Source: Pyropia yezoensis
Lineage: Eukaryota; Rhodophyta; Bangiophyceae; Bangiales; Bangiaceae
Length of the DNA: 64,000 nucleotides
Assembly: GCA_009829735.1 (NCBI GenBank)
Contig: CM020619.1
Span: 32,714,283 to 32,778,282, forward strand
Direction of reading: 5' to 3'
How positions within the stretch are numbered: position 1 is the stretch's first letter; each line of letters starts with the position of its first letter. Below are positions 1-64,000 of the stretch, in pieces. The notes below the pieces were generated by a model. The model was not told the origin of the DNA and searched no databases. It saw only the letters and a program-made list of their open reading frames with translations. A program made the translations under genes and the position numbers.

Positions 1-1266
1 GAAAGGAACAGGAGGAAGCGGAGGGGCCCGCCGAGGTGGCGGTACCCGGGTGTAACTGCGACCCCGACTTGGGGCCCCCGCAGTGGGTTGAGTCATATGA
101 TCATCATAGGACGGCACGGCCATAACTATGGGCTTGTCCGGGGGTGGCGCAGTGTGGCGATCCACCCCCGGGGCATACGGGTAGTCCCCGATGCCCAACC
201 CCTCTCGTAGGACCACACGGCCGTCGTGAAGTTCACGAGCGACCCACACGAACTGGCGAAGTGCGCCATCGTCCTTGGGCCCACGAGTGGGGCGGCGCAA
301 CTTGTGCTCAATGCTCTCCCACTCGATAAACTTATGGAGCCGGAGCATCTCCTCAAGTAGAGTGAGTTGTCCTGATGAGCACCCCTCAGCAACTAGCTGA
401 GGGGTGAGCTGTTCCAAACCTTGGAGGAGCCGGAGGGGGAGATGCCAGAGCATCTCCCGCCGCTGAACACAGGACACCCAGGTCGACATGACCTCGAGGA
501 GCCACTGGGTGGCCAACATGGCCCACACCAGGTGATCAGGGGCAGCCGTCAACATGACGGAGCCGAAGTGGTCAAGCAACCGTGGCAACAACGCCGGGAA
601 CCCGTAGGGGACCTCAACTTGAGGCCACCACTCGGGCTTCTTCGGATAGTACTGCTCCTTACTGGCAGCAGACTGTTGAGGAAACTCAAGTTGAGCCGAG
701 GTCACCAAGTAGGGACCTCGCCGGAAGTCTTTCTCCATCCGCACATCAAAGTGATGAGTGTGCGGATCGGCCTCGTGGAGGTACGGTGAGCGAGTTGCCA
801 CAGCGTCCCACGTGAAGGTCGGCAAGTCGCCGGGACCCGGGATAGTTCCCCCGCGGTCCACCATGGCCTTGGCACGCTGAACGTCCTCAACCTCCTCATC
901 GTCCAGGAAGGCAAACTGGTCCGTCCTGAAGCCGGCAGGGAACCCGACCCTACGGGGATACTTCTCCCGTAGGCGGTCCCATACCCGGCCCATCGCTGCG
1001 CCAAGTCGGCCACAGCGAAGAACAGTCAGCCCCTCCTCATAGAGAGGCCAAGCGGGGTAAAACCACCGCCCCAAGGCCTCACGCGGGACAACTTGTCCCG
1101 CCTCCGGGGGAGACCCCGCCGTCAACCCAAAGCCGGGTGACGCGGGAGTCCCGTCCCCCGGAGCGATCGCGGAGCCCCCGCCGGAAGTCCCGGCGGGTGC
1201 TGCCCCGTAGGAGGCGTCCTCCATGCGCTCGTCAAGAGAGTCCGTCTCCACTCCCGGAGTCGCCAT
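1..1266 (-). CDS. antisense ORF protein of retrotransposon A (partial)
   Basis: The reading frame starts at the ATG at 1266 (protein begins MATPGVETDS) and stays open for 422 codons to the window edge. It is on the strand opposite to the element's own transcription. It aligns without gaps to the antisense ORF of element B (55530-57473). Comparing codon by codon, 38 codons differ only synonymously and 7 change the amino acid (A/T, D/G, F/L, S/P, A/G, E/G, L/I). That ratio indicates selection on the protein. No known domain is recognised. The N-terminus is acidic and Gly/Pro-rich, followed by a Trp- and Leu-rich core. Upstream of the ATG the two copies differ by indels, which supports this start. 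Function is unknown. Confidence 0.8.
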   Translation of the reverse strand, partial: MATPGVETDSLDERMEDASYGAAPAGTSGGGSAIAPGDGTPASPGFGLTAGSPPEAGQVVPREALGRWFYPAWPLYEEGLTVLRCGRLGAAMGRVWDRLREKYPRRVGFPAGFRTDQFAFLDDEEVEDVQRAKAMVDRGGTIPGPGDLPTFTWDAVATRSPYLHEADPHTHHFDVRMEKDFRRGPYLVTSAQLEFPQQSAASKEQYYPKKPEWWPQVEVPYGFPALLPRLLDHFGSVMLTAAPDHLVWAMLATQWLLEVMSTWVSCVQRREMLWHLPLRLLQGLEQLTPQLVAEGCSSGQLTLLEEMLRLHKFIEWESIEHKLRRPTRGPKDDGALRQFVWVARELHDGRVVLREGLGIGDYPYAPGVDRHTAPPPDKPIVMAVPSYDDHMTQPTAGAPSRGRSYTRVPPPRRAPPLPPVPF

Positions 1267-1591
1267 GGCTCTCCCCAAGTTGGGGAGAGACGCTCTGGCT
1301 ATCGCAGCACGAGACCCGCCTCGAGTTGAGGGGGACTCGGATCGTGGGTATACGGGTGGCCTCCCCAGCGTGGGGCGGCCCAGTGGAAGGTGAAGGGGAG
1401 GTGGTGGTGATGGTGAAGTGTGAACTGAGGAGAGCAAGCTGCCGAGTGGGCAAGCTTGAGGAGAGGAGCGGTCAACGTGACCGCCTCCACATCCGTGTTA
1501 CGTGATCGATGGGGGACAGCAAGTCGCGCCCCCAACGCCGAGACGTGCGTTTACGCACCCCCTCACAGGGCCGACCGGGTCGGTCGGAACT

Positions 1592-1604
1592 GAGGAGAGG
1601 GGAG
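1592..1604 (+). other. polypurine tract of element A
   Basis: GAGGAGAGGGGAG lies immediately before the TG that opens the 3' LTR at 1605. This is the position and composition expected for the plus-strand priming site of an LTR retrotransposon. The same tract sits next to the 3' LTR of element B (55190-55202, opposite strand). Confidence 0.85.
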
Positions 1605-2073
1605 TGTGGCAGTATTGACCCCCAGGTAGGGGGGCAACACGTGCCATGCAAAGGGCGGCAGGCCACTAGCCTGATCCGTTCCTCCCCCTGCATTTGGGTC
1701 CATATTCCCTAAGTTTGGGATAGTTAGCTTAGTAATAAATCCAACTTGGATTTGAGGGTTTTCTGCATTTATCGTCTTGAATTTTCGTGTGGCCCGGTGG
1801 GCAGGTGCTGGGGTGGGAGATTCTGAGTGGCGAGATTCTGAGTGGACCCTGGGGGGATAAGGGGAGGGACAGCGGGGCTTGGCCCTGCGTCCCCGTCCCG
1901 ACCAAGAAACTGTTGGACCACACACCATCCTCTTGTTTGTCCGTGGGGGGTTTGCCCCACAACAGGGACAGAGTGTGTGCGACTTGCACTTCTTCCGGTT
2001 CCCCCGACACGGGAGGCAGCCCTAGCACACCGCCCCAAATTAGGTGCCGTGTGTGCTTGTGGTTTTTGCCACA
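1605..2073 (+). repeat. 3' LTR of element A
   Basis: The 469-bp LTR starts TGTGGC and ends GCCACA, a perfect 6-bp inverted terminal repeat. It matches the 468-bp LTR of element B in reverse orientation with a few substitutions and a small indel. It carries an AATAAA at 1734-1739, where B reads AGTAAA, and a duplicated block GAGATTCTGAGTGG near 1820-1850. The right boundary is fixed by the point where similarity to B ends in unrelated flanking DNA. Confidence 0.9.
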
Positions 2074-2783
2074 GTGGCCTGCCGGCCGCACCGCAGCCAG
2101 GTTGGGCCTCCCCAGGCATGTTTGGTGGGAGGTGTGGGGCGGGTGGGAGGGGGGTGAGGGATGGGGTCGGGAGGAGGATGGTGGGTGGGCGGGACGGGGA
2201 GGGCGGGAGGGGACGGGGTAGGGGGAACGGAATGCCGGGAAAGGTGCGCGTCTTGGCCGGAAAAAACGGTCCGTGTGCAGTCGCACGTGTACGGAGAGTT
2301 CGGGGGGACAAGAGCAAGGCCACCGCGCGAGCACACCCGATGGCGTGCGGTTAGGGGTCAGGCCGCCCTCCTCCTTGATACTCCACGCCCATGACAGAGG
2401 TGCAGCGTGTGTACCCTCCGTATCGTACTGGGATATTCAAATACGGAAGCAAAGGGCACCCAACAAGTTTGTCCAATGTGCCGGCAAATACCGCCATCCA
2501 CACAGGGAGGGCGGGCTGCTGGGTGCCCCGGCCTGTGATTGGCATTGACTGGACAGGCAGGTACACGGCTCCTCGGGGAGGGTGGGAGTCGGGTGGGTGG
2601 GAGATGGCGGCAAGGGAAGAGGCGGGGCGCTCAGATACCTCTCGCATGGCCCCCGGGCCCCGGCGACGGGCCGATCGCATGGATGAGGCGGAGGGGGGGG
2701 CGTGCCAGCTGACAACCGCTCAGCTACGTATGCGCGACGCGCCAGTGACCCACAAAGAACGGCGAGGGGCGGGGGTGGGGGGT

Positions 2784-3054
2784 GGGGGGGGGGGGGGGGG
2801 GGGGGGAGGGGACAGGGTATACGTGGAAGGCCATGGAAGGCCGTGTATGATGTCGGGGGGAGGAGCTCGGTGGGCTTCCGGCCTCTCGCCAGCCACTTCA
2901 CTGCGCCAGCACCCACAAAATTGCAGCTGTGGGCCATCACCGTACCCTTTGTCGGCGCCGCGCCGCACGGCCGCGTCGTCCACACGCTGACCGTCACCCA
3001 AAGCGGCCAGGCCTGCCTTGTTTCCGCATATGGGGGGGGGGGGGGGGGGGGGGG
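2784..3054. repeat. paired long G homopolymers
   Basis: Runs of 23 G at 2784-2806 and 23 G at 3032-3054 flank a 225-bp segment. Another pair lies at 3621-3639 (19 G) and 3641-3651 (11 G), and a run of 21 G at 40036-40056. They can form G-quadruplexes, and their exact lengths are prone to sequencing error. Confidence 0.8.
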
Positions 3055-3693
3055 TGGGGGGGCCGCTGCCGCCGCTGCCCCCCTCGTGGCGGCCACCCCC
3101 GCCAGCCAGGACGCGCCGACCCCCCGTCACCGCGCTGCCGGTGTCGCTGCAGCTGAACCCCTGAAGGCGCCCGACACCCCCCTCCTCACCCTCCCGGGTG
3201 CGTCTGCCCTTTCATCGGACGGCAATTAAAGTGGGGAGGCGCACGGAGGTCGGCAGGGTTCCGTAAAAATGGGCTAACCGGGGGGGCCCGGCGCGATGCC
3301 GTCCCCGCTCATGGTCACGCTTCTTGGTGGTACCGCCGTGGTGCCGCCGCGGTGGGGATCTACGAAGGGAGGGAGGGTGGCGATCGCTTATGTTTTTTAC
3401 AGCGGGGGGAGGGGGCGGCGTTCAAAATGTGAGGTGACGGGACTTTGTTTTCCATATGGTCTTCCCACCGTTGGTCGTTGTCAAGAAATGGGAAACCACA
3501 TTTCCTTTTTTCCGTGGCTGTATGCCCCAATAAATTTTTGTTCCACACACTACCGCGCGTCCTTTCTGGGAGAATTGGGACAGACAGGGGAACGTCTGGT
3601 GAACAGTCAGACACGGGGAAGGGGGGGGGGGGGGGGGGGCGGGGGGGGGGGCCAGGATGTACGGACTGCACCATTGCGTTGTCGGGGGGGCGC

Positions 3694-3809
3694 CATGTCT
3701 GTATGACAATACACACGTCTGTATGGCGCCATGTCAGTATGACAATACACATGTCTGTATGACAATACACGTTGACGCGGTGTCGGGCAGCATGTCTGTA
3801 TGACAATAG
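3694..3809 (+). repeat. short tandem repeat, about 20-bp unit
   Basis: Four copies of a unit close to CATGTCTGTATGACAATAC begin at about 3694, 3730, 3750 and 3791, separated by variable spacers. Units differ by single bases (one reads CATGTCAGTATG). The cluster stands out as AT-richer than its surroundings. No coding role is seen. Confidence 0.8.
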
Positions 3810-4432
3810 AGGCGGTGTCGGACTACAAAAGCTGAGGGATATTGGGTGTAGGTGCGCATGTTGGAGGCGGAGCCGAGGGGGTCGACTGGAATGGCTCTGT
3901 TAACGTGCCTCGGGACGGCGGAAGTGCTGGGCGTGCCGCCGCCGTCGGCGGCACCGTTCTCGCCCGTGGCAGTCGTTGGAGGTGGCGGTGGTCGGATCAG
4001 GAACAGGCATTCTCTCTTCGCCCCACACCAGCTCCCCCCACCCCCCTCTCCCACTTTCTGCGCATGCGTCGTCGGACAAACGGGGGGGTGTGGTTTTCAG
4101 GCGCTCAGAGCAAGCCGTATGGGCTTGCTGTCGCACCGGGGAAGAGTGTGTAGGGGGCCAATCGTCACAGATTGTGTGTTTCTCACCGCAGGTGCAGTTA
4201 CGGTGGGAGCACGATGGGCCCTCGATGCGCCCCAACGAGCCCTCGTGGAGGGTCTGCGATACTGATAGATGAGGCCGTCGATGGGAACCCTCGGGCAAGT
4301 CAAGCCCCCGACGACGCGAGACGGCGAAAATCTCGGAATCTCACTTGTTTAATGCGACGTTCAGCCGGCGGCAGTGCCGGCACGGGATCACGGGGTAATG
4401 GCCTGATCGCGGCCGTCAACCGTGTGGCACCC

Positions 4433-4564
4433 GCCGGCCTGCCCGTATGCGACTGGGTGCCCGCGCGTCCTGCAGGTGTCCACCGCCCCAGCGCCGCGGC
4501 CGGCCTGCGCGTATGCGAATGGGTGCCTCCACGCCCTGCAGGCGCTCACGGCCCCAGCGCCGCG
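4433..4564 (+). repeat. 66-bp tandem duplication
   Basis: Two adjacent 66-bp units (4433-4498 and 4499-4564) start GCCGGCCTGC and end CCCCAGCGCCGCG, with about nine differences. The length is a multiple of three, so one open frame (4422-5177, plus) crosses both units, but that frame shows no other sign of coding. Confidence 0.8.
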
Positions 4565-5220
4565 CCGCGGTGCGGCAGCACATCGGTTGCTGAAAGAGCG
4601 CGCGTGCACAATAAATGTGCCGTACCAGGGCGCGCAACGGGGACGCCCGCGCGGCGGATGTCGTCCGCGTGCAAGAAGCAAAGGTTCAAAGAGAGCCCAC
4701 GCTATCCTGTACACCCGCTCTCAAGCAGCGAGGTACTCCACATCATCTACGTACGCATGCACCACGCTCCCGAAGCAAGAAGAGTGTAAGAGATACATCA
4801 CATGCAAACCACACAAGAGCAGATGTAGCAGGTGCGGCGGCAGCAGGTGCAGCATGCTAACAAAACGGTCACAAAAGCGGCGGACGCGCGCAGCAGCGGA
4901 CGCACGTAGGCCCTCCAGCACCAGGCCTCCGACGCAAAACGGGTATATGACAAGCAGCACATACAGACAGGCACACAACAAAAGACGGGTACAGGTACGC
5001 CCATGCACCACGGTCCCAAAGAAAGCGGTCCAACAGAATCAGCACGCATACGAGCACAAACAAGTAGAGCAGCTGTGGCGGCACAGCATGCTCCAAGTAC
5101 CAGCCCTCGGACACACCGCGCGCGCCTCTGTGAAGCGAGGCATCCTTGACCGACTGGTAGGCAGGCCCCGCCATTGAAGGCGCGTACAAGCCCACAGGCG
5201 CGCCATGGTCACGTAGGTCA

Positions 5221-7497
5221 TCAGGCCGAGCCGCGTGGCATCATCCGGGTGCGCTCCTGCTCGGTCAGCAGACGCTGCAGCAAGCGGATGTGGCTGCGCT
5301 CGTTGTCATCCTGCTTCGAGTGCAAGTGCTCCACCATTTCGTTCTCGGCGGTGTTGAGCTTGATGCGGTCCTCAACGTCCCCGTCGACGAGGGCGAGACC
5401 GAAATGGGCGTCATTGCCATGCTCCAAAAAAGCGTGAACACGCCGAAGCTCCAACCGCCAGTAAAGGTAGAGACCAGGCTCGGCGCCTGTGCGACGGGTG
5501 CGCTTCTGGTACGCCTTGGCCACGGCCAACTCCAGGCAGTGCCGAATGAAGCACGACGGCAGAGCGTAGTGACCAATGGATATGCCAAGAACGGTCCCAC
5601 TGCCGACGTCGTCGTCACGCTCACGGTTAGTGACGCCAAGGTACTCGTACATGGCCTTGACGCCCGCACGATCTGCCTTGCGGCCCATTTCAGAGCGCGT
5701 GTACTTGTTCTCCGCCAGCCACTGGAGCACCTGGATAAGCGTCACAGTCTGCGGGTTGAGTCCAACAGTAGCAAAGAACGCAGTGATGACCTTCTTCTTG
5801 AGGGCCTCGATGAGGTGGGGCTGCACTGCGTACAATAGGTTGTCAGCGCGCACGACTGTAGACTGAGAGTTCTTCTGCTTCGAGCCGTTGGTGTCGTCAC
5901 TGCTTGATGACGCACTGCGGGACTTGGCCGCACCCCCTCGCTGCTTAGTCGGCTGGTTGATGTCGCTCGACAGGAAGGTACGCGCTTTTTCCGCGCTGCA
6001 GGCGAAGTGCTCCTTGGTGCACACTAACACCAGGTTGGAGAACGTCTCAGAATCGTGATAAATCCCACTGCACGTCGGGGCCGTCCCGACAGAGTCTGTG
6101 AGCCGATCGTTGAGCCTGCGACGAATGGCAATCATGTGGTGCATGCCGACGATGCGATCGTTGGCGTCCCCGTCTTCAATCTTCACGTCGTGGGGAGGCG
6201 GCCCAGGATCCGCGGCATCAGCTGCAGCCCCAACACGCCGTACCTTCGAAGCTCTGACAGAGTCGCTGGCATCGGCGGCATCCGCCAGCAATTTGGCGAG
6301 CACAGCGTCCTCATCCTCCTCACTGCCTCCCTTGCTTGCGGCACGCTTCTCCAGTCTGGACGTGACAAGGTTGCGTGCGTTCACGGAGGTCGTCAGGCCC
6401 GTCAAAATGGCACCAAAGGCCTCCAGGGTTTTGCCGTGCGTCTCAAGCTTGACTGCCACACCAGAAACGGCGTCACCGACGGCACCCAGCTCATGCTTAA
6501 CATCTCCACAGGAGTCGGCGAAGGCAGACACATCGGCGGCGACTTGGATGAGTTCACTTGACTGCATGCGTGAGCTGGGAGCTGTCGAGCCAGAGGCACC
6601 GGGCTGTGCCACTGGCGCGGCAGCTTCACCAGGAGAAGTAACAGGGCTCTCAGCAGAGGTCGGACTCAACCGAGCAGGGGGGGCGTCTGCCGGAGCGGCG
6701 ATGATCTTTCGAGCAGGAGGCATTCGACGAGATCGAGGCTTTGGCCCGGAGCCAGAAGGCACCGCAGAAACGCCATCAGGGGCCCCGGGTGAACGATGTG
6801 CACCAGCTGTTGACCCTGGAGCTGACGCCTCTGGCCCATGCGTGGGCGGCAGTGGGGACAGCGTGGAAGGCGCTCGAGACGTCGATGCACCAATTACAGA
6901 CGAGGTAGGCGGGTAGAGAGGGCTAGCTAGAAAATCTAGCGGTGAAGGTGTGGACGCCCCGGCCATGGACAGCGGCAATGATGAGGAGGACGGCGGCGTG
7001 GAAAACAGCGGCGCGGCGAGGAAGGGCAATGGAGACCCATACGACGACGTGTGAAAGGAGGTGAGCAGAGCGGATGCCGACAGACTGGGAAGGGAATTCG
7101 AGGCCGACGACACCGGAGGGGTGATGGACACACGGGCGGGCCCCGAAGTGACCGAGCCCGTGGTCGGCTGGACGGGGTTGATGAGCGACGTACTGATCGG
7201 CAGATCCGGGAACTCCGCCGCGCGCGCACCTGCACCGGTATCAGGGGGGGGCGGGCCAGGCGGCGGCGTAACAGCGGATCGCCAGAGAGGCGGAAGAAGG
7301 CCTGAAGTCACTGCAGGGCCACTGGCGCCGGCAGCAGCGCGAAGCTCATCCTTGGCTTGAATGTCAGCGGCACCAGGGCGCCGAGGCACAGGCACGCCGG
7401 AATAAGCTGCAGGAGGACGAGAAGGAGCAGTCATACGAGGTGCACGAAGTGGGAGTCGGGAACGAGCAGCTCTACGGGGGTTAGGAGTCGGGGCCAT
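5221..7497 (-). CDS. unrecognised nuclear-looking protein, possible transposon partner
   Basis: The open frame runs from 7623. The ATG at 7497 (MAPTPNPRRAAR) is chosen because the 42 residues before it look like translated leader (Arg-run). This gives 758 aa. The first half is Pro/Ser/Ala-rich and probably disordered. A helical stretch near 6330-6560 begins SELIQVAADVSAFADS and resembles a coiled coil. Then come an acidic patch, basic KVRR and KQK clusters that could be nuclear signals, and a folded-looking C-terminal third (about 5240-5860) containing GLNPQTVTLIQVLQWL. I recognise no family. It is transcribed away from the transposase at 9971-13540 and could be the second protein of the same element. 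It could equally be an unrelated gene. Confidence 0.6.
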   Translation of the reverse strand: MAPTPNPRRAARSRLPLRAPRMTAPSRPPAAYSGVPVPRRPGAADIQAKDELRAAAGASGPAVTSGLLPPLWRSAVTPPPGPPPPDTGAGARAAEFPDLPISTSLINPVQPTTGSVTSGPARVSITPPVSSASNSLPSLSASALLTSFHTSSYGSPLPFLAAPLFSTPPSSSSLPLSMAGASTPSPLDFLASPLYPPTSSVIGASTSRAPSTLSPLPPTHGPEASAPGSTAGAHRSPGAPDGVSAVPSGSGPKPRSRRMPPARKIIAAPADAPPARLSPTSAESPVTSPGEAAAPVAQPGASGSTAPSSRMQSSELIQVAADVSAFADSCGDVKHELGAVGDAVSGVAVKLETHGKTLEAFGAILTGLTTSVNARNLVTSRLEKRAASKGGSEEDEDAVLAKLLADAADASDSVRASKVRRVGAAADAADPGPPPHDVKIEDGDANDRIVGMHHMIAIRRRLNDRLTDSVGTAPTCSGIYHDSETFSNLVLVCTKEHFACSAEKARTFLSSDINQPTKQRGGAAKSRSASSSSDDTNGSKQKNSQSTVVRADNLLYAVQPHLIEALKKKVITAFFATVGLNPQTVTLIQVLQWLAENKYTRSEMGRKADRAGVKAMYEYLGVTNRERDDDVGSGTVLGISIGHYALPSCFIRHCLELAVAKAYQKRTRRTGAEPGLYLYWRLELRRVHAFLEHGNDAHFGLALVDGDVEDRIKLNTAENEMVEHLHSKQDDNERSHIRLLQRLLTEQERTRMMPRGSA

Positions 7498-9970
7498 GAC
7501 GGAGTGGGGGAGGCCTGTGCGCACGAGAAAGCGACGACGACGACGCCGACGAGTGCAAATGATAGAGATTGTTCCGTGTAGTCGGAAGGACACAGCCACC
7601 AACCCCCCCCCCCGGCGCCACAACCGGTGTTCAAGTACACACTCTCCGCACCCACGGGCCCCGCGTACCTCTCACACATAGCGACACTGCCCGGCATAGG
7701 GCGCGAACGGCTCGCACTCTGCGAGGTCGTCGCGCCAAAAGAAGATAGTCTACACATCGGCGAAGGAAAGAAAAAGGCGGCAATGCAAACGCCTTGAAGA
7801 GACGTGCGCAGGCAGCACAGCCGGTATGCATCCGAAAGTGGCAACCAGTCCGTCAGTTCTATGGATGGGCGTGCCACAACTTCGAGACGCCGACACCCCC
7901 AAAAGCAACTGGTCCTCACGGGATCCACGCACTCATAAACTCACAGAGCAGTAAACGGGCCGTAGTAGAACGGCCGCGCCGTGGCGCGCGCTGTCGTGCG
8001 CGCCGTCGCGAGCACCGTCGCGCCATTCGTGCGATTGGTCAGCGATGCAAACAGCTACGGAAGCACCGCGGCCGGCCGATTGCCCGGCGCAAATGGGAGT
8101 CTACGGACGAAGAGCAGGTCCACAAACGGCATCCAGTGGACGTCCCCACAGTGCGCCACAGCGCGGTCGAGCCCAACCAGTGCAGTGCGGCTGTACAGGC
8201 CCCGCTCGAAGAGTAGGCTGGAGAGCGCGCGCCCAAACGCGATGCACGATGTGCGCGCTCTCTTTTTGTTGTGCGCTCGCGCGCGGATTGCGGTCATACA
8301 GTGGACAGCACTTGATGAATTTCTGGGCTACTTTGTCGCACCATTGCAGCAGCTCACCAATTGCAGCTTACATAACCGCTCATTTTACATTGAACGGAGT
8401 CTGGCATTGGATACATCGGGCACTGTCGAGAACACCTAGGCCATTGCGAGCGACGACTGTGTCTGGGGCGCTGACAATTGCCCATTCCACACACAAATGC
8501 ACAAGTGAGAACGGAGACGCGGTCGTGACGGCGTTCACTCGTCCAGTCTGGGCGTGCGTTGTGTTGCCGCCACTGTTAGGGGACCTTCACTCACCTTGAC
8601 GCCCGCGCACACAAGCACGCTGTTTGCCGACAGTTGTTCCCTATTGGCGCGCTTGTCCCAACGGTGAGAGGTGCCTCACCTAACGGTGGCGCCGCTCCTA
8701 CGCAGTGTGCACCTCTGAGCTTCCAGCAATCGGCAGCTCGCGCTGGGGCTCGTTGGCACAGTAGGCAACGTTCTTCGCCGCGGCGCCCTCCTCTCCCCTG
8801 GAGGCCTTAACGTGAGCGTGCCTTCAAGCAGGGGGTTACGTAATGGGGGCTCGGTGCGGCAGAGCGCGGCCCGACAGCGCGCCTGTGCCGGGAAGGCATT
8901 TTTGCAGGTGGAAGCCGCCTTTCTGGCTGCTGTGGACGTCGGACGAGTGCGCCCGGGTTTTTTGGCCCTCTTTGTCGCGTGTGCGCCGAAAGCTGGTCGT
9001 ATGTGGTGACGCCCGCCGGCTTTGTGACACAGCGCCTGCTGGTGGCCGCTCTTGTCGTGGTTGGAGGGACTAGGCGGCCGCCGAGGCGTCGGCTCGTCTG
9101 TTGCCCTCGCCACCGTCTCCCCTGTCTCCAACCGCTCGGCCAACACGCTTCCATTGGTGCCTGCCCAGGAGGCAGTCACTGGGTCTCGTACGTTGTCTGC
9201 CGCCGCCGCGGCGCCCGCAACCCGCAGTATTGCGCTCGAGACGCAGGCGACACTGAACACGCGGCCAACACGCGGCCCACGGCGGCTATGCCGCCTGCGA
9301 CGAGCACACTGGCCGCGACGAGCTTGACAAGCACGACTGGACTGGCGTCGCGCGCCACAGCGGTGGACATCAGGGGCCGCGACAGCCCCACCTCCCACGT
9401 CCATCACGCCAACTACGCGAAGCCTTACTGCACCATCCACTCTGACGAGCTCTACGACGGCGGCCGCCCGGACTACGTCAGCCTCTGTCATCACAGCGTT
9501 GTTGGGAAGGCGGCAGATGGCAACCACGCTGGGTACGGTGCCGAGCGAGCGGGAGGCGTCGACCATCGCTCGCTGTAGAGCAGGATCAGGCGGCACACCA
9601 CAAGCACGCCAACCGCGTCGACCACGTCGAGCACGGTGGCATTTCTCGAACATCAAGGCCCGCCACATCGGGCTGGCTGACCACGCCGGCGACGGCGAGC
9701 CAAGCGGCCGCACTGGCCGCGCTGACCACGTTCCTCACGCCAACATCGCCAACGACATCCGCACGGGGCACGGCAGCTGCGCCGCCAACTCGGACCACGC
9801 CGGCGACCACGGTCGCAACGAGGGCGACGTCGCCCGCGACGCAAACGAAGCCGTGCTCGCCCGCGGCACCGGCAGCACCGATCACCCAAATTACCCCGAC
9901 CACGCCGGCCGCGCCGCACACCGACTGAGTTGCCGAGCGGATTGGCAGCATCGACAGCCGGCCTTCCACG
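7498..9970. other. intergenic region between divergent genes
   Basis: No supported gene; open frames on both strands overlap and lack domains. The part next to the transposase (about 9380-9960) has several near copies of a GCCGGCGTGGTC-like motif on the minus strand. This may be a shared control region or binding sites for an element-encoded protein, but that is speculative. Confidence 0.5.
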
Positions 9971-12900
9971 ATGACGACCTTCCAGTGCTCGATGTGCGCC
10001 AGGTCATTCTACCTGCCCATGCACAAGGCCTGGCACATGAAGGCAAAGCACGGCGTCAACTCCCGTGGACACGTACGTGCAAGCGGGGCTGCAGATATTT
10101 GTGAGTCAATTGACGCAGCACGTGCGGGCGCGCCATCGACAGAAGAGGTTGGGAACCGTGGTGGCCGCAGTTCTGCTGAGGCAATTCTTCCAGCCCTGAA
10201 TCACGTTGCACCCGGCGGTGGCCGCGACGCTGCTGATGCCACACCCTCGGGCCAGCACCCTTCTGAGACTGCACCCGGTCGTGGCAGTGCTCACCTCGGG
10301 CGGCGTTCGACTCCCCCGCCCTCACCAGGGGATGCCGTGGAGATCGAGATGGCTCAGCTGATGTCGACGGCAAGGACGGATGCGGGGCCGCCTGCTTTGT
10401 CAGGGAAGAGACGCCGAGTTGCCGGGGGGCGCGCAGACCCAGCTCCGGAGTACCATTACGCGACGCTTTCCACTGAGCTCCGATCGACGTACGAGAGTCT
10501 TCGCGACTGGGCCCGGTCCGTGCCTATTGTGCAGCCGCGGAAGCGCTGCCGGCCTGGCAGGTTCGACTCGTACCGGCTCCGCGCCCTGCAGAGGTTTTGT
10601 TTGACCGTCGCGGGGGGGGCCGGCCTGACGCTTGCGGAGCAGGGGGAGCTGTACAACCTGCTGGATGTGTGGGAGCGTACCAAACCGGAAATGCCGGTGG
10701 ATGCTGGCCATCACGCGAAGCTGCGCGACATCTTCGAGTCTCCCAACGCGTTCAAGGACGCGTTGCGGGATGACCTTGACGCCGCTCTGCTCAACGCGGG
10801 CTGGCGCAAGTGCACCATGCATGAAAGTGGGGACTCCCTCACGGCTTTCTTTCAGCCCGTGCTGGACGTCATTCTCAGGATGGCTTGCGAGGGCAACGAA
10901 GTGAAGCTCTGGAGCGGCGATGACGGACCAGCCCCCCCGACCGGGTTGCGAGAATCGCCCATGGATGGAGATGCTTTTCGACTGAACGAGGCAGAAGTCG
11001 TCAAAGAGCACGGGCCGAGCGCATTCGACATGGGCATTCACGCCTACAGCGATGCCACGCACATTTCTAAGTCAGGAGGTAAGTATGCAGTGAGGCCTGT
11101 GGGAGGGAGGGTGCGTGTGGAATGTGCAGGGGAGGGAGATGTTTACAGCTTCACTCGAGACGGCAGGCCAGGCACTGACAGTCACGTTCCGCTTTCGCTT
11201 TTTGAACGCACAGCCTACAAGCTCTACCCCGTCAGGATCCGTCTCATCAATGTACTCACAGACGAAGTCTACTACGTAACGGTGGCGTACATTCCTGTTG
11301 TACGTAAGCTGAAGGAGCCAGGGGCTGACGAGAAAGCACGTCTGCGTCGCAGCGCTGTGCTCCAGAGGGTGCTTTACCTGGCGTTTCGGACGGCCATTGG
11401 AGCAAGCCACTCAGGCATCAACGTCGTAATCGGTGGCCGGTCCTTGCTGGCGTTTCCCAGACTGCTGCTCTACATCGCCGACCTTCCGGAGGAGAAGGCG
11501 ATTATGTGCCTGAAGTCCGGCAAGTGCGCTCATCCGTGCAGTTCTTGCGACGTTCGCGTCGAGCACACAGGCGCGCCAGAAGCCCTGAACTCCCATGACC
11601 GCAATGCCATCCAGATGCTTACCACCCACTTAGAGGTCTCTGGGCATCGATTGCACCAACGAAGTTCTCGCCGTCGAGTCCACCTGGAGGCCCGCACGAG
11701 TGCTCAGAGCGCTGTGCCTGCCTTGGCCGGGTTTGCGGGACTATCCACCGCCCCGTTTCTGATGTACAAGCTGCTTGGCTTCGACGTCTTGCACATCTTG
11801 GACCTGGGCGTCACGCGCACGCTCGTGCATCGCCTCGTGCGTGTCTTTCCCTACATTTGCAGGAACCACTACCCTCTGTGCGGCTCCACGTCGGCGACTT
11901 TCCGCATTGGGAACGTGCGCATATCGCACATGGGTCGTCGCAGCTTGGCACCTCGGCTGGCCCCAGGATATTTCGTGGAGGAGGGGCAGACGCAGCCTAC
12001 GTTCACTGGCTCCCAGCAGCGGTCCGGGATTCCCATTCTTCCACTGGCTGCCAATGGTTTATTTGGTGTCGGGCGGCGGCGGCCGCAGCCGAGACGATCA
12101 TCCACTGCGACTCCTGCTCAAATTCGTGCCCGGAAGGCGAGATCGAGACCTACCACGCGAGCTGCTACCACCCCCGTGCAGCCTGACATGCGCACAGCTG
12201 AGGTGAATTCGGGCAATGCAGAGAGCGTTCGGTTTGAAGCGGATGAAGATGACGACGGCAGCGCACTGCCCCGCAACTTCTCATTTGACTGGGTGGCGTA
12301 CCATGTCACTTTCGGTGACACGCCGATGGAGGACGCTGTGACCGCCATGTTCGCGGAGTATGCTGTCCTGTATGGTCGGATTGCCGGCTGGGCTACATCA
12401 ACATCGGCGGCACCTGTTACCCTGGAAGAGGCGAAGGACATCGCAGGGCATGCGGAGGACTTTGTCATCAAGTATGTGACGCCCATCTTAGGGGTAGTTC
12501 AGACACCCAAAGTGCACAAGCTCTTGCGTCACGTCCTGGACGCCATCAGAATGCATGGGAACTTGCAGAATGGCAACACTGGCGGCAACGAGGCGCAGCA
12601 TAAGGAAGACAAGGTGTTCTACCGACGGACGAACAAGACCATCAAGAGCTTCACGCAACAGATTGTGCGGCAGGCCCAAGGATCCAGGGAGGTGCTGAAG
12701 AACCTCAAAACCCAAGACGAGGACGAGGAGAGGTCTGCGCGCGCCGCCCACGTGGCGGCTGTGGCGGCGAAGGAGAGTGAACAGCTCCCCGCGCCAGGTG
12801 TGGCAGTTCTACCGAGTGTGGATGCCGCAGAGTTGGACGGGGCCGTCGGGGGCTCTTGTCCGCTCCCGAAGTTGGTTGACGCGGCCAATGCATGTGCCTC

Positions 12901-13540
12901 CGAGCCGGCGACGCCTAAAGGAGAGCGCCGTGACCGCGTGCGCATTTTTCCGCGCAAGAGCATCGCAGTTCTCTGCCAGCGACCAGGGCTCTCGCGGCTC
13001 GGACAACTGCTCGGGCTTCCAGCTGTCAGCACGCTCAAAGTTCTGAACGGACTGCGCATCGCTGCCCGCCTGGACTGCGGCACCATGCTCTCCCAAGTGC
13101 TGCGCGCCACCCCCGCGTTCATGGCCAAGCCGTGGTACGACGCCGTCCTCATCGATGGTGAGGACCCATCCAAAGCAGACGGGGCCGGTGAGCATGAGCC
13201 GGCTGGCATGCTTGTTGGTGAACTGCGCCTCCTCTTTCGTCGTGGTGAGGAGGACATGGCGGTGGTTTGCATGTGGGAGGCCGTCTCAGCCGTTCCAGGA
13301 TGTCCTCTCGCCGCCCGGTCGTGCGCTCGCCTGCGCTGGGCAACGTCGCAGGATGGTGAAGACTTTTCTGTCCGCGTTATACCCGCGAGGCGCATCCGCC
13401 GTGTGGCTCACGTCGTGCCAGATTTCGCGGAGCTGGCAAGGAAAGCTGGTATGGATGCTCTTCCGCCGGCGCGCGCGGCGGCAATGTCGCAGCAACGAGA
13501 CATGAGGTTCTTTGTCAACGAATTTTGTCCGTGGGCTTAA
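9971..13540 (+). CDS. Plavaka-like (CACTA superfamily) DNA transposase
   Basis: The frame encodes 1189 aa if unspliced. Residues 6-27 form a C2H2 finger with classic spacing (C-X2-C-X12-H-X4-H). The middle matches the Plavaka/TNP2-like transposase pattern: SDATHISKSGG near residue 361, VTVAYIPVV, LLLYIADLPEEKAIMC near 500 followed by a CAHPCSSC cysteine cluster, FDVLHILDLGVTRTLVHRL near 604, and NGNTGGNEAQHKEDK near 866. The last third is less conserved. A probable 135-nt in-frame intron (11079-11213) interrupts the core, so the mature protein would be about 1144 aa. The product would cut and join element ends in the nucleus. No CACTA-type terminal repeats were found by eye, so element borders are unknown. 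The frame is intact, which suggests recent activity. Confidence 0.8.
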   Translation: MTTFQCSMCARSFYLPMHKAWHMKAKHGVNSRGHVRASGAADICESIDAARAGAPSTEEVGNRGGRSSAEAILPALNHVAPGGGRDAADATPSGQHPSETAPGRGSAHLGRRSTPPPSPGDAVEIEMAQLMSTARTDAGPPALSGKRRRVAGGRADPAPEYHYATLSTELRSTYESLRDWARSVPIVQPRKRCRPGRFDSYRLRALQRFCLTVAGGAGLTLAEQGELYNLLDVWERTKPEMPVDAGHHAKLRDIFESPNAFKDALRDDLDAALLNAGWRKCTMHESGDSLTAFFQPVLDVILRMACEGNEVKLWSGDDGPAPPTGLRESPMDGDAFRLNEAEVVKEHGPSAFDMGIHAYSDATHISKSGGKYAVRPVGGRVRVECAGEGDVYSFTRDGRPGTDSHVPLSLFERTAYKLYPVRIRLINVLTDEVYYVTVAYIPVVRKLKEPGADEKARLRRSAVLQRVLYLAFRTAIGASHSGINVVIGGRSLLAFPRLLLYIADLPEEKAIMCLKSGKCAHPCSSCDVRVEHTGAPEALNSHDRNAIQMLTTHLEVSGHRLHQRSSRRRVHLEARTSAQSAVPALAGFAGLSTAPFLMYKLLGFDVLHILDLGVTRTLVHRLVRVFPYICRNHYPLCGSTSATFRIGNVRISHMGRRSLAPRLAPGYFVEEGQTQPTFTGSQQRSGIPILPLAANGLFGVGRRRPQPRRSSTATPAQIRARKARSRPTTRAATTPVQPDMRTAEVNSGNAESVRFEADEDDDGSALPRNFSFDWVAYHVTFGDTPMEDAVTAMFAEYAVLYGRIAGWATSTSAAPVTLEEAKDIAGHAEDFVIKYVTPILGVVQTPKVHKLLRHVLDAIRMHGNLQNGNTGGNEAQHKEDKVFYRRTNKTIKSFTQQIVRQAQGSREVLKNLKTQDEDEERSARAAHVAAVAAKESEQLPAPGVAVLPSVDAAELDGAVGGSCPLPKLVDAANACASEPATPKGERRDRVRIFPRKSIAVLCQRPGLSRLGQLLGLPAVSTLKVLNGLRIAARLDCGTMLSQVLRATPAFMAKPWYDAVLIDGEDPSKADGAGEHEPAGMLVGELRLLFRRGEEDMAVVCMWEAVSAVPGCPLAARSCARLRWATSQDGEDFSVRVIPARRIRRVAHVVPDFAELARKAGMDALPPARAAAMSQQRDMRFFVNEFCPWA
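11079..11213 (+). other. probable in-frame intron in the transposase gene
   Basis: GTAAGT at 11079 is a consensus donor. The segment ends with a pyrimidine-rich run and CACAG at 11213. Its length (135 nt) keeps the frame. Splicing joins ISKSG to YKLYPVRIRLINV, as in Plavaka-type transposases, and removes a Gly/Arg-rich segment with no counterpart in the family. An unspliced reading remains possible. Confidence 0.6.
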
Positions 13541-15689
13541 CCGAGCGATTGCACCCCCAGTGCGTCGGTCGCAGCCGAGATCGCGTGTGGTCGATGTTCG
13601 TGCCGTTGCAACCGGGTGGATGACGGCGGGCGAGTGGGCTGTTCTGGCCACCGTGCTGACGGAGTGCCACCGTGCTTGCGGTGTGCCACCATCTCTTGGA
13701 CCAATGTGGACCTCTTACGGCCGCGTCATCGCTCGCGATTGGCACGGTGGGCTCCGATGCGGCTGTACTTTTCGTCACCGGCTTGATAGGCGGCTATGGA
13801 AGCGGCGGCTACGGCCGTGGTGGGGCACTGGTGGTTGCTGTAGACACGTCCCAGGTCGTGGCTGGAGCGGTCACCATTGCGACTACCGTTTCTGTCTCCC
13901 GCAGGATGCGTGGCTGCAATCGCCGCGGCTTCATGAACTGTGGAGCCGCCACAGTCTGCTTGGGGTAGGAGCAACTGCGCCAGTGCGAATGGAAGTGGCC
14001 TGTTAGGTGACGGTGGTCGTGGAGGGTCTGTTGTGGGCGTCAGCTCGGACTGCGGTTGCGCCCGCCGGTTGTGCCTGCCGCGGTGAGCGCCGCAGTGGTG
14101 CCACGTCGGCGTGTGACGGGGCTTTCTTCTCTTTGGCTGTTGTGCTCGGCGTTGCGCAGGTGGGCGGCTGCCGCCCTGGTCGTGTCGGTCGCGACGAGAC
14201 GGCTGTGGCTGCAGCAGTCGCGTCCATTTGACTGGTTTCGCTTTGTGGTTGAACCTTCTGCTGTAGTGAGAGGCGTCGGCTGCGCGGTAGCCCTTCTACG
14301 GATGGGTGGTACAGGGGGTTGACGGCGGGGTGGGCCAGGGCGCTCCATGATACGCTTTGTGAGGGGCTCTCAAGTACCATTCGTAAAAAACCATGTTATG
14401 TGGAGTGGCCACGGACAATACGCGTCAGTTGTGGAGTGCGGCCACCTCCCGCTGTAGGGTGTGGCGAACTCTGCCGACGTGCACTGCTTCCAAGAATTCG
14501 AGGCACCGTGGGCGTCACGAAACAACCTCCGGCATCGTGCCTCCCTTTGACGCCTTCAGCCGCCAACACCCCTTCCTCACAGTGGACTGCGGGGCTACGC
14601 GGACACGACTGCGAGACGCGGGGGAGGTGATATTCCGCGCCCGCGCGTCCCGGGTGAGCAGTGCCCGCCCGTGAGGGGTGCCCCCCCGGAAGCGGCTTGA
14701 CCGCCGTGGCTGCGCCTGCCCGCGTGCGACGCCCCCGGGCCGGAGCCCGCACGCAGGCGGCGGCGCTTACGCCGAAGAGGCCCACCGCTACACCGCCGCG
14801 GCGGCCGGCGGCTGCCAGCACCAGCCAGGCGGCGCCCCGGCCCCATCCGGCCGGTACGGTGCCCCCCGCTTATTGCTCAGTGCCCCCTCTAGTAAGGTCT
14901 CCCTCTCCTCAGTTTGAACTCCAATCCGCCGCGCCACTCAGCGCCCTGTGTCTACCAAAGCCACCAGTCCATACTGCGCAGGCTTCCCATGCATCTTCCA
15001 CGATCCAAGCAGCCACCTCCGCTACCGCTGTCACCACTGACCCTTCCGCCGAAGAAGAGCAGAAGAGGAGAGAAGGCGAAGTGAAGTCGGCAACCGCGCT
15101 GGTGCCGAGGCGCTGTCGCATCAGCTGCTGTGCCTGCCTCGACAGCATCGGGCACACCCGCTGACAGACGGCTGCCGCCAATGAGAGTGCCGGTTGCTTG
15201 GCTTGAACAACCGCCTGCTCTACTGAAGGGAGGACCGACCTGGTCACTCACCCGGCCGTTGCAGACAAAATTGATCCACCAATGAGAGCGCCGTATCAGC
15301 GCGATAGAGACAGCCGTGCACGAGTGCGCCTCGTCCCGAGTCAACTTCGTGCCGGGCAGGAGCCTCGCCACGCTCCACCGCAGCGATCCATGCGATGGGC
15401 CGCCGATGGCACCTATCGAGCCCCAATCGTGTCCCGCCTGCGACCCGCGAGCCCAATCGCGGACCCTCGGTGGGACCTCGGTGGGACCTCGGTGAGAAAC
15501 CACTACTCTGTGACGAATAGCATCGGGTCGAGTCGGGTTCTGAGTTCTTTGCGAGTGGGGCAGGCGGGCGTAGCTGGTCTTGCGAGTTCTCCTTGCTTCA
15601 TTGTTCTGTCCTTGTGGCTCATTTTTTCCTTCTATTGAGGGGTGCGCTGGGTGGTCCGGGAGGGGGGGGGCCCAGGGGGGGGGTGCTGG
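13541..15689. other. no supported gene
   Basis: Several medium open frames overlap here on both strands. The frame at 14909-15247 (minus) contains a helix-like stretch (QAKQPALSLAAAVCQRVC) but no domain, start context or partner exons. The region 13640-14300 is rich in short GCCACC/GGTGGC motifs. Nothing else is recognised. Confidence 0.4.
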
Positions 15690-15697
15690 GAGGGGGG

Positions 15698-15962
15698 TGC
15701 CGGCTCCAGCCAATGGCGGGGCTGCTGGGAAGGAGAGGAGGGGGGGGAGGGGGGTGCCTGCTCCAGCCAATGGCGGGGGGGCTGCTGGGAAGGAGAGGGG
15801 GGGGAGGGGGGTGCCGGCTCCAGCCAATGGCGGGGGGGCTGCTGGGCAGAGGAGAGGGGGGGGAGGGGGGTGCCGGCTCCAGCCAATGGCGGGGCTGCTG
15901 GGAAGGAGAGGGGGGGGAGGGGGGTGCCGGCTCCAGCCAATGGCGGGGCTGCTGGGAAGGAG
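15698..15962. repeat. minisatellite, five copies of about 57 bp
   Basis: The core GCCGGCTCCAGCCAATGGCG recurs at about 15698, 15755 (one change), 15811, 15871 and 15924, separated by G-rich spacers of variable length. On the minus strand the repeat is read as part of an open frame continuing from the F-box fragment, giving runs like SSPAIGWSRHPPPPP. Spacing varies between 53 and 60 bp and includes non-multiples of three. Confidence 0.85.
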
Positions 15963-16541
15963 AACGTCGGACAAGTCAAGGACCTCGAGGGAGCCACCCA
16001 GCCAAGTCGGGAAGACCCGCAAGAGTGCGGCCACTACCCTCGTGCTGGGGCCTCTGTACGGGCTCCGCGCCGCGGCTGCGGCAGTGGACGCGACAGAGGG
16101 GCTTCCCCCACGGCCGGCCGGCCGTCGACCGGGTGACAGGCACAGCGAGCGGAGGGCGGGGAAGAGGTGAAGAGCAGAGAGGACCTGCGCCGGCGACAGA
16201 TGAGTTGGGGGCGCCCGGGATGGCGCGCTCTCCCCTTTCCCCCCCCTCCCCTCACGGCGGCGGGCTACATCCGACGCCCGCACCGCCCCAACCTGCTCCC
16301 GCGCGTGGTCGGCAGCGTCCCGCCACTCGCGGCACACCCCCCGCAGGGTGGGGAGGGCAAGCCACCCAACGGCGGAAAAGACGAGGACGAGAATCTCGGG
16401 GGGGAGGTAGGGCAGCAGCGACGGCGTCGCGGTGGGGGGCGGCGGGCAGGGGGGGGCAGCCGCCACCGCGGCAGCCGTCCGCGGCGAGCGGAGGTCCACA
16501 CGCCCTGCAGCGGGCGTGCCACAGGGCCCGCTCCGGTGCAT
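15950..16541 (-). CDS. F-box protein, N-terminal part
   Basis: From the ATG at 16541 the frame gives a Pro/Ala-rich leader, then an F-box at about residues 42-80 (LPPEILVLVFSAVG, then LRGVCREWRDAADH). After it come two short leucine-rich pieces (LHLFPALRSLCLS near 120 and LEVLDLSDVLL near 190). F-box proteins bind SKP1 and bring substrates to SCF ubiquitin ligases, and leucine-rich repeats often form the substrate arm. At about 15950 the sequence runs into the minisatellite. The frame stays open to 14952, but the later part has no F-box/LRR character. The gene is therefore truncated or rearranged by repeat expansion, or it continues through introns I cannot place. Confidence 0.5.
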
Positions 16542-18157
16542 GACCGACAGGGTCGACGGGGCGGACGCAGCCGGGGGGTGCGCATCGTGACGGTAGAAGG
16601 ACGGAAGGGGGGGGGGAAAGGGTTACGTCAAGAGGGGGCAGCGGAAGTGCGACACGCGGGGACAAGGGCGAGCGGAGGCGGGAGTGGAAATGGGGAGAAG
16701 GGGAGGGGGGGGGAGGAGCGCGACGGACTAGGAAGGAATGGCGGGGGGAGGTTCAGTGGGAGGGAGCAGGCTGGGGATGAAGTCGGGGTTGAGGATGAAC
16801 GAAGTCAAACAGCCAGCAGGTTGAATAGTGGGAGGGGTGGGTGGAGGGGTTGAGCGCGCAGACGCTCGACCAGACTGTCCGACGGGTGCGCCCACGCGGC
16901 AAGAATCCGAGAGTTGGCACCGGGATGCTGATGAGAGCCCCTCCCGCGCGGCTGGCGCCGACGTGTCTGTTTTCTGTGTGCCTGGCGAAGCGGTGAAAGG
17001 AGCGTCAGATTTGAACGGGCGCCCCCGCTGCGGTGGGGACCTCCTCCGGCTGCACCGCTTCCCGCGGAGCCTGGCGAGCACCCAACGAGGCGCGGCGCGC
17101 CATAGAGAGGTGCGGAGAGCCACGGGTGTGCTTTCGGTAGCCGTCACTTTCGTACGGCACGACAGGATGAGGGATGACTAAAGTGACTCAAGCCCCGCAG
17201 CCAACCGCGAGCGTGCTGGTCAGACTGCCCCCTGTGGCTCTTGGGGCGTAGCTCAGACTGCGTGGTCAAGCTTCAGGAGAGCCTGCGTTCGTCGGCCTGG
17301 CGCTATGGACGGTCAGCGGCGGATGTCGTGGAGGGCGCAAAATGCCCGGCAAGAGCGTGTCATTGTGCCACCTCTGTTTTGTCCGTGAGTGCACTTACTG
17401 CCCAACCAGTGCCCCGCTCTTCCACCGTGATGTTCGCCACCCTCTACTGTGGATGTCACAGTTCCAGTGACAGACCCACCCAGGTCTTTCCTCTACGAAA
17501 AACAGCGCGAGTATCCGTAAAGGGTAGTTTATCTATGTACAGAAAAGAGCAACCAGCTGTACAACGCATGGGGCTCAGGGACTAAGAGATTCTTGCCCTG
17601 CACCGAAGCGCAAAAGCAGTCAACAAACGCGCATCAGACAAAACCAGTCAAGGAGACCCTGCGGCAAAAGCCGGGTCGGAAAGAGCGTGCGCCACCACGA
17701 AGAGAGGACGACAACTCTGCCGGAAGACGACGGCCGGCTCGCAGCGGAGAGAGAGCCACGTACAAGCCCGTCACGTCCAGAGCCTGGTGCTTCTAGCACC
17801 GTGCGTCTGGATGTCCAGCCTTCACCAACATGCGTCCACTCGTAACGCGTGACGAGCAGAGCGCTGCACCTCGAAGTCCATGTCGTAGAGGAAATGAACC
17901 GCAAGGGCGCCCGACGCAGGGGTTGCCAGTGCAGGAGAACGGCGGCCGGTGTGAAGAGCCGGCAGAGACGCACGAGCACAGGGGGCCGCACATGGGCGGA
18001 AGGACAGCAAAGAAACAACCCGAGACGCCTAGCCAGTATCCGGAGGCGTCTTGTCGGGCAGAGCTTGAATGAGAGCACAAGGTGGTGGCGGGGGAAGAAG
18101 CACAGTAGCAAAAAGAGGGAGATAAGCGTGACGCGGCCGAGCGGCCACCTCACCGCC
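16542..18157. other. no supported gene
   Basis: GC-rich DNA with overlapping short frames and no domain. A segment near 17244 (GGGGCGTAGCTCAGA) looks like the 5' end of a tRNA but has no matching anticodon or acceptor half. Nothing else is recognised. Confidence 0.4.
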
Positions 18158-18502
18158 TTAGTTAAGCAACTGGTTGCCCCAGTCCACAGTCGGCATGTGG
18201 TGCATCATGTAGACAGCCTCAGACGCGGCCGACGCTACCACCGCGCGCCCTGCCGCGGTCACCCGCCGACAATCCGCGTCGGCGTCAACTGGCTCCCGCC
18301 CCGCCTTGGCCGACACCGCCGCTTGCCGTGCCGCAGCCGACGTTGCGGCTGTCGCAGCCGCCTTCTGAGTAGCAATGAGCGCCGCCAACCGGAAGCGGTA
18401 GGACCAAGCGCAATCGACGTTGCAGAACACTTTGCGGCCGTCGGCAACCGCGCCGAGCGTCGAGATGTGGGTACGGCTGCAGTTGGTGCACTGAAGAGCC
18501 AT
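18158..18502 (-). CDS. small CxxC zinc-finger-like protein
   Basis: The 114-aa frame begins MALQCTNCSRTH and has CTNC at residues 5-8 and CNVDC at about 27-31, followed by aromatic and basic residues (AWSYRFR). Two cysteine pairs with this spacing resemble a treble-clef or MYM/TRASH-like zinc-binding module. The remainder is Ala-rich and helical, ending WGNQLLN. Codon use is like that of the host genes. There is no conserved neighbour to suggest a role. The frame may be the first exon of a longer gene. The assignment rests on the cysteine pattern alone. Confidence 0.4.
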   Translation of the reverse strand: MALQCTNCSRTHISTLGAVADGRKVFCNVDCAWSYRFRLAALIATQKAAATAATSAAARQAAVSAKAGREPVDADADCRRVTAAGRAVVASAASEAVYMMHHMPTVDWGNQLLN

Positions 18503-21209
18503 TGTGTGAACACAGGGAGGACAGTGGGGAAGTGACGAAGTGACGGGGAGGGGAGAGAATTGAACGAAGGAAGAAGAGGGTGAAGCAAAGGGAAGGAGCG
18601 TAGACGGGGGGGCGTGCCGTGTAGCAGGGAAGAAGGGGAGTTACGCGGGTTGCACAACGGGCAACAAAGACGAGGCCGGAAAAGCCACGCGTAGGTGGGG
18701 TGGCTGGGGAAGACGGGCGGAGACGCGCGGGCACACGCAGCCCCAGCTTTATCCACCCAGGCACGTGCGAGGCAGAGTGCGGCTCGTGGCGTGGAGTGGC
18801 GGATACTCCACCCTCGCGGACGACAGTCGGTGCACAGGGCAGGGGCGTGCACGCACGCCCCGCGCACAGAGCCAAAGCGTGGCGGTTTGCGTCGCCACCC
18901 ACCGGCACGCCCACCACGCCTGTTCCCGCCCCCCTCCCCCTGGCCTGCGTCAGGTGGGCCTGAGAGGGCGCCCGTGCCTAGCTGTCCCGCAGTGGATGCA
19001 ACGGGGAGCGGACTGCGCTTGTGCAAGGGCTGGCATGGCGGGACTTCCAACAGACCGCCCTCCGCACACGCACGCTCACGAGGGGGGGGGGGGGTGCCCA
19101 ACGTGCGCCAGCGGAGGGGTGTCCAGCGTGCACGGCCGGTGGAGGTGGCTTGGGACCGTGGAACGAGCCCCACACCCCCCTCTGAGAGGTGCAGGAGCCA
19201 CCCTCCCCCACCCCCTCCACACCTTGACACCGCCAACAGCAGCCATGCGCGAAGGGCCACGGGGAGCGACAGCAGACGCGCTATTCTACCACGCAAGGGT
19301 GGGAGAGCGTGCGCGCACGCCCACGTGTGCCACCCCGCGACCATCGAATGCTTTGACCAGCGAAAGTCGGCGGGGCCTGCCAGCTGTCCTTCCAGTGTAT
19401 CCCCTCACGCGCGTGGACACTTCAAAGTGAGGGAGGCAGTGTCTCGACCCCGCCCGTGCGGCGGTGGCCGAGCGAGTGCCCTGCGGCAGTGCTGCTGTCA
19501 AAGCCGACGCGACTGTTGGCGAGACCTGCGCAAAAAGTTCATCCGCGCGGGTGGCGCTTTGAGCCCACATCCATCGACCCCTCTCGGCCAACCGTGTTCA
19601 TGCGAAACGCCCCCACCAGTGAGGGAGGACCACTCAGGGGGGCCCAGAGGCGGATTGAAAAGCTTGACGGTCACCCAGCTCGCGCGAGTCTCATGAGAGG
19701 GGACCGCAACGCGCTTGCATGCCGATTTCCAACGGTCAACTAGTCGCGCTGTGGTCTGGCTTTGATAGTCTACTCAATGGTGGCGGCTTGCCCGATCGAG
19801 TTGGCCAACGGGCCGCCCCCCCGCGCATGCTCGAGCCGCCACCTTCAGGCGGGGCCGTGGACACGGCTGTCGCAATCGTGTCGGTGCCGAAACGTAGCTG
19901 CCAGAGAACGGCCACCCCAATCAGAGGGAGCTTTTGCCACACAACAGGTGGACGACATGCGCCAGCCGACACTCCCCACCTACCGATGGCCACGCGGTGG
20001 TGGCGACTTGGTCGACACCTTTGCCGCCACACTGCCATGATGGTGCCTCGCGGCAGCCTCCGCGCGTGATGACGCAACGCACAGATAGCTCGAAAGCGCA
20101 GAGCAAGGCCGTGGACACCCGAGTCGCCCACAGTGGTGCGAAGTCGACCAAGGGCTTCCTGTCACTAGCGCCTCGCGCACGGTCCGTGCCACAAACTCCT
20201 CGCCGGCCAGCCCTGACCCGTTTTTTTTTTTTTTTTTGCGTGTGCATGGGGGTCCCTTTGGCGGGCGTCGTGCAGCTTCTGTCAGATGGGGCGGTTTGCG
20301 CCCCCGTGCGAGTCCAAGGCCTTCGGGTAGGGTGCCTTCGCACAGTGGTGGTGGCGAGGCGAGCGTGCTCAAGCCTTAAAAGTTGACTCCAATCGGGCTC
20401 CGGGGGCAGGACTGGAGGGAGGCGGTAGAGGTCTCCAACGGCGCGAAGAGAACGCCCACCCACCGCGGGCCGGCTTCTTGGCGGCAGGCCGCCAGCGCCC
20501 ACCCACGGCACATCGATGGTCGGGGCCCTTGCCAAGTGGATGGTCAAGGGGCTCCTGGCTCGAGGCGTGGCAGGGGCCGCGTCTCTTATTTCGTCAAGAT
20601 GGGCGCTCGCCTTGCAAGGCTGTGGTTTTGGCCGGACGTTCAGCCCGGGCTCTCTCCGTGGAACGGCAGACGAAGGTGGTGCCGGCTCCCGAGTGGGTGG
20701 GCGGTGGCAGGAAACGCTCAGCGAGTGGCCCACGCCACGCAGGGGGGACCGGTGGGCGGCGCGAGCCGCCAGTTGGAAAACTGCGCTGCCTCGTGGGAAC
20801 GGGTGCCTACTAGGGCAGGCAGTTGTGCAACAAAAGAGCTTTCAATCCCGACAACCGCATTGACACCCTCTTGGGGGGAACAAAGACTTGTGCCCCGCCA
20901 CCCCCCCCCCTCCCTTATGCAGGAGCCCCACCATTGGCTGCCGCCGGCACCCCCCCCCCACGCATAGTCAACGGTAGGGCGTCCTGCTCTTCTGGATTTT
21001 CAAGATAACTGCGGTGTCTGGTTGGCTCCCCAGTTCAATTACGACCGTTCATTGGCCAGATGTACCTTTGTCAGCCTGAGCTGCATGTCTTCCACTTGGC
21101 CGCCCGTTTTTCGAGTAGGAAGAGAACGTGTCCGGGTTGAGCCCTTGAGCCTCGGAAGGGGGGGGCGGGTGTCGACTTCCTCCCAAAGTATGGGCTACTT
21201 TTTGATCTC
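18503..21209. other. no supported gene
   Basis: GC-rich sequence with overlapping frames in all registers. A run of 17 T lies at about 20221-20237. Nothing else is recognised. Confidence 0.4.
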
Positions 21210-21533
21210 ATGGGCGAGAAGTCGTCGTCTACGCCTTCGTCGTCAACACGGTCTGCGACCGCGGGCGTATCCCTGTCTGAGGCGGGAGTCCGGGCGCGAC
21301 GAGCCGCCTCCGAGGTGTCCGTTCCGTCGCCCGCGGCCGCGCACGGGGGGCACGGGTCCACTCCGCGTCACCTTACGTCCACGATTGCGCGGCCGGCCTC
21401 TGGGGCGTCGTCCCCCGCCGCTGCGGCGGCAGTTGTCCCTGCGTGGCCGGGTCGGCCTGCTCTCCTTTTCGCCAGTGCTGTTTTTTTGGCCGCTTCCCGT
21501 GCAGCGGCGGCCCCGGCGGGTGTCGGGGGCTGA
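21210..21533 (+). CDS. possible small Ser/Ala-rich ORF
   Basis: A 107-aa frame starts MGEKSSSTPSSSTRSA and is Ser/Ala-rich throughout. It could be the disordered start of a protein whose later exons are not visible, but it overlaps other frames of similar length and has no domain. It is listed only because its N-terminal composition looks more protein-like than its neighbours. Confidence 0.15.
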   Translation: MGEKSSSTPSSSTRSATAGVSLSEAGVRARRAASEVSVPSPAAAHGGHGSTPRHLTSTIARPASGASSPAAAAAVVPAWPGRPALLFASAVFLAASRAAAAPAGVGG

Positions 21534-21798
21534 ACCCACCGCAGGAAGACAGCGCAGTGACTGCACCAGCAACGCGGACCCGCGGACTGCCTGGGCAGGC
21601 ACCTGTTGGCGACGGACCAGGGTTGGCAAAAATGAAATATTTTGTCTCGGCTTTGATGAATGTGTATATTAATTAAACATTTGATTTATTATATACATTA
21701 CTCATCATATGACCGTACTTATATTTGACGACTTAAGTCTGGCATTGTATGCCAACTATCGCTGCCGCAACAAACGCTTTTGTCTTGGCGCGGCTCCT

Positions 21799-22935
21799 GC
21801 GCAGTGGGGCTTAAAGGGTGTCCATGCTTTTTCCAGGATCGGGTTGCTGGGGCTTGTTTTTCTTGCACGATGATTGCTGAGCGCCTTCGTTCTGCCGGTT
21901 GTTCGCTGAGACATCCTGCAGGAAATAGCTGATGAGCACGGTCGTTGCCGGGTCATTGCTGACCGGCAAGAATCCCCCGCTTTTTTTTCGTATCGTATTT
22001 TCAGCGGACCAATAGGAAGCAGGCTGTTTTCCTCGGCGGCTCCCCAAGTGCTCACCCCCCTGCGCAGTGGGTCTAAGACCGAGCACCTACATTTCCGTGC
22101 AAGATGGCCTTTACGGCCTCTGTGGGGGGGTCGGCTTCTGTGAGCAGGCCCTCACGACCCCCTGAGGGCCGTCTTGTACGGAAATGTACGTACTCGGTTT
22201 TAGACCCACTGGGCTGACCGCCCCGGTGGACAGCACCGCGTGCGGCTGCTCGCTTCCGCTCATTAAAGAGCCCCTGCCGTCGTGTCGCTGTAGCCACACG
22301 GCCCCCTCCCCGTCCCCCACCGGCGTTCGCGCGCTGGCGTTGGGAGAAGGCGGCCACCACCTCCATGGTTTTCCCTTCCTGTATCGGCATCTAAAGGTTA
22401 GGGCGGGACCTCCATGGTTCTTCCCTCCTGTGTCGGCGTCTAGGGCGGGACCAGTACTGACTCTACGACATCAGGGGCAAGTCGGCCACGTGCGAGGAGT
22501 GCCACAGTCAAAAAGAGTCGTATGTTGTTTTTCGCAGTCCCTGGTCGGCTTTCTCTTAGTGCGGAGATATGTGGCGTCGCCTACACTTGTTAGGTCGTTG
22601 CCGGATCCAGTGGCATGGATTCGCAGACGGTCACCACGTCGACAACTTCCTGTACGACGTCTGCTGCCTTTTATGTACAAGCTACGCGTGTATGAGGAGG
22701 AGTACTGTGTCCCTTTGTACGTCACGTACCTCAGCAGAGCCCAGCGAGCGATGCATCTTTTGGTTCGTTGCTCAAGATAATCCATTGTACTCCAAAGCCC
22801 CAAGAATGAGTTGCTAAATATTTCTGGCTTTTTTCAACTCTGAGCAGTGCTGTGAGAGGGTCTCAGAAGTTTTGCGCAGACCACTTGGCAACGAAAATCA
22901 AGAAAAGCGTGGACACCCTTTAAGCCCCACTGCGC
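21799..22935. repeat. inverted-repeat-flanked segment, candidate non-autonomous DNA transposon
   Basis: The arm 21799-21831 (starting GCGCAGTGGGGCTTAAAGGG) is repeated in reverse complement at 22903-22935 with one mismatch in 33 bp. The 1.1-kb interior has no gene and contains a second, shorter inverted repeat whose ends also begin CAGTGGG. The CAGTGG start recalls hAT-like termini, but no convincing 8-bp target duplication is seen, so the superfamily is open. Confidence 0.6.
22065..22211. repeat. 147-bp inverted repeat (MITE-like hairpin)
   Basis: The 45-bp arms at 22065-22109 and 22167-22211 pair with five mismatches; each outer end reads CAGTGGGTCTAA. It lies inside the larger inverted repeat 21799-22935 and shares its CAGTGGG ends, so one may be a nested relative of the other. 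Confidence 0.75.
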
Positions 22936-23394
22936 TGGCCACGCTCACGGTCGCTTTCCGGGATGCACAAGGCGGTTTTGCACAAGCGCCGTCCCCCTCG
23001 ACGAGGTGACTTGCACGCGTCCAAACTGAGCTCGCTGACTGTGGGGGCGGCACGCGCCCGCCGCCCCTTGCACAATGGATAGGCGTTTGCTTGCACGGCA
23101 GTTGGTCAGGGACTTGCAAGACGGCCTTGTGCGCGACTTTCGGGGGGAGGCGAGGGGGCGCCGCCGCCAGCGCCATCGTGCAGGCGATTGCTTGGCATGG
23201 GTACCTCACTGCACCTGCAGGGTCAACGGAGAAGCGTACATTATGGCGACGCGTTGCGCATCCTCTGAAGAGAGGGCCCCGCCTCATGCAGGATGCCGAG
23301 ACTGTCATTTGACGCTACAAAGAAAAATGGGAAGTATTAAGTGAGCGTGCGCGGTTGGGGCCCGAGCAGGGGCTGCAGTCTGCAGGTCCGCAAT

Positions 23395-23545
23395 GATGGT
23401 AGAATTGTTCAAATGTGACATCAAATACGCACTCAGTATACAATAGATTAATCAAGGGGCCGTTTCTGCTCTATGATTAATCTATAGATTAATTATAAAT
23501 TAATCTAAATTACTATAATATATACATTTTATTGCTGTCAACCAT
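23395..23545. other. AT-rich island with an 18-bp perfect palindrome
   Basis: About 150 bp of AT-rich sequence in GC-rich surroundings. ATTAATCTATAGATTAAT at 23476-23493 is a perfect palindrome, and ATTAATCT-like words recur on both sides. A second AT-rich patch lies at 21640-21740. Possible roles are an easily melted region, an attachment site or an old element end; none is demonstrated. Confidence 0.6.
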
Positions 23546-23825
23546 GCGACGGACGTCACAGCGCCCGCCACAACGCCCGCCACAACGCGCGCGCGCGGGC
23601 AAGCTGTGATCCGGCGAATCAAAAGTCGTCCTCGACCCCTCTCAGAGAGGTCTGGGAGGCCGAAATTGGGACGCGCCAGCTTTCACAGCGGCCGGGACCT
23701 AGGAAATTGGGACGCGTCCCAATTTGGGTGTTTACGGTCTCTGTGCGCGGGGGCCATCTCCGAGGACCACTCATATTCTAGCACATTGCACTGGATTTTT
23801 CAAACGGGTGATCTAAAGCTCCCGC

Positions 23826-24760
23826 CACGTCTGTGGCCGCCGCTGGTCGGTGCCCCTCCGGTGCTGTCGCCGCCGCCGCTGGCTGGCCGGCGCCCCACCG
23901 CGGTTGCTGCTGCCGCCGCCGACGGACTACCACCGCCCCCGCCGCACTGCCACCGCCTCTGCCGGCTGACCGCCGCATCGTCACCGCCGCCACCGTCGCT
24001 GCCCTCTGGCCGCCGCCTTCCCGTTGCCAGCCGCCCTCACCGCAGCCACGGGCTGGCGGCCTCCTCCCACCTGCCGCGGTCGCCGCTAGCGGCTGGCCGC
24101 CGCCCTCGCGCCACCACCGCCCCCGCTCGCAGTTGGACGTCGCTGGTCGGCCGCCACCTCCCGGCCGCCACCGCCACCGCCGCGGCCGCTGCTTGGTGGC
24201 CGCCGCCGGCTGGCCGCCGCCCCCGCCGCCGCCGGCTGGCCGCCGCCCCCCCGCTGCCGCCGCTGCTGCCGCTGCCGCCGCGGGCTTGTGGCCGCAACCC
24301 TCCCGCTGCAGCCGCAACCGGTTGTCGTCCGTTCCTTCCCCGCTGCCGCGGTCACCGCCGCAGCCACCGGCTCATAGCCGCCCCCCCGTCGCTACCGCCG
24401 CCACCGCCGCCGCCGGCTTGTTGCCGGCCTCGCCCTTGCCGGCTGGTCGCTTCTCCCCTGCCGCTGCCGCAGCCGCTGGCACTGCCGGCTGGCCTCCGCC
24501 CCACCGCCGCCACCGACGCTGCCGCTGGCTACTCTCCGTCTCTCCGCCTCGCCTTCGCCACTATCGCTGCCGCCGCCTGCTGGCGGTCCGCCAACGCCGC
24601 CAACGCCATCTTTCGTCGGCCGCTGCCCCCTCGCCGCCGCCGCCACCGCGGCGGTCACCGGCTGCTGGCCGTTCCCGCGCCGCCGCCGCGGCCAGCCGCC
24701 TTGCTCGCGGCCGCCAGCAAGTCGCCGCCCTGCCTCCCCACCGCGGTCGCTGGATGGCCT
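23826..24760. repeat. CCG-rich degenerate repeat block
   Basis: Nearly a kilobase is built from variants of CTGGCCGCCGCC and CCGCTGCCGCCG. Long frames on both strands (for example 23606-24859 plus) are made of Pro/Ala/Arg or Gly/Ala runs and are by-products of the repeat. Confidence 0.75.
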
Positions 24761-27700
24761 ACGCTCCCCGCAATAAACTACTCTTTTTGTGGGCATCCCA
24801 TTGGACGTCGTGTTGTCCGTTTTTGTGGCGCTGCGCGCGCCCATGGCGTCAGCGTGTAGCAGTTTGCAACCGAGGGTGGTCCAGTACGCTCCCTACAAGC
24901 AAGGTGCCTTTGAGAGCCTCGATGAGGAACTTCTGGTTCTTTGCTCGTACTTCTGACTCCACCAGCATTCCCAGCGACCCTTTTTTAGTCGTCCTGGACA
25001 GTTTTGGCACTCGTGAGTGACACTTGGTATCGGTGTGTTCGGTCGTTGCTGAGGTTGCGCAAAGTCGTGACAAGCCATCACCGTGCTCACCCCGAGGAAC
25101 ACCTGTCCGGACCATTGCTTGGAAAGTGTTTCTAGACACCAAGAAAATGCCGATGAGAACGCTTTTGTCGTCAGAACCACAAACGCATGACGAGGAAGTG
25201 CGTCTTGACGGCCGTTCGGGACCGGCCAGCTGCCAGCCTTTTACAACCGACAAGGTGGGGGGTGTTCAGCCGGTCTTGACTGTCACGGCTGTGACCACGT
25301 GAGCTATCCACACTTCCTTCACGACTTACTCTAACACATATACTTTATTCAAGGCGTTTGAGTATACTTAACTCCAGTTCTGCTCGCAAAACTCGGTTGG
25401 AAAAGCCCCTAAAATATTGTTAATACTTTCGGGTTTTCCGCTCAGGAGCCGTTTATCAAAGGTTGCGCCCCCCCCCGAAATCAAACCTTCTCTAAATCGT
25501 CCGATGACATAAAGAGGCGGCCCTGGGCGGCCACTCCGCTGGGTCGCGGCCGCGCAGTGCCTCTTAAAGCGACGTCTCGATAATCGTGCATAATCGATGT
25601 TTTGGTGTCGCGCGGATCGTCGTGATCGTGGTGCTCCCTCCCACAGCATCATTCCTCCCCGTTTTTCCTACTTTTTTTTTCTACACTAGCGTGTGTAGCC
25701 GCGGCGGGGTTACCGTTCTGAGGCTCCGTCAGTAGGGGTGAAGCGCAACAGCCTGTGCTCCACGATGGTACCACTGCCACAAGTAGAGGTGACCCCGAAG
25801 ATTATGCGCAAGCACATCCACATGGCGACAGGCCAGTGTCTCCTCAGATCAGCATGCATTGCGGCACTGTGCTTCATGCGCATCTGGCCTCCCCGCGGGG
25901 GCTATGTACTGTGCTCAATTATTGAGTTTTGAACAGTTCTCTGCCAGCTTATTGGATGCCTTCGGGGTTTCCGGTACGCCACGCAATAATTAGATACCAT
26001 CCTACCAAACAGGCTGCCCATCGAGAGATGCGGCGCGCTTTGTTGACGACTACTGAATTTCGGATGTGCGAAGAGACCTCCGCAGGCTGTTCAACAAGAA
26101 AACGCACCGAATCGGGCGTTAGGCGCGACGTCGGGATGAGGGGCACTGCGGCGTGGAGGCAGCTGCAGCAGCCCGTTCGCAGCCGCTTTGCGTCGGCGGT
26201 GCCGGCGGCGGCAGCGGCGGCGGCGGCGGGGCAGCCGTAGGTTCGGGCGGGGGGGAGAAGTGGGGGCGTTTGGTGGCCCCCACCCGTCGGTGCCCGTCTG
26301 TCCGCGGCGGCAATCACCACCGTCGACGACTGCGACAGCGAAAACGAGGACGCCACCCCCCCCCCCCCTGCACCAGCACCAGCACCGCCGCCGACGCCGC
26401 CGTCGCCCCTCCCGAAAGTGGCGCGGGGGCGGCAGAGAAGGAGCGGAGTGCCAGTGCCAGCGTCTCGACCAGCAGGCCATCGCGCGGGATGTCGGAAAGA
26501 CGTTCCTGAAGCGGACCGGAAACCGTAGACTCACAAATGCCAGCGCCGAGCAGCCCCACTCCCGCACGCCCGCGTCGTTTTGCCGGTGGACCACGACCCG
26601 CTCGACGGCGCGGATGCTCCCGCCGGTGGCACCATTCAACACGCGCGGACGTCTCAAGTGACGCTGTTAACCACCGCGAGGAGCTCAGCGGCGACGCTCC
26701 CGTCGCGAGCGACGCGCCCAGCGTCCCGGGCCGACAGGGAGCTCGGGCAGCGCTGCCCCCAACCACACATTAGTGCTGCGCTCCAGAGGGCGGAGCGGCG
26801 CCAGCTGTCCCAACTGCTTCCGCCACCGCCGCCGCCACTTCTTTGGTCGTGACAGCGGCATCGTCAGCCGTCTGCGCGGCCGCCCTTGCGGCGCCGTCAG
26901 ACGCGCAAGCGCAGCTGAAGTTGAACAGCATCGACGCGACGCCCACTGGACGTGGGACAGAGGGTGACGGGCAAGGAAAATCACCCGCAGATGACCCCCT
27001 CTGCCGCCGAGGACGCAGCTGCGGTCGCTGCGGCCCCGCCCACCGGTGCCGACCAGCCGCCGCACTGACACAGCTGCCGCCGCGGCAGAGGGGGTGCGCA
27101 CGTCCGCACCTCCCGTGGTGAGCATCCGCCACAGCGACAGCATTAGGGAAGCGGCAATGGTAGAGGTGGACGTCAGCCACGGCCGCCGCGTTGGCACGGG
27201 CCGCCCCAACAGTCGGCGGCGCCAGCCGGACAGGCGGCCACAATCGACGCAGGTGCTGCCCCCGCCGAATGCATGGCGACTGACCCGGTCGTGGGGGACA
27301 CGCCCACCACCCCCGCGGCTGTCCAACACGTCGGTAGCGGTAACAGAATTGAAAGAGGGGTGAGCCATCATTGCCCGCGCGGCCGTACGCCACCGCGGTC
27401 CCGGTTGCCGACGAGGCGATACAGCAAGCAAGGCTGGGGTGCGGTGTACCCGGCGCTGCTGCCTACGACCCGTGCCCTGCAGGGCGACAGCTGTCACGGC
27501 GGCGCAGTACATACGTAGATACGGACGGTGCTCGCGTGTCATGACTGCCACAGGGAACGCCTGTGGGACTCGCACCAGAGATTGTAAACTCTTGAGAACG
27601 TACGAACCTTTCCGGGACTAACACGTGTAGTTGTGACTGCCATGCGACGTACTGTAGGTCACTTGATCAAGTAGGACATCCCAGCTTGTTTACATGATTG

Positions 27701-28246
27701 AGCTAGCTAAGTTCTTGGTCCATCCAGTTGTATTGGCCCGCGGAACCCTCGGGTCGCTTAATGCAGTGGAGTCCACATCTTAGTCAAGCAGGTTTCATTG
27801 GCCCCTCGTGCTCGTAACGCTAGTTCTTACTATCGATCGACTCGCTTCTGCGGTACAATCATCACGTGTGTCAGCAGTCGATCGTCAGCATTGCCCAATC
27901 AGCAGGCTCCAAGAATTTCAACTTGATGGGATTGTGCTCGTTTGGCTACGTGAACAAGATTGATTGGGCCGTACCCATCCTTCTCAAATCTGAATCTGTC
28001 CTGGCGCGCTGCGTTGTGCGCGCAGCGCGCGCTTTAGTTGGCGCGCGCCAGCACCCCCCCTCCGCCGCGCTGTTTGCAGCGCGCTCTTGCGCGCGCGCGG
28101 TTGGTGAGTCGGGAGTTAGGGACCTCGCCTTCCTCGCTAGTGTGCGTGCGCAACGGGTGGCCCCTGTTTGGTTCGTCGCGCTTGCTTGCGCGCTCGTCTT
28201 GCTTAACCCGCTCCGTTCCGGAGGTTTCCGGCTTCGCTTAGCTACC
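24761..28246. other. no supported gene; upstream region of the Myb/SANT gene
   Basis: Overlapping low-complexity frames occupy 26090-27580. From 27580 to 28240 the DNA is less GC-rich and lies directly upstream of the Myb/SANT gene; it includes CCCAATCAGC near 27894, a CCAAT-box-like word. A dense GCGCGC segment at 28005-28100 precedes the start codon. No promoter element is proven. Confidence 0.4.
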
Positions 28247-29265
28247 ATGTCGGACGAAGCACTCCTCACCGATCAGCAGCGAGCGGTATGTTGGGCCACT
28301 GCGTGAGTGGTTTCGTCCGCCTTTCCTCTTACGGTTGGGCAGGGGGGCGTGCCGGGTTGCGCCTACTATTTCTGTCTTGCCTCGCCCCTCGTCGAGCGCG
28401 CCGTCTTGTCTCGGCGATGAGTGGGCGCGGTGGGGTCGGGGGCGTGGGAGCTGCACGTCGCTCGTGCTTGGTACCGCCGCTTGGTGTGTCCGCCTGATGT
28501 TGACGCCCGTGCTGGAGATGTGGAGCAATGCGCCTTCTACTCCATGGCTTCTGACAATCGCGTGCCTCTCTCCGTCGCCCTGTGTGGGTTGACTGTTCGT
28601 CTCTGCTGCTGCTTTGTGTCTGTTCGGTCTGCCTCCAGCTGCTAAACACCTGCCTGCGCAACATCGGGGAGTTGATCTCTGGTGTTGGCTCGGCCATCAC
28701 TGCCTATGCCACATCGTCGGAGACGCTCTACCGCCGTGCCGGCAATGGCGTGACCACCGCGTCGCTCGCGGCCACTGAGCAGGGTATTCCCCCCAACCTC
28801 GTCATCGAGCCTGTGACGGTCACGCCCATGGCGCAGACGCGGCCAACTGCACCGCCGCGGGGGCCTGCTGCCGCCGCCGCAGCGGCTGCAGCGGCCACCC
28901 TCGCCGCTGCCCAGGCTGTGGAGGATGCCGAGGAGGCTGGCGGCAGCAGTGCGACGCTGGCACCAGCAGCAGGGCCTACCCTCTCGGGAGCGCCAGCGAT
29001 TGCCCCCACTCCGGGGCACGGCTCTAAGCGCTCTCTCGGCGTCGACACGGACGACGAGATGACTACGTCGGGCAAGAAGAGGCGGGTGCGGAAAAACTGG
29101 TCCGCGGAGGAGGAGGAGCGCTTCATGGCGGTTATCTTGGGCGAAGGCCGGGGTCTCAGCGATGCGGAGCTGGTCAAGCTCTTGGCGGTGGAGTTTGAGG
29201 GCGAACGCACGGCACTACAGGTGAGTGGCCACCTGAAAAACCTGAGGAACGCGAAGCGGATTTGA
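28247..29265 (+). CDS. Myb/SANT-domain protein, two exons
   Basis: Model: exons 28247-28285 and 28639-29265, 221 aa. Exon 1 starts in good context (TACCATGTCGG) and encodes MSDEALLTDQQRA. The intron begins GTATGT and ends in a pyrimidine-rich tract plus CAG, and the join keeps phase 0. Exon 2 gives a helical segment (LLNTCLRNIGELISG), a Pro/Ala-rich linker, the basic signal GKKRRVRK, and a C-terminal single Myb/SANT repeat: NWSAEEEERF, then LSDAELVKLLAVEFEG, then RTALQVSGHLKNLRNAKR. The RTxxQVxxHLxNL pattern is typical of the third helix region. A DNA-binding or chromatin role in the nucleus is likely. Single Myb repeats of this kind also occur in transposon-borne proteins, so host origin is not certain. 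Confidence 0.75.
28286..28638 (+). other. intron of the Myb/SANT gene
   Basis: The 353-nt segment begins GTATGT and ends GCCTCCAG after a T/C-rich run. The coding phase is 0 on both sides, and removing it joins two frames that are not contiguous in the genome. Confidence 0.75.
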
Positions 29266-31067
29266 GTGTGGCCTCCTGCCGTGGACAAGCCGTCGAGACA
29301 TATGCAGCGATGTCCTAGCTACCCCTCTTTGTCGGACCGATGCAACACCAGCCACTCGAAGGTGGGTGGCGCGTTCATCTCCTTGTCCGACTTCGTACTT
29401 GTACCCGTGTTCCATTTATGTGTGTCATCCCTGCAGCCACCTCTCTACCCCGGGCTGTTTGGCATGTGCACTGCTGGTTGGTCTGTTTCTGCCGTCTTGC
29501 TCGTGGGATTGTCTACTTTTTGTAAATGCCCTTCGTGGTCCCTGCTTTGCTTGTATGTTCACAGTGCTCGCTCCTCTGCCTCTTGTAAAGAGCCATGCAA
29601 GCTTTTGTCGGGAAAGCGTGTCTGGCCCCTGTTGGCGACATTGTGCTCATCCAAGCCCCTGGTTTACCAGTCTTTCCGGAAGAACCAGGTCCAAGTCACT
29701 CTGGTTGGGATACGTAGGTGACGAACTCGGGGACGGGCATCGCCCAAGGCCACCACTGCGTGCCTGCAAATATGTACTGGCACGCTCACTACCGGCGGTT
29801 TTCACGTTGCCATCGCCACCCTCCTTGGCCCAGCGTGGAGCCTGTTGCTGGGTGAATTCGTGGTTCTCACTATCCTCGCCCGTTGCTTGGAGGTTGCGAC
29901 AGCCGCCCATTGTCTGGCAACGGCGGCCGCAGCAGCTGGGTGGACCGACCGCATCGCGGGGACCTGCACGACCACACCCGGCTTTCGCGTGGTGGAATTG
30001 CATCGAGTGCTCGACAGCGGCGCGGATGCCCACGGGGTGAACCTCGTTAATGCTCCAGGACAACCTCGTCCCGGCGATAGCTTGAATTGAGCAGGCGGCA
30101 GGGCGGCGAGACGGCTGTGCGGCTTTGTTCCCCAGGCGGATATCAAAACCTCTGCATGCGGCAGCCTACACGCCCTCTCTTGCACGTGGTCGCAGTAGCT
30201 GTACGTTGAGCCCACCGACCGTCAGTCTCCTGTCTACCGGCCCCCAGTCCCCTGTTGACCGGCCCGCTTGTGACTGGATTGTGCCAGCTCTCTCGTTCTG
30301 GGAGCGACCTCTTTTGGACTCCGGTGTGCCTAGTGAGGTGAAGGTACTTGGGTAACGCATTGGCTGGCGTCCACACTGTTTGGACAGAGAACGTGTCTGA
30401 GGCGGTAGGCCTGGGACTGAACTGTTGAGAGAGGAAGCGAATGGGTGAGGCGCTCGACCATTGCCACTGTAGGGAGGTTGACGGGCTTGTCAGCCTGGAT
30501 GTTCTCTGAAGACAGCGGGTCAGTGGGGCGAGGGGGTGATCAACGATACAAATATAGTTTTCATGGGCACAGCTGCCCAGACAATACGGAAGGTAGGCCA
30601 ACGTCCCAGAATAATCGGCCCGTACGACCCCAAGGAACCCAGCCACGCCTACCACACGTCCCGCTCCCAAGAGAAAAAAAGCGAAACGGGTGGCCTCCGC
30701 CCAAGCTCGCGTGCGCAGAAGAACCGCTGCGAAAACTCACTTGCGCGGGTGAACGGATAAGCGGTGATACAGCCCAAACGGCATAGACTCTCTCTAACAA
30801 CATGGTACACGCCAGAAGCGAGCGAGGGGGGACAGGGTTGGACCAGCGAGACAACAGCCTCAGCCCATCACCAACCTCCACCGCAACGCACCGCCAGGGA
30901 TATAGAACACAAAAAAGGCGCGCTGTCGCTGGCAGCAAAGCGCGTCCAAGCCGCGCGCGGCTGCGCGCACGCGCAGCACCGCCACTCACGAGGGTCGACG
31001 ACAAGTAAAACCAGGATAACATGCTGTCAAAGCACTCGAAAAAAATAGACGATAGGCGCAGCCCTCA
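29266..31067. other. no supported gene
   Basis: This is the 3' flank of the Myb/SANT gene and the 3' flank of the membrane protein gene (convergent). Open frames are short and overlap. The last 40 bp before 31068 are AT-richer, with GAAAAAAATAG on the plus strand, and may hold the cleavage region of the minus-strand gene. Nothing else is recognised. Confidence 0.4.
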
Positions 31068-33095
31068 TTACCCCATAAGCCCGCTGTACGTCGACGAGGC
31101 ATCGTCGGTCTCGGCACGACCCGACGCAGCCGACGTGGAAGGCGGGCGGGGGAACTCTTCCCGCAGCTCGGCCTCCCGTGCCCGCGCAGCTGCCGTCTCG
31201 GCCGTCGGCCCCGCGCCGTTGGACCTTCCGTAGACATCGCGAACGACCGATTCGTTGTACAAGAGGTCGTCCGGGTCGGGCACACCAAGCGGGCCAGACG
31301 TCGAGTAGTCCGACTCGGTCTGCTCGGCGCTCCTCCGGTAGACGGCCCAAAGGGCCAGTGCGACAAGCAGCAAGACCAACAGTGCACCCAGCACCGCAAT
31401 AAGCGCAATGGACCAGGTGGCCAAGCCCGATGCCGCAGCCACCGCCGACCCGTCGCCTGACACACCGCTGCCGTCCGACGCCACGACATACGACTCCAGG
31501 AAGCGCACGTCCGAGCACGGCTCGTCCATGGCCTCCTGGCCCTTGCATGTCTCCTCATCCAGGTCGGCCTTCAGCGTCTCAACCTGCGCATCATAGTCCT
31601 CCTTGTCATCCGCATAGAGGAGCACCTCCGGAATGGCAGAGCCACGGCGCACGCTGGCCAGGCCGTAGCCGTCAACATCCCCACCGAGCATGGCAATAAG
31701 GCCGGCAATGCACTTACCGTGCGTAGTGACCGTGTAATTCTCCGGATCGTAGCGGTCAAACTCAATGAGCACCGCAAAGATGATCTTGCCGTCGCGCTCG
31801 GGCAGGTCCTTGATCTCGGCCAGGCTGGCCTCACCAGTCACCTCAACCTGGACATTGCCGCCCAAGTAGGTCGCCTCGATGGTGCGGTCCTCAAACGCGC
31901 ACTCGATAGTCGCCTCGTGGGTCTCACCCGAGGTGCCCCCAGAGACAGGGAAGACCACTGTCTGATCAGGCTGCTCCAGCGTCGACTTCCCACTGTCCGA
32001 GTCGTACGACTTCCCATCGTACGTGAGAATAACCTTCTGCACGTCCGACGGCTGCGGTGGGTTGAGCAGGTTGAACATTTCGACAGCCACCACGCCACCG
32101 CGCGCGTCAACCTCGACCGTGTTGGCCAACGCGACGCACGGAGGCGGCGAGGACTTGTCAAACTTGACAATCAAGACAGTCTCAAACACCTCGCCATTGA
32201 GCTGGATCTCGGGCCAAGTGAAGTGCACGAAGAACTGACCATAGCCGCAGCGGTACGGCGACGTCTTGATCGCAAATGCGTTGCCGTTGGGGGAGAAGCC
32301 GACACCGCAGCCGTCTGCCAGCTTTGAGTCCACATACCCGTCCACGGAGCAAGTGTCCTCATACTCCACCTCCTTGAGAAAGGTCGAGCCCTCCTGCTCC
32401 TTGAACGCAATCTCGATGGTGCTCACGTCGAGCGATGCAGACGAAACGGTCGAACCAAAGGCCTTCCACTTCATCGAGCACTCAGTGAGGGACTTTGAGG
32501 CCAGCGACACCACGTCACCCAGCTGCAGCCCATCCTTCTCCTCCCCAGACACAATCTTGTCATCCAGGCTCAGCACAAAGCCGCCCACCTCGTAGGACCC
32601 CTCCATCGTGTAGGTGTCCTCCTGAGTAGTCACCTCCACAACATAGCCCGTCTCACCGACAGTGCCATCAAACCCAATGGTAAAAGTCATGTTGGTCACC
32701 GGCACGCCGCCAACGTTGCCCACCACATTCTGCTCCGCTTCCGACACAGACGTGATGATGGCGCGCTTGTAGCTTGTGATCGCAACCGACTCAATCTCCT
32801 CCGACTTGTTGGTCGGGCGGAAGGAGAAAGAGATGGTGTCCGACGCTGACCCGTACATCAGCAGCACCTGCTTGGTCACCGTTGAGTTGATGTGGAGGCC
32901 ATCGCTGGTGCGGTAACTGCAGCCCACCGGCGGCTGCTTAGTCGCGGGCTGCACCGTCGCAATCTCCGTCACCGACCCGCGACCACTCTCCATTGCGCCG
33001 GTCGTTCCCCATGTCGCCGCCGCCACCGCCACCACCGCCGATAGGCCAGCAACCCACCGTTTCGCACCCCAGCCCGTTGTTCTCCCGCCCATCAT
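31068..33095 (-). CDS. type I single-pass membrane protein of unknown family
   Basis: An uninterrupted 675-aa frame. Residues 1-34 look like a signal peptide (hydrophobic GLSAVVAVAAATWG, small residues before the likely cut). The ectodomain (about 35-555) is beta-rich with ten cysteines, an even number that would allow disulfides, and several N-glycosylation sequons (NST, NKS, NMT, NYT). A strong transmembrane helix follows at about 560-586 (IALIAVLGALLVLLLVALAL), then an 87-residue cytoplasmic tail with an acidic PDPDDLLYNES and an Ala/Glu helix, ending TYSGLMG. Low-complexity runs are few compared with surrounding frames, and codon use is strongly GC-ending. It should sit in the plasma membrane or secretory pathway. 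I recognise no named family; a receptor, adhesion or gamete-surface role is only a guess. Confidence 0.85.
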   Translation of the reverse strand: MMGGRTTGWGAKRWVAGLSAVVAVAAATWGTTGAMESGRGSVTEIATVQPATKQPPVGCSYRTSDGLHINSTVTKQVLLMYGSASDTISFSFRPTNKSEEIESVAITSYKRAIITSVSEAEQNVVGNVGGVPVTNMTFTIGFDGTVGETGYVVEVTTQEDTYTMEGSYEVGGFVLSLDDKIVSGEEKDGLQLGDVVSLASKSLTECSMKWKAFGSTVSSASLDVSTIEIAFKEQEGSTFLKEVEYEDTCSVDGYVDSKLADGCGVGFSPNGNAFAIKTSPYRCGYGQFFVHFTWPEIQLNGEVFETVLIVKFDKSSPPPCVALANTVEVDARGGVVAVEMFNLLNPPQPSDVQKVILTYDGKSYDSDSGKSTLEQPDQTVVFPVSGGTSGETHEATIECAFEDRTIEATYLGGNVQVEVTGEASLAEIKDLPERDGKIIFAVLIEFDRYDPENYTVTTHGKCIAGLIAMLGGDVDGYGLASVRRGSAIPEVLLYADDKEDYDAQVETLKADLDEETCKGQEAMDEPCSDVRFLESYVVASDGSGVSGDGSAVAAASGLATWSIALIAVLGALLVLLLVALALWAVYRRSAEQTESDYSTSGPLGVPDPDDLLYNESVVRDVYGRSNGAGPTAETAAARAREAELREEFPRPPSTSAASGRAETDDASSTYSGLMG

Positions 33096-36000
33096 GGTGT
33101 CGCCGCTGCCGCTGCACCGCCTCAGCGCCGCTCCGCCGCCTCAGCGCCGCTGCACGACCGTCACCTACGGCACACAACCGAGCGATGATGGGGGTACGTT
33201 GATGGGGTGGGAGGTGGGGGGGAGGCGGGGTTGGGTGGGGTGAGGGCCGGGGCGGGGTTGGTAAGAGAGGGAGGTCGGGAGGGGGGTGTGCGGGGTTCGA
33301 CGCGGCGGATGGCGACGGTGGGGCACGGGGGGGGAACGGTCCGCGGTGACCGTCCGACGACGCCCCCTTGCGGCGGTGGCGCGGCGGTATCGACGGGGCG
33401 GTTGTGCGTCAACGGCCGTCCACAAGAACCCCGCTGCACAAACAAAAGCCCCCAATGCAGCACACTCGCGACGCGGGGGTGTCCGTCGGCGTGCAGCGGA
33501 CCGGGCCGCCGCGCACACCCACTACCGCCCCACCCAGGCGCCCCCCACGCAGCGTGCGCCGGCCGCCGGGCGCACCGGCTAAACAACGCCCGGCCGTCGC
33601 CCACGCAGCCCACGCGCCGACCGACCGGCCGCCCACCCCCGCCCACACCCCACCGCCCACCGCCCACAGCCCCCCGCCGGCCACAGCCCCCCACCGCCAG
33701 CCCCAGCCCGCCCCCCGCCGCGGCACCAGTGACGCTTCGCACCCGTGGGTGACAGGGGTCGGCGTGACGGCCAGACGGGCGGGGTGAGATGGGTGTGTGT
33801 CGACCCGGCACGCCCCCGCCCCCAAACGCCGCCGGCCTTGAAAACCACCAGCGCGCGCGCCAAGCACACAACAACCGCCGCACCTGACACCACCACCGGC
33901 GTTTGCACGGCGCTCGTGGCGGTAAGAGTGGGGAGCGGGGGCCACGCCCGGTGACAGCACGCAGCCCGGCGGGGGTCGACAGGGCGGTGCGGGGCGAGGC
34001 GGTGCGGGGCGGGGCGGGGTAGGGCGGGGCAGGGCGGGGCGGGGCGTGGGAGGGGCGGGGTCGGGGCGGGTGCGGGACGGGGAGGGGGTGAGCGGCGACG
34101 TTGCAGCAGCAGGGGAGGGGGGCAAATGGTGGTGAGGCTAAACGCTCGCCTCGGCGGGGCCCGCGGCTACCACGCGCCTACCCCTTGCACCCGGCCTGCC
34201 TGCGGCCGCTGTAGGCTCCCCCCTCGTTGCCGTCGGCTGTGCCGGGGGGGACCCTCGAGGCGGCGTAGGTGGGGTAGGGGAGGGTCCAGTGTGGTGGGGG
34301 CCTGCGATGCACGCCTCACAGGTGGCGGAAGGAATGCGGCTCGGGGAGGGGGGGGTAGATAGCCAGCCTCGCACGGGGAGAGAGCGTGCGGCGGGCCGCC
34401 GTCAGTGGGGGCAGTCGGCCCGCCGGGCGGTAGGCGTGCAGGCGGGCGGGCGGGAGGGCGGGCGGGCGGGCGGGCGGGAGGGGGGGAGCGCGAGCGCGGC
34501 CGGGCGGGGGGGCGGCGAAGCAGACAGGCAGAGCGGAAGCGCTGGCGGGGTCCGCTCCACGCCGCGCTCCCCCCCTCCCCCAGCCGGCCAGGCCGCTCTA
34601 CGGTGCGTTGAGGAGGTCGCGGTGGGCAGTCGAGGTGCCCCGCCGCCGCCCCCAACGTACTTGCAGCTGCCCTGGGAAGGGGCGGGGGGGGGGGGGAGGG
34701 GAAAGTTGTGGCTTTGGTGTTGACTGGGGCGGTTGGGAGAGGGGGGCCCGCCGCCGGCAAGTCTGTCGCCGCAGTCGGAGCGCACACGCCCCGCGAAAAG
34801 CAATCGTCGGCGGGAAGGTCAAAAACAGCGGCTGGCACTTCCGTGACAGCACTGGTCCACCCACCCACCCCCTCCACCAACACCTGGCCAGCACGCTCCC
34901 GTGCTGCTATCCACCGCCTCGTCCTGGCCCCTCGTCGCTCCCTCCCGCCCGCCCCACGCCCAGCCCAGCCCCACGCACGGGGCGGGAGGAGCGGGGGGGC
35001 CTACAGCGACGGCAGGTGGCGCGGAAGGCCAAGCAGACACCTATGGCCGTGGGGCCGCGGTCGTTTGGGCAAAAGCCGCCGGCGCCCACCCCCGCCCCCG
35101 CAGGCTAATCTAGCACCCCGCCCTGGGGGGGGACTGTCGTCGGACACACGCCACCCACTAGATACACCCTGGCGGGGCCCCGCTGGCCACGCGCCGCCGC
35201 CTCGGTGGCCGCAACTCCAGGGACGGAACGGGAGGGAGACACAACCAGAAGACACCAGCGCAGGCCGTTCGCAGGCCTCGCCTCAGGCGAGCAAACAAGA
35301 CCCCCCCCCGCCACGCCCCACCCCCCCCCCTCTCGCTCGCTCGCCTGCCAGCCGGCAGCCCTGCTGGCACCCCCCACTCCCCCACCCCTCCCTCCCAAAC
35401 AGCCGCCTGACCTCGGCGGCTCCCACCGATCGACAGCCTGCCACGCCACCAGACGAAAATGCCCCACCCCCCTGCGCGCGGAGACAAGCGACGGGCAGTG
35501 GCCGCGCCCACGCACAACTTTCTGTCGTTGGGGGATGGGGGGATGAGGGGGGGCCGGTCCTCAGACCCTCGCTGTTAACCAGCGTCGACGAGCGGCGGGC
35601 AGCTAAAAAGGGCACCAGGCAAAGCCTTTCACCAGGGGTGTGGGAGGGGGGGCTGGGACAGACCCGACATCCGTAGGGGGTGGCCGCAGGCGGGTGCGCC
35701 TGGCGCCCGAGGACACCCCGGCCGCCGGCTTACCTCGAAGGGGTGCAAACCGAAGCGAACAAAAGACTACCACCCTGACAGGACGTCCGTAAGACCGGCA
35801 GCGGGCGGCTCAAACGGCCCTTTGCGGAAAAAACTGCACACGCTGAGGCGTGGAAGACCGCCCGCCGCCTCCCCGTGGCACCGCTTGAAGGGGGGGGGAA
35901 GGGTGAGGCGACGGCTCCTCGTGCGACGCCAGGCGCGGGCGTGGGCACCAGGCGGGACTCATTGGCCGCAAGCGACGGACGGAGCGCGGGCTGGCGGCCC

Positions 36001-39000
36001 ACTTGCCCCCCCCCCCCCCCGCATCTCTGACCAGTGGCACCCACGCTGCAGACCAACGCGCCTCTAGCCATGTCTCGAGGCTCTGGACATCGAGCCACGA
36101 GGGCACGCTGGCCGATGGTCGCGCCTCCCGAGACAGATGTCGCCCGCCCTCGTGAGCGTGAGTCCGTCTCCAGCCGCGACGCCAGCCTGCGGCTGTGCCT
36201 GGCGCGAGAAGCGCGGCAGAGTTCAAAAAGCCCGCCGGCGCCAAGTGGGCTTCCCTTTCAGAAAAGTGAGAAAAAGCGCGAAATGGATCACCCCCGTCGT
36301 CGGCGTGGCCACAGCGCCCGGCCGCTGAGCACTGATCACGCGCGCCCAAGGCCCCCCCCCCTCCAAACTGTCCATCCACACATTGATCACTCGAGGAAAA
36401 ATGGACCATGAGGAGCTGCGCCTTTGATGGCGCGAGGCGCCCCCCGCCACTTTTGTCGGCAGAGTGCCACTGCCCCCCACAGGCCGCCCTCTAGCGCCCT
36501 CTCCCTGACAGGGAGAGAAAGGACCCCGCCAATGGCTTCCGTTGGCTGACGCTTGCTGTCACGCGGTGTCCGGCCACCAGGGGAGCTCCTGCGCACCGCT
36601 GTGCCGCGGTGGGCGACGGTATGCAGCGAAAATGAAGGGCCGACCTGAAGCAGTGCCCGGAAGATCAATTTCGCAACTCTTGGGATGGTGGTGTGCCAGG
36701 CCAGGCGCCGCGATTGACAAACCATTGACCACACGCAGAGGCTGGTGGAGAGGTCCAGCGTACAGTAGGTACAGCAAGCGAGCGCGCTCGGCACGACGCA
36801 TGACTGGGTGCACGGCGGTGAGCTCGAGAGGGGAGGTATCCCCGCTGGCCATGTCAGAAGGGTGGGAGGGGAGAGGAGGGCCACCGACTCCTTTGAAGAA
36901 GGTCCGCTGAAGATGCCAAACGCCCTGCGGATCCGTGGAGGTGCACAGAAAAAGGGATGTGGGGGGCGCCTGTCCGCGCGCTTGCATGACCCGTTTTGGA
37001 GCCTGTTTTGGTGGCAAAGAGGAAAAGAAGAAAGTTGGGGTGCCGCCCCAGTTTTACGCGCCGATGGGAAACCCTCCGTCAGCGCGACAAGCTGCATCTG
37101 ATTGGCTGTTATGCTCACGAACTGGACAGTGACAGTGAGCCAAGCACGAATTCCCACTGTCGTGGTTGGGGGGGGGTCCTCGGTGTCCCCCTTCAGCAGC
37201 CCGGATCGCCGCTGTCAGCCTATGTGGGAAGCGCAACACCCGCTCGGAGCGGCAGGGTGGGACACGGTCAGATGAGCAGGCGCCCCCCCCCCACCCCTCC
37301 CCTCCCACCGTGACAGCCCGCATCGTCCTGGCTGGGGCCTCCACGGCGCGCACCCACGGGTTTCCCGTGGCACCCCCACTCTCGTTGCCCGTCGTGCCAC
37401 ACCGTTGACGCCGCATCAGCAACCGATGGGAAATCCCGGTCACACCCGTCCGTTTGTGGCGGCCCCTGCCGACGTGTCGTGGTCGTCGCACGCCACTGGC
37501 GCGCCATCCATCCTCGCCCGCCATCTTCCCCCCTCCCTCCAGCACATGCTGATCGTCCTGCGCGCGACAGAGAGCAGGGAGGGCGATTGGGGGGGGGGGG
37601 GGGGGGGGGAGGCGTCTGTCCGTTTGATGGCTTGACAGACTTGACAGAGAGGCACTGCATGACGTGACTGGCGGGCCTCTGCATCTGCACACCCACTCGG
37701 CCGCGCAACACTCCTCGTGGTGGGACCACTTGGGTCCTCACAGAGAAGGGGGGGTGGGTAGGTTGGCCGTCGTCGCGGGGGGGAGGGGTGGGGGGGGGAG
37801 GGGTGGGGGGGGGGGGGGCGCGGCCACCCTGAATGTGCCCCTTCCGGGGCCTCGGCGAGGCTCTTCCTCGCCTGCCATGCCAGTGGTCGTCGGTTGTCTG
37901 TGGCCTTGACGCACAAGCCGAGTCCTGGCCGCCAGGTTCCCGCCGCCCGTGTTGCGGACTCGGTTTTCCCCGTCTGCTGGGGGCGCGCTGTAGTAAGAGG
38001 AGGGCGTCCGCGGCACGGCGCAGGTGTCGCCTCCATCCCCGCGCAGGGACACACCCGCAGTGAGCCGCGGAGAGCCGGTGCCGGCGGTGGGGGGGGGGTG
38101 GGGTGGGGGCGGGAGTGGGCGGGGTGGGGGACCGTTGGGCGAAGACACCCACGGCACGGCCCGTGGGCGGCTGTCAGCCTTGGTCCTCGACTGGCACGGG
38201 GGGGTGACGCGGACGGACGGGCTCAAGCTGTTTTTTTTTTTCTTTCTTCTCACCTCCACTCGCCACACCCCACCACCGCCACGACGCGGGGATGGGTGGA
38301 GGCAGGGGGGAGAGCACGCCTCCCCCCCGAAAGCATCCGACGAGAAGAAAATAGATGTGGGGGTGGGTGGGTGGAAGCTAGCAGCGCCGGGTGGAGGGGG
38401 GGGGAGTGGCGTGGCCCTGTGCCCCACTGCCGGACGGCGAGTGTCGCGGCGTGCGGGGACCCGCCCGGGGAGTAGGGGGGCCGTCCGTGACGTGCACACT
38501 AGCGGGGACACACGCCTGATGGCCGCCATCACGCACGCGGCTGTGTGAGAAAGACAGAAAAGAAAAAACAGAGCAGCACGAACAGGGTCTCGGGGGGGCG
38601 TGGGTGGGTGGGGAGGGAGCGTACGAGGCAGCCTAGCCAGCCACCCTCCTCACACCCCACCGACGCATCCGACACGCCCGCCGTTTGATGGTGTGACCGC
38701 CGGCGAGTGTCCCCGCCCGCTGCCGCGGGGGTACACCCCAAGTGGTGCCTCGCACGGGCGCCCGATCGGGGGCGACCCCCCCCCCCCCCCGCCTTCCCGA
38801 CCGGCCAGTACCTGCGGGTTCCCTCCCGCCCCTGACCGCTTGTCCACGCGATGCGGCGGCGGCGGCGGCGTCAGACGGCGGTCCAGGCTGGCCGACCAGC
38901 TGGTGGGCCCCCTCCTCCGCCCCGCTGGCAGCCAAGATTGCCGTGTTGTCCTCTGTCCCTCCCCCCCTCCCGGTTCCTCTCCTTCCGGTCCCGTCACTGC

Positions 39001-40779
39001 TCCTTGCATCCCAGCAGCCGTGCTCCATCCCGACGAGGCACGACCCACAACCACCACAACCATCACCACCACTACCATCACCACCACCACCAGCGCCGTC
39101 TACTGCCGCCGCCGCCCATGGGTAGCGGCAGTGGCGGTGGCCACCGCCACTGCCGCGGCCGTGGACGAGGGGTGGAGGTGGCAGCGTCCTCTCCAGCCCC
39201 CAGTCCCGCGGGTACGCGCGGTCCCCCACACGCCACCACCCCCCCCGCAGTGTCCCGCCGCGCCGTGGATGGCGACAGGGGCCGGAAGGGCACGTCAGGC
39301 TGTCAGAATCCACGACGTGAGAGGGGGGGGGGGGGGAGCACGGGAGCAGTTGGGGGATGGGCGGCCGCAGCGGCGGCGGGCGAGCAGGGGCGCCGAGGGA
39401 CAGGGGTCACGACAGACCCTCCCCCCCGGGGGGGCACAAACGCCCACCCACCAGAGCGGGTGGTGCCAGCGGCGCGCCGCCCCCCCGCGGACGGGCGCGC
39501 GTGTGGGGGGGCACCCTCACCGTCACCCCCCCGCGCCCCCCCCCGCGGTCGCTCCCTCTGGCGGCCGCTGCCACCGCCGCGGCCGCCACCGGGGCGGTTG
39601 CGCGACGCGCGCCGCAGCCTCGCGGCGGGGCGGGCGTGGGGGGGTGCCTCGGCGGTCCCCCTCTTGCGGCCGGCCGTGGCCACCGCCGCCGCCGCCGCCG
39701 GGCCGGCCGCAACGCGCGCGTGGCCGCGCGCGCCGCACCCCGCCGCCACGGCGCGCGTCGTCGGGGGCGCGCGCCCACAGCCGCGCTGGTGGAGGGGGCG
39801 GCGGCGGGGTGGGACGGCGGGCAACGGGACAGCGGGGTCGTGTCCCAGTCGCGTCTCTGGCCGCCGCCGCTGCGCGCCCGCCCTCCCTCCTAGCGTGCCC
39901 GTCTGCCTGGCCCGTCACTCCAGTCAGGGGCGGCCTCTTTTCTTTTTCGCTTCTTTTTCTTGCCCAGTGCCTTGCGCGCCGGGCGGCGAGCATACCCCCG
40001 CCCCGCCCGTGTCGGTTTCCCTCCCGCTCGCATGCGGGGGGGGGGGGGGGGGGGGGAAGCGGGTGCGCCGGCGCCACGTCCTTCCTTCCCTCTTGTCGCC
40101 CGCCTCCCCCCCCCCCCTCCCCCCCACCCCGTTGTGCACCTCGTGGAGGGAGGTGGTTTGCATGCCCCCTCCCACTCCGAGAGCCGCCGCCCTCCTTCCA
40201 TCCCGCAGCCGCCCTCCTTCCATCCCGCCCCCCGCCGTGCGCCCTGCCCACTGCGGCCACTCTGTTTTTCTTTCTTTTTGCAGCCACCAGCAGCCACGCG
40301 GCCGTCCACAGCGGGCGGTCTGCGTGTGGGTCGCAGGCTTCCCTCCGCGCCGCGGCGGGAGGGGCACAGGACGGGCGTGGAAGCAGAGTGGCCTCCTCGC
40401 CGCAGGGGCATGGCTCGTAGCCGGTCTATCCCGTCTCCTTGTTCGCCCGCCCCCCTACCCCCCCTAGAAACAAAAGACGAGAAGAAAGGAAAGAAAGAGG
40501 GTCCACCCGTTACGTTGGATTTGCTCGCCTATCCCTCTGCGCCATGCCACCGCGACTGTTGCGCGGGGCGGCGCTGGCCCCTCCCTGGCAGGTGGTGCGC
40601 CCGCCCGTTTCCAGTGGCGTCCCACCCAAACGACCGTGGAGGGCCAACCGACGGCCACTGCGGGCGACGCCGCTGCCGCCGCCGCGGGAGTGTCGACTGG
40701 GAGCGGTGTGGGCGGGCGGCCGCGCCGGCGGTCCCCCCCCGTTGACCTCCAGCGACCCTTCTGCCTGCCGCGGTAGGCG

Positions 40780-40810
<31 letters not shown>

Positions 40811-42600
40811 CACACCCACACACGGGAGCCGCCACGTCGACGTGGCGCCGATGGGGCCCCACGTCGAAGGACGGAGGGCGCCGCGGGCCCAGTCGGCGGC
40901 AGCTGCCACCCGCGCTAGGCAGTGAGAGCGCCCGCCCGTCCGAGGCCGGTGAGGTACGTAGGAATAGCCACAGCGCCCCTCGCCCTTCGGGCTTTGCCCG
41001 ACCGCCGTACATAAGAGCGATGAGACAAGCTCAAAAAGCCAGCCCCGTGATGCCCCCTCTCCCCTCCCCGCGAGGGGGCAAACCAGTCTAGAGTCCTCTC
41101 ACACCGCCCCCACACCGAGCTCGTCCCGCGTCCAGAGCCCTTGCACAGGTTGTGAGCACAGACCCCTCGTGGTGCACGAGCGGAGCCGCTGCTCCCCGCC
41201 AGCCGCCTGCCAGCGGGCAACGACCATCCGCACGTCGGCGGGGCCGCTGCTCTCCGGCAGCAGGCCGGCGGCGGCCATCCCGACCCCCGAGCCCTGCCGC
41301 TGTCGTAGCGGAAGCGGCGGCGGCGGCGTCTGCGGCAGCAGCGGCGGCGGCGGTGGCGGCAGGGAGCTCACCCGCGAGAGCAGCGGCAGGAGATTCTTCC
41401 CCCACCCCCTCCGTGGCCCCCACCCCCCCCCTTCCAGCGACGTTTGCACCACCGCTATCAGGGTTCGCTGCCGCAGGTGGGGTGCCCTCGCGGGATGCCC
41501 GCCACCCCATCTCGGTGCCGGTGCGCCCGGCGTTGGCTCTGCCCGCCACGAGGGGTTTATCACCCCGTGCTTCTCCGTTGCTGCTTCGTTTTCCGGCGGC
41601 GGCGCCAGTGGCAGCGGGGGAGCACGCCTCCGCCGCCGCCGCCGCCGCACCGCGTCTCCGCTGCCGTCGCCGCCGCGGCGTGCGGTTATTCCCACTGTTG
41701 AGTGCCCGTCGATGGACCACGCTCAGACCGACGGGAAGCCGTGACGGCTGGCAGCGGCGGCGGCGGTGATGCGACGGCCGTCAGGGAATGGCGCTGCCCC
41801 CTCCTCATTCTTCTTTCCGCCGTCTCCCTTTTTGGCCGATTTCTCCCCCGGCCGACCACCAGGCCGCCGCACCACGCGCTGCTACCGACAATAGCCTGAC
41901 AATGGAGACAAACAAATGCCCGAGGCTAGCCCGTTTCTTTCGTGGATCCGCTTTGACCCTTTGGTCTGTTGCACAACGAAAAAAGAATCACGCGGTGGCT
42001 CGAGCCGCCTCCTACCCACTGCGCCTGGAGCTGGAACTGGAAGCGGCAACAGAGATGCGTCGCCGTCGCCGTCGCCACCGCCACCGCCGCCGCTGCTGTC
42101 GCCGTCGATGCCGTCCGTCGCGCCTTGACTGTTCGTTCTCTTCCTGGCCGTGGCTGCCGCTGCCGCCGCTGCCGCCGCCGCCCCCGCCGCTGCCCGTGTC
42201 TCCGTCTACGGGGGGCGTGGCGTCGTCGCCCGCAGAGTCCGCGCCGCCGTCGGCGTCAATGTCTGCGTCGCTGTCGGGGGCGTCCTTGCCGCCGTTGGGG
42301 GTTGGGGATGGGGAGGCGACGGCGCGGCCGCCGGCGGCGGCAACCCGCGCGCCGCCCCCCTGGGCTCCTCTGCCGCCCCCTGGGCCAGTCCCCTTGCCGG
42401 TCTTTCCCTGTTCCCGCTTGGCGCTGCCTGCTACCGGCCGGCACTTGGCCCCCTTCCCCCCCCGCGGCGCCACCTCAGAGGCGCCCTTGAGCCCCCCCCC
42501 CCCCCAGTTGCCGCCACCGGGCCACCCTCCTCAACGTCCTCAAACGTCTCTGCCTCCCGCGCGGCGGTGCGCGGGGCGGGCGCCGCCGCGCCCCGCGCCG
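33096..42600. other. long GC-rich stretch without a supported gene
   Basis: About 9.5 kb of GC-rich, often homopolymeric sequence. Very long frames on both strands (for example 38600-40420 plus and 39523-40287 minus) overlap one another and consist of Pro, Arg, Gly or Ala runs. No start, domain or splice pattern supports any of them. Local features are G/C homopolymers near 37590, 37800 and 40036, and GC-box-like clusters at 33980-34090 and 34440-34500. Confidence 0.5.
33960..34500. repeat. GGGGCGG-type simple repeats
   Basis: 33980-34090 is a run of GGGGC and GGGGCGG words, and 34440-34500 a run of GGCGGGC words. They could act as GC boxes or quadruplex-forming DNA. They lie 0.9 to 1.4 kb upstream of the membrane protein gene, which is transcribed away from them, but no link is shown. 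Confidence 0.6.
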
Positions 42601-42729
42601 CTGGCAAGCATCCCCCACCCCCACGCCTCGGCGGTGTGGGACATTGACTTGCATCCGGTGGGGCACTTGCTCGTGTCGGGCTCCAACGACCAGACGACCA
42701 AGTGTAGGACCCGCAACCGCCCGGGCAAC
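42601..42729 (+). pseudogene. Pfs2/WDR33-like WD40 repeat fragment
   Basis: Within a longer low-complexity frame (41788-43422), 43 codons give a recognisable WD40 blade: HASAVWDIDLHPVGHLL, then VSGSNDQTTK, then TRNRPGN. The combination HPxGH, SGSNDxTxK and TRNRPG is characteristic of the last blades of the polyadenylation factor Pfs2/FY/WDR33, which acts in mRNA 3'-end cleavage. The residues just before TRNRPG read CR where the family has FW. No other WD40 blade is found on either side, so this is either a broken gene copy or a single exon of a gene I cannot assemble. Confidence 0.5.
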
Positions 42730-43752
42730 GCGCGCAACAACCTGGCCGCTGATGACGACAAAGGCAGCGGTCGCCACGGGGGAGGGGGGGGGCGTGGCGG
42801 CGGTAGCGGCGGCGGCCACGACCGGAGAAAATCGCGCTCTGCTCCCTATGACGCCCCCGCGGCGGCGCGGATCGGGCGGGGACCGCCCCGCGCCCGCTCT
42901 GGGGCCACCTTGACGCCCACGCGCTGCAACAGGTGCGGCAGCAGGCAGGTAGAAAGGGAAAGCGTGCGGCCAGACCCACCCGCCGCGTCAGCCAGCCACG
43001 CAGTCCGCAGGTGGTGGGGACCCATTCCCCCATCCTGCTCTGAGCCACAGTGGGCACGCACTGCGTTTGAGGGGGCGGGTGGGGCACGGAAGAGGTGGCG
43101 GCGGAGGGTTCCCCACCACGGTGGCGCGCACGTACGCGTCTCCGTCCGGGGCGAAACGATGCAGGGGGGGACGCGGCGGCGGGACCGCCCGCCGGTGGGT
43201 CGAATGGGGCCTGCCCCAGCGCCTGTGATCGCCCCTGTCGGGGTTTTCAGGGCGGGGACGCTCCAGATGGGCGCCCGCCCGCACTCGGCTCTGTCTTCCC
43301 CAACTGCCGCCCCAATCCTGCGCTACCGTTTGGTCGAGGCCCCGTCGGACGCACGCGACGCGGCTGTCTGTTTGCACAAGCCAACCTCTCTTGGGAAGGT
43401 GGGGCCGGGCGAACCACAATGAAGGGACTGGATGAGATGGGGCTTGGCAGGGGGCTGCGACACTCGCCACGAGCCGCGTGCACGTAGGCCCAGCCGCTGG
43501 CGCTGTGGTAGTCGCCGCCGCCTCTTGGGGTGGCTGTCGGCCGCGGCGGCCCCCGCCAGACATGGCGTTCTTAGCGTCCTTGTGGGACGTGTTGCGTGGA
43601 GGCGGTTGGGTCATGGCGCGCCGCGGCCAATGTGTGGCAGTGGTGCCGCTGGAGCGCCCACAGCGGGGTGGCTGACTTTGCATCGTTCTTTTGATGTGTG
43701 CGGTTTTCCTCCGAAGAAAAGTCAAGGAAAATCAATTCATGAGAATAGAAGT

Positions 43753-43858
43753 GTCAGGTACACCTGACCCTAATGAGCTGGGCTTCACCTAAACTTTAGT
43801 GTCTATTCTACTGGAAATAAGGATCAAATGATCCTCGGCCGAGGATCAAATGATCCTC
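43753..43858. repeat. cluster of palindromes
   Basis: 43753-43768 has 7-bp arms GTCAGGT/ACCTGAC around CA. 43829-43848 is a perfect 20-bp palindrome, TGATCCTCGGCCGAGGATCA. It forms the centre of a duplicated GGATCAAATGATCC (43821-43834 and 43843-43856). The surrounding 43680-43870 is AT-richer than its flanks. It lies between two gene remnants and is not explained by them. Confidence 0.8.
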
Positions 43859-44323
43859 AAGAAAAACGTCGATTCTGACCTCGTGGGGCCACACTCAGCA
43901 CTGCCAGAGGTCACGGAGCCACCCGGGGGGGGGGAGGGGTCGGCGCTGCCACACACTCCCCGTCGTGCTCCACTGACGGTGGCACGCCACAGTTGACCGC
44001 CAGCGCCCACGCCAACACCGCCGCTGCCTGGGGCATCCGCCTCGGCCTTTAGTGCGCGTTGCACCGCCCGTGCCCCACGCCCCCCCCCCCCAAACCATGA
44101 CGACGACCACTGCCCTCCCCGCCTTCATCTTGCACGACTGACGTTCTCCTCAGAATGGGATGCACTCAAGTTCCCCCAGCTTTACCGGCGTCGAGTGGTC
44201 GCCGGTGAGCACCAGTGTCACCCGCCGGTGAGCGGCAGTGGCGGAAGGCGGGCGTGTGGCGGGTGGGGGGGGGTCCGCCCCGGGGGGCGATCGCGGGGGC
44301 GGCCGCGGAGGCGGCACGCGGTC

Positions 44324-45184
44324 CTACTCGGAGGCCAGGTAGTCCAGAGGGGTAGCAACTATGGCGTGGAAGCGCTCCAGGGTGTGCACCTTGAGGGCGG
44401 CGTCCTTGGCGTTGCCCGCGTCGTCCACCGCCTTGATATGGAGGATGCCAAAGTCGTAGGCGTAGCCACCACCGACACTGTCGCAGGCGTCGCCTTCACC
44501 TCCGCTGTCGCCACCACTGACGCCGCCGCCGGGAGTGTCCTCGCCCCCACCCGCGCCAGGGCGCCGCTCCCCATCCTCCGCGGGCGCCCCGCCCCCCCCC
44601 CGCCCGCCAGCTCCCCCCCCTGGTGCGCACACAGCAGCCGTGCTACGGCGGTGGGCTTGGCGCTCAGGTAACTGCCCATACCGCCCGTGGCCTCCGGCAC
44701 GGCCACCAGCGGGAACCCCAGCGAGTAGAGCACCCCCCCCACAACCGCCGTTGGACGACCGCCACCGGAGCGTCGGGAAAGGGAGAGAGCGAGGGTCCCC
44801 CCAGCGCCCGCGTCCGCGCCCCCCCGTCGGCAGTGGTAAACCGCCGCCCGACGGACGGTGGCGGACCACCCCCGCGTCGTCCACACACGCGTAGACACAC
44901 TTGTAAGCAACGTCCCCCGGGGAGACGGGGAGGCTCGCGCCGGCCGCCTTAAACGCCCCCTGCCCCCGGTACATTGCCGCCGCCAGCACGCTCAGCAGGG
45001 ACAGGCGGGCAGTGTCGCTGCCGCATGCGAGGCCCGGGGCGACTGGATCGACAAGGCCCACCGCCCTGCGGGGGGCGAGGCGGTCCAGGGTGGGCTTCGC
45101 CGCCGCGGCGAGGGGGGTGGCGCCGCCCATGGTGCCGACCGCCGTGTCGCTAAGCCCCTCAATGATGATCAGCAGGACGGCGTC
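44324..45184 (-). pseudogene. archaeal-type cofactor-independent phosphoglycerate mutase, broken
   Basis: Three pieces match the ApgM family of the alkaline phosphatase superfamily, which interconverts 3- and 2-phosphoglycerate in glycolysis. The N-terminal piece (about 45184-44846) has VLLIIIEGLSD, GGATPLAAAAKPTLDRLA, GSDTARLSLL, YRGQGAFKAAG and PGDVAYKC. The middle piece (about 44772-44614), in a different frame, has LGFPLVAVPEATGGMGSYLS. The C-terminal piece (44461-44324), back in the first frame, has DFGILHIKAVDDAGNAKDAALKV and then stops. The usual middle domain of roughly 150 residues and the C-terminal metal-binding end are missing. A Gly-rich filler replaces them. Frame breaks and missing parts favour a pseudogene; unrecognised introns are the alternative. 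Confidence 0.55.
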
Positions 45185-45396
45185 GGGGGGGGGGGGAGGG
45201 GGGGACGACGGAGGAGGGGGGTCGGACGGAGGGGGGGGGGGGAGAGCGGCATCCCTGGTTGCGGGCCGGGGTGGGGGAGGGGAAGCAGGAAGCCACACAC
45301 CCGGCAGAGGGGAGGCGCGGGGGGGGGGAGTTGGTGGGAGAGGTCCGGCAGGCCATCCGAAAGGGGAAGTCGAGGCTCGTGCACGCTGCGGTCACT

Positions 45397-45717
45397 CTAC
45401 CCTCGTCCCCCCCCCCCCCTCAACATGGCCTCCCACAGTAGCGCCAGTTGACCATCCGCTCCGCCCGCCCCCCCCCGGGGCCCGTGGGCGGCGGCGGTGT
45501 GGAGCCAGCGCAGCACGCCCGCGACGCCCAGGCTGAGCGGCACCATCAGGCACGTAAACATGGACGCGCCCGTGCAGGCGCCCACGTAGTCGACCGCGTC
45601 CGCCGCCACCTGCACGGGAGTCAGGGTCATCGGCAGCCGCGTTGCGGCCCGTGTCGAGGCCATCGGTGGCGTCCCCGCCCATCCCCCCCCCCCCCCCGCC
45701 ACGCCCGTTCCTCCCAC
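45397..45717 (-). other. possible membrane-segment fragment, transporter-like
   Basis: The minus frame contains a clear hydrophobic segment (VDYVGACTGASMFTCLMVPL) followed by SLGVAGVLRWLH inside Gly-rich filler. A VGxxTG...P pattern occurs in amino acid/auxin permease-type transporters, but one segment is too little to assign a family. It lies just upstream of the phosphoglycerate mutase remnant on the same strand and could be an independent relic. Confidence 0.2.
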
Positions 45718-47439
45718 CGCCGCCCCCCCCCCCGCTCAGACCCAATTAGGACCCCCGATCCCCCCCTCGGTCCCCGCTCCCCCCTGAGGACTGCGGTTGT
45801 GAGTGGGTGGAGGTGGGGCGGGCGGCTGCCCGGGGCGCGCACCCCCCCTGCGAGCGTGTGTCTCCTCGCCTGCCGCGACCGCCGCGGGCGCGGGGCACAG
45901 CCGCTGGGCAGCGCGGCGCTGTTGAGCGCCCAGAGGGGGGGGGGGGCTCGCTTCCCCCCACGCGCCTGCGCACAGCACTGGCGGGAGGCGGCCGTCTCCG
46001 CGCGGACGGGAGCGGCCATCGCGCGGCGCCACGTGCTTGCACGGCTCACGGCCGCCACCGACACTCAACCCGCTGGGTGGTGGCGCCCCCCGAAGAGAGC
46101 CACCCGCCCCGTGCCGCCGAGCTGGTTAAGCCGGCAGGGGCGCGCTGAGGATATTACTGTATCCCCTCGAGCGAGCCAACCGGGCACCCAATGGCCCATT
46201 GATTTGAATTGGCGCGGCTTAAAAATATTTGGCTAACGAGAGAGGGACACGAGAGAGATACAAGCCGATCAAAACGACAGTTAGTCAAGGGGCAGCCCTC
46301 CGTCGGGGCCCGCCTCGGCGCCTCGCCGCCGTGCACCTTGAAAATCTCCGCCGGCCCGGGCGGCCGGCCAGCCAATCCCCGCCCGTCGGCGCGCCGCGCC
46401 CGTCCACGTGTCCCCCATCAAGGGGGCGGCGCGACGCTTGGGGGGAGAACGACAGGATATTCCATCAAGACCGCGGCCTCGGCCGCCGCTGCCGCCGCCC
46501 GTGGTGACGTGGACGGGCTCGTGGCGGCGTCAGGCGGGGGGGGGCGATGGAGTCGGGGTGCGCGCGTCAGGGGGGGGGGGGAGGAGGGGTACGCATATCT
46601 CCGGGGGTACCCGCAGCGTCTTGGGGCCCCGGCGTGGCGCCCGACGAGGGCGATGAGGGGGGGGGGGACGGTGCCGCAGCCATCTCGAGAGGGGTGGCGA
46701 AACGATCACGGCGGGAAGTGTGTTCGGGGGGACTTGGCTTGCGTTCGGCTGGCCAGACGCCCACACATTTAAACTGAGTGGGCCGGGCCATACGGCGCGG
46801 CGGACCGCCGACAGGTCACCCCTTGACTGCTGTGTGATCCAAACCCTCAGGTACTCTGCGGACCAGTCCTTCACAGTCTGTAGAATGGTCTCTCAGTCAG
46901 TAAATGGCCTAGGAGTGAGAGGCGTTTCAGTGGGCCCGACGCCCAGGGCCTGAGGAATGTAATCGGACCCTGCACCGATGCCATGGGAGGACCGGGTCGT
47001 ACAGGGGGAGATATTTATGAGCAGCACGTACCTGCACGTTGGAGCTGGCGGTCAGCGGTAGGTGTCCTTGGCCGTCTCAAGTGTATTATGCTGACGATGG
47101 AAGTCGCGGGAGGAGGGGAAGCCTCCGAATCGGAGCAGTGGGCGCCCGTCTCGCGAGGGAGCCGCGCTGCCACCGATAGCTTAGATACGTATGGTATGGT
47201 ACGTTGCACAAAAAAGATACATCGAGCATTATTTTCTTTCTTCTCCGGCGTTGTTCGGGCCACACCCCTCGGCCAATCAGGTGCCTCGGGAATTAGCCCC
47301 GGTGTAATGGACTGGTCCTGCTTGATGGTGGGCTCCTTTCGGGTGTGGTGTGCACGCTCATTAGTCAGGCTTTTGGGAAAGTGTGCAGGGTTTTGACGGC
47401 CGCCGCGGTGGCCACGCCAGGGGTGTCGCCGGTGCTGCG
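45718..47439. other. no supported gene
   Basis: GC-rich, with C/G homopolymers to about 46140, then less GC-rich sequence (46150-46280 and 46780-47400) with no domain in any frame. Nothing else is recognised. Confidence 0.4.
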
Positions 47440-47640
47440 GTCGGCGTCGGCGACGGCGGCGACAGTGGCGACGGTGGCGACGGAGGTGGCAGTGGCGGCG
47501 GCGGCGTCGGTGGAGACGTCCGTGGCGGTGGCGACGGTAGCGCCTGGGGCGGCGGTGGCGACGCGGTGGCGGGGGCGACGGCCGTGGCGGTGGCGACGGC
47601 GGTAATGACAGGGGTGGCGGTGGCGACGGTGGCGACGGTG
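47440..47640 (+). repeat. GGTGGCGAC minisatellite
   Basis: About 200 bp of GGCGACGGTGGCGAC-type units. The LTR of element C begins at the next base, so the element inserted into or at the edge of this repeat. The candidate target duplication is CGGTG (47636-47640). Confidence 0.8.
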
Positions 47641-48003
47641 TGTAGCACAATAGGGATCCGTCGCACGTCCACTCTCAGGGAACACTCACCAAGGGGGATC
47701 GGCACCAACGTCACCGGGAGGCCAAGGTTGCTGTCCTTGGAGCGCAAGCCACGGGACCAAGATGGGAGCCCAAATGGGAGGGGTTTGTTGTTCTACCTCG
47801 GCCGGCGGTGGATTCGCCGCCGGCCCCCACGTTATAAACCCTCGGAGACACTACTAACTACCCTCCACCCCAAGATGCAAGTCCCTCTGGTCATACGTAA
47901 CTTATAGATACCGTGACCAGTACGGACTATCAACTTGAAAGCCAAGGATTAGAAGTAGCCCCCCTAATATTAGGGTTACAATACGGCCAACCATATTGCT
48001 ACA
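47641..48003 (-). repeat. 3' LTR of element C
   Basis: The 363-bp LTR is delimited by the inverted hexamers TGTAGC (47641) and GCTACA (47998-48003), with a polypurine tract directly inside. It contains the palindrome CCCTAATATTAGGG (47962-47975). The partner LTR is off the window, so the ends rest on the terminal hexamers, the adjacent tract and the minisatellite border. Confidence 0.7.
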
Positions 48004-48018
48004 TATCCCCCCCCCTTA
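48004..48018 (-). other. polypurine tract of element C
   Basis: On the minus strand this reads TAAGGGGGGGGGATA, abutting the LTR end. This is the position expected for the plus-strand primer. Confidence 0.65.
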
Positions 48019-48595
48019 GATTCGGCCCGTCCTCGGGTCGAGTTGCATTCGGGTTACCGAATGTAAGTGGGTCGCGTGACCGTTTACCAGTCGGGTGGGG
48101 CTTTGCGCCCCGTCGCGACAGACACCCCTTTTCGAGGTTGTCTGAGGGGGGTGCCCCCCTTTGTGTGGTACACACACACGATCCGTTTTCCGGACCGTTA
48201 AATTCCCGATGCGGGTTCTGTTCACGACCCCCCTTTCCGAGGGGTGGTGCAAGCGGATCCGCCACCAGGTGCCTGGTGGTAGGGGGGCCCCTCTCGTGTG
48301 GACGATTGAGTGGGGGCGGGAACTGCCCGCGTTGCGCGGGGGCGGTTGGGGGTGACCCCCCTTGCTTACCCCGTGTGGGGGGGGCGTGGCTCCGGTCCAG
48401 GTGCCTGGGTGGAGCGCCCCCGTAGCTCGGCTGGCGCGGGTCGTCCCGCGCTGCCGTATCGCTCGTGCTGAGCTGTGTGGTTATAAGCGCGGGTGCCCGC
48501 GCTTCCCTGGCTCGTCCTGCGCGAGCGTTCCTTGTACCGGGTCGAGCCGGCCTCGGCTTTTCTGCACGGGGCGCCCCTGCTACCCCGGTTGCACC

Positions 48596-50677
48596 ATGTC
48601 GGACCCCCAGGTACCCGGGGGCGAGGACGACCTCCTGCCTGAAGAGGGGGAAGAGGTGATGGTGGACGACGTTCCCGTCCCCGCCACCGCCGCCGAGTGC
48701 TTCCTAGCGAGCTCGTCGGAGGACGAGGACGACCGGGTGACCGTTCGTGTGGCCCCGGAAGGCGCGCCGGGCGGGTTGTCGTCCGTGTGTAGCGGCACGA
48801 CGGCTCCGTCGGGTGGCGGACAACCGCGTGCAGCGGTGGCTTCTACCGCTTCTCCTCCGGCGGCCCGGATGGCTTCTGTCGCCGGTACCGGCGTGGCTCT
48901 ACCTCAAGACGGTGTTGCCGGCGTGGCGGATGGTGGTGGCGGCACCCCGGCCAGCCCGGCGGGTCAAGACGGCGCGGGTGCCCGCCCGGTTGGTGTGTCC
49001 GCTGCGGCGGGTAGCGGGTCTACCCGTGCTGCCCCCGTGGTACCCACGTCGGGTCCGGGTGGCGGCGATGCTCTGCCCGCGGTGCCGCGGGCGTCTGGTG
49101 GTCAAGGTGGGTCTACACCGATGGCAGTGGACTCCGGTAGTTACTCCGGGCGGGCGCCCGCCCTTCTTCTTCCTCCTCGGCCGCGTGCGACTCCGGCGCC
49201 GGCCCCTCTTCCGGTGGGGCATCCCCTGGCGCCCCCTATTCTTCCTGGTCCTGCCCGGGTTGCCCCGTTGGGTGGCGGCGTCGCCGTGGCGGCGGGTCCG
49301 CCCGCCATGTCGATGTTCGACTTGGTGGCTCGGGTTCGAGGCCTGACTGTGCAAGAGTCAATGGAGTCCGATGGGCGGATGCGGGTGGACTTCCACCTGC
49401 CCCATCCCCGTGGAGAGTCCTCCCGGCGCGTCAAGGTGGACCCGAGTTGGGAGCGGGAGTTGGTGCGGCTGGTCAACCAGCCGAACGCGGTGCGAGTGGA
49501 ACACCATTGGATCCTGAGTCAGCCGGACGACCGGCATGCGCAGCTCTGGCGCACTCGGGTGGGACGGGGTGAGGTCTACCTCGACCCCGCCTTCGGGGTA
49601 TGCGACCTGATTGCTCCCGCGTTGCCGCGGGAGATTGACTACCCGGCTAGTGCTCGGGGGATTGCGGCGGCGGCGGAGCCGGTTGCGTTTGGGGAGACGG
49701 TGGGCAGTACCGGTCGGTATCCCGACTTTGATTACTACCCGGGGGTATCCCCGTATCTGTCGTTGACGGCTCCCTACCCGCCTATGGCGGGGTTGAAGTC
49801 GGCGTCGAGCTGGCGACGTAACCATGGTGTCATGGCGGATGCGTTTCGCACGGATATAACGTGTGCGTTGCAGACCGGCAACGGTCGTGCGCCGGTATAC
49901 ACTCCCGTGCGCCCGCCGCTATGGCAGGAGGGGTGGGAACCCGCCCCTGCTTTCCGGTTTGACACCGGCTCCTGTCTCCGATACTTCGGGAGTGTGTTGG
50001 CCTCCCGGCCGGTCCACCCGTTGCAGGGTACCTTCACCCTTGAGGTTACCCTCGGGGAGGCGTCCTCCTTCTTGCTGTCCGTCCGCCGGCAGGGGCGCCT
50101 GTTTCATCTTCCGACGGGTGTCCGTCGGCACATCGCGCAGTTGGGCGTGGACCTGATAGCTGCCAAGACCGGGTTGGCCCGGGAGTTCGAGGCCCTGCTG
50201 GCTGTTCACGATGCCGTGAACTGGGCTGGGGTGTTGGCCCTTCTCCCGTACCGGGACCCGCAGGCTGGGGCTACCCCCTTGCCTCGTCACTCGTTGCGTA
50301 TCCGGCGTACTCAGCCGGGTGAGCCTAGTTGCCATGGGTGGGCGTCCACCGAGGCCGTTCCTGACCTGGGTATTCCCATGGTTATCCATGACCCTCTTCA
50401 GGTCCTTGCCCCGTGGTTCGGTAACCCGATACCGGCGGCGGTTGGCCGTCGTCCCCGAGAGTGGGGCTCTGCGGGTGGGGAGCGTGAGGTGTCCCGTCGT
50501 CGGGCGGAGCCCGGCCGGGGTTATGGTGGAGCCCCTTCGGTAGGGTCCTACCGAGCCTCGTATCAGGTGCCACCGGCTCCGGTGGTAGCCGTGTCGGCTC
50601 CTGTGGCTCCTCTGGCTGCGCCAGTGTCACCTCCCGCCCCTGCCCTACATGACGGGGGTCCCCGTCTCTGGTATTAG
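48596..50677 (+). CDS. antisense ORF protein of element C
   Basis: A 693-aa frame, ATG at 48596 in CACCATGTCGG. It could start earlier at 48362, but that leader is Cys/Arg-rich and unlike protein B. It runs opposite to the element's pol. Order: acidic N-terminus (LLPEEGEEVMVDD, SSSEDEDD), a Gly/Ala/Pro linker to about residue 240, then a compact core. The core aligns with the antisense protein of B: YTPVRPPLWQEGWE against YYPKKPEWWPQVEV; LRYFGSV against LDHFGSV; RRQGRLFHLPTGVRRHIAQL against QRRGMLWHLPLRLIQGLEQL; LLAVHDAVNWAGV against MLRLHKFIEWESI. The C-terminus is Pro/Ala-rich. No known domain is recognised. It is intact although pol of the same element is decayed. Confidence 0.75.
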   Translation: MSDPQVPGGEDDLLPEEGEEVMVDDVPVPATAAECFLASSSEDEDDRVTVRVAPEGAPGGLSSVCSGTTAPSGGGQPRAAVASTASPPAARMASVAGTGVALPQDGVAGVADGGGGTPASPAGQDGAGARPVGVSAAAGSGSTRAAPVVPTSGPGGGDALPAVPRASGGQGGSTPMAVDSGSYSGRAPALLLPPRPRATPAPAPLPVGHPLAPPILPGPARVAPLGGGVAVAAGPPAMSMFDLVARVRGLTVQESMESDGRMRVDFHLPHPRGESSRRVKVDPSWERELVRLVNQPNAVRVEHHWILSQPDDRHAQLWRTRVGRGEVYLDPAFGVCDLIAPALPREIDYPASARGIAAAAEPVAFGETVGSTGRYPDFDYYPGVSPYLSLTAPYPPMAGLKSASSWRRNHGVMADAFRTDITCALQTGNGRAPVYTPVRPPLWQEGWEPAPAFRFDTGSCLRYFGSVLASRPVHPLQGTFTLEVTLGEASSFLLSVRRQGRLFHLPTGVRRHIAQLGVDLIAAKTGLAREFEALLAVHDAVNWAGVLALLPYRDPQAGATPLPRHSLRIRRTQPGEPSCHGWASTEAVPDLGIPMVIHDPLQVLAPWFGNPIPAAVGRRPREWGSAGGEREVSRRRAEPGRGYGGAPSVGSYRASYQVPPAPVVAVSAPVAPLAAPVSPPAPALHDGGPRLWY

Positions 50678-50704
50678 GGCGTTGACGCCCTTGTTGCCCG
50701 CGCA

Positions 50705-50965
50705 ATGCGGGAGGGTCTCTCTGTTAGCTGGGGGGATATCCCCCCAGGTGCTGCGCTGGTTGGGTCAGCGCGTTGCTTCGGTGGTGTGCTTGACCGCCTC
50801 CAGAAAGCTCTGGAGGACGTGGAGGCTGGCCGCAGCACCCTCGTCCAGCTATGCACCGAGGTAACTCGGGTGATTGACCGTCGTGAGATTGCCGACCGGT
50901 GGAGCACGGAGGTATACGCGCTTACGCGTGAGTGGCCTCCCTCGGGCAGTGGGTCTACCCACTGA
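50705..50965 (+). CDS. small second antisense ORF of element C
   Basis: An 86-aa frame starts 27 nt after the stop of the large antisense ORF, on the same strand. It contains an amphipathic helix (LQKALEDVEAGRSTLVQLCT) followed by VTRVIDRREIADRW, which looks like a short coiled coil. Element B has no room for a counterpart: only 111 bp separate its antisense ORF from pol. It could be a downstream cistron, a detached C-terminus or chance. Confidence 0.35.
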   Translation: MREGLSVSWGDIPPGAALVGSARCFGGVLDRLQKALEDVEAGRSTLVQLCTEVTRVIDRREIADRWSTEVYALTREWPPSGSGSTH

Positions 50966-51277
50966 GGAGTGTTATTGTTTGTACGGGAGAGGGACCCGGT
51001 GGGCCTTATGGTAGCCGGGTAGTAGTGAGTATAAACTCATCCCCTTTGGGGGCATTGCTTGCCTCTGTTTGCTGCCCTGGGGAGTACCCCTTCTGGCTCA
51101 GTGGTGCCTTGCCTCCCGTCCAACTTCTTCCGGTTGGTTCATGCTTGGGGAGGTCATCCTCCCTCACTTTGTGTCTTGGCTTGGGGAGGTCATCCTCCCG
51201 TGTAAGCCCCCTAGTTACTTCGATATTATCGAAGTTAGCCTTTATCTTTAAGTTAACTTATTAAGGTTCAGGTTTTA

Positions 51278-51339
51278 CTTAGTTACCTAAGCTTGACTCT
51301 ACTTAGATGCCTAAGCTTGGTTCGACTTAGAAACCTAAC
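51278..51339. repeat. three 24-bp repeats, each a small hairpin
   Basis: CTTAG and CTAAG arms with 4-nt loops occur at 51278-51291 and 51302-51315, and a third, slightly broken copy at 51326-51339, spaced 24 bp. They lie between the convergent ends of pol and the antisense ORFs, close to a 17-bp palindrome at 51218-51234 (arms CTTCGATA). They may mark a transcript-end region for both strands. Confidence 0.75.
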
Positions 51340-51419
51340 TCTGCCGTAACCATGTCACACCCTACTTAGTAGGTATAAGCCTCACCCCCCAACAGCCGAA
51401 GTCGGTGTCGGTTGGGTTG

Positions 51420-54400
51420 TTACAGTAGGCGTCGTCGCCTCATGTAAGGCATGAGGAGTTGGCGGGGTATCTTCGCCGCCTGTTCCCAGGTGGGTGAGTC
51501 GTATCCGACCCACATAACCTTGACGTACCAGGGTCCTGGTAGGTCCGGGTCGGTGTATCCGACCACGCTCTCTACTTGGTAAGGAATCCCATCCGGTCCC
51601 ACCGGGTCATCTGACCGGTGGGTTGTAAGAGCTTCATGTAGCAACCCAGCCGGTACCGGCTGAGGCTGTTCCGGCTTCGGAGCAGGTGTGACATCATTCA
51701 CACTGATGCGTTAGATCTCCGTATCGGAGTGTAAGATAACAGAGTGGTCATCTCTGTGGAGAATCTGGTACGGTCCCTTGACCGGTTGCATGAGCTTGTT
51801 CCCCCAGAACTTCTGGTGTCTGATGTAGACCCAGTCACTTGTCATCAGGGTAGCGTTGCGCACCCGTAATCGGGCGTCGAAGTTCTTCTTGTATCGAAGT
51901 TGTGTTCTGTCAAGAGCACCCTTGAGCTTAGGAATCATCCACGATAGCTTGGACAACCAAGCTAGGTGTCTACGTTCGGCCGGTCGGCCCTTCGGTGTAT
52001 CATACCGAGTGCACCTGCCGGGTGGCAGCGTCAGGTTACCGACGCCTAGTGGCATGACCCACTCCAGCGGAGCGATGTTTGTGCTCCGATGTGGCCTGGC
52101 ATTGTATGCCAGGGTGAGTACGGACAGAAGCCTGTCCCAAGTGTTCGTGTGCTCTGCCACGTAGCACTGTAGCATCTTGACGATGGTGCGGTTGAACCGC
52201 TCCACCTGCCCGTTGGTTTGCGGGTGGTAGTCGGATGCCCGACGTGGTTCGATACCGAACATGCCCAGGACCTTAGTGCAGAATGCTGACGTAAGGTTTG
52301 CTCCGTTATCGGAGAGGAGTTGATTCATGACTCCGTATGCACTGATCCAGTGGTCAACCACTGCGTTCATAATCGTGTATGCCGTATCATTCGGGATGGC
52401 TGCCGCTCGTGACAGCTTGGTGAATCGGTCAGACATGACCAGGATGTACCTGTTCCCTTCTTCCGTTACCGGAAGTGGCCCGAGTATGTCGATAGCGACT
52501 TGCTCGTTGGGCCCATCGGGTGGGAATAGCTTCATGGCAGACGCCTGCCTATGTAGACTCATGCGGTTACGTGCACAGGGGTGGCACCCCCTTACGTGGT
52601 CGACCACGTCGACGGCCATTTCTGGCCAGTAGAAGAACCTTCGCATTGCTGCGAACATACGTGAACCCCCCGGGTGTCCGGCTGTAGGGTTCTCGTGTTC
52701 TCGTTCCATGACGGCTTGCCGTAAGGACACGGGAACCACGACTTGATGTCGTCCATCGGCGGGTGCCCGCCGGTACATGAGTCCGTCTTCGTTCTCGGAG
52801 AAGATGCCGGCCGTACCGGCCAGGAGGTTAGCGCGATGGCGTCTACAGTCATCGTCGTTGGCTTGTGCCTCGCGGAAGTCCGCGAGGGTCAGTGGGCATG
52901 CTCGGTGTGCCATGGTATGGTCAACCATACCTTGGGTAGCGTTACCCACCATGCAGACCGGTACCACCGGGATGTCCTCTTCCACCGGGCGGGTATCCCC
53001 GCTCGGGGTGTCGAGGCGAGACAATGCGTCTCCGAGATGGTGGGTTGACCCAGCCTTATACACGGTACGGTAGTCGTGCTCGGCCATTTTTAGCCTCCAT
53101 CGGGCTAGCCTCCCATGGCTATCGGAATCCTTGTCACCAAGGTTGAGGAGCCATCGTAGGGGTTCGTGGTCGGACCTCACGATGAACCTGGAGCCCTCCA
53201 GGTATGGACGGAGCAGTTGCACTGCCCATATAACTCCGAGGCATTCACGCTCGGTGGCACTATAGTTACGCTCAGCCGGGTTGAGTGTCCGGCTGAAGTA
53301 TCCTACCGGACGTAGGTCCGGGATAACGTTATCGGTACCGATCAACGGCTCTCCCTGTAACAGGGTGCATCCCACTTGTGTATCGCATCCATCGACATCG
53401 ATGACGAAGGTACCCCGTCGGTGCGGTAACGCAAGGACGGGTGGGGATAGTAGGGCTCGCTTCAGCGACTCGAATGCCTCCTCTTCGCTAGGCGAAGGGG
53501 GTTGGAGTACCTTGGGCAGGGTACTGCTCGTAAGAACCGTTAACGGTTTAGCTATCCGAGCGAAGTCCTTGACGAACCGTCAGTATACATTGCACATTCC
53601 CAGAAAGCTCTTGAGCTGTGTCTGGGTGTTAGGGAACCGGGCATCCCGGAGTGCCCGGGTATTGGCTTCGAGTACCCCTAGTTTACCAGGGGTTATCTGG
53701 TGGCCCAGATACTCGACCGTCTGTTGGAAGAAGGCGCACTATTTCAGACGCAGGGTTACCCCGGCGTTCCTCAAGAGGGTGAGTACCTCGTCAACATGTT
53801 GCACATGGTCATCCATGTTACGCGAGAAGACGATGACGTCATCGAGGTACACTAGGCAGTTACGCCACTTCACCCCAGACAGTATAATGTCGATAGCCCG
53901 CTGGAATGTAGCGGGGGCGTTGGACAATCCGAAGGGCATCCTTAGGAACTCGTACACTCCACTGTGACAGACGAACGCCGTCTTGGGGATATCCTCGTCC
54001 GCCACCGGGATCTGCCAGTATCCGGCATTGCAGTCGATGGTGGTAAACACCGTAGCTTCCCCCAGGGAGTCGATGCATTCATCCATCCTTGGTAAAGGGT
54101 AGGAGTCCTTCTTGGTAACCAAGTTGAGGCGTCGATAATCGATGCAAAACCGAGGGGTTTGATCCTTCTTCGGTACGATAACGACTGGGGCACCCCACTC
54201 CGACATCGAAGGTCGTATCACCTTCGCTTCACTCATCCTCTTCACTTCTCCATCAACGATCTCTCGTTGCATAGGTCCCGCTCGGTGCGGTTGTGACCGG
54301 GCGGGGCGTGCGCCTGGTACCAGGTCAATACGATGTTGGGTTGCCCCAATGGTACCCAAGGCTCCGCCTGTCCACATGACGTCATGCTTTCTTAACATCC

Positions 54401-54721
54401 GTCGTACCCCTTCGGCTACGGAAGGGGGAAGGTGGTCGAGGTCAGCCTCGGCCAGTGCCTTCAATGCTTCTTGGTCCTTCGGCGGAATATCCGCCGGTAA
54501 TGATGGTCGACTAGGCTTCCCGTCATCGGGTTGCTGTCGCTCGGTGGTCTCGGCGACCGCCAGCACCTCAAGTGGGTCCACTTGACCTTCCTTGTCAGGG
54601 GTAAGGATATCTCCTTCGTAGAGCTCGGCAATCCCGAGGATAGTTCCCTTCGGGAGGGTGACTGCCTTACGGCGATAGTTCGCCATCACTAGGAGGGACG
54701 ACCCTCCTGATGGGAGGTCTA
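51420..54721 (-). pseudogene. pol of element C (RT, RNase H, integrase, chromodomain) with stops
   Basis: Reading the minus strand from 54721: a linker (GQVDPLEVLAVAET), reverse transcriptase (FCIDYRRLNLVTKKDSYPLP, YLDDVIVFSR), RNase H (FVIDVDGCDTQVGCTLLQ, IVRSDHEPLRWLL), integrase with an H-H-C-C zinc module (REHENPTAGH, CHPCARN), catalytic-region motifs DILGPLPVTEEG, SDNGANLTSAF and NGQVERFN, and a C-terminal chromodomain (KVMWVGYDSPTWEQAAKIP). Three stops lie in the same frame: TAG at 53739-53741, TGA at 53580-53582 and TAA at 51711-51713. No frameshift was noticed. The 5' part, including protease and gag, is missing because element B is inserted at 54721/54722. Confidence 0.85.
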
Positions 54722-55189
54722 TGTGGCAAAAACCACTCGCACACACAGTACCCAAGTTGGGGCGGTGTGCGAGGGCTGCCTCCCGTGTCGGGGGAACCGG
54801 AAGAAGTGCAAGTCGCACACACTCTATCCCTGTTGTGGGGCAATCCCCCCACGGACAAACAAGAAGATGGTGTGTGGTCCAACAGTTTCTTGGTCGGGAC
54901 GGGGACGCAGGGCCAAGCCCCGCTGTCCCTCCCCTTATCCCCCCAGGGTCCACTCAGAATCTCGCCACTCAGAATCTCCCACCCCAGCACCTGCCCACCG
55001 GGCCACACGAAAATTCAAGACGATAAATGCAGAAAACCCTCAAATCCAAGTTGGATTTACTACTAAGCTAACTATCCCGAACTTAGGGAATATGGACCCA
55101 AATGCAGGGGGAGGAACGGATCAGGCTAGTGGCCTGCCGCCCCTTGCATGGCACGTGTTGCCCCCTACCTGGGGGTCAATACTGCCACA
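54722..55189 (-). repeat. 3' LTR of element B
   Basis: The 468-bp LTR runs from TGTGGC (54722) to GCCACA (55184-55189) and is followed by the polypurine tract. It contains the 17-bp palindrome 55042-55058 (arms AAATCCAA around G). The left border is shown by its identity with 63631 onward and by the break in element C's pol. Confidence 0.95.
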
Positions 55190-55202
55190 CTCCCCTCTCC
55201 TC
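55190..55202 (-). other. polypurine tract of element B
   Basis: On the minus strand this reads GAGGAGAGGGGAG, identical to the tract of copy A, and directly touches the 3' LTR. Confidence 0.85.
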
Positions 55203-55529
55203 AGTTCCGACCGACCCGGTCGGCCCTGTGAGGGGGTGCGTAAACGCACGTCTCGGCGTTGGGGGGGGACGCGACTTGCTGTCCCCCCCTTGAGTACGTA
55301 ACGCGGATGTGGAGGCGGTCACGTTGGCCGCCCCTCTCCTCAAGCTTGCCCACTTGGCAGCTTGCTCTCCTCGGTTCACACCTCACCACCACCACTTCTC
55401 CTTCACCTTACACGGGGCCACCCCACGCTGGGGAGGCCACCCGTTTACCCACGATCCGAGTCCCCCTCAACTCGAGGCGGGTCTCGTGCCGCGATAGCCA
55501 GGACGTCTCTCCCCAACTTGGGGAGAGCC
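55203..55529 (+). other. leader region before the antisense ORF of B
   Basis: 327 bp with no conserved frame: copies A and B differ here by indels and have different upstream frames. It would be the 5' untranslated part of an antisense transcript. It contains T/C-rich runs and the palindromic words CTCAACTCGAG and CCCAACTTGGG. No promoter element is evident. Confidence 0.5.
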
Positions 55530-57473
55530 ATGGCGACTCCGGGAGTGGAGACGGACTCTCTCGATGAGCGTATGGAGGACACCTCCTACGGTGCAGCGCC
55601 TGCCGGGACTTCCGGCGGGGGCTCCGCGATCGCTCCGGGGGGTGGGACTCCCGCGTCACCCGGCTTTGGGTTGACGGCAGGATCTCCCCCGGAGGCGGGA
55701 CAAGTTGTCCCGCGTGAGGCCTTGGGGCGGTGGTTTTACCCCGCTTGGCCTCTGTATGAGGAGGGGTTGACTGTTCTTCGCTGTGGCCGACTCGGCGCAG
55801 CGATGGGTCGGGTATGGGACCGCCTACGGGAGAAGTATCCCCGTAGGGTCGGGTTCCCTGCCGGCTTCAGGACGGACCAGTTTGCCTTCCTGGACGACGA
55901 GGAGGTCGAGGACGTGCAGCGGGCCAAGGCCATGGTGGACCGCGGGGGAACTATCCCGGGTCCCGGCGACTTGCCGACCCTCACTTGGGACGCGGTGGCA
56001 ACTCGCCCCCCGTACCTTCACGAGGCCGATCCGCACACTCATCACTTTGATGTGCGGATGGAGAAGGACTTCCGGCGAGGTCCCTACTTGGTGACCTCGG
56101 CTCAACTTGAGTTTCCTCAGCAGTCTGCTGCCAGTAAGGAGCAATACTACCCGAAGAAGCCCGAGTGGTGGCCTCAAGTTGAGGTCCCCTACGGGTTCCC
56201 GGCATTGTTGCCACGGTTGCTTGACCACTTCGGCTCCGTCATGTTGACGGCTGGCCCTGATCATCTGGTGTGGGCCATGTTGGCCACCCAGTGGCTCCTC
56301 GAGGTCATGTCGACCTGGGTGTCATGTGTTCAGCGGCGGGGGATGCTCTGGCATCTCCCCCTCCGGCTCATCCAGGGTTTGGAACAGCTCACCCCTCAGC
56401 TAGTTGCTGAGGGGTGCTCGTCAGGACAACTCACTCTACTTGAGGAGATGCTCCGCCTCCACAAGTTTATCGAGTGGGAGAGCATTGAGCACAAGTTGCG
56501 CCGCCCCACTCGGGGGCCCAAGGACGATGGCGCACTTCGCCAGTTCGTGTGGGTCGCTCGTGAACTTCACGACGGCCGTGTGGTCCTACGAGAGGGGTTG
56601 GGCATCGGGGACTACCCGTATGCCCCGGGGGTGGATCGTCACACTGCGCCACCCCCGGACAAGCCCATAGTTATGGCTGTGCCCTCATATGATGACCATA
56701 TGACTCAACCTACTGCGGGGGCCCCAAGTCGGGGTCGCAGTTACACCCGGGTACCGCCACCTCGGCGTGCCCCTCCGCTTCCTCCTGTTCCTTTCCAGCC
56801 TCACGGGAACATCCCGATCAGCGTGGCCGTGGAGTCATCCACACCGGTGTCTCCCAACTTGGGGGCCACCCTCCTGACGGTATACCCCAAGTTGGTGTTA
56901 CCGCCCACGCCTCTAACCTCAGAGATGATGATCACCACGTTGGTGCGCACCATTTCCTGGTTGGCCGCGTCGACCGCAACCCTCCAAAGTTCCGAGACTC
57001 CTCAACTTGAGGAGCGCGTTCGTACTGCAGTGGCGACCGCGAGTTGCGAGTCGGTGGCGGAGTTTATGACGGCCGAGTTGGCTCGCATTGGGGCTATTAT
57101 GCCCCAGCCAACCCCACTTGGGCGTGGCAAGCGTCGTGCGAGCCGGGCATACTCGCCTCCTCGCCGTCGTCGCCGTCACTCGCGGCGCTCTCCCTCCGTG
57201 TCGGAAGACGAGTTGTCTTACTCCGTCTCGGAGTCCTCTACCCCATCGGAGACGGAGTCTGTCCAGCGTCTGCGTCGCAAACTTGCGCGCAAGACCAGGC
57301 AGAAGAGTAGCCACGGTCGGCGCCACTTGCGCGACCGTGAGGGGCGCGACGGTTCCGACTTGGAGCCGCCGCCCCTTCCAACGAGTGGAGACCGTTATCG
57401 GCGTGGGTCTCGCCGCTCGCCTCCACGTGAGGGCGAGGGCCGTGGAGTGGGAGAGTCTAGCATGCGTGCCTAG
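55530..57473 (+). CDS. antisense ORF protein of element B
   Basis: A 647-aa frame on the strand opposite to gag and pol. The ATG at 55530 is chosen because copy A conserves the protein exactly from here and not upstream; the frame itself opens at 55362. Order: acidic/Gly-rich N-terminus; core at about residues 50-380 with WFYPAWPLYEEGLTVLR, FDVRMEKDFRRGPYLV, YYPKKPEWWPQVEV, HFGSV, RRGMLWHLPLRLIQGLEQL, LLEEMLRLHKFIEWESIEHK and a final LREGLGIGDYPYAPG-like end; a Pro-rich stretch; a helical segment; and an Arg/Ser-rich tail (YSPPRRRRRHSRRSP, many RS/SR pairs). The RS tail suggests a nuclear, RNA- or chromatin-associated protein. The core is shared with the antisense protein of element C. No known family is recognised. 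Expression would need an antisense promoter in or near the 3' LTR. Confidence 0.8.
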   Translation: MATPGVETDSLDERMEDTSYGAAPAGTSGGGSAIAPGGGTPASPGFGLTAGSPPEAGQVVPREALGRWFYPAWPLYEEGLTVLRCGRLGAAMGRVWDRLREKYPRRVGFPAGFRTDQFAFLDDEEVEDVQRAKAMVDRGGTIPGPGDLPTLTWDAVATRPPYLHEADPHTHHFDVRMEKDFRRGPYLVTSAQLEFPQQSAASKEQYYPKKPEWWPQVEVPYGFPALLPRLLDHFGSVMLTAGPDHLVWAMLATQWLLEVMSTWVSCVQRRGMLWHLPLRLIQGLEQLTPQLVAEGCSSGQLTLLEEMLRLHKFIEWESIEHKLRRPTRGPKDDGALRQFVWVARELHDGRVVLREGLGIGDYPYAPGVDRHTAPPPDKPIVMAVPSYDDHMTQPTAGAPSRGRSYTRVPPPRRAPPLPPVPFQPHGNIPISVAVESSTPVSPNLGATLLTVYPKLVLPPTPLTSEMMITTLVRTISWLAASTATLQSSETPQLEERVRTAVATASCESVAEFMTAELARIGAIMPQPTPLGRGKRRASRAYSPPRRRRRHSRRSPSVSEDELSYSVSESSTPSETESVQRLRRKLARKTRQKSSHGRRHLRDREGRDGSDLEPPPLPTSGDRYRRGSRRSPPREGEGRGVGESSMRA

Positions 57474-57584
57474 TTGGCAGCTGCCTTTGTTGTGAGAGTG
57501 TGAGGGTTAGGGCTGTAGTTTAAAGCCACTCTGCGTACCACTTCGACTTGAAGCACTCTCTTGGCACTGTTGCTCGGCCTTCCC
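57474..57584. other. convergent spacer between antisense ORF and pol
   Basis: Only 111 bp separate the stop codons of the two converging genes. It includes CTTC/GAAG arms at 57541-57553, and a hairpin with arms TCCCTCA/TGAGGGA (57581-57597) overlaps the end of pol. These could be transcript-end signals for either strand; none is proven. Confidence 0.5.
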
Positions 57585-60500
57585 TCACGTTGAGGGAGGG
57601 CTGCTAGGGTCTATCTCATTCCGGGCACAGTACGCCCGGACCTTCTCAGCGGGAAGGTCCTCCACATACTCCCACGTATCATCCTTGGCTTTGTAGCCAA
57701 ACCAACGCACCCTCAACATGAGGCGGTCAGTGTCTTCATCCCATCCGTGGTCGATGAACTTATCGAACACGTACTCCTGCGGGCCCTGTTTGGCTGCAGG
57801 CAGCGAGGGCAGGCGCCACGTTTTCAAAGCACGCGCCCAAGCTGGGTCGCCTGCAGGCGGTGGTGCAACTTTGACCACGTCCTGTCCGTTCACTGTGCGG
57901 ACCCCATCGTCACTTTCGATGGTGAAGGGCCGCCCATCAGTACGAAGGACCTGGTACGGCCCCTTCGTCTGGAACACCAACTTACCCCCAGTTGGGGTGT
58001 GTGAGTGGACCAATACCCAGTCACCCTGCTCGGGGACATGCTTGGCGTTGCGCACCTTTTTGTCAAAGGTACGCTTGTAGCGCTTTTGTGCTTTGTCCAT
58101 CTCAGCCCTGACTTTAGGGATGAGGTTTTCAAGCCTAGCAGCGAACTCCGCCTTACTCTCAGTAGGAGTGGGCGTACTGCCACCATCCTCCCTAGTTGGG
58201 AGCGGCCGCCGCACGGCAATAGACCGCACGCGACGGGGGGTCACAAAAGCGAGGGGTACTTCCCCGGTAGATGAGTGAACCTGCGAATTGTAGGCAGTGG
58301 TCAGAATAGAAATGTATTGGTCCCACGTCTTCACGTGCTCACTCACATAATGGCGCAGCTGCCTAACAATAGTTTTGTTGAAGCGCTCCACCTGCCCATT
58401 AGTTTGTGGGTGGTAGGGGGTGGCATAGTTTGCCTTAACCCCCAACATATCCAGCACTCCTTGAAACAGTACAGACGCAAATTGCGGTCCATTGTCCGAT
58501 AGTGTACTATCCGGAATGCCATACGCGGCAACCCAGTGATCTAGGAAGGCTGACACGACCGACATGGCCGTGATCTCTGCCAGTGGGATCGCTCGCGTAA
58601 GTTTCGTGAAGCGGTCACAGATGACCAGGAGGTACTGGTTGCCCTCCTCGGTCACTGGCAGTGGCCCAAGGATGTCCATCGCCAACGCGGCGAAGGTCTC
58701 CTTGGCCGGGAACAATAGCATAGCCGTAGTAGGCCGCCGTTCCATCAGACGGTTCTGTGCACAACTTGTGCAGGCAGCCACCCAACTGTAGATGTCCACC
58801 ACCATGGACGGCCAGTAGTACCTGGTCCTCAGGGTCTGGTACAGTTTACTAGACCCCAGGTGTCCACCCGTGGGAGCGTTATGCTCCCTCTCAAGGATAC
58901 TGTCCTTGAGGGATGCGGGGACGACAAGTTGTTCGGTCCCCTGGAATACCCCCCTCCTCATGAGGAGGCCATCGTCTCCCAGGAAGAACCGCGTCTCCGC
59001 CACTGTATCCAGGGTATCCCTCTGCGACTTGCAGAAGGGATCCTCGGCCTGGGCCTTCACTACTTCGTCCAGGGACAGGGGCAAGTACTTCTTGTTCCCT
59101 GGCGCCTCGGGATTCAACGCCTGAACCGAGCGCGTGACTACCCCCACGATGGGGATGTCCTCATCGACTGGGGTGGTGTCCAGTCCCTCGGTAGGTACCC
59201 GAGAGAGGCCGTCGGCAAGGGCATGTTGCCTGCCAGGTCGGTACTCAATATCAAAGTTGAAGGGTGCAAGTCGCACCCTCCACCGGTTGAGACGAGTGTT
59301 CGTACAGTCCGTCTTGAAGATGAACTGCAACGCGCGGTGGTCACAGCGGATGAGGAACTTCTCACCCTCTAGGTAGTGACGAAGTGACGTCACCGCCCAT
59401 ACCACTGCGAGTCCTTCCAACTCGGTGACTCCGTAGTTCTTCTCGGCCGAGTTTAGCCCCTTGCTGAAGTATCCCACCGGCAAGTACTCCTTGTCCGGCT
59501 GTTGCTGAAGCAACACACAACCAAGTTGGTCGTAGCTAGCGTCCACATCCAGGATGTAGTGGCCTCTCAACCTGGGAATAGCCAGGATAGGGGGCTTCAG
59601 CAGAAGGTCCCGAAGAGTCTCAAAGGATTCCTGCTCCACCCGACTTGGGGGAGGCAGGTTCTTCGGTAGCGTTGAGCTCACTAACTCATTCAACGGCTTC
59701 GCCACTTTGGCGAAGCCCTTAGTGAAACGTCGGTACACGTTACACATCCCGAGGAAGCTCCTCATCTGGGTCTGGGTCCGGGGGTACTGAGCCTTGCGGA
59801 TGGCCCTCAAGTTTTTCTCGTTGACACTGAGACGCCCCGGACGGACAACATGTCCCAAGTACTCCACCTCTTGAGTGAAGAGGTGGCACTTACTCGCCTT
59901 CAGTGACACTCCGGCGTCAGCAAGTAGCTTGAACACCTGGCCAAGATGGCCAATGTGTTCCTCCGGACTTCGGGAGAACACAATGATATCGTCTAGGTAC
60001 ACGAGACAGATCTGCCACCGTACTCCGGCCAGAATCATGTCCATAGCGCGCTGGAAAGTTGCCGGCGCGTTACACAGGCCAAACGGTAGACGCTTGCACT
60101 GGTAGGTACCACAGTGACAGGTAAAGGTAGTTTTATGCCTGTCCTCCGGGGCAATGGGAATTTGCCAGTACCCCGCGTTACAGTCCAGGGTAGAGAACAC
60201 GTTTGCCTCCCCCAGAGAGTCCAGACAGTCATCCATCCGAGGTAGGGGATAACTATCCTTCACCGTGCTCTCGTTGAGCTTACGGTAGTCGATACAGAAC
60301 CGGGGGGTCCCATCAACTTTGGGGACGATCACCACCGGACTCGCCCACTCGGCGTTGCTGGCCTCGATCACATCGAGGGCCTCCATGCGAGCAACTTGCT
60401 CCTTAACGAGGGCCCTTGAACGGGGTCCCCCCCTATACGGTTGTTGGCGTAAAGGGGGCGCACCGGGTTTCAACTCGATCCGGTGTTGGGTAGCTCTCAT

Positions 60501-61568
60501 GAGTCCCAATTGACCATCCCACAACTTGTGATATTGGTCCAAGAGGCGTTCAACTTGAACCCTCAACCTGGGTGGAACACCCTCCATGTTTACCTGGGGC
60601 CGAGGAGAGGCGGCCGACTTGGCTTGATGCTTCTCCTTTCCGGACTTCGGGTCGCTACTTGCGCCCGCGCTGAGGGTGACCGCTACTACCGGTCCCTCGT
60701 GTTGGTCGATATAGCCGAACTTGGCCCCCGACTTGAAGAACTTGGACGACGAGCTCAGGTTCATCACCTGGATCCTCCACGGGACTCCGGCTTTGGAGTC
60801 CATCGTGCCAAGGGCAACATGCACTTGGTGCTTGCGAGCAAGACGGGGGTTAGGGTGCACCAACCCGTTCCCCGCATAATCAGTTACAACATCCACGTGC
60901 GCCACCGAGTTGGGGGGCAACATGACTTTACGGGCTAAACGCAGAGTAGCAGTAAACCCTTCCCTCACAGAACAAACAGGCTTCGACTGTGAAACTGTCA
61001 CAGGAGCCACAGACTTTCCCTTACCAAGGATGGGGATAGTCTCCCCATTCATCAACCTGACCCAGTACTCAGGGCCACAAATCAAAGGCACTTGTGTTAC
61101 GACATAAGGGGTACCCAGAAGCAGGGGTACCGATATATTCTCAACTACACCATAGGTCACGTCGACCTCATGGGTCCCCAACCGAGTTGGTAGGGTCACG
61201 GCACCAACGATGGGAAGTACCCCACCATTGATATCGATCAGATGGTCAGCTTTAGACTTCCAGCGTTGGAGCCTCATCCCCTTTGGTAATAGCGACTTGC
61301 GTATCAAGGAGGCTCCTGACCCGGTATCAAGTACGATACGGACACAACAGGCGCGGCCGGGGGCAAGTTGCACCCGTCCAGCCACCTGCAAGTTCTCACC
61401 CGTCAGCACCGCGATGACCCGACGTGGGTTTACGTTCTTGGGAAGTCCCACCCGAGGTGGGCGGACTCCCTTAGGTCGCCGCAGTATCCGACACGGTTGG
61501 TTCGTCCTCTTGGCCCACTTGGCCGAGGCTGCCGTTGTGAGCTTCGGACGACCAGCTCCAACGGTCAT
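57585..61568 (-). CDS. pol: Pol polyprotein of element B (protease, RT, RNase H, integrase, chromodomain)
   Basis: 1327 aa, uninterrupted. Aspartic protease active site DTGSG at residue 81. Reverse transcriptase from about 400, with FCIDYRKLNESTVKDSYPLP near 422 and the catalytic YLDD at 524-527. RNase H with YILDVDASYDQLGCVLLQQQ and CDHRALQFIF. Integrase with an H-H-C-C module (REHNAPTGGH, CTSCAQNR), MDILGPLPVTEEG near 962, LSDNGPQF near 1024 and NGQVERFN near 1058. A C-terminal chromodomain (about 1262-1320: LRVRWFGYKAKDDTWEYVEDLP) would steer integration by binding histone marks. The domain order RT-RNase H-integrase-chromodomain identifies a Ty3/gypsy chromovirus. The ATG overlaps the gag stop as ATGA, in the -1 frame relative to gag. 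All catalytic motifs appear present. Confidence 0.95.
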   Translation of the reverse strand: MTVGAGRPKLTTAASAKWAKRTNQPCRILRRPKGVRPPRVGLPKNVNPRRVIAVLTGENLQVAGRVQLAPGRACCVRIVLDTGSGASLIRKSLLPKGMRLQRWKSKADHLIDINGGVLPIVGAVTLPTRLGTHEVDVTYGVVENISVPLLLGTPYVVTQVPLICGPEYWVRLMNGETIPILGKGKSVAPVTVSQSKPVCSVREGFTATLRLARKVMLPPNSVAHVDVVTDYAGNGLVHPNPRLARKHQVHVALGTMDSKAGVPWRIQVMNLSSSSKFFKSGAKFGYIDQHEGPVVAVTLSAGASSDPKSGKEKHQAKSAASPRPQVNMEGVPPRLRVQVERLLDQYHKLWDGQLGLMRATQHRIELKPGAPPLRQQPYRGGPRSRALVKEQVARMEALDVIEASNAEWASPVVIVPKVDGTPRFCIDYRKLNESTVKDSYPLPRMDDCLDSLGEANVFSTLDCNAGYWQIPIAPEDRHKTTFTCHCGTYQCKRLPFGLCNAPATFQRAMDMILAGVRWQICLVYLDDIIVFSRSPEEHIGHLGQVFKLLADAGVSLKASKCHLFTQEVEYLGHVVRPGRLSVNEKNLRAIRKAQYPRTQTQMRSFLGMCNVYRRFTKGFAKVAKPLNELVSSTLPKNLPPPSRVEQESFETLRDLLLKPPILAIPRLRGHYILDVDASYDQLGCVLLQQQPDKEYLPVGYFSKGLNSAEKNYGVTELEGLAVVWAVTSLRHYLEGEKFLIRCDHRALQFIFKTDCTNTRLNRWRVRLAPFNFDIEYRPGRQHALADGLSRVPTEGLDTTPVDEDIPIVGVVTRSVQALNPEAPGNKKYLPLSLDEVVKAQAEDPFCKSQRDTLDTVAETRFFLGDDGLLMRRGVFQGTEQLVVPASLKDSILEREHNAPTGGHLGSSKLYQTLRTRYYWPSMVVDIYSWVAACTSCAQNRLMERRPTTAMLLFPAKETFAALAMDILGPLPVTEEGNQYLLVICDRFTKLTRAIPLAEITAMSVVSAFLDHWVAAYGIPDSTLSDNGPQFASVLFQGVLDMLGVKANYATPYHPQTNGQVERFNKTIVRQLRHYVSEHVKTWDQYISILTTAYNSQVHSSTGEVPLAFVTPRRVRSIAVRRPLPTREDGGSTPTPTESKAEFAARLENLIPKVRAEMDKAQKRYKRTFDKKVRNAKHVPEQGDWVLVHSHTPTGGKLVFQTKGPYQVLRTDGRPFTIESDDGVRTVNGQDVVKVAPPPAGDPAWARALKTWRLPSLPAAKQGPQEYVFDKFIDHGWDEDTDRLMLRVRWFGYKAKDDTWEYVEDLPAEKVRAYCARNEIDPSSPPST

Positions 61569-63535
61569 TCGTTTCCCGCCGACTTGGCGTCCGAATCTGA
61601 GGGCGAAGGGGACGACGACGAGTCCGAGGACGACGTGTCCGCCCCCTCCGTCGAGGGTGTGGCGACCGCCACCACTGGTCGAGACCCACCCTCGCGGCGT
61701 GAACGCACTTCGTTCGTAGCCGACTTCTTACTCGCATTCCTAACAAGCTGTTGGATGCGTTTACTCAACTTGGGGCAATCATATGCCCAGTGACCATCGG
61801 AGTTGCAGTTCCAACACCGATGATCAGTTCCCGGAGGGGTCTTCCCAACAGGGGAAGACGGCGAGGTACCTTGGGAAGTTCCCACGGCAGCTACCACCCT
61901 CTCCTTGCGGATTCGGCGTGCCTCTCGCAACTCTCTGGCCTGGCGCGCCTCTTCCCGTTCCTTGGCCAACTCGGCCTGACGCTCCTGGCGTTGTTCTTCC
62001 CGCAACTTGCGGTAGGCCTCGCCTCTGCGGTAGGCGAACCTAGCCAACTCGGCCAGGGTCGCCCGGGCAGTGTTATGCTCCCGGGTCTCCATCCGGACTG
62101 ACCAGTGGAGTCCTTCCACAAACCGACTCTTCACCACAGCTTGTGGATGAAGAAACCCACAAAGATTGTTGAGCTTACGGACTCGCTCCGCAAAGGACAA
62201 CTCGTCCTCCGCCTCTTCCTGATGGGCTTGCGTAAACTCCTCGACTTGAGAAGCCAACGCCGCTTCATCAACCATGGCCCTCAACAACCAGTTGACGAGC
62301 TCCAAATAGGACGTCACCTCCCCAGCGCCTCCACTTGAGGAGCTGGGCATGACGGACATAAGTTCTGTCCGCAGGTCTCCCTTCGTAAACTCCTGTAGCA
62401 TGTAAAAAGCCATGCCTTCACTTATGGCATTGTCGTCACAGGCTTTTGTGAAACGACGTAGGAACTCAAAGACACGGAGGGGGGGAGTTCCATCCCACTC
62501 CGCTTTGTGCCCAAAAGAGTGAAGTGCATTCTTCTTGGCACGGCCCATGGCTCGGGCCTGGTCAGGACCATACGCCACCGACTTGTTGTGGAGGGCGTAG
62601 GTCTCACAGTCAAAGATCCTCTGGTAGACCGGGTTGGCTACCTGGATCTTGGGCGGCACCTCACGTTGAGGGAACAGCCGCTGTGGCACTGGGGTAAGTT
62701 CACCCACAGTGCCTGTAGTCCGGCGCGGCGCGCTTGGTGTAGCCGCCGGTGTTGTCGGGGGAAACTCCCCCATGAAGGGCGTACTCCCCACCGAGTATGG
62801 TGTGGCTCCCTCGTTGGGAGTCACAGGGGTCGCCCCCTGTTCAGGGCGACCCGAGATAGGTGTCAGGGGGGGCACCCCCTGCGCCTGCGGGCTCGAAGGC
62901 CCCAATCCGGTCTGGACATTAAGGCCATCTGGCAAACTCGCCACAATCTGATTCAGAATAGTATTCGTCATCGTGACCACCAGGTCCGGCAAAGTCTGCC
63001 GCAACACAGTGGTCGCCTCCCGACGGACAGTTTCCGCGAGGAGTGGATTGACGACTCCAGTTGAGTCTCGGTCCACCTCCGGGAGTCCACCTGAGGGGTA
63101 ACCACGTTCCTCAGGGGTCTCAACCGGGGGCATGGGCGCGAGCCCATCGCCGACCAACGGAGGTCCGCCGTCCTCCGAAAGCCTAGTTGGCGATGGCTCC
63201 ATGCCAAAGTTGGCTCCAACCCGAGTGGAACTCGCGGGGACAGTCCTCACCCCTTGGGACGTTCCCGTTGAGTATACCACGCGGTGGCCAGACTTCGGCC
63301 CACCCACGTCAGAAGTGTCACCCGAGTGAACTCCCGACTGAGTCGGGGTGGCCTGTTGCCCGCCCGCACTTCCAGTCCTGCTGGCTTGAGGGACCTCTAG
63401 TCCCTCTGCGACCCCAGGTAAACCCACCTGTGTCTCACCAGTATTCAAAGGCACTGAAGTACGTGCGTCACCCGTGTACTCCCCGGACGACGGGGGGTCC
63501 GAGCTAGCCATGTTGGCTAACGATCCGTATGACAC
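61565..63535 (-). CDS. gag: Gag-like capsid/nucleocapsid protein of element B
   Basis: 656 aa; Met9 at 63511 is an alternative start. The first 260 residues are Pro/Gly/Thr-rich and probably disordered. The capsid-like part follows (about 290-500: FDCETYALHNKSVAYG, VFEFLRRFTKACDDNA, FVEGLHWSVRMETREH). Then comes a charged coiled coil (EEQRQERQAELAKEREEARQ) and a CCHC zinc knuckle, CWNCNSDGHWAYDC, near residue 575, which binds the genomic RNA. The tail is Ser/Asp-rich and ends SAGNE. The stop TGA overlaps the start of pol in ATGA. Compared with typical Ty3-type Gag proteins the N-terminal extension is long. Confidence 0.9.
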   Translation of the reverse strand: MSYGSLANMASSDPPSSGEYTGDARTSVPLNTGETQVGLPGVAEGLEVPQASRTGSAGGQQATPTQSGVHSGDTSDVGGPKSGHRVVYSTGTSQGVRTVPASSTRVGANFGMEPSPTRLSEDGGPPLVGDGLAPMPPVETPEERGYPSGGLPEVDRDSTGVVNPLLAETVRREATTVLRQTLPDLVVTMTNTILNQIVASLPDGLNVQTGLGPSSPQAQGVPPLTPISGRPEQGATPVTPNEGATPYSVGSTPFMGEFPPTTPAATPSAPRRTTGTVGELTPVPQRLFPQREVPPKIQVANPVYQRIFDCETYALHNKSVAYGPDQARAMGRAKKNALHSFGHKAEWDGTPPLRVFEFLRRFTKACDDNAISEGMAFYMLQEFTKGDLRTELMSVMPSSSSGGAGEVTSYLELVNWLLRAMVDEAALASQVEEFTQAHQEEAEDELSFAERVRKLNNLCGFLHPQAVVKSRFVEGLHWSVRMETREHNTARATLAELARFAYRRGEAYRKLREEQRQERQAELAKEREEARQARELREARRIRKERVVAAVGTSQGTSPSSPVGKTPPGTDHRCWNCNSDGHWAYDCPKLSKRIQQLVRNASKKSATNEVRSRREGGSRPVVAVATPSTEGADTSSSDSSSSPSPSDSDAKSAGNE

Positions 63536-63611
63536 GGTCCAAGTCCACCGTTCCTCTGAGACAGAGGGCCCCCTACACCCGGGTGCACCCGGAGGTAAAG
63601 TTTACCTCTAT

Positions 63612-63628
63612 CCCCTGCTGCTCCACCA
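63612..63628 (-). other. primer-binding site of element B
   Basis: On the minus strand, two bases inside the 5' LTR, TGGTGGAGCAGCAGGGG follows. TGG pairs with the CCA end of a tRNA. The predicted primer tRNA would end in CTGCTCCACCA. I cannot name the tRNA; the sequence is unlike the common plant initiator-Met site (TGGTATCAGAGC). Confidence 0.7.
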
Positions 63629-63630
63629 AA

Positions 63631-64000
63631 TGTGGCAAAAACCACTCGCACACACAGTACCCAAGTTGGGGCGGTGTGCGAGGGCTGCCTCCCGTGTCGG
63701 GGGAACCGGAAGAAGTGCAAGTCGCACACACTCTATCCCTGTTGTGGGGCAATCCCCCCACGGACAAACAAGAAGATGGTGTGTGGTCCAACAGTTTCTT
63801 GGTCGGGACGGGGACGCAGGGCCAAGCCCCGCTGTCCCTCCCCTTATCCCCCCAGGGTCCACTCAGAATCTCGCCACTCAGAATCTCCCACCCCAGCACC
63901 TGCCCACCGGGCCACACGAAAATTCAAGACGATAAATGCAGAAAACCCTCAAATCCAAGTTGGATTTACTACTAAGCTAACTATCCCGAACTTAGGGAAT
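63631..64000 (-). repeat. 5' LTR of element B (partial)
   Basis: 370 bp, identical by eye to 54722-55091, running off the window. It begins TGTGGC on the plus strand, next to the primer-binding site. The remaining 98 bp expected from the 3' LTR length lie outside. Confidence 0.95.

What the first reader, a model, noticed from the sequence alone, without database searches (positions are those of the whole stretch)
1..1266. Antisense ORF of the retrotransposon evolves under purifying selection
Comparing copy A (1266 down to 1) with element B (55530-56795) codon by codon gives 45 differing codons out of 422: 38 synonymous-only, 7 changing the amino acid, no indel and no stop. Neutral change in a non-coding stretch would give mostly amino-acid-changing differences in this frame. 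The strand opposite to gag/pol therefore encodes a protein the element needs. In the leader just upstream of the ATG, indels are tolerated.
Basis: seen in the sequence. Interest (0 to 1): 0.9.

Follow-up and report, generated by a model that had tools for sequence, protein, structure and literature searches.

The report
Selected antisense gene in nori retrotransposon
A very abundant jumping element in a red seaweed carries, on the strand opposite to its usual genes, an extra protein gene of unknown function that natural selection has kept intact, more strictly in the comparison made here than the element's own core genes.

Summary
The count is exact: 422 codons, 38 synonymous and 7 replacement differences, no indel, no stop. 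The host matches Pyropia yezoensis by scaffold sizes. The frame belongs to a 647-codon gene (55530-57473) antisense to, and not overlapping, gag and pol, between pol and the 3' LTR of a Ty3/gypsy-type element. Between two subfamilies dN/dS is 0.051 for it, 0.133 for pol, 0.223 for gag. Fixed differences are 5 replacement to 48 synonymous; those within subfamilies 34 to 18 (p 1.5e-9). With ten old copies added, internal branches show 0.04-0.25 and no stops; their terminal branches 0.61 and 19 stops. A second element here, pol 44% identical, has a diverged homologue in the same place and orientation; Pyropia vietnamensis encodes relatives. Such antisense ORFs are known from plants and fungi; this protein shows no Pfam match, TRP28 included. 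Function is inferred: probably a nuclear nucleic-acid-binding regulator. Side finding: both families are rich in short inverted repeats.

The parts
1..1266 (-). Copy A, 5' 422 codons of the antisense ORF (ATG at 1266); 658 codons in all, the rest lies left of the window
1267..1604 (-). Copy A leader between the 3' LTR and the antisense ATG; indels against B
1605..2073 (-). Copy A 3' LTR, TG...CA ends
54717..54721 (.). Target-site duplication GTCTA of element B, repeated after the 5' LTR just beyond the window
54722..55189 (-). Element B 3' LTR, 468 bases; no mismatch to the 5' LTR over the 467 bases compared
55190..55202 (-). Polypurine tract next to the 3' LTR (GAGGAGAGGGGAG in gag-pol sense)
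   Evidence: read; role recalled
55190..55529 (+). Leader of the antisense ORF, tolerates indels
55530..57473 (+). Element B antisense ORF, 647 aa, serine/arginine-rich basic C-terminal part, no Pfam or PDB match
57585..61568 (-). Element B pol, 1327 aa: RT, RNase H, integrase; protease and C-terminal chromodomain matches below the Pfam cut-offs
61565..63535 (-). Element B gag, 656 aa, CCHC zinc knuckle
63631..64000 (-). Element B 5' LTR, runs 98 bases past the window end
51426..54593 (-). Element C pol, 44% identical to B pol, incomplete; element B lies where the rest would be
48596..50677 (+). Element C antisense ORF, diverged homologue of the B antisense ORF; an in-frame stop ends it here, absent from the 4 other copies read

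Best explanation
Shown: the frame is the 5' two thirds of a real protein gene, about 650 codons, carried by a high-copy Ty3/gypsy-type LTR retrotransposon of Pyropia yezoensis. It lies antisense to gag and pol in the gap between pol and the 3' LTR, and purifying selection acts on its protein in the lineages that keep spreading; old copies drift and gain stops. A diverged homologue sits in the same place in a second family. Inferred (about 0.4): it is transcribed from a promoter in the 3' LTR or leader and makes a nuclear nucleic-acid-binding accessory protein (arginine/serine-rich basic tail, no strong hydrophobic segment) that acts in trans on the element's RNA or DNA and helps it spread, like retroviral accessory regulators or, perhaps, plant antisense aORF products. 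The confidence below is for the shown part; the mechanism alone is about 0.4.
For: dN/dS 0.051 (aORF), 0.133 (pol), 0.223 (gag) between A-type L019 and B; replacement/synonymous counts differ from pol at p 0.010 and from gag at p 5e-4 (Fisher). Random-placement null, L020 against B: 8 replacement codons observed, 44.3 +/- 3.5 expected, 0 of 2000 trials as low. Fixed N5/S48 against within-subfamily N34/S18 in 21 copies, p 1.5e-9; 0 of 21 have an internal stop. Internal branches 0.038, 0.195 and 0.249 with 0 stops; terminal branches of ten old copies 0.606 with 19 stops. Family C: no indel in 2082 bases of ORF in 5 of 5 copies, while the stretch upstream of its ATG has internal gap runs of 1-4 bases. 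B-C homology: blastp E 6e-9, 44.3 bits against a maximum of 24.3 in 200 shuffles, hhalign probability 75%, E 2.5e-5. P. vietnamensis relatives at 34-59% identity to C in the 5 of 6 rows with a value. Basic C-terminal part: K+R 23 of residues 501-600. Highest 19-residue hydropathy 1.23 (B) and 1.45 (C).
Against: No transcript or peptide data were available. One opposite-strand frame also has a low ratio (0.14), though with 28 stop positions. In family C the pairwise ratios are only 0.34-1.07, so selection there rests mainly on the open, indel-free frame and on homology. Terminal branches of old copies give 0.61 rather than 1. Among copies held but left out of the count, L026 has a frameshift and L027 a truncation and a stop. 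phmmer reported no B-C match (stopped by its bias filter), and the B-C match covers only about 160-190 residues at 24-25%. AlphaFold models are poor (mean pLDDT 34 and 32), so the fold gives no support for nucleic-acid binding. The serine/arginine tail was seen in B and its close relatives only. Synonymous sites are not fully free, since short inverted repeats are in excess.
Confidence: 0.9

Rival explanations
1. The antisense product is a VANC-like anti-silencing factor: it binds short family-specific motifs spread through its own element and relieves host silencing.
For: Element B holds 21 CAASTTG cores (19 distinct, as the LTR is counted twice) against 3.6 expected from a second-order Markov model. 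Outside elements A and B the window has 3, of which 2 lie in family C. 17 of 19 sites extend as palindromes, p 1e-8. VANC21 and VANC6 proteins recognise different short motifs dense in their own TEs (PMC5735166, passages).
Against: VANC motifs lie mainly in non-coding tandem repeats; here they lie in gag, pol and the antisense ORF too. The arms differ from site to site. In ten old copies the seven antisense-ORF sites are no better kept (0.47) than other 7-mers (0.41-0.46). Binding is untested.
Confidence: 0.15
2. A structural or particle protein (second capsid-like or envelope-like protein) encoded in antisense.
For: The models are mostly helical in the conserved part, at low confidence.
Against: No similarity to the element's gag (21.6 bits, E 0.12); no Pfam match up to E 10, gag and env families included; no hydrophobic segment of transmembrane strength (threshold recalled).
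Confidence: 0.15
3. The antisense RNA, not the protein, is the functional product, and the open frame is incidental.
For: Short inverted repeats exceed synonymous-codon shuffles in the ORF (11 against 3.7); antisense transcripts may act as RNA (discussed in PMC7264820, passages).
Against: Changes concentrate at third positions and replacement changes are avoided; the frame is open in 21 of 21 gap-free A- and B-type copies, and a protein-level homologue exists in family C.
Confidence: 0.03
4. Artefact: two young, near-identical subfamilies differ by few changes, and the skew is chance or mutational bias.
For: Most differences are one split between two subfamilies.
Against: The context-matched placement null never reaches the observed value in 2000 trials; within-subfamily differences in the same sequences show the opposite ratio; ten older copies agree on internal branches.
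Confidence: 0.01

Closest known systems
[quoted passage not shown]
   Same: LTR element (Grande, RIRE2, Retand are Ty3/gypsy, recalled for the first two) with a long ORF antisense to gag-pol between pol and the 3' LTR, in most copies of a family, function unknown; Grande product nuclear with its own promoter (PMC7264820 passages and section 5; PMC11963269 abstract and sections 3, 11 part 1, 12)
   Different: Red algal host; pol-3'LTR gap about 2.4 kb against 2.9-6.6 kb in Retand; no TRP28 (PF04195) match; weak chromodomain match, while Retand is non-chromovirus; selection measured here by dN/dS and fixed/within-family counts
Boty of Botrytis cinerea and Sclerotinia sclerotiorum
   Same: Non-plant element said to carry an antisense ORF at the same place (PMC7264820 section 5)
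   Different: Fungal; protein not compared here
HTLV antisense genes (HBZ, APH-2)
   Same: Antisense regulatory gene; HTLV has an antisense promoter in the 3' LTR (PMC7264820 passages; PMC11963269 section 3)
   Different: Human retroviruses; not compared by sequence here
VANC anti-silencing proteins of VANDAL transposons
   Same: TE-encoded accessory proteins with family-specific dense short motifs in the TE (PMC5735166 passages)
   Different: Arabidopsis elements of another class (recalled: DNA transposons); motifs mainly in non-coding tandem repeats; binding shown there, not here

Membership tests
Antisense aORF-3R elements (general) | LTR element with gag and pol | tested here: met
[quoted passage not shown]
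   Position; copies: 40 of 40 scored hits cover the whole ORF, 1,201 places for a 30-base stretch
Retand lineage | TRP28 (PF04195) in the antisense ORF (97% of clusters in PMC11963269) | tested here: not met
   Pfam scans up to E 10: none in B and C nor in P0009 and P0005; P0008 only a sub-threshold DUF6214. HMMER filters may drop very weak matches
Retand lineage | pol-3'LTR region of 2,933 bp or more | tested here: not met
   55190-57584, 2,395 bp
Retand lineage | No chromodomain | tested here: inconclusive
   Chromo match 19.5 bits, below the 25.1 cut-off
Retand lineage | Position in the RT phylogeny | not tested
   No named reference set was fetched
Chromoviruses | C-terminal integrase chromodomain | tested here: inconclusive
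   E 0.00097, below cut-off
VANC-type anti-silencing | Family-specific dense short motif in the element | tested here: met
   CAASTTG 21 in B and 2 in C; 1 in the window outside elements A, B and C
VANC-type anti-silencing | Motifs mainly in non-coding tandem repeats | tested here: not met
   16 of 21 sites lie in gag, pol and the antisense ORF
VANC-type anti-silencing | Protein binds the motif and lowers methylation | not testable with these tools
   needs bench work

The most novel reading that the evidence does not exclude
Red algal Ty3/gypsy-type elements carry an ancient, independently evolved antisense accessory gene whose protein recognises family-specific short palindromes or hairpins spread over the element's own RNA or DNA (CAASTTG-centred in family B; even-centred palindromes, most often GGTACC, in family C), as a packaging, export or anti-silencing system coevolving with its targets.
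Probability: 0.15. Interest if true: 0.88.

Novelty: new variant of a known kind. Interest (0 to 1): 0.58.

Why it matters
Antisense extra genes in LTR retrotransposons are described from plants and fungi with unknown function. Here a genome with about 1,200 places carrying this sequence lets selection be read directly, and the antisense gene is constrained more than gag and pol in the A-B comparison. Two deeply diverged families and another Pyropia species share the gene family, so it is probably old in these algae. That makes it a good object for learning what such genes do. The side finding, dense inverted repeats in the two element families that carry the gene but not in the one Copia ORF examined, offers a candidate target.

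Tried and rejected
Overlap with pol as the cause of conservation: rejected, no overlap. Basidiomycete host (from a Plavaka transposase match): dropped once scaffold sizes matched P. yezoensis. Known domain: Pfam scans, PDB sequence searches (none; one chance match at E 0.59), phage tblastn and Rfam on the window gave nothing. Profile search A2 returned only the close homologue P0005; it did not return the P. vietnamensis proteins, as only the 8000 candidates sharing most words were scored. AlphaFold models were too poor for a fold search, which I did not run. Family C dN/dS is weak evidence because the copies are close and partly dead. Compensation in hairpins was looked for and not seen: of 14 changed pairs 0 compensated, 5 became G-T, 9 broke. 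Papers opened for passages only and of little use: PMC8752119 (no 'antisense' in it) and PMC2864245.

Copies: the fixed/within test used 8 A-type and 13 B-type places with gap-free full ORFs, after removing 11 duplicate loci of the same places; left out were L026 (1-base gap), L027 (truncated), copy A (33-base duplication), the indel-rich neighbour copy in L017, and, fetched by then too, the partial L041. All came from best-40 hit lists, so young copies are over-represented. The ten old copies are ten of the 22 hits, of 40 listed, whose match was exactly 1,290 bases, so copies with net indels are left out; 2 of 10 have no stop and 9 of 10 keep the ATG. One Copia ORF only could be fetched as a control.

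Full report
Check of the observation. Window 1266 down to 1 and 55530-56795 were compared codon by codon: 45 of 422 codons differ, 38 synonymous and 7 replacement, no gap and no stop; 39 of 47 changed bases are third positions. Random placement of the same base changes on like bases gives 32.5 +/- 3.0 replacement codons, never fewer than 23 in 2000 trials. Over the whole ORF (A-type copy L020 against B) 8 replacement codons are seen and 44.3 +/- 3.5 expected, 0 of 2000 trials as low. In the leader copy A and B differ by 19 of 335 bases and by gap runs of 4, 1 and 3.

Where it lies. Element B is a young insertion: the two LTRs show no mismatch over the 467 bases compared, a GTCTA target duplication flanks it, gag (63535-61565) carries a CCHC knuckle, and pol (61568-57585) has RT, RNase H, integrase and a weak chromodomain match below the Pfam cut-off. 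The antisense ORF, 55530-57473 on the plus strand, 647 aa, fills most of the 2.4 kb between pol and the 3' LTR and overlaps neither gene. Copy A has the same gene, cut by the window edge; its full ORF is open at 658 codons with an in-frame 33-base tandem duplication.

Host. The genome has three large contigs of 43.59, 34.33 and 29.39 Mb. Pyropia yezoensis has scaffolds of 43.6, 34.3 and 29.4 Mb, and 48% repeats with LTR retrotransposons predominant (PMC7423979, section 6 read); its overall GC is 65% (passage), and the window is 64%. The host is inferred from this match. A 30-base stretch of the ORF occurs at 1,201 places with up to 3 mismatches; the reversed control occurs at none.

Selection. 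Nei-Gojobori dN/dS between A-type L019 and B is 0.051 for the antisense ORF (dN 0.0063, dS 0.123; 9 replacement to 58 synonymous), 0.133 for pol (44 to 103) and 0.223 for gag (28 to 42); the counts differ from pol at p 0.010 and from gag at p 5e-4. Across the six frames of this stretch only the ORF frame is open; four others give 2.0-7.7; one opposite-strand frame gives 0.14 but has 28 stop positions. Among 21 gap-free copies (8 A-type, 13 B-type) no ORF has an internal stop. Differences fixed between the subfamilies are 5 replacement and 48 synonymous; differences within subfamilies, 50 of 52 of them in a single copy, are 34 and 18 (Fisher p 1.5e-9). Copies with indels were left out of this count: L026 has a frameshift, L027 is truncated and has a stop. 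Ten older copies, 85-90% identical to B, extend the test: on a tree with four young ones the site-scaled replacement/synonymous ratio is 0.038 on the A and B stems, 0.249 on their common stem, 0.195 on older internal branches, 0.606 on the terminal branches of old copies and 0.71 on those of young ones (only 6 changes); the 19 stops all fall on terminal branches of old copies. This is what an element gene looks like: kept in lineages that spread, lost in dead copies. The value 0.606 rather than 1 leaves room for mutation bias and for time spent active.

A second family. Just left of B lies element C, incomplete where B begins: its pol (54593-51426) is 44% identical to B pol. In the same place and orientation it has its own antisense ORF (48596-50677). 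The two antisense proteins match over about 160-190 residues at 24-25% identity: blastp E 6e-9, 44.3 bits against at most 24.3 in 200 shuffles, hhalign 75% and E 2.5e-5; phmmer reported no hit because of its bias filter. Five of five C copies have no indel in 2082 bases of ORF, while upstream of the ATG there are internal gap runs of 1-4 bases; pairwise dN/dS is 0.34-1.07, weak evidence. The window's C copy has an in-frame stop that the 4 other copies lack. Protein searches found relatives of the C protein in Pyropia vietnamensis (P0009-P0012, P0014, P0015) and in unnamed records (P0007, P0008, P0013), 34-95% identical where a value is given. Whether the P. vietnamensis genes lie beside pol was not testable.

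What the protein may do. Pfam up to E 10 gives nothing for B, C, P0009 and P0005 and one sub-threshold match for P0008; PDB by sequence gives nothing credible; the structure models are poor. There is no strong hydrophobic segment. The C-terminal part of B is rich in arginine and serine (23 K+R in residues 501-600). A nuclear nucleic-acid-binding accessory protein is the likeliest reading, by analogy with Grande gene23, which is nuclear and transcribed from a promoter upstream of it (PMC7264820, passages). This is inference.

Relation to what is known. Antisense ORFs between pol and the 3' LTR are known from plants (Grande, RIRE2, Retand, PvRetro13) and fungal Boty (PMC7264820 section 5), and that review already notes conservation like that of other retrotransposon proteins. 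Retand antisense ORFs mostly carry TRP28 (PMC11963269, abstract and sections 3, 11 part 1 of 2 and 12). The red algal ORF shows no TRP28, so it is filed as a new variant of the known kind, not as Retand. In the rows listed by my searches (one search listed 20 of 303, 15 of 16) I saw no title on such an ORF in red algae. Most subscription papers are not held and few of the listed papers were opened, so this is not proof of absence.

A side finding. Element B has 21 CAASTTG cores, 19 of them distinct (3.6 expected); outside elements A and B the window has 3, two of them in C. 17 of 19 extend as palindromes with arms that differ from site to site. Short hairpins (arm 6 or more, loop 5 or less) exceed 200 synonymous-codon shuffles in all five B and C coding stretches tested (for example B pol 20 against 5.9, the C pol part 20 against 2.6; none of 200 shuffles as high), but not in one Copia ORF (13 against 11.7) nor clearly in four other window ORFs (the highest, 41788-43422, 7 against 3.8, reached by 13 of 200 shuffles). 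Hairpin arms change less between A and B than other internal sites (14 of 789 against 296 of 7652, p 0.002). Against an element-only function: the rest of the window has a mild excess of loop-1 palindromes too (35 against 19.7) and some palindrome classes in 14900-47800 exceed their shuffles; no compensated pair was seen; the antisense-ORF sites are no better kept in old copies than other 7-mers. If real, these repeats are candidate targets of the antisense protein or of Gag, in the manner of VANC proteins and their motifs (PMC5735166, passages).

Noticed in passing
54722-64000 (element B) and 47800-54716 (element C): Excess of short inverted repeats: CAASTTG-centred odd palindromes in B, even-centred ones in C (GGTACC 10 in C against 2.2 expected; 6 in B); not in a Copia ORF (L054) and not clear in other window ORFs.
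   Followed up: partly
48596-50677: The window's C copy has an in-frame stop in its antisense ORF that 4 of 4 other copies lack.
   Followed up: partly
L017 163-2637: Left of the window, before element A, lies another antisense-ORF copy with many single-base indels and a partial LTR (158 of 468 bases, 2484-2637); decay or assembly error.
   Followed up: partly
9971-13540: 1189-aa ORF with a Plavaka transposase match (E 1e-6) in a red alga.
   Followed up: no
15688-15963: Short tandem repeat, period near 57 bases, within the span of ORF 14952-16541.
   Followed up: no
G000:C1:23419940-23430694: Three Copia RT matches of identical score exactly 5,010 bases apart, suggesting a tandem array of Copia elements.
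   Followed up: no
63614-63630, minus strand: Next to the 5' LTR the sense strand reads TTTGGTGGAGCAGCAGG, a possible primer-binding site; no tRNA assigned.
   Followed up: no
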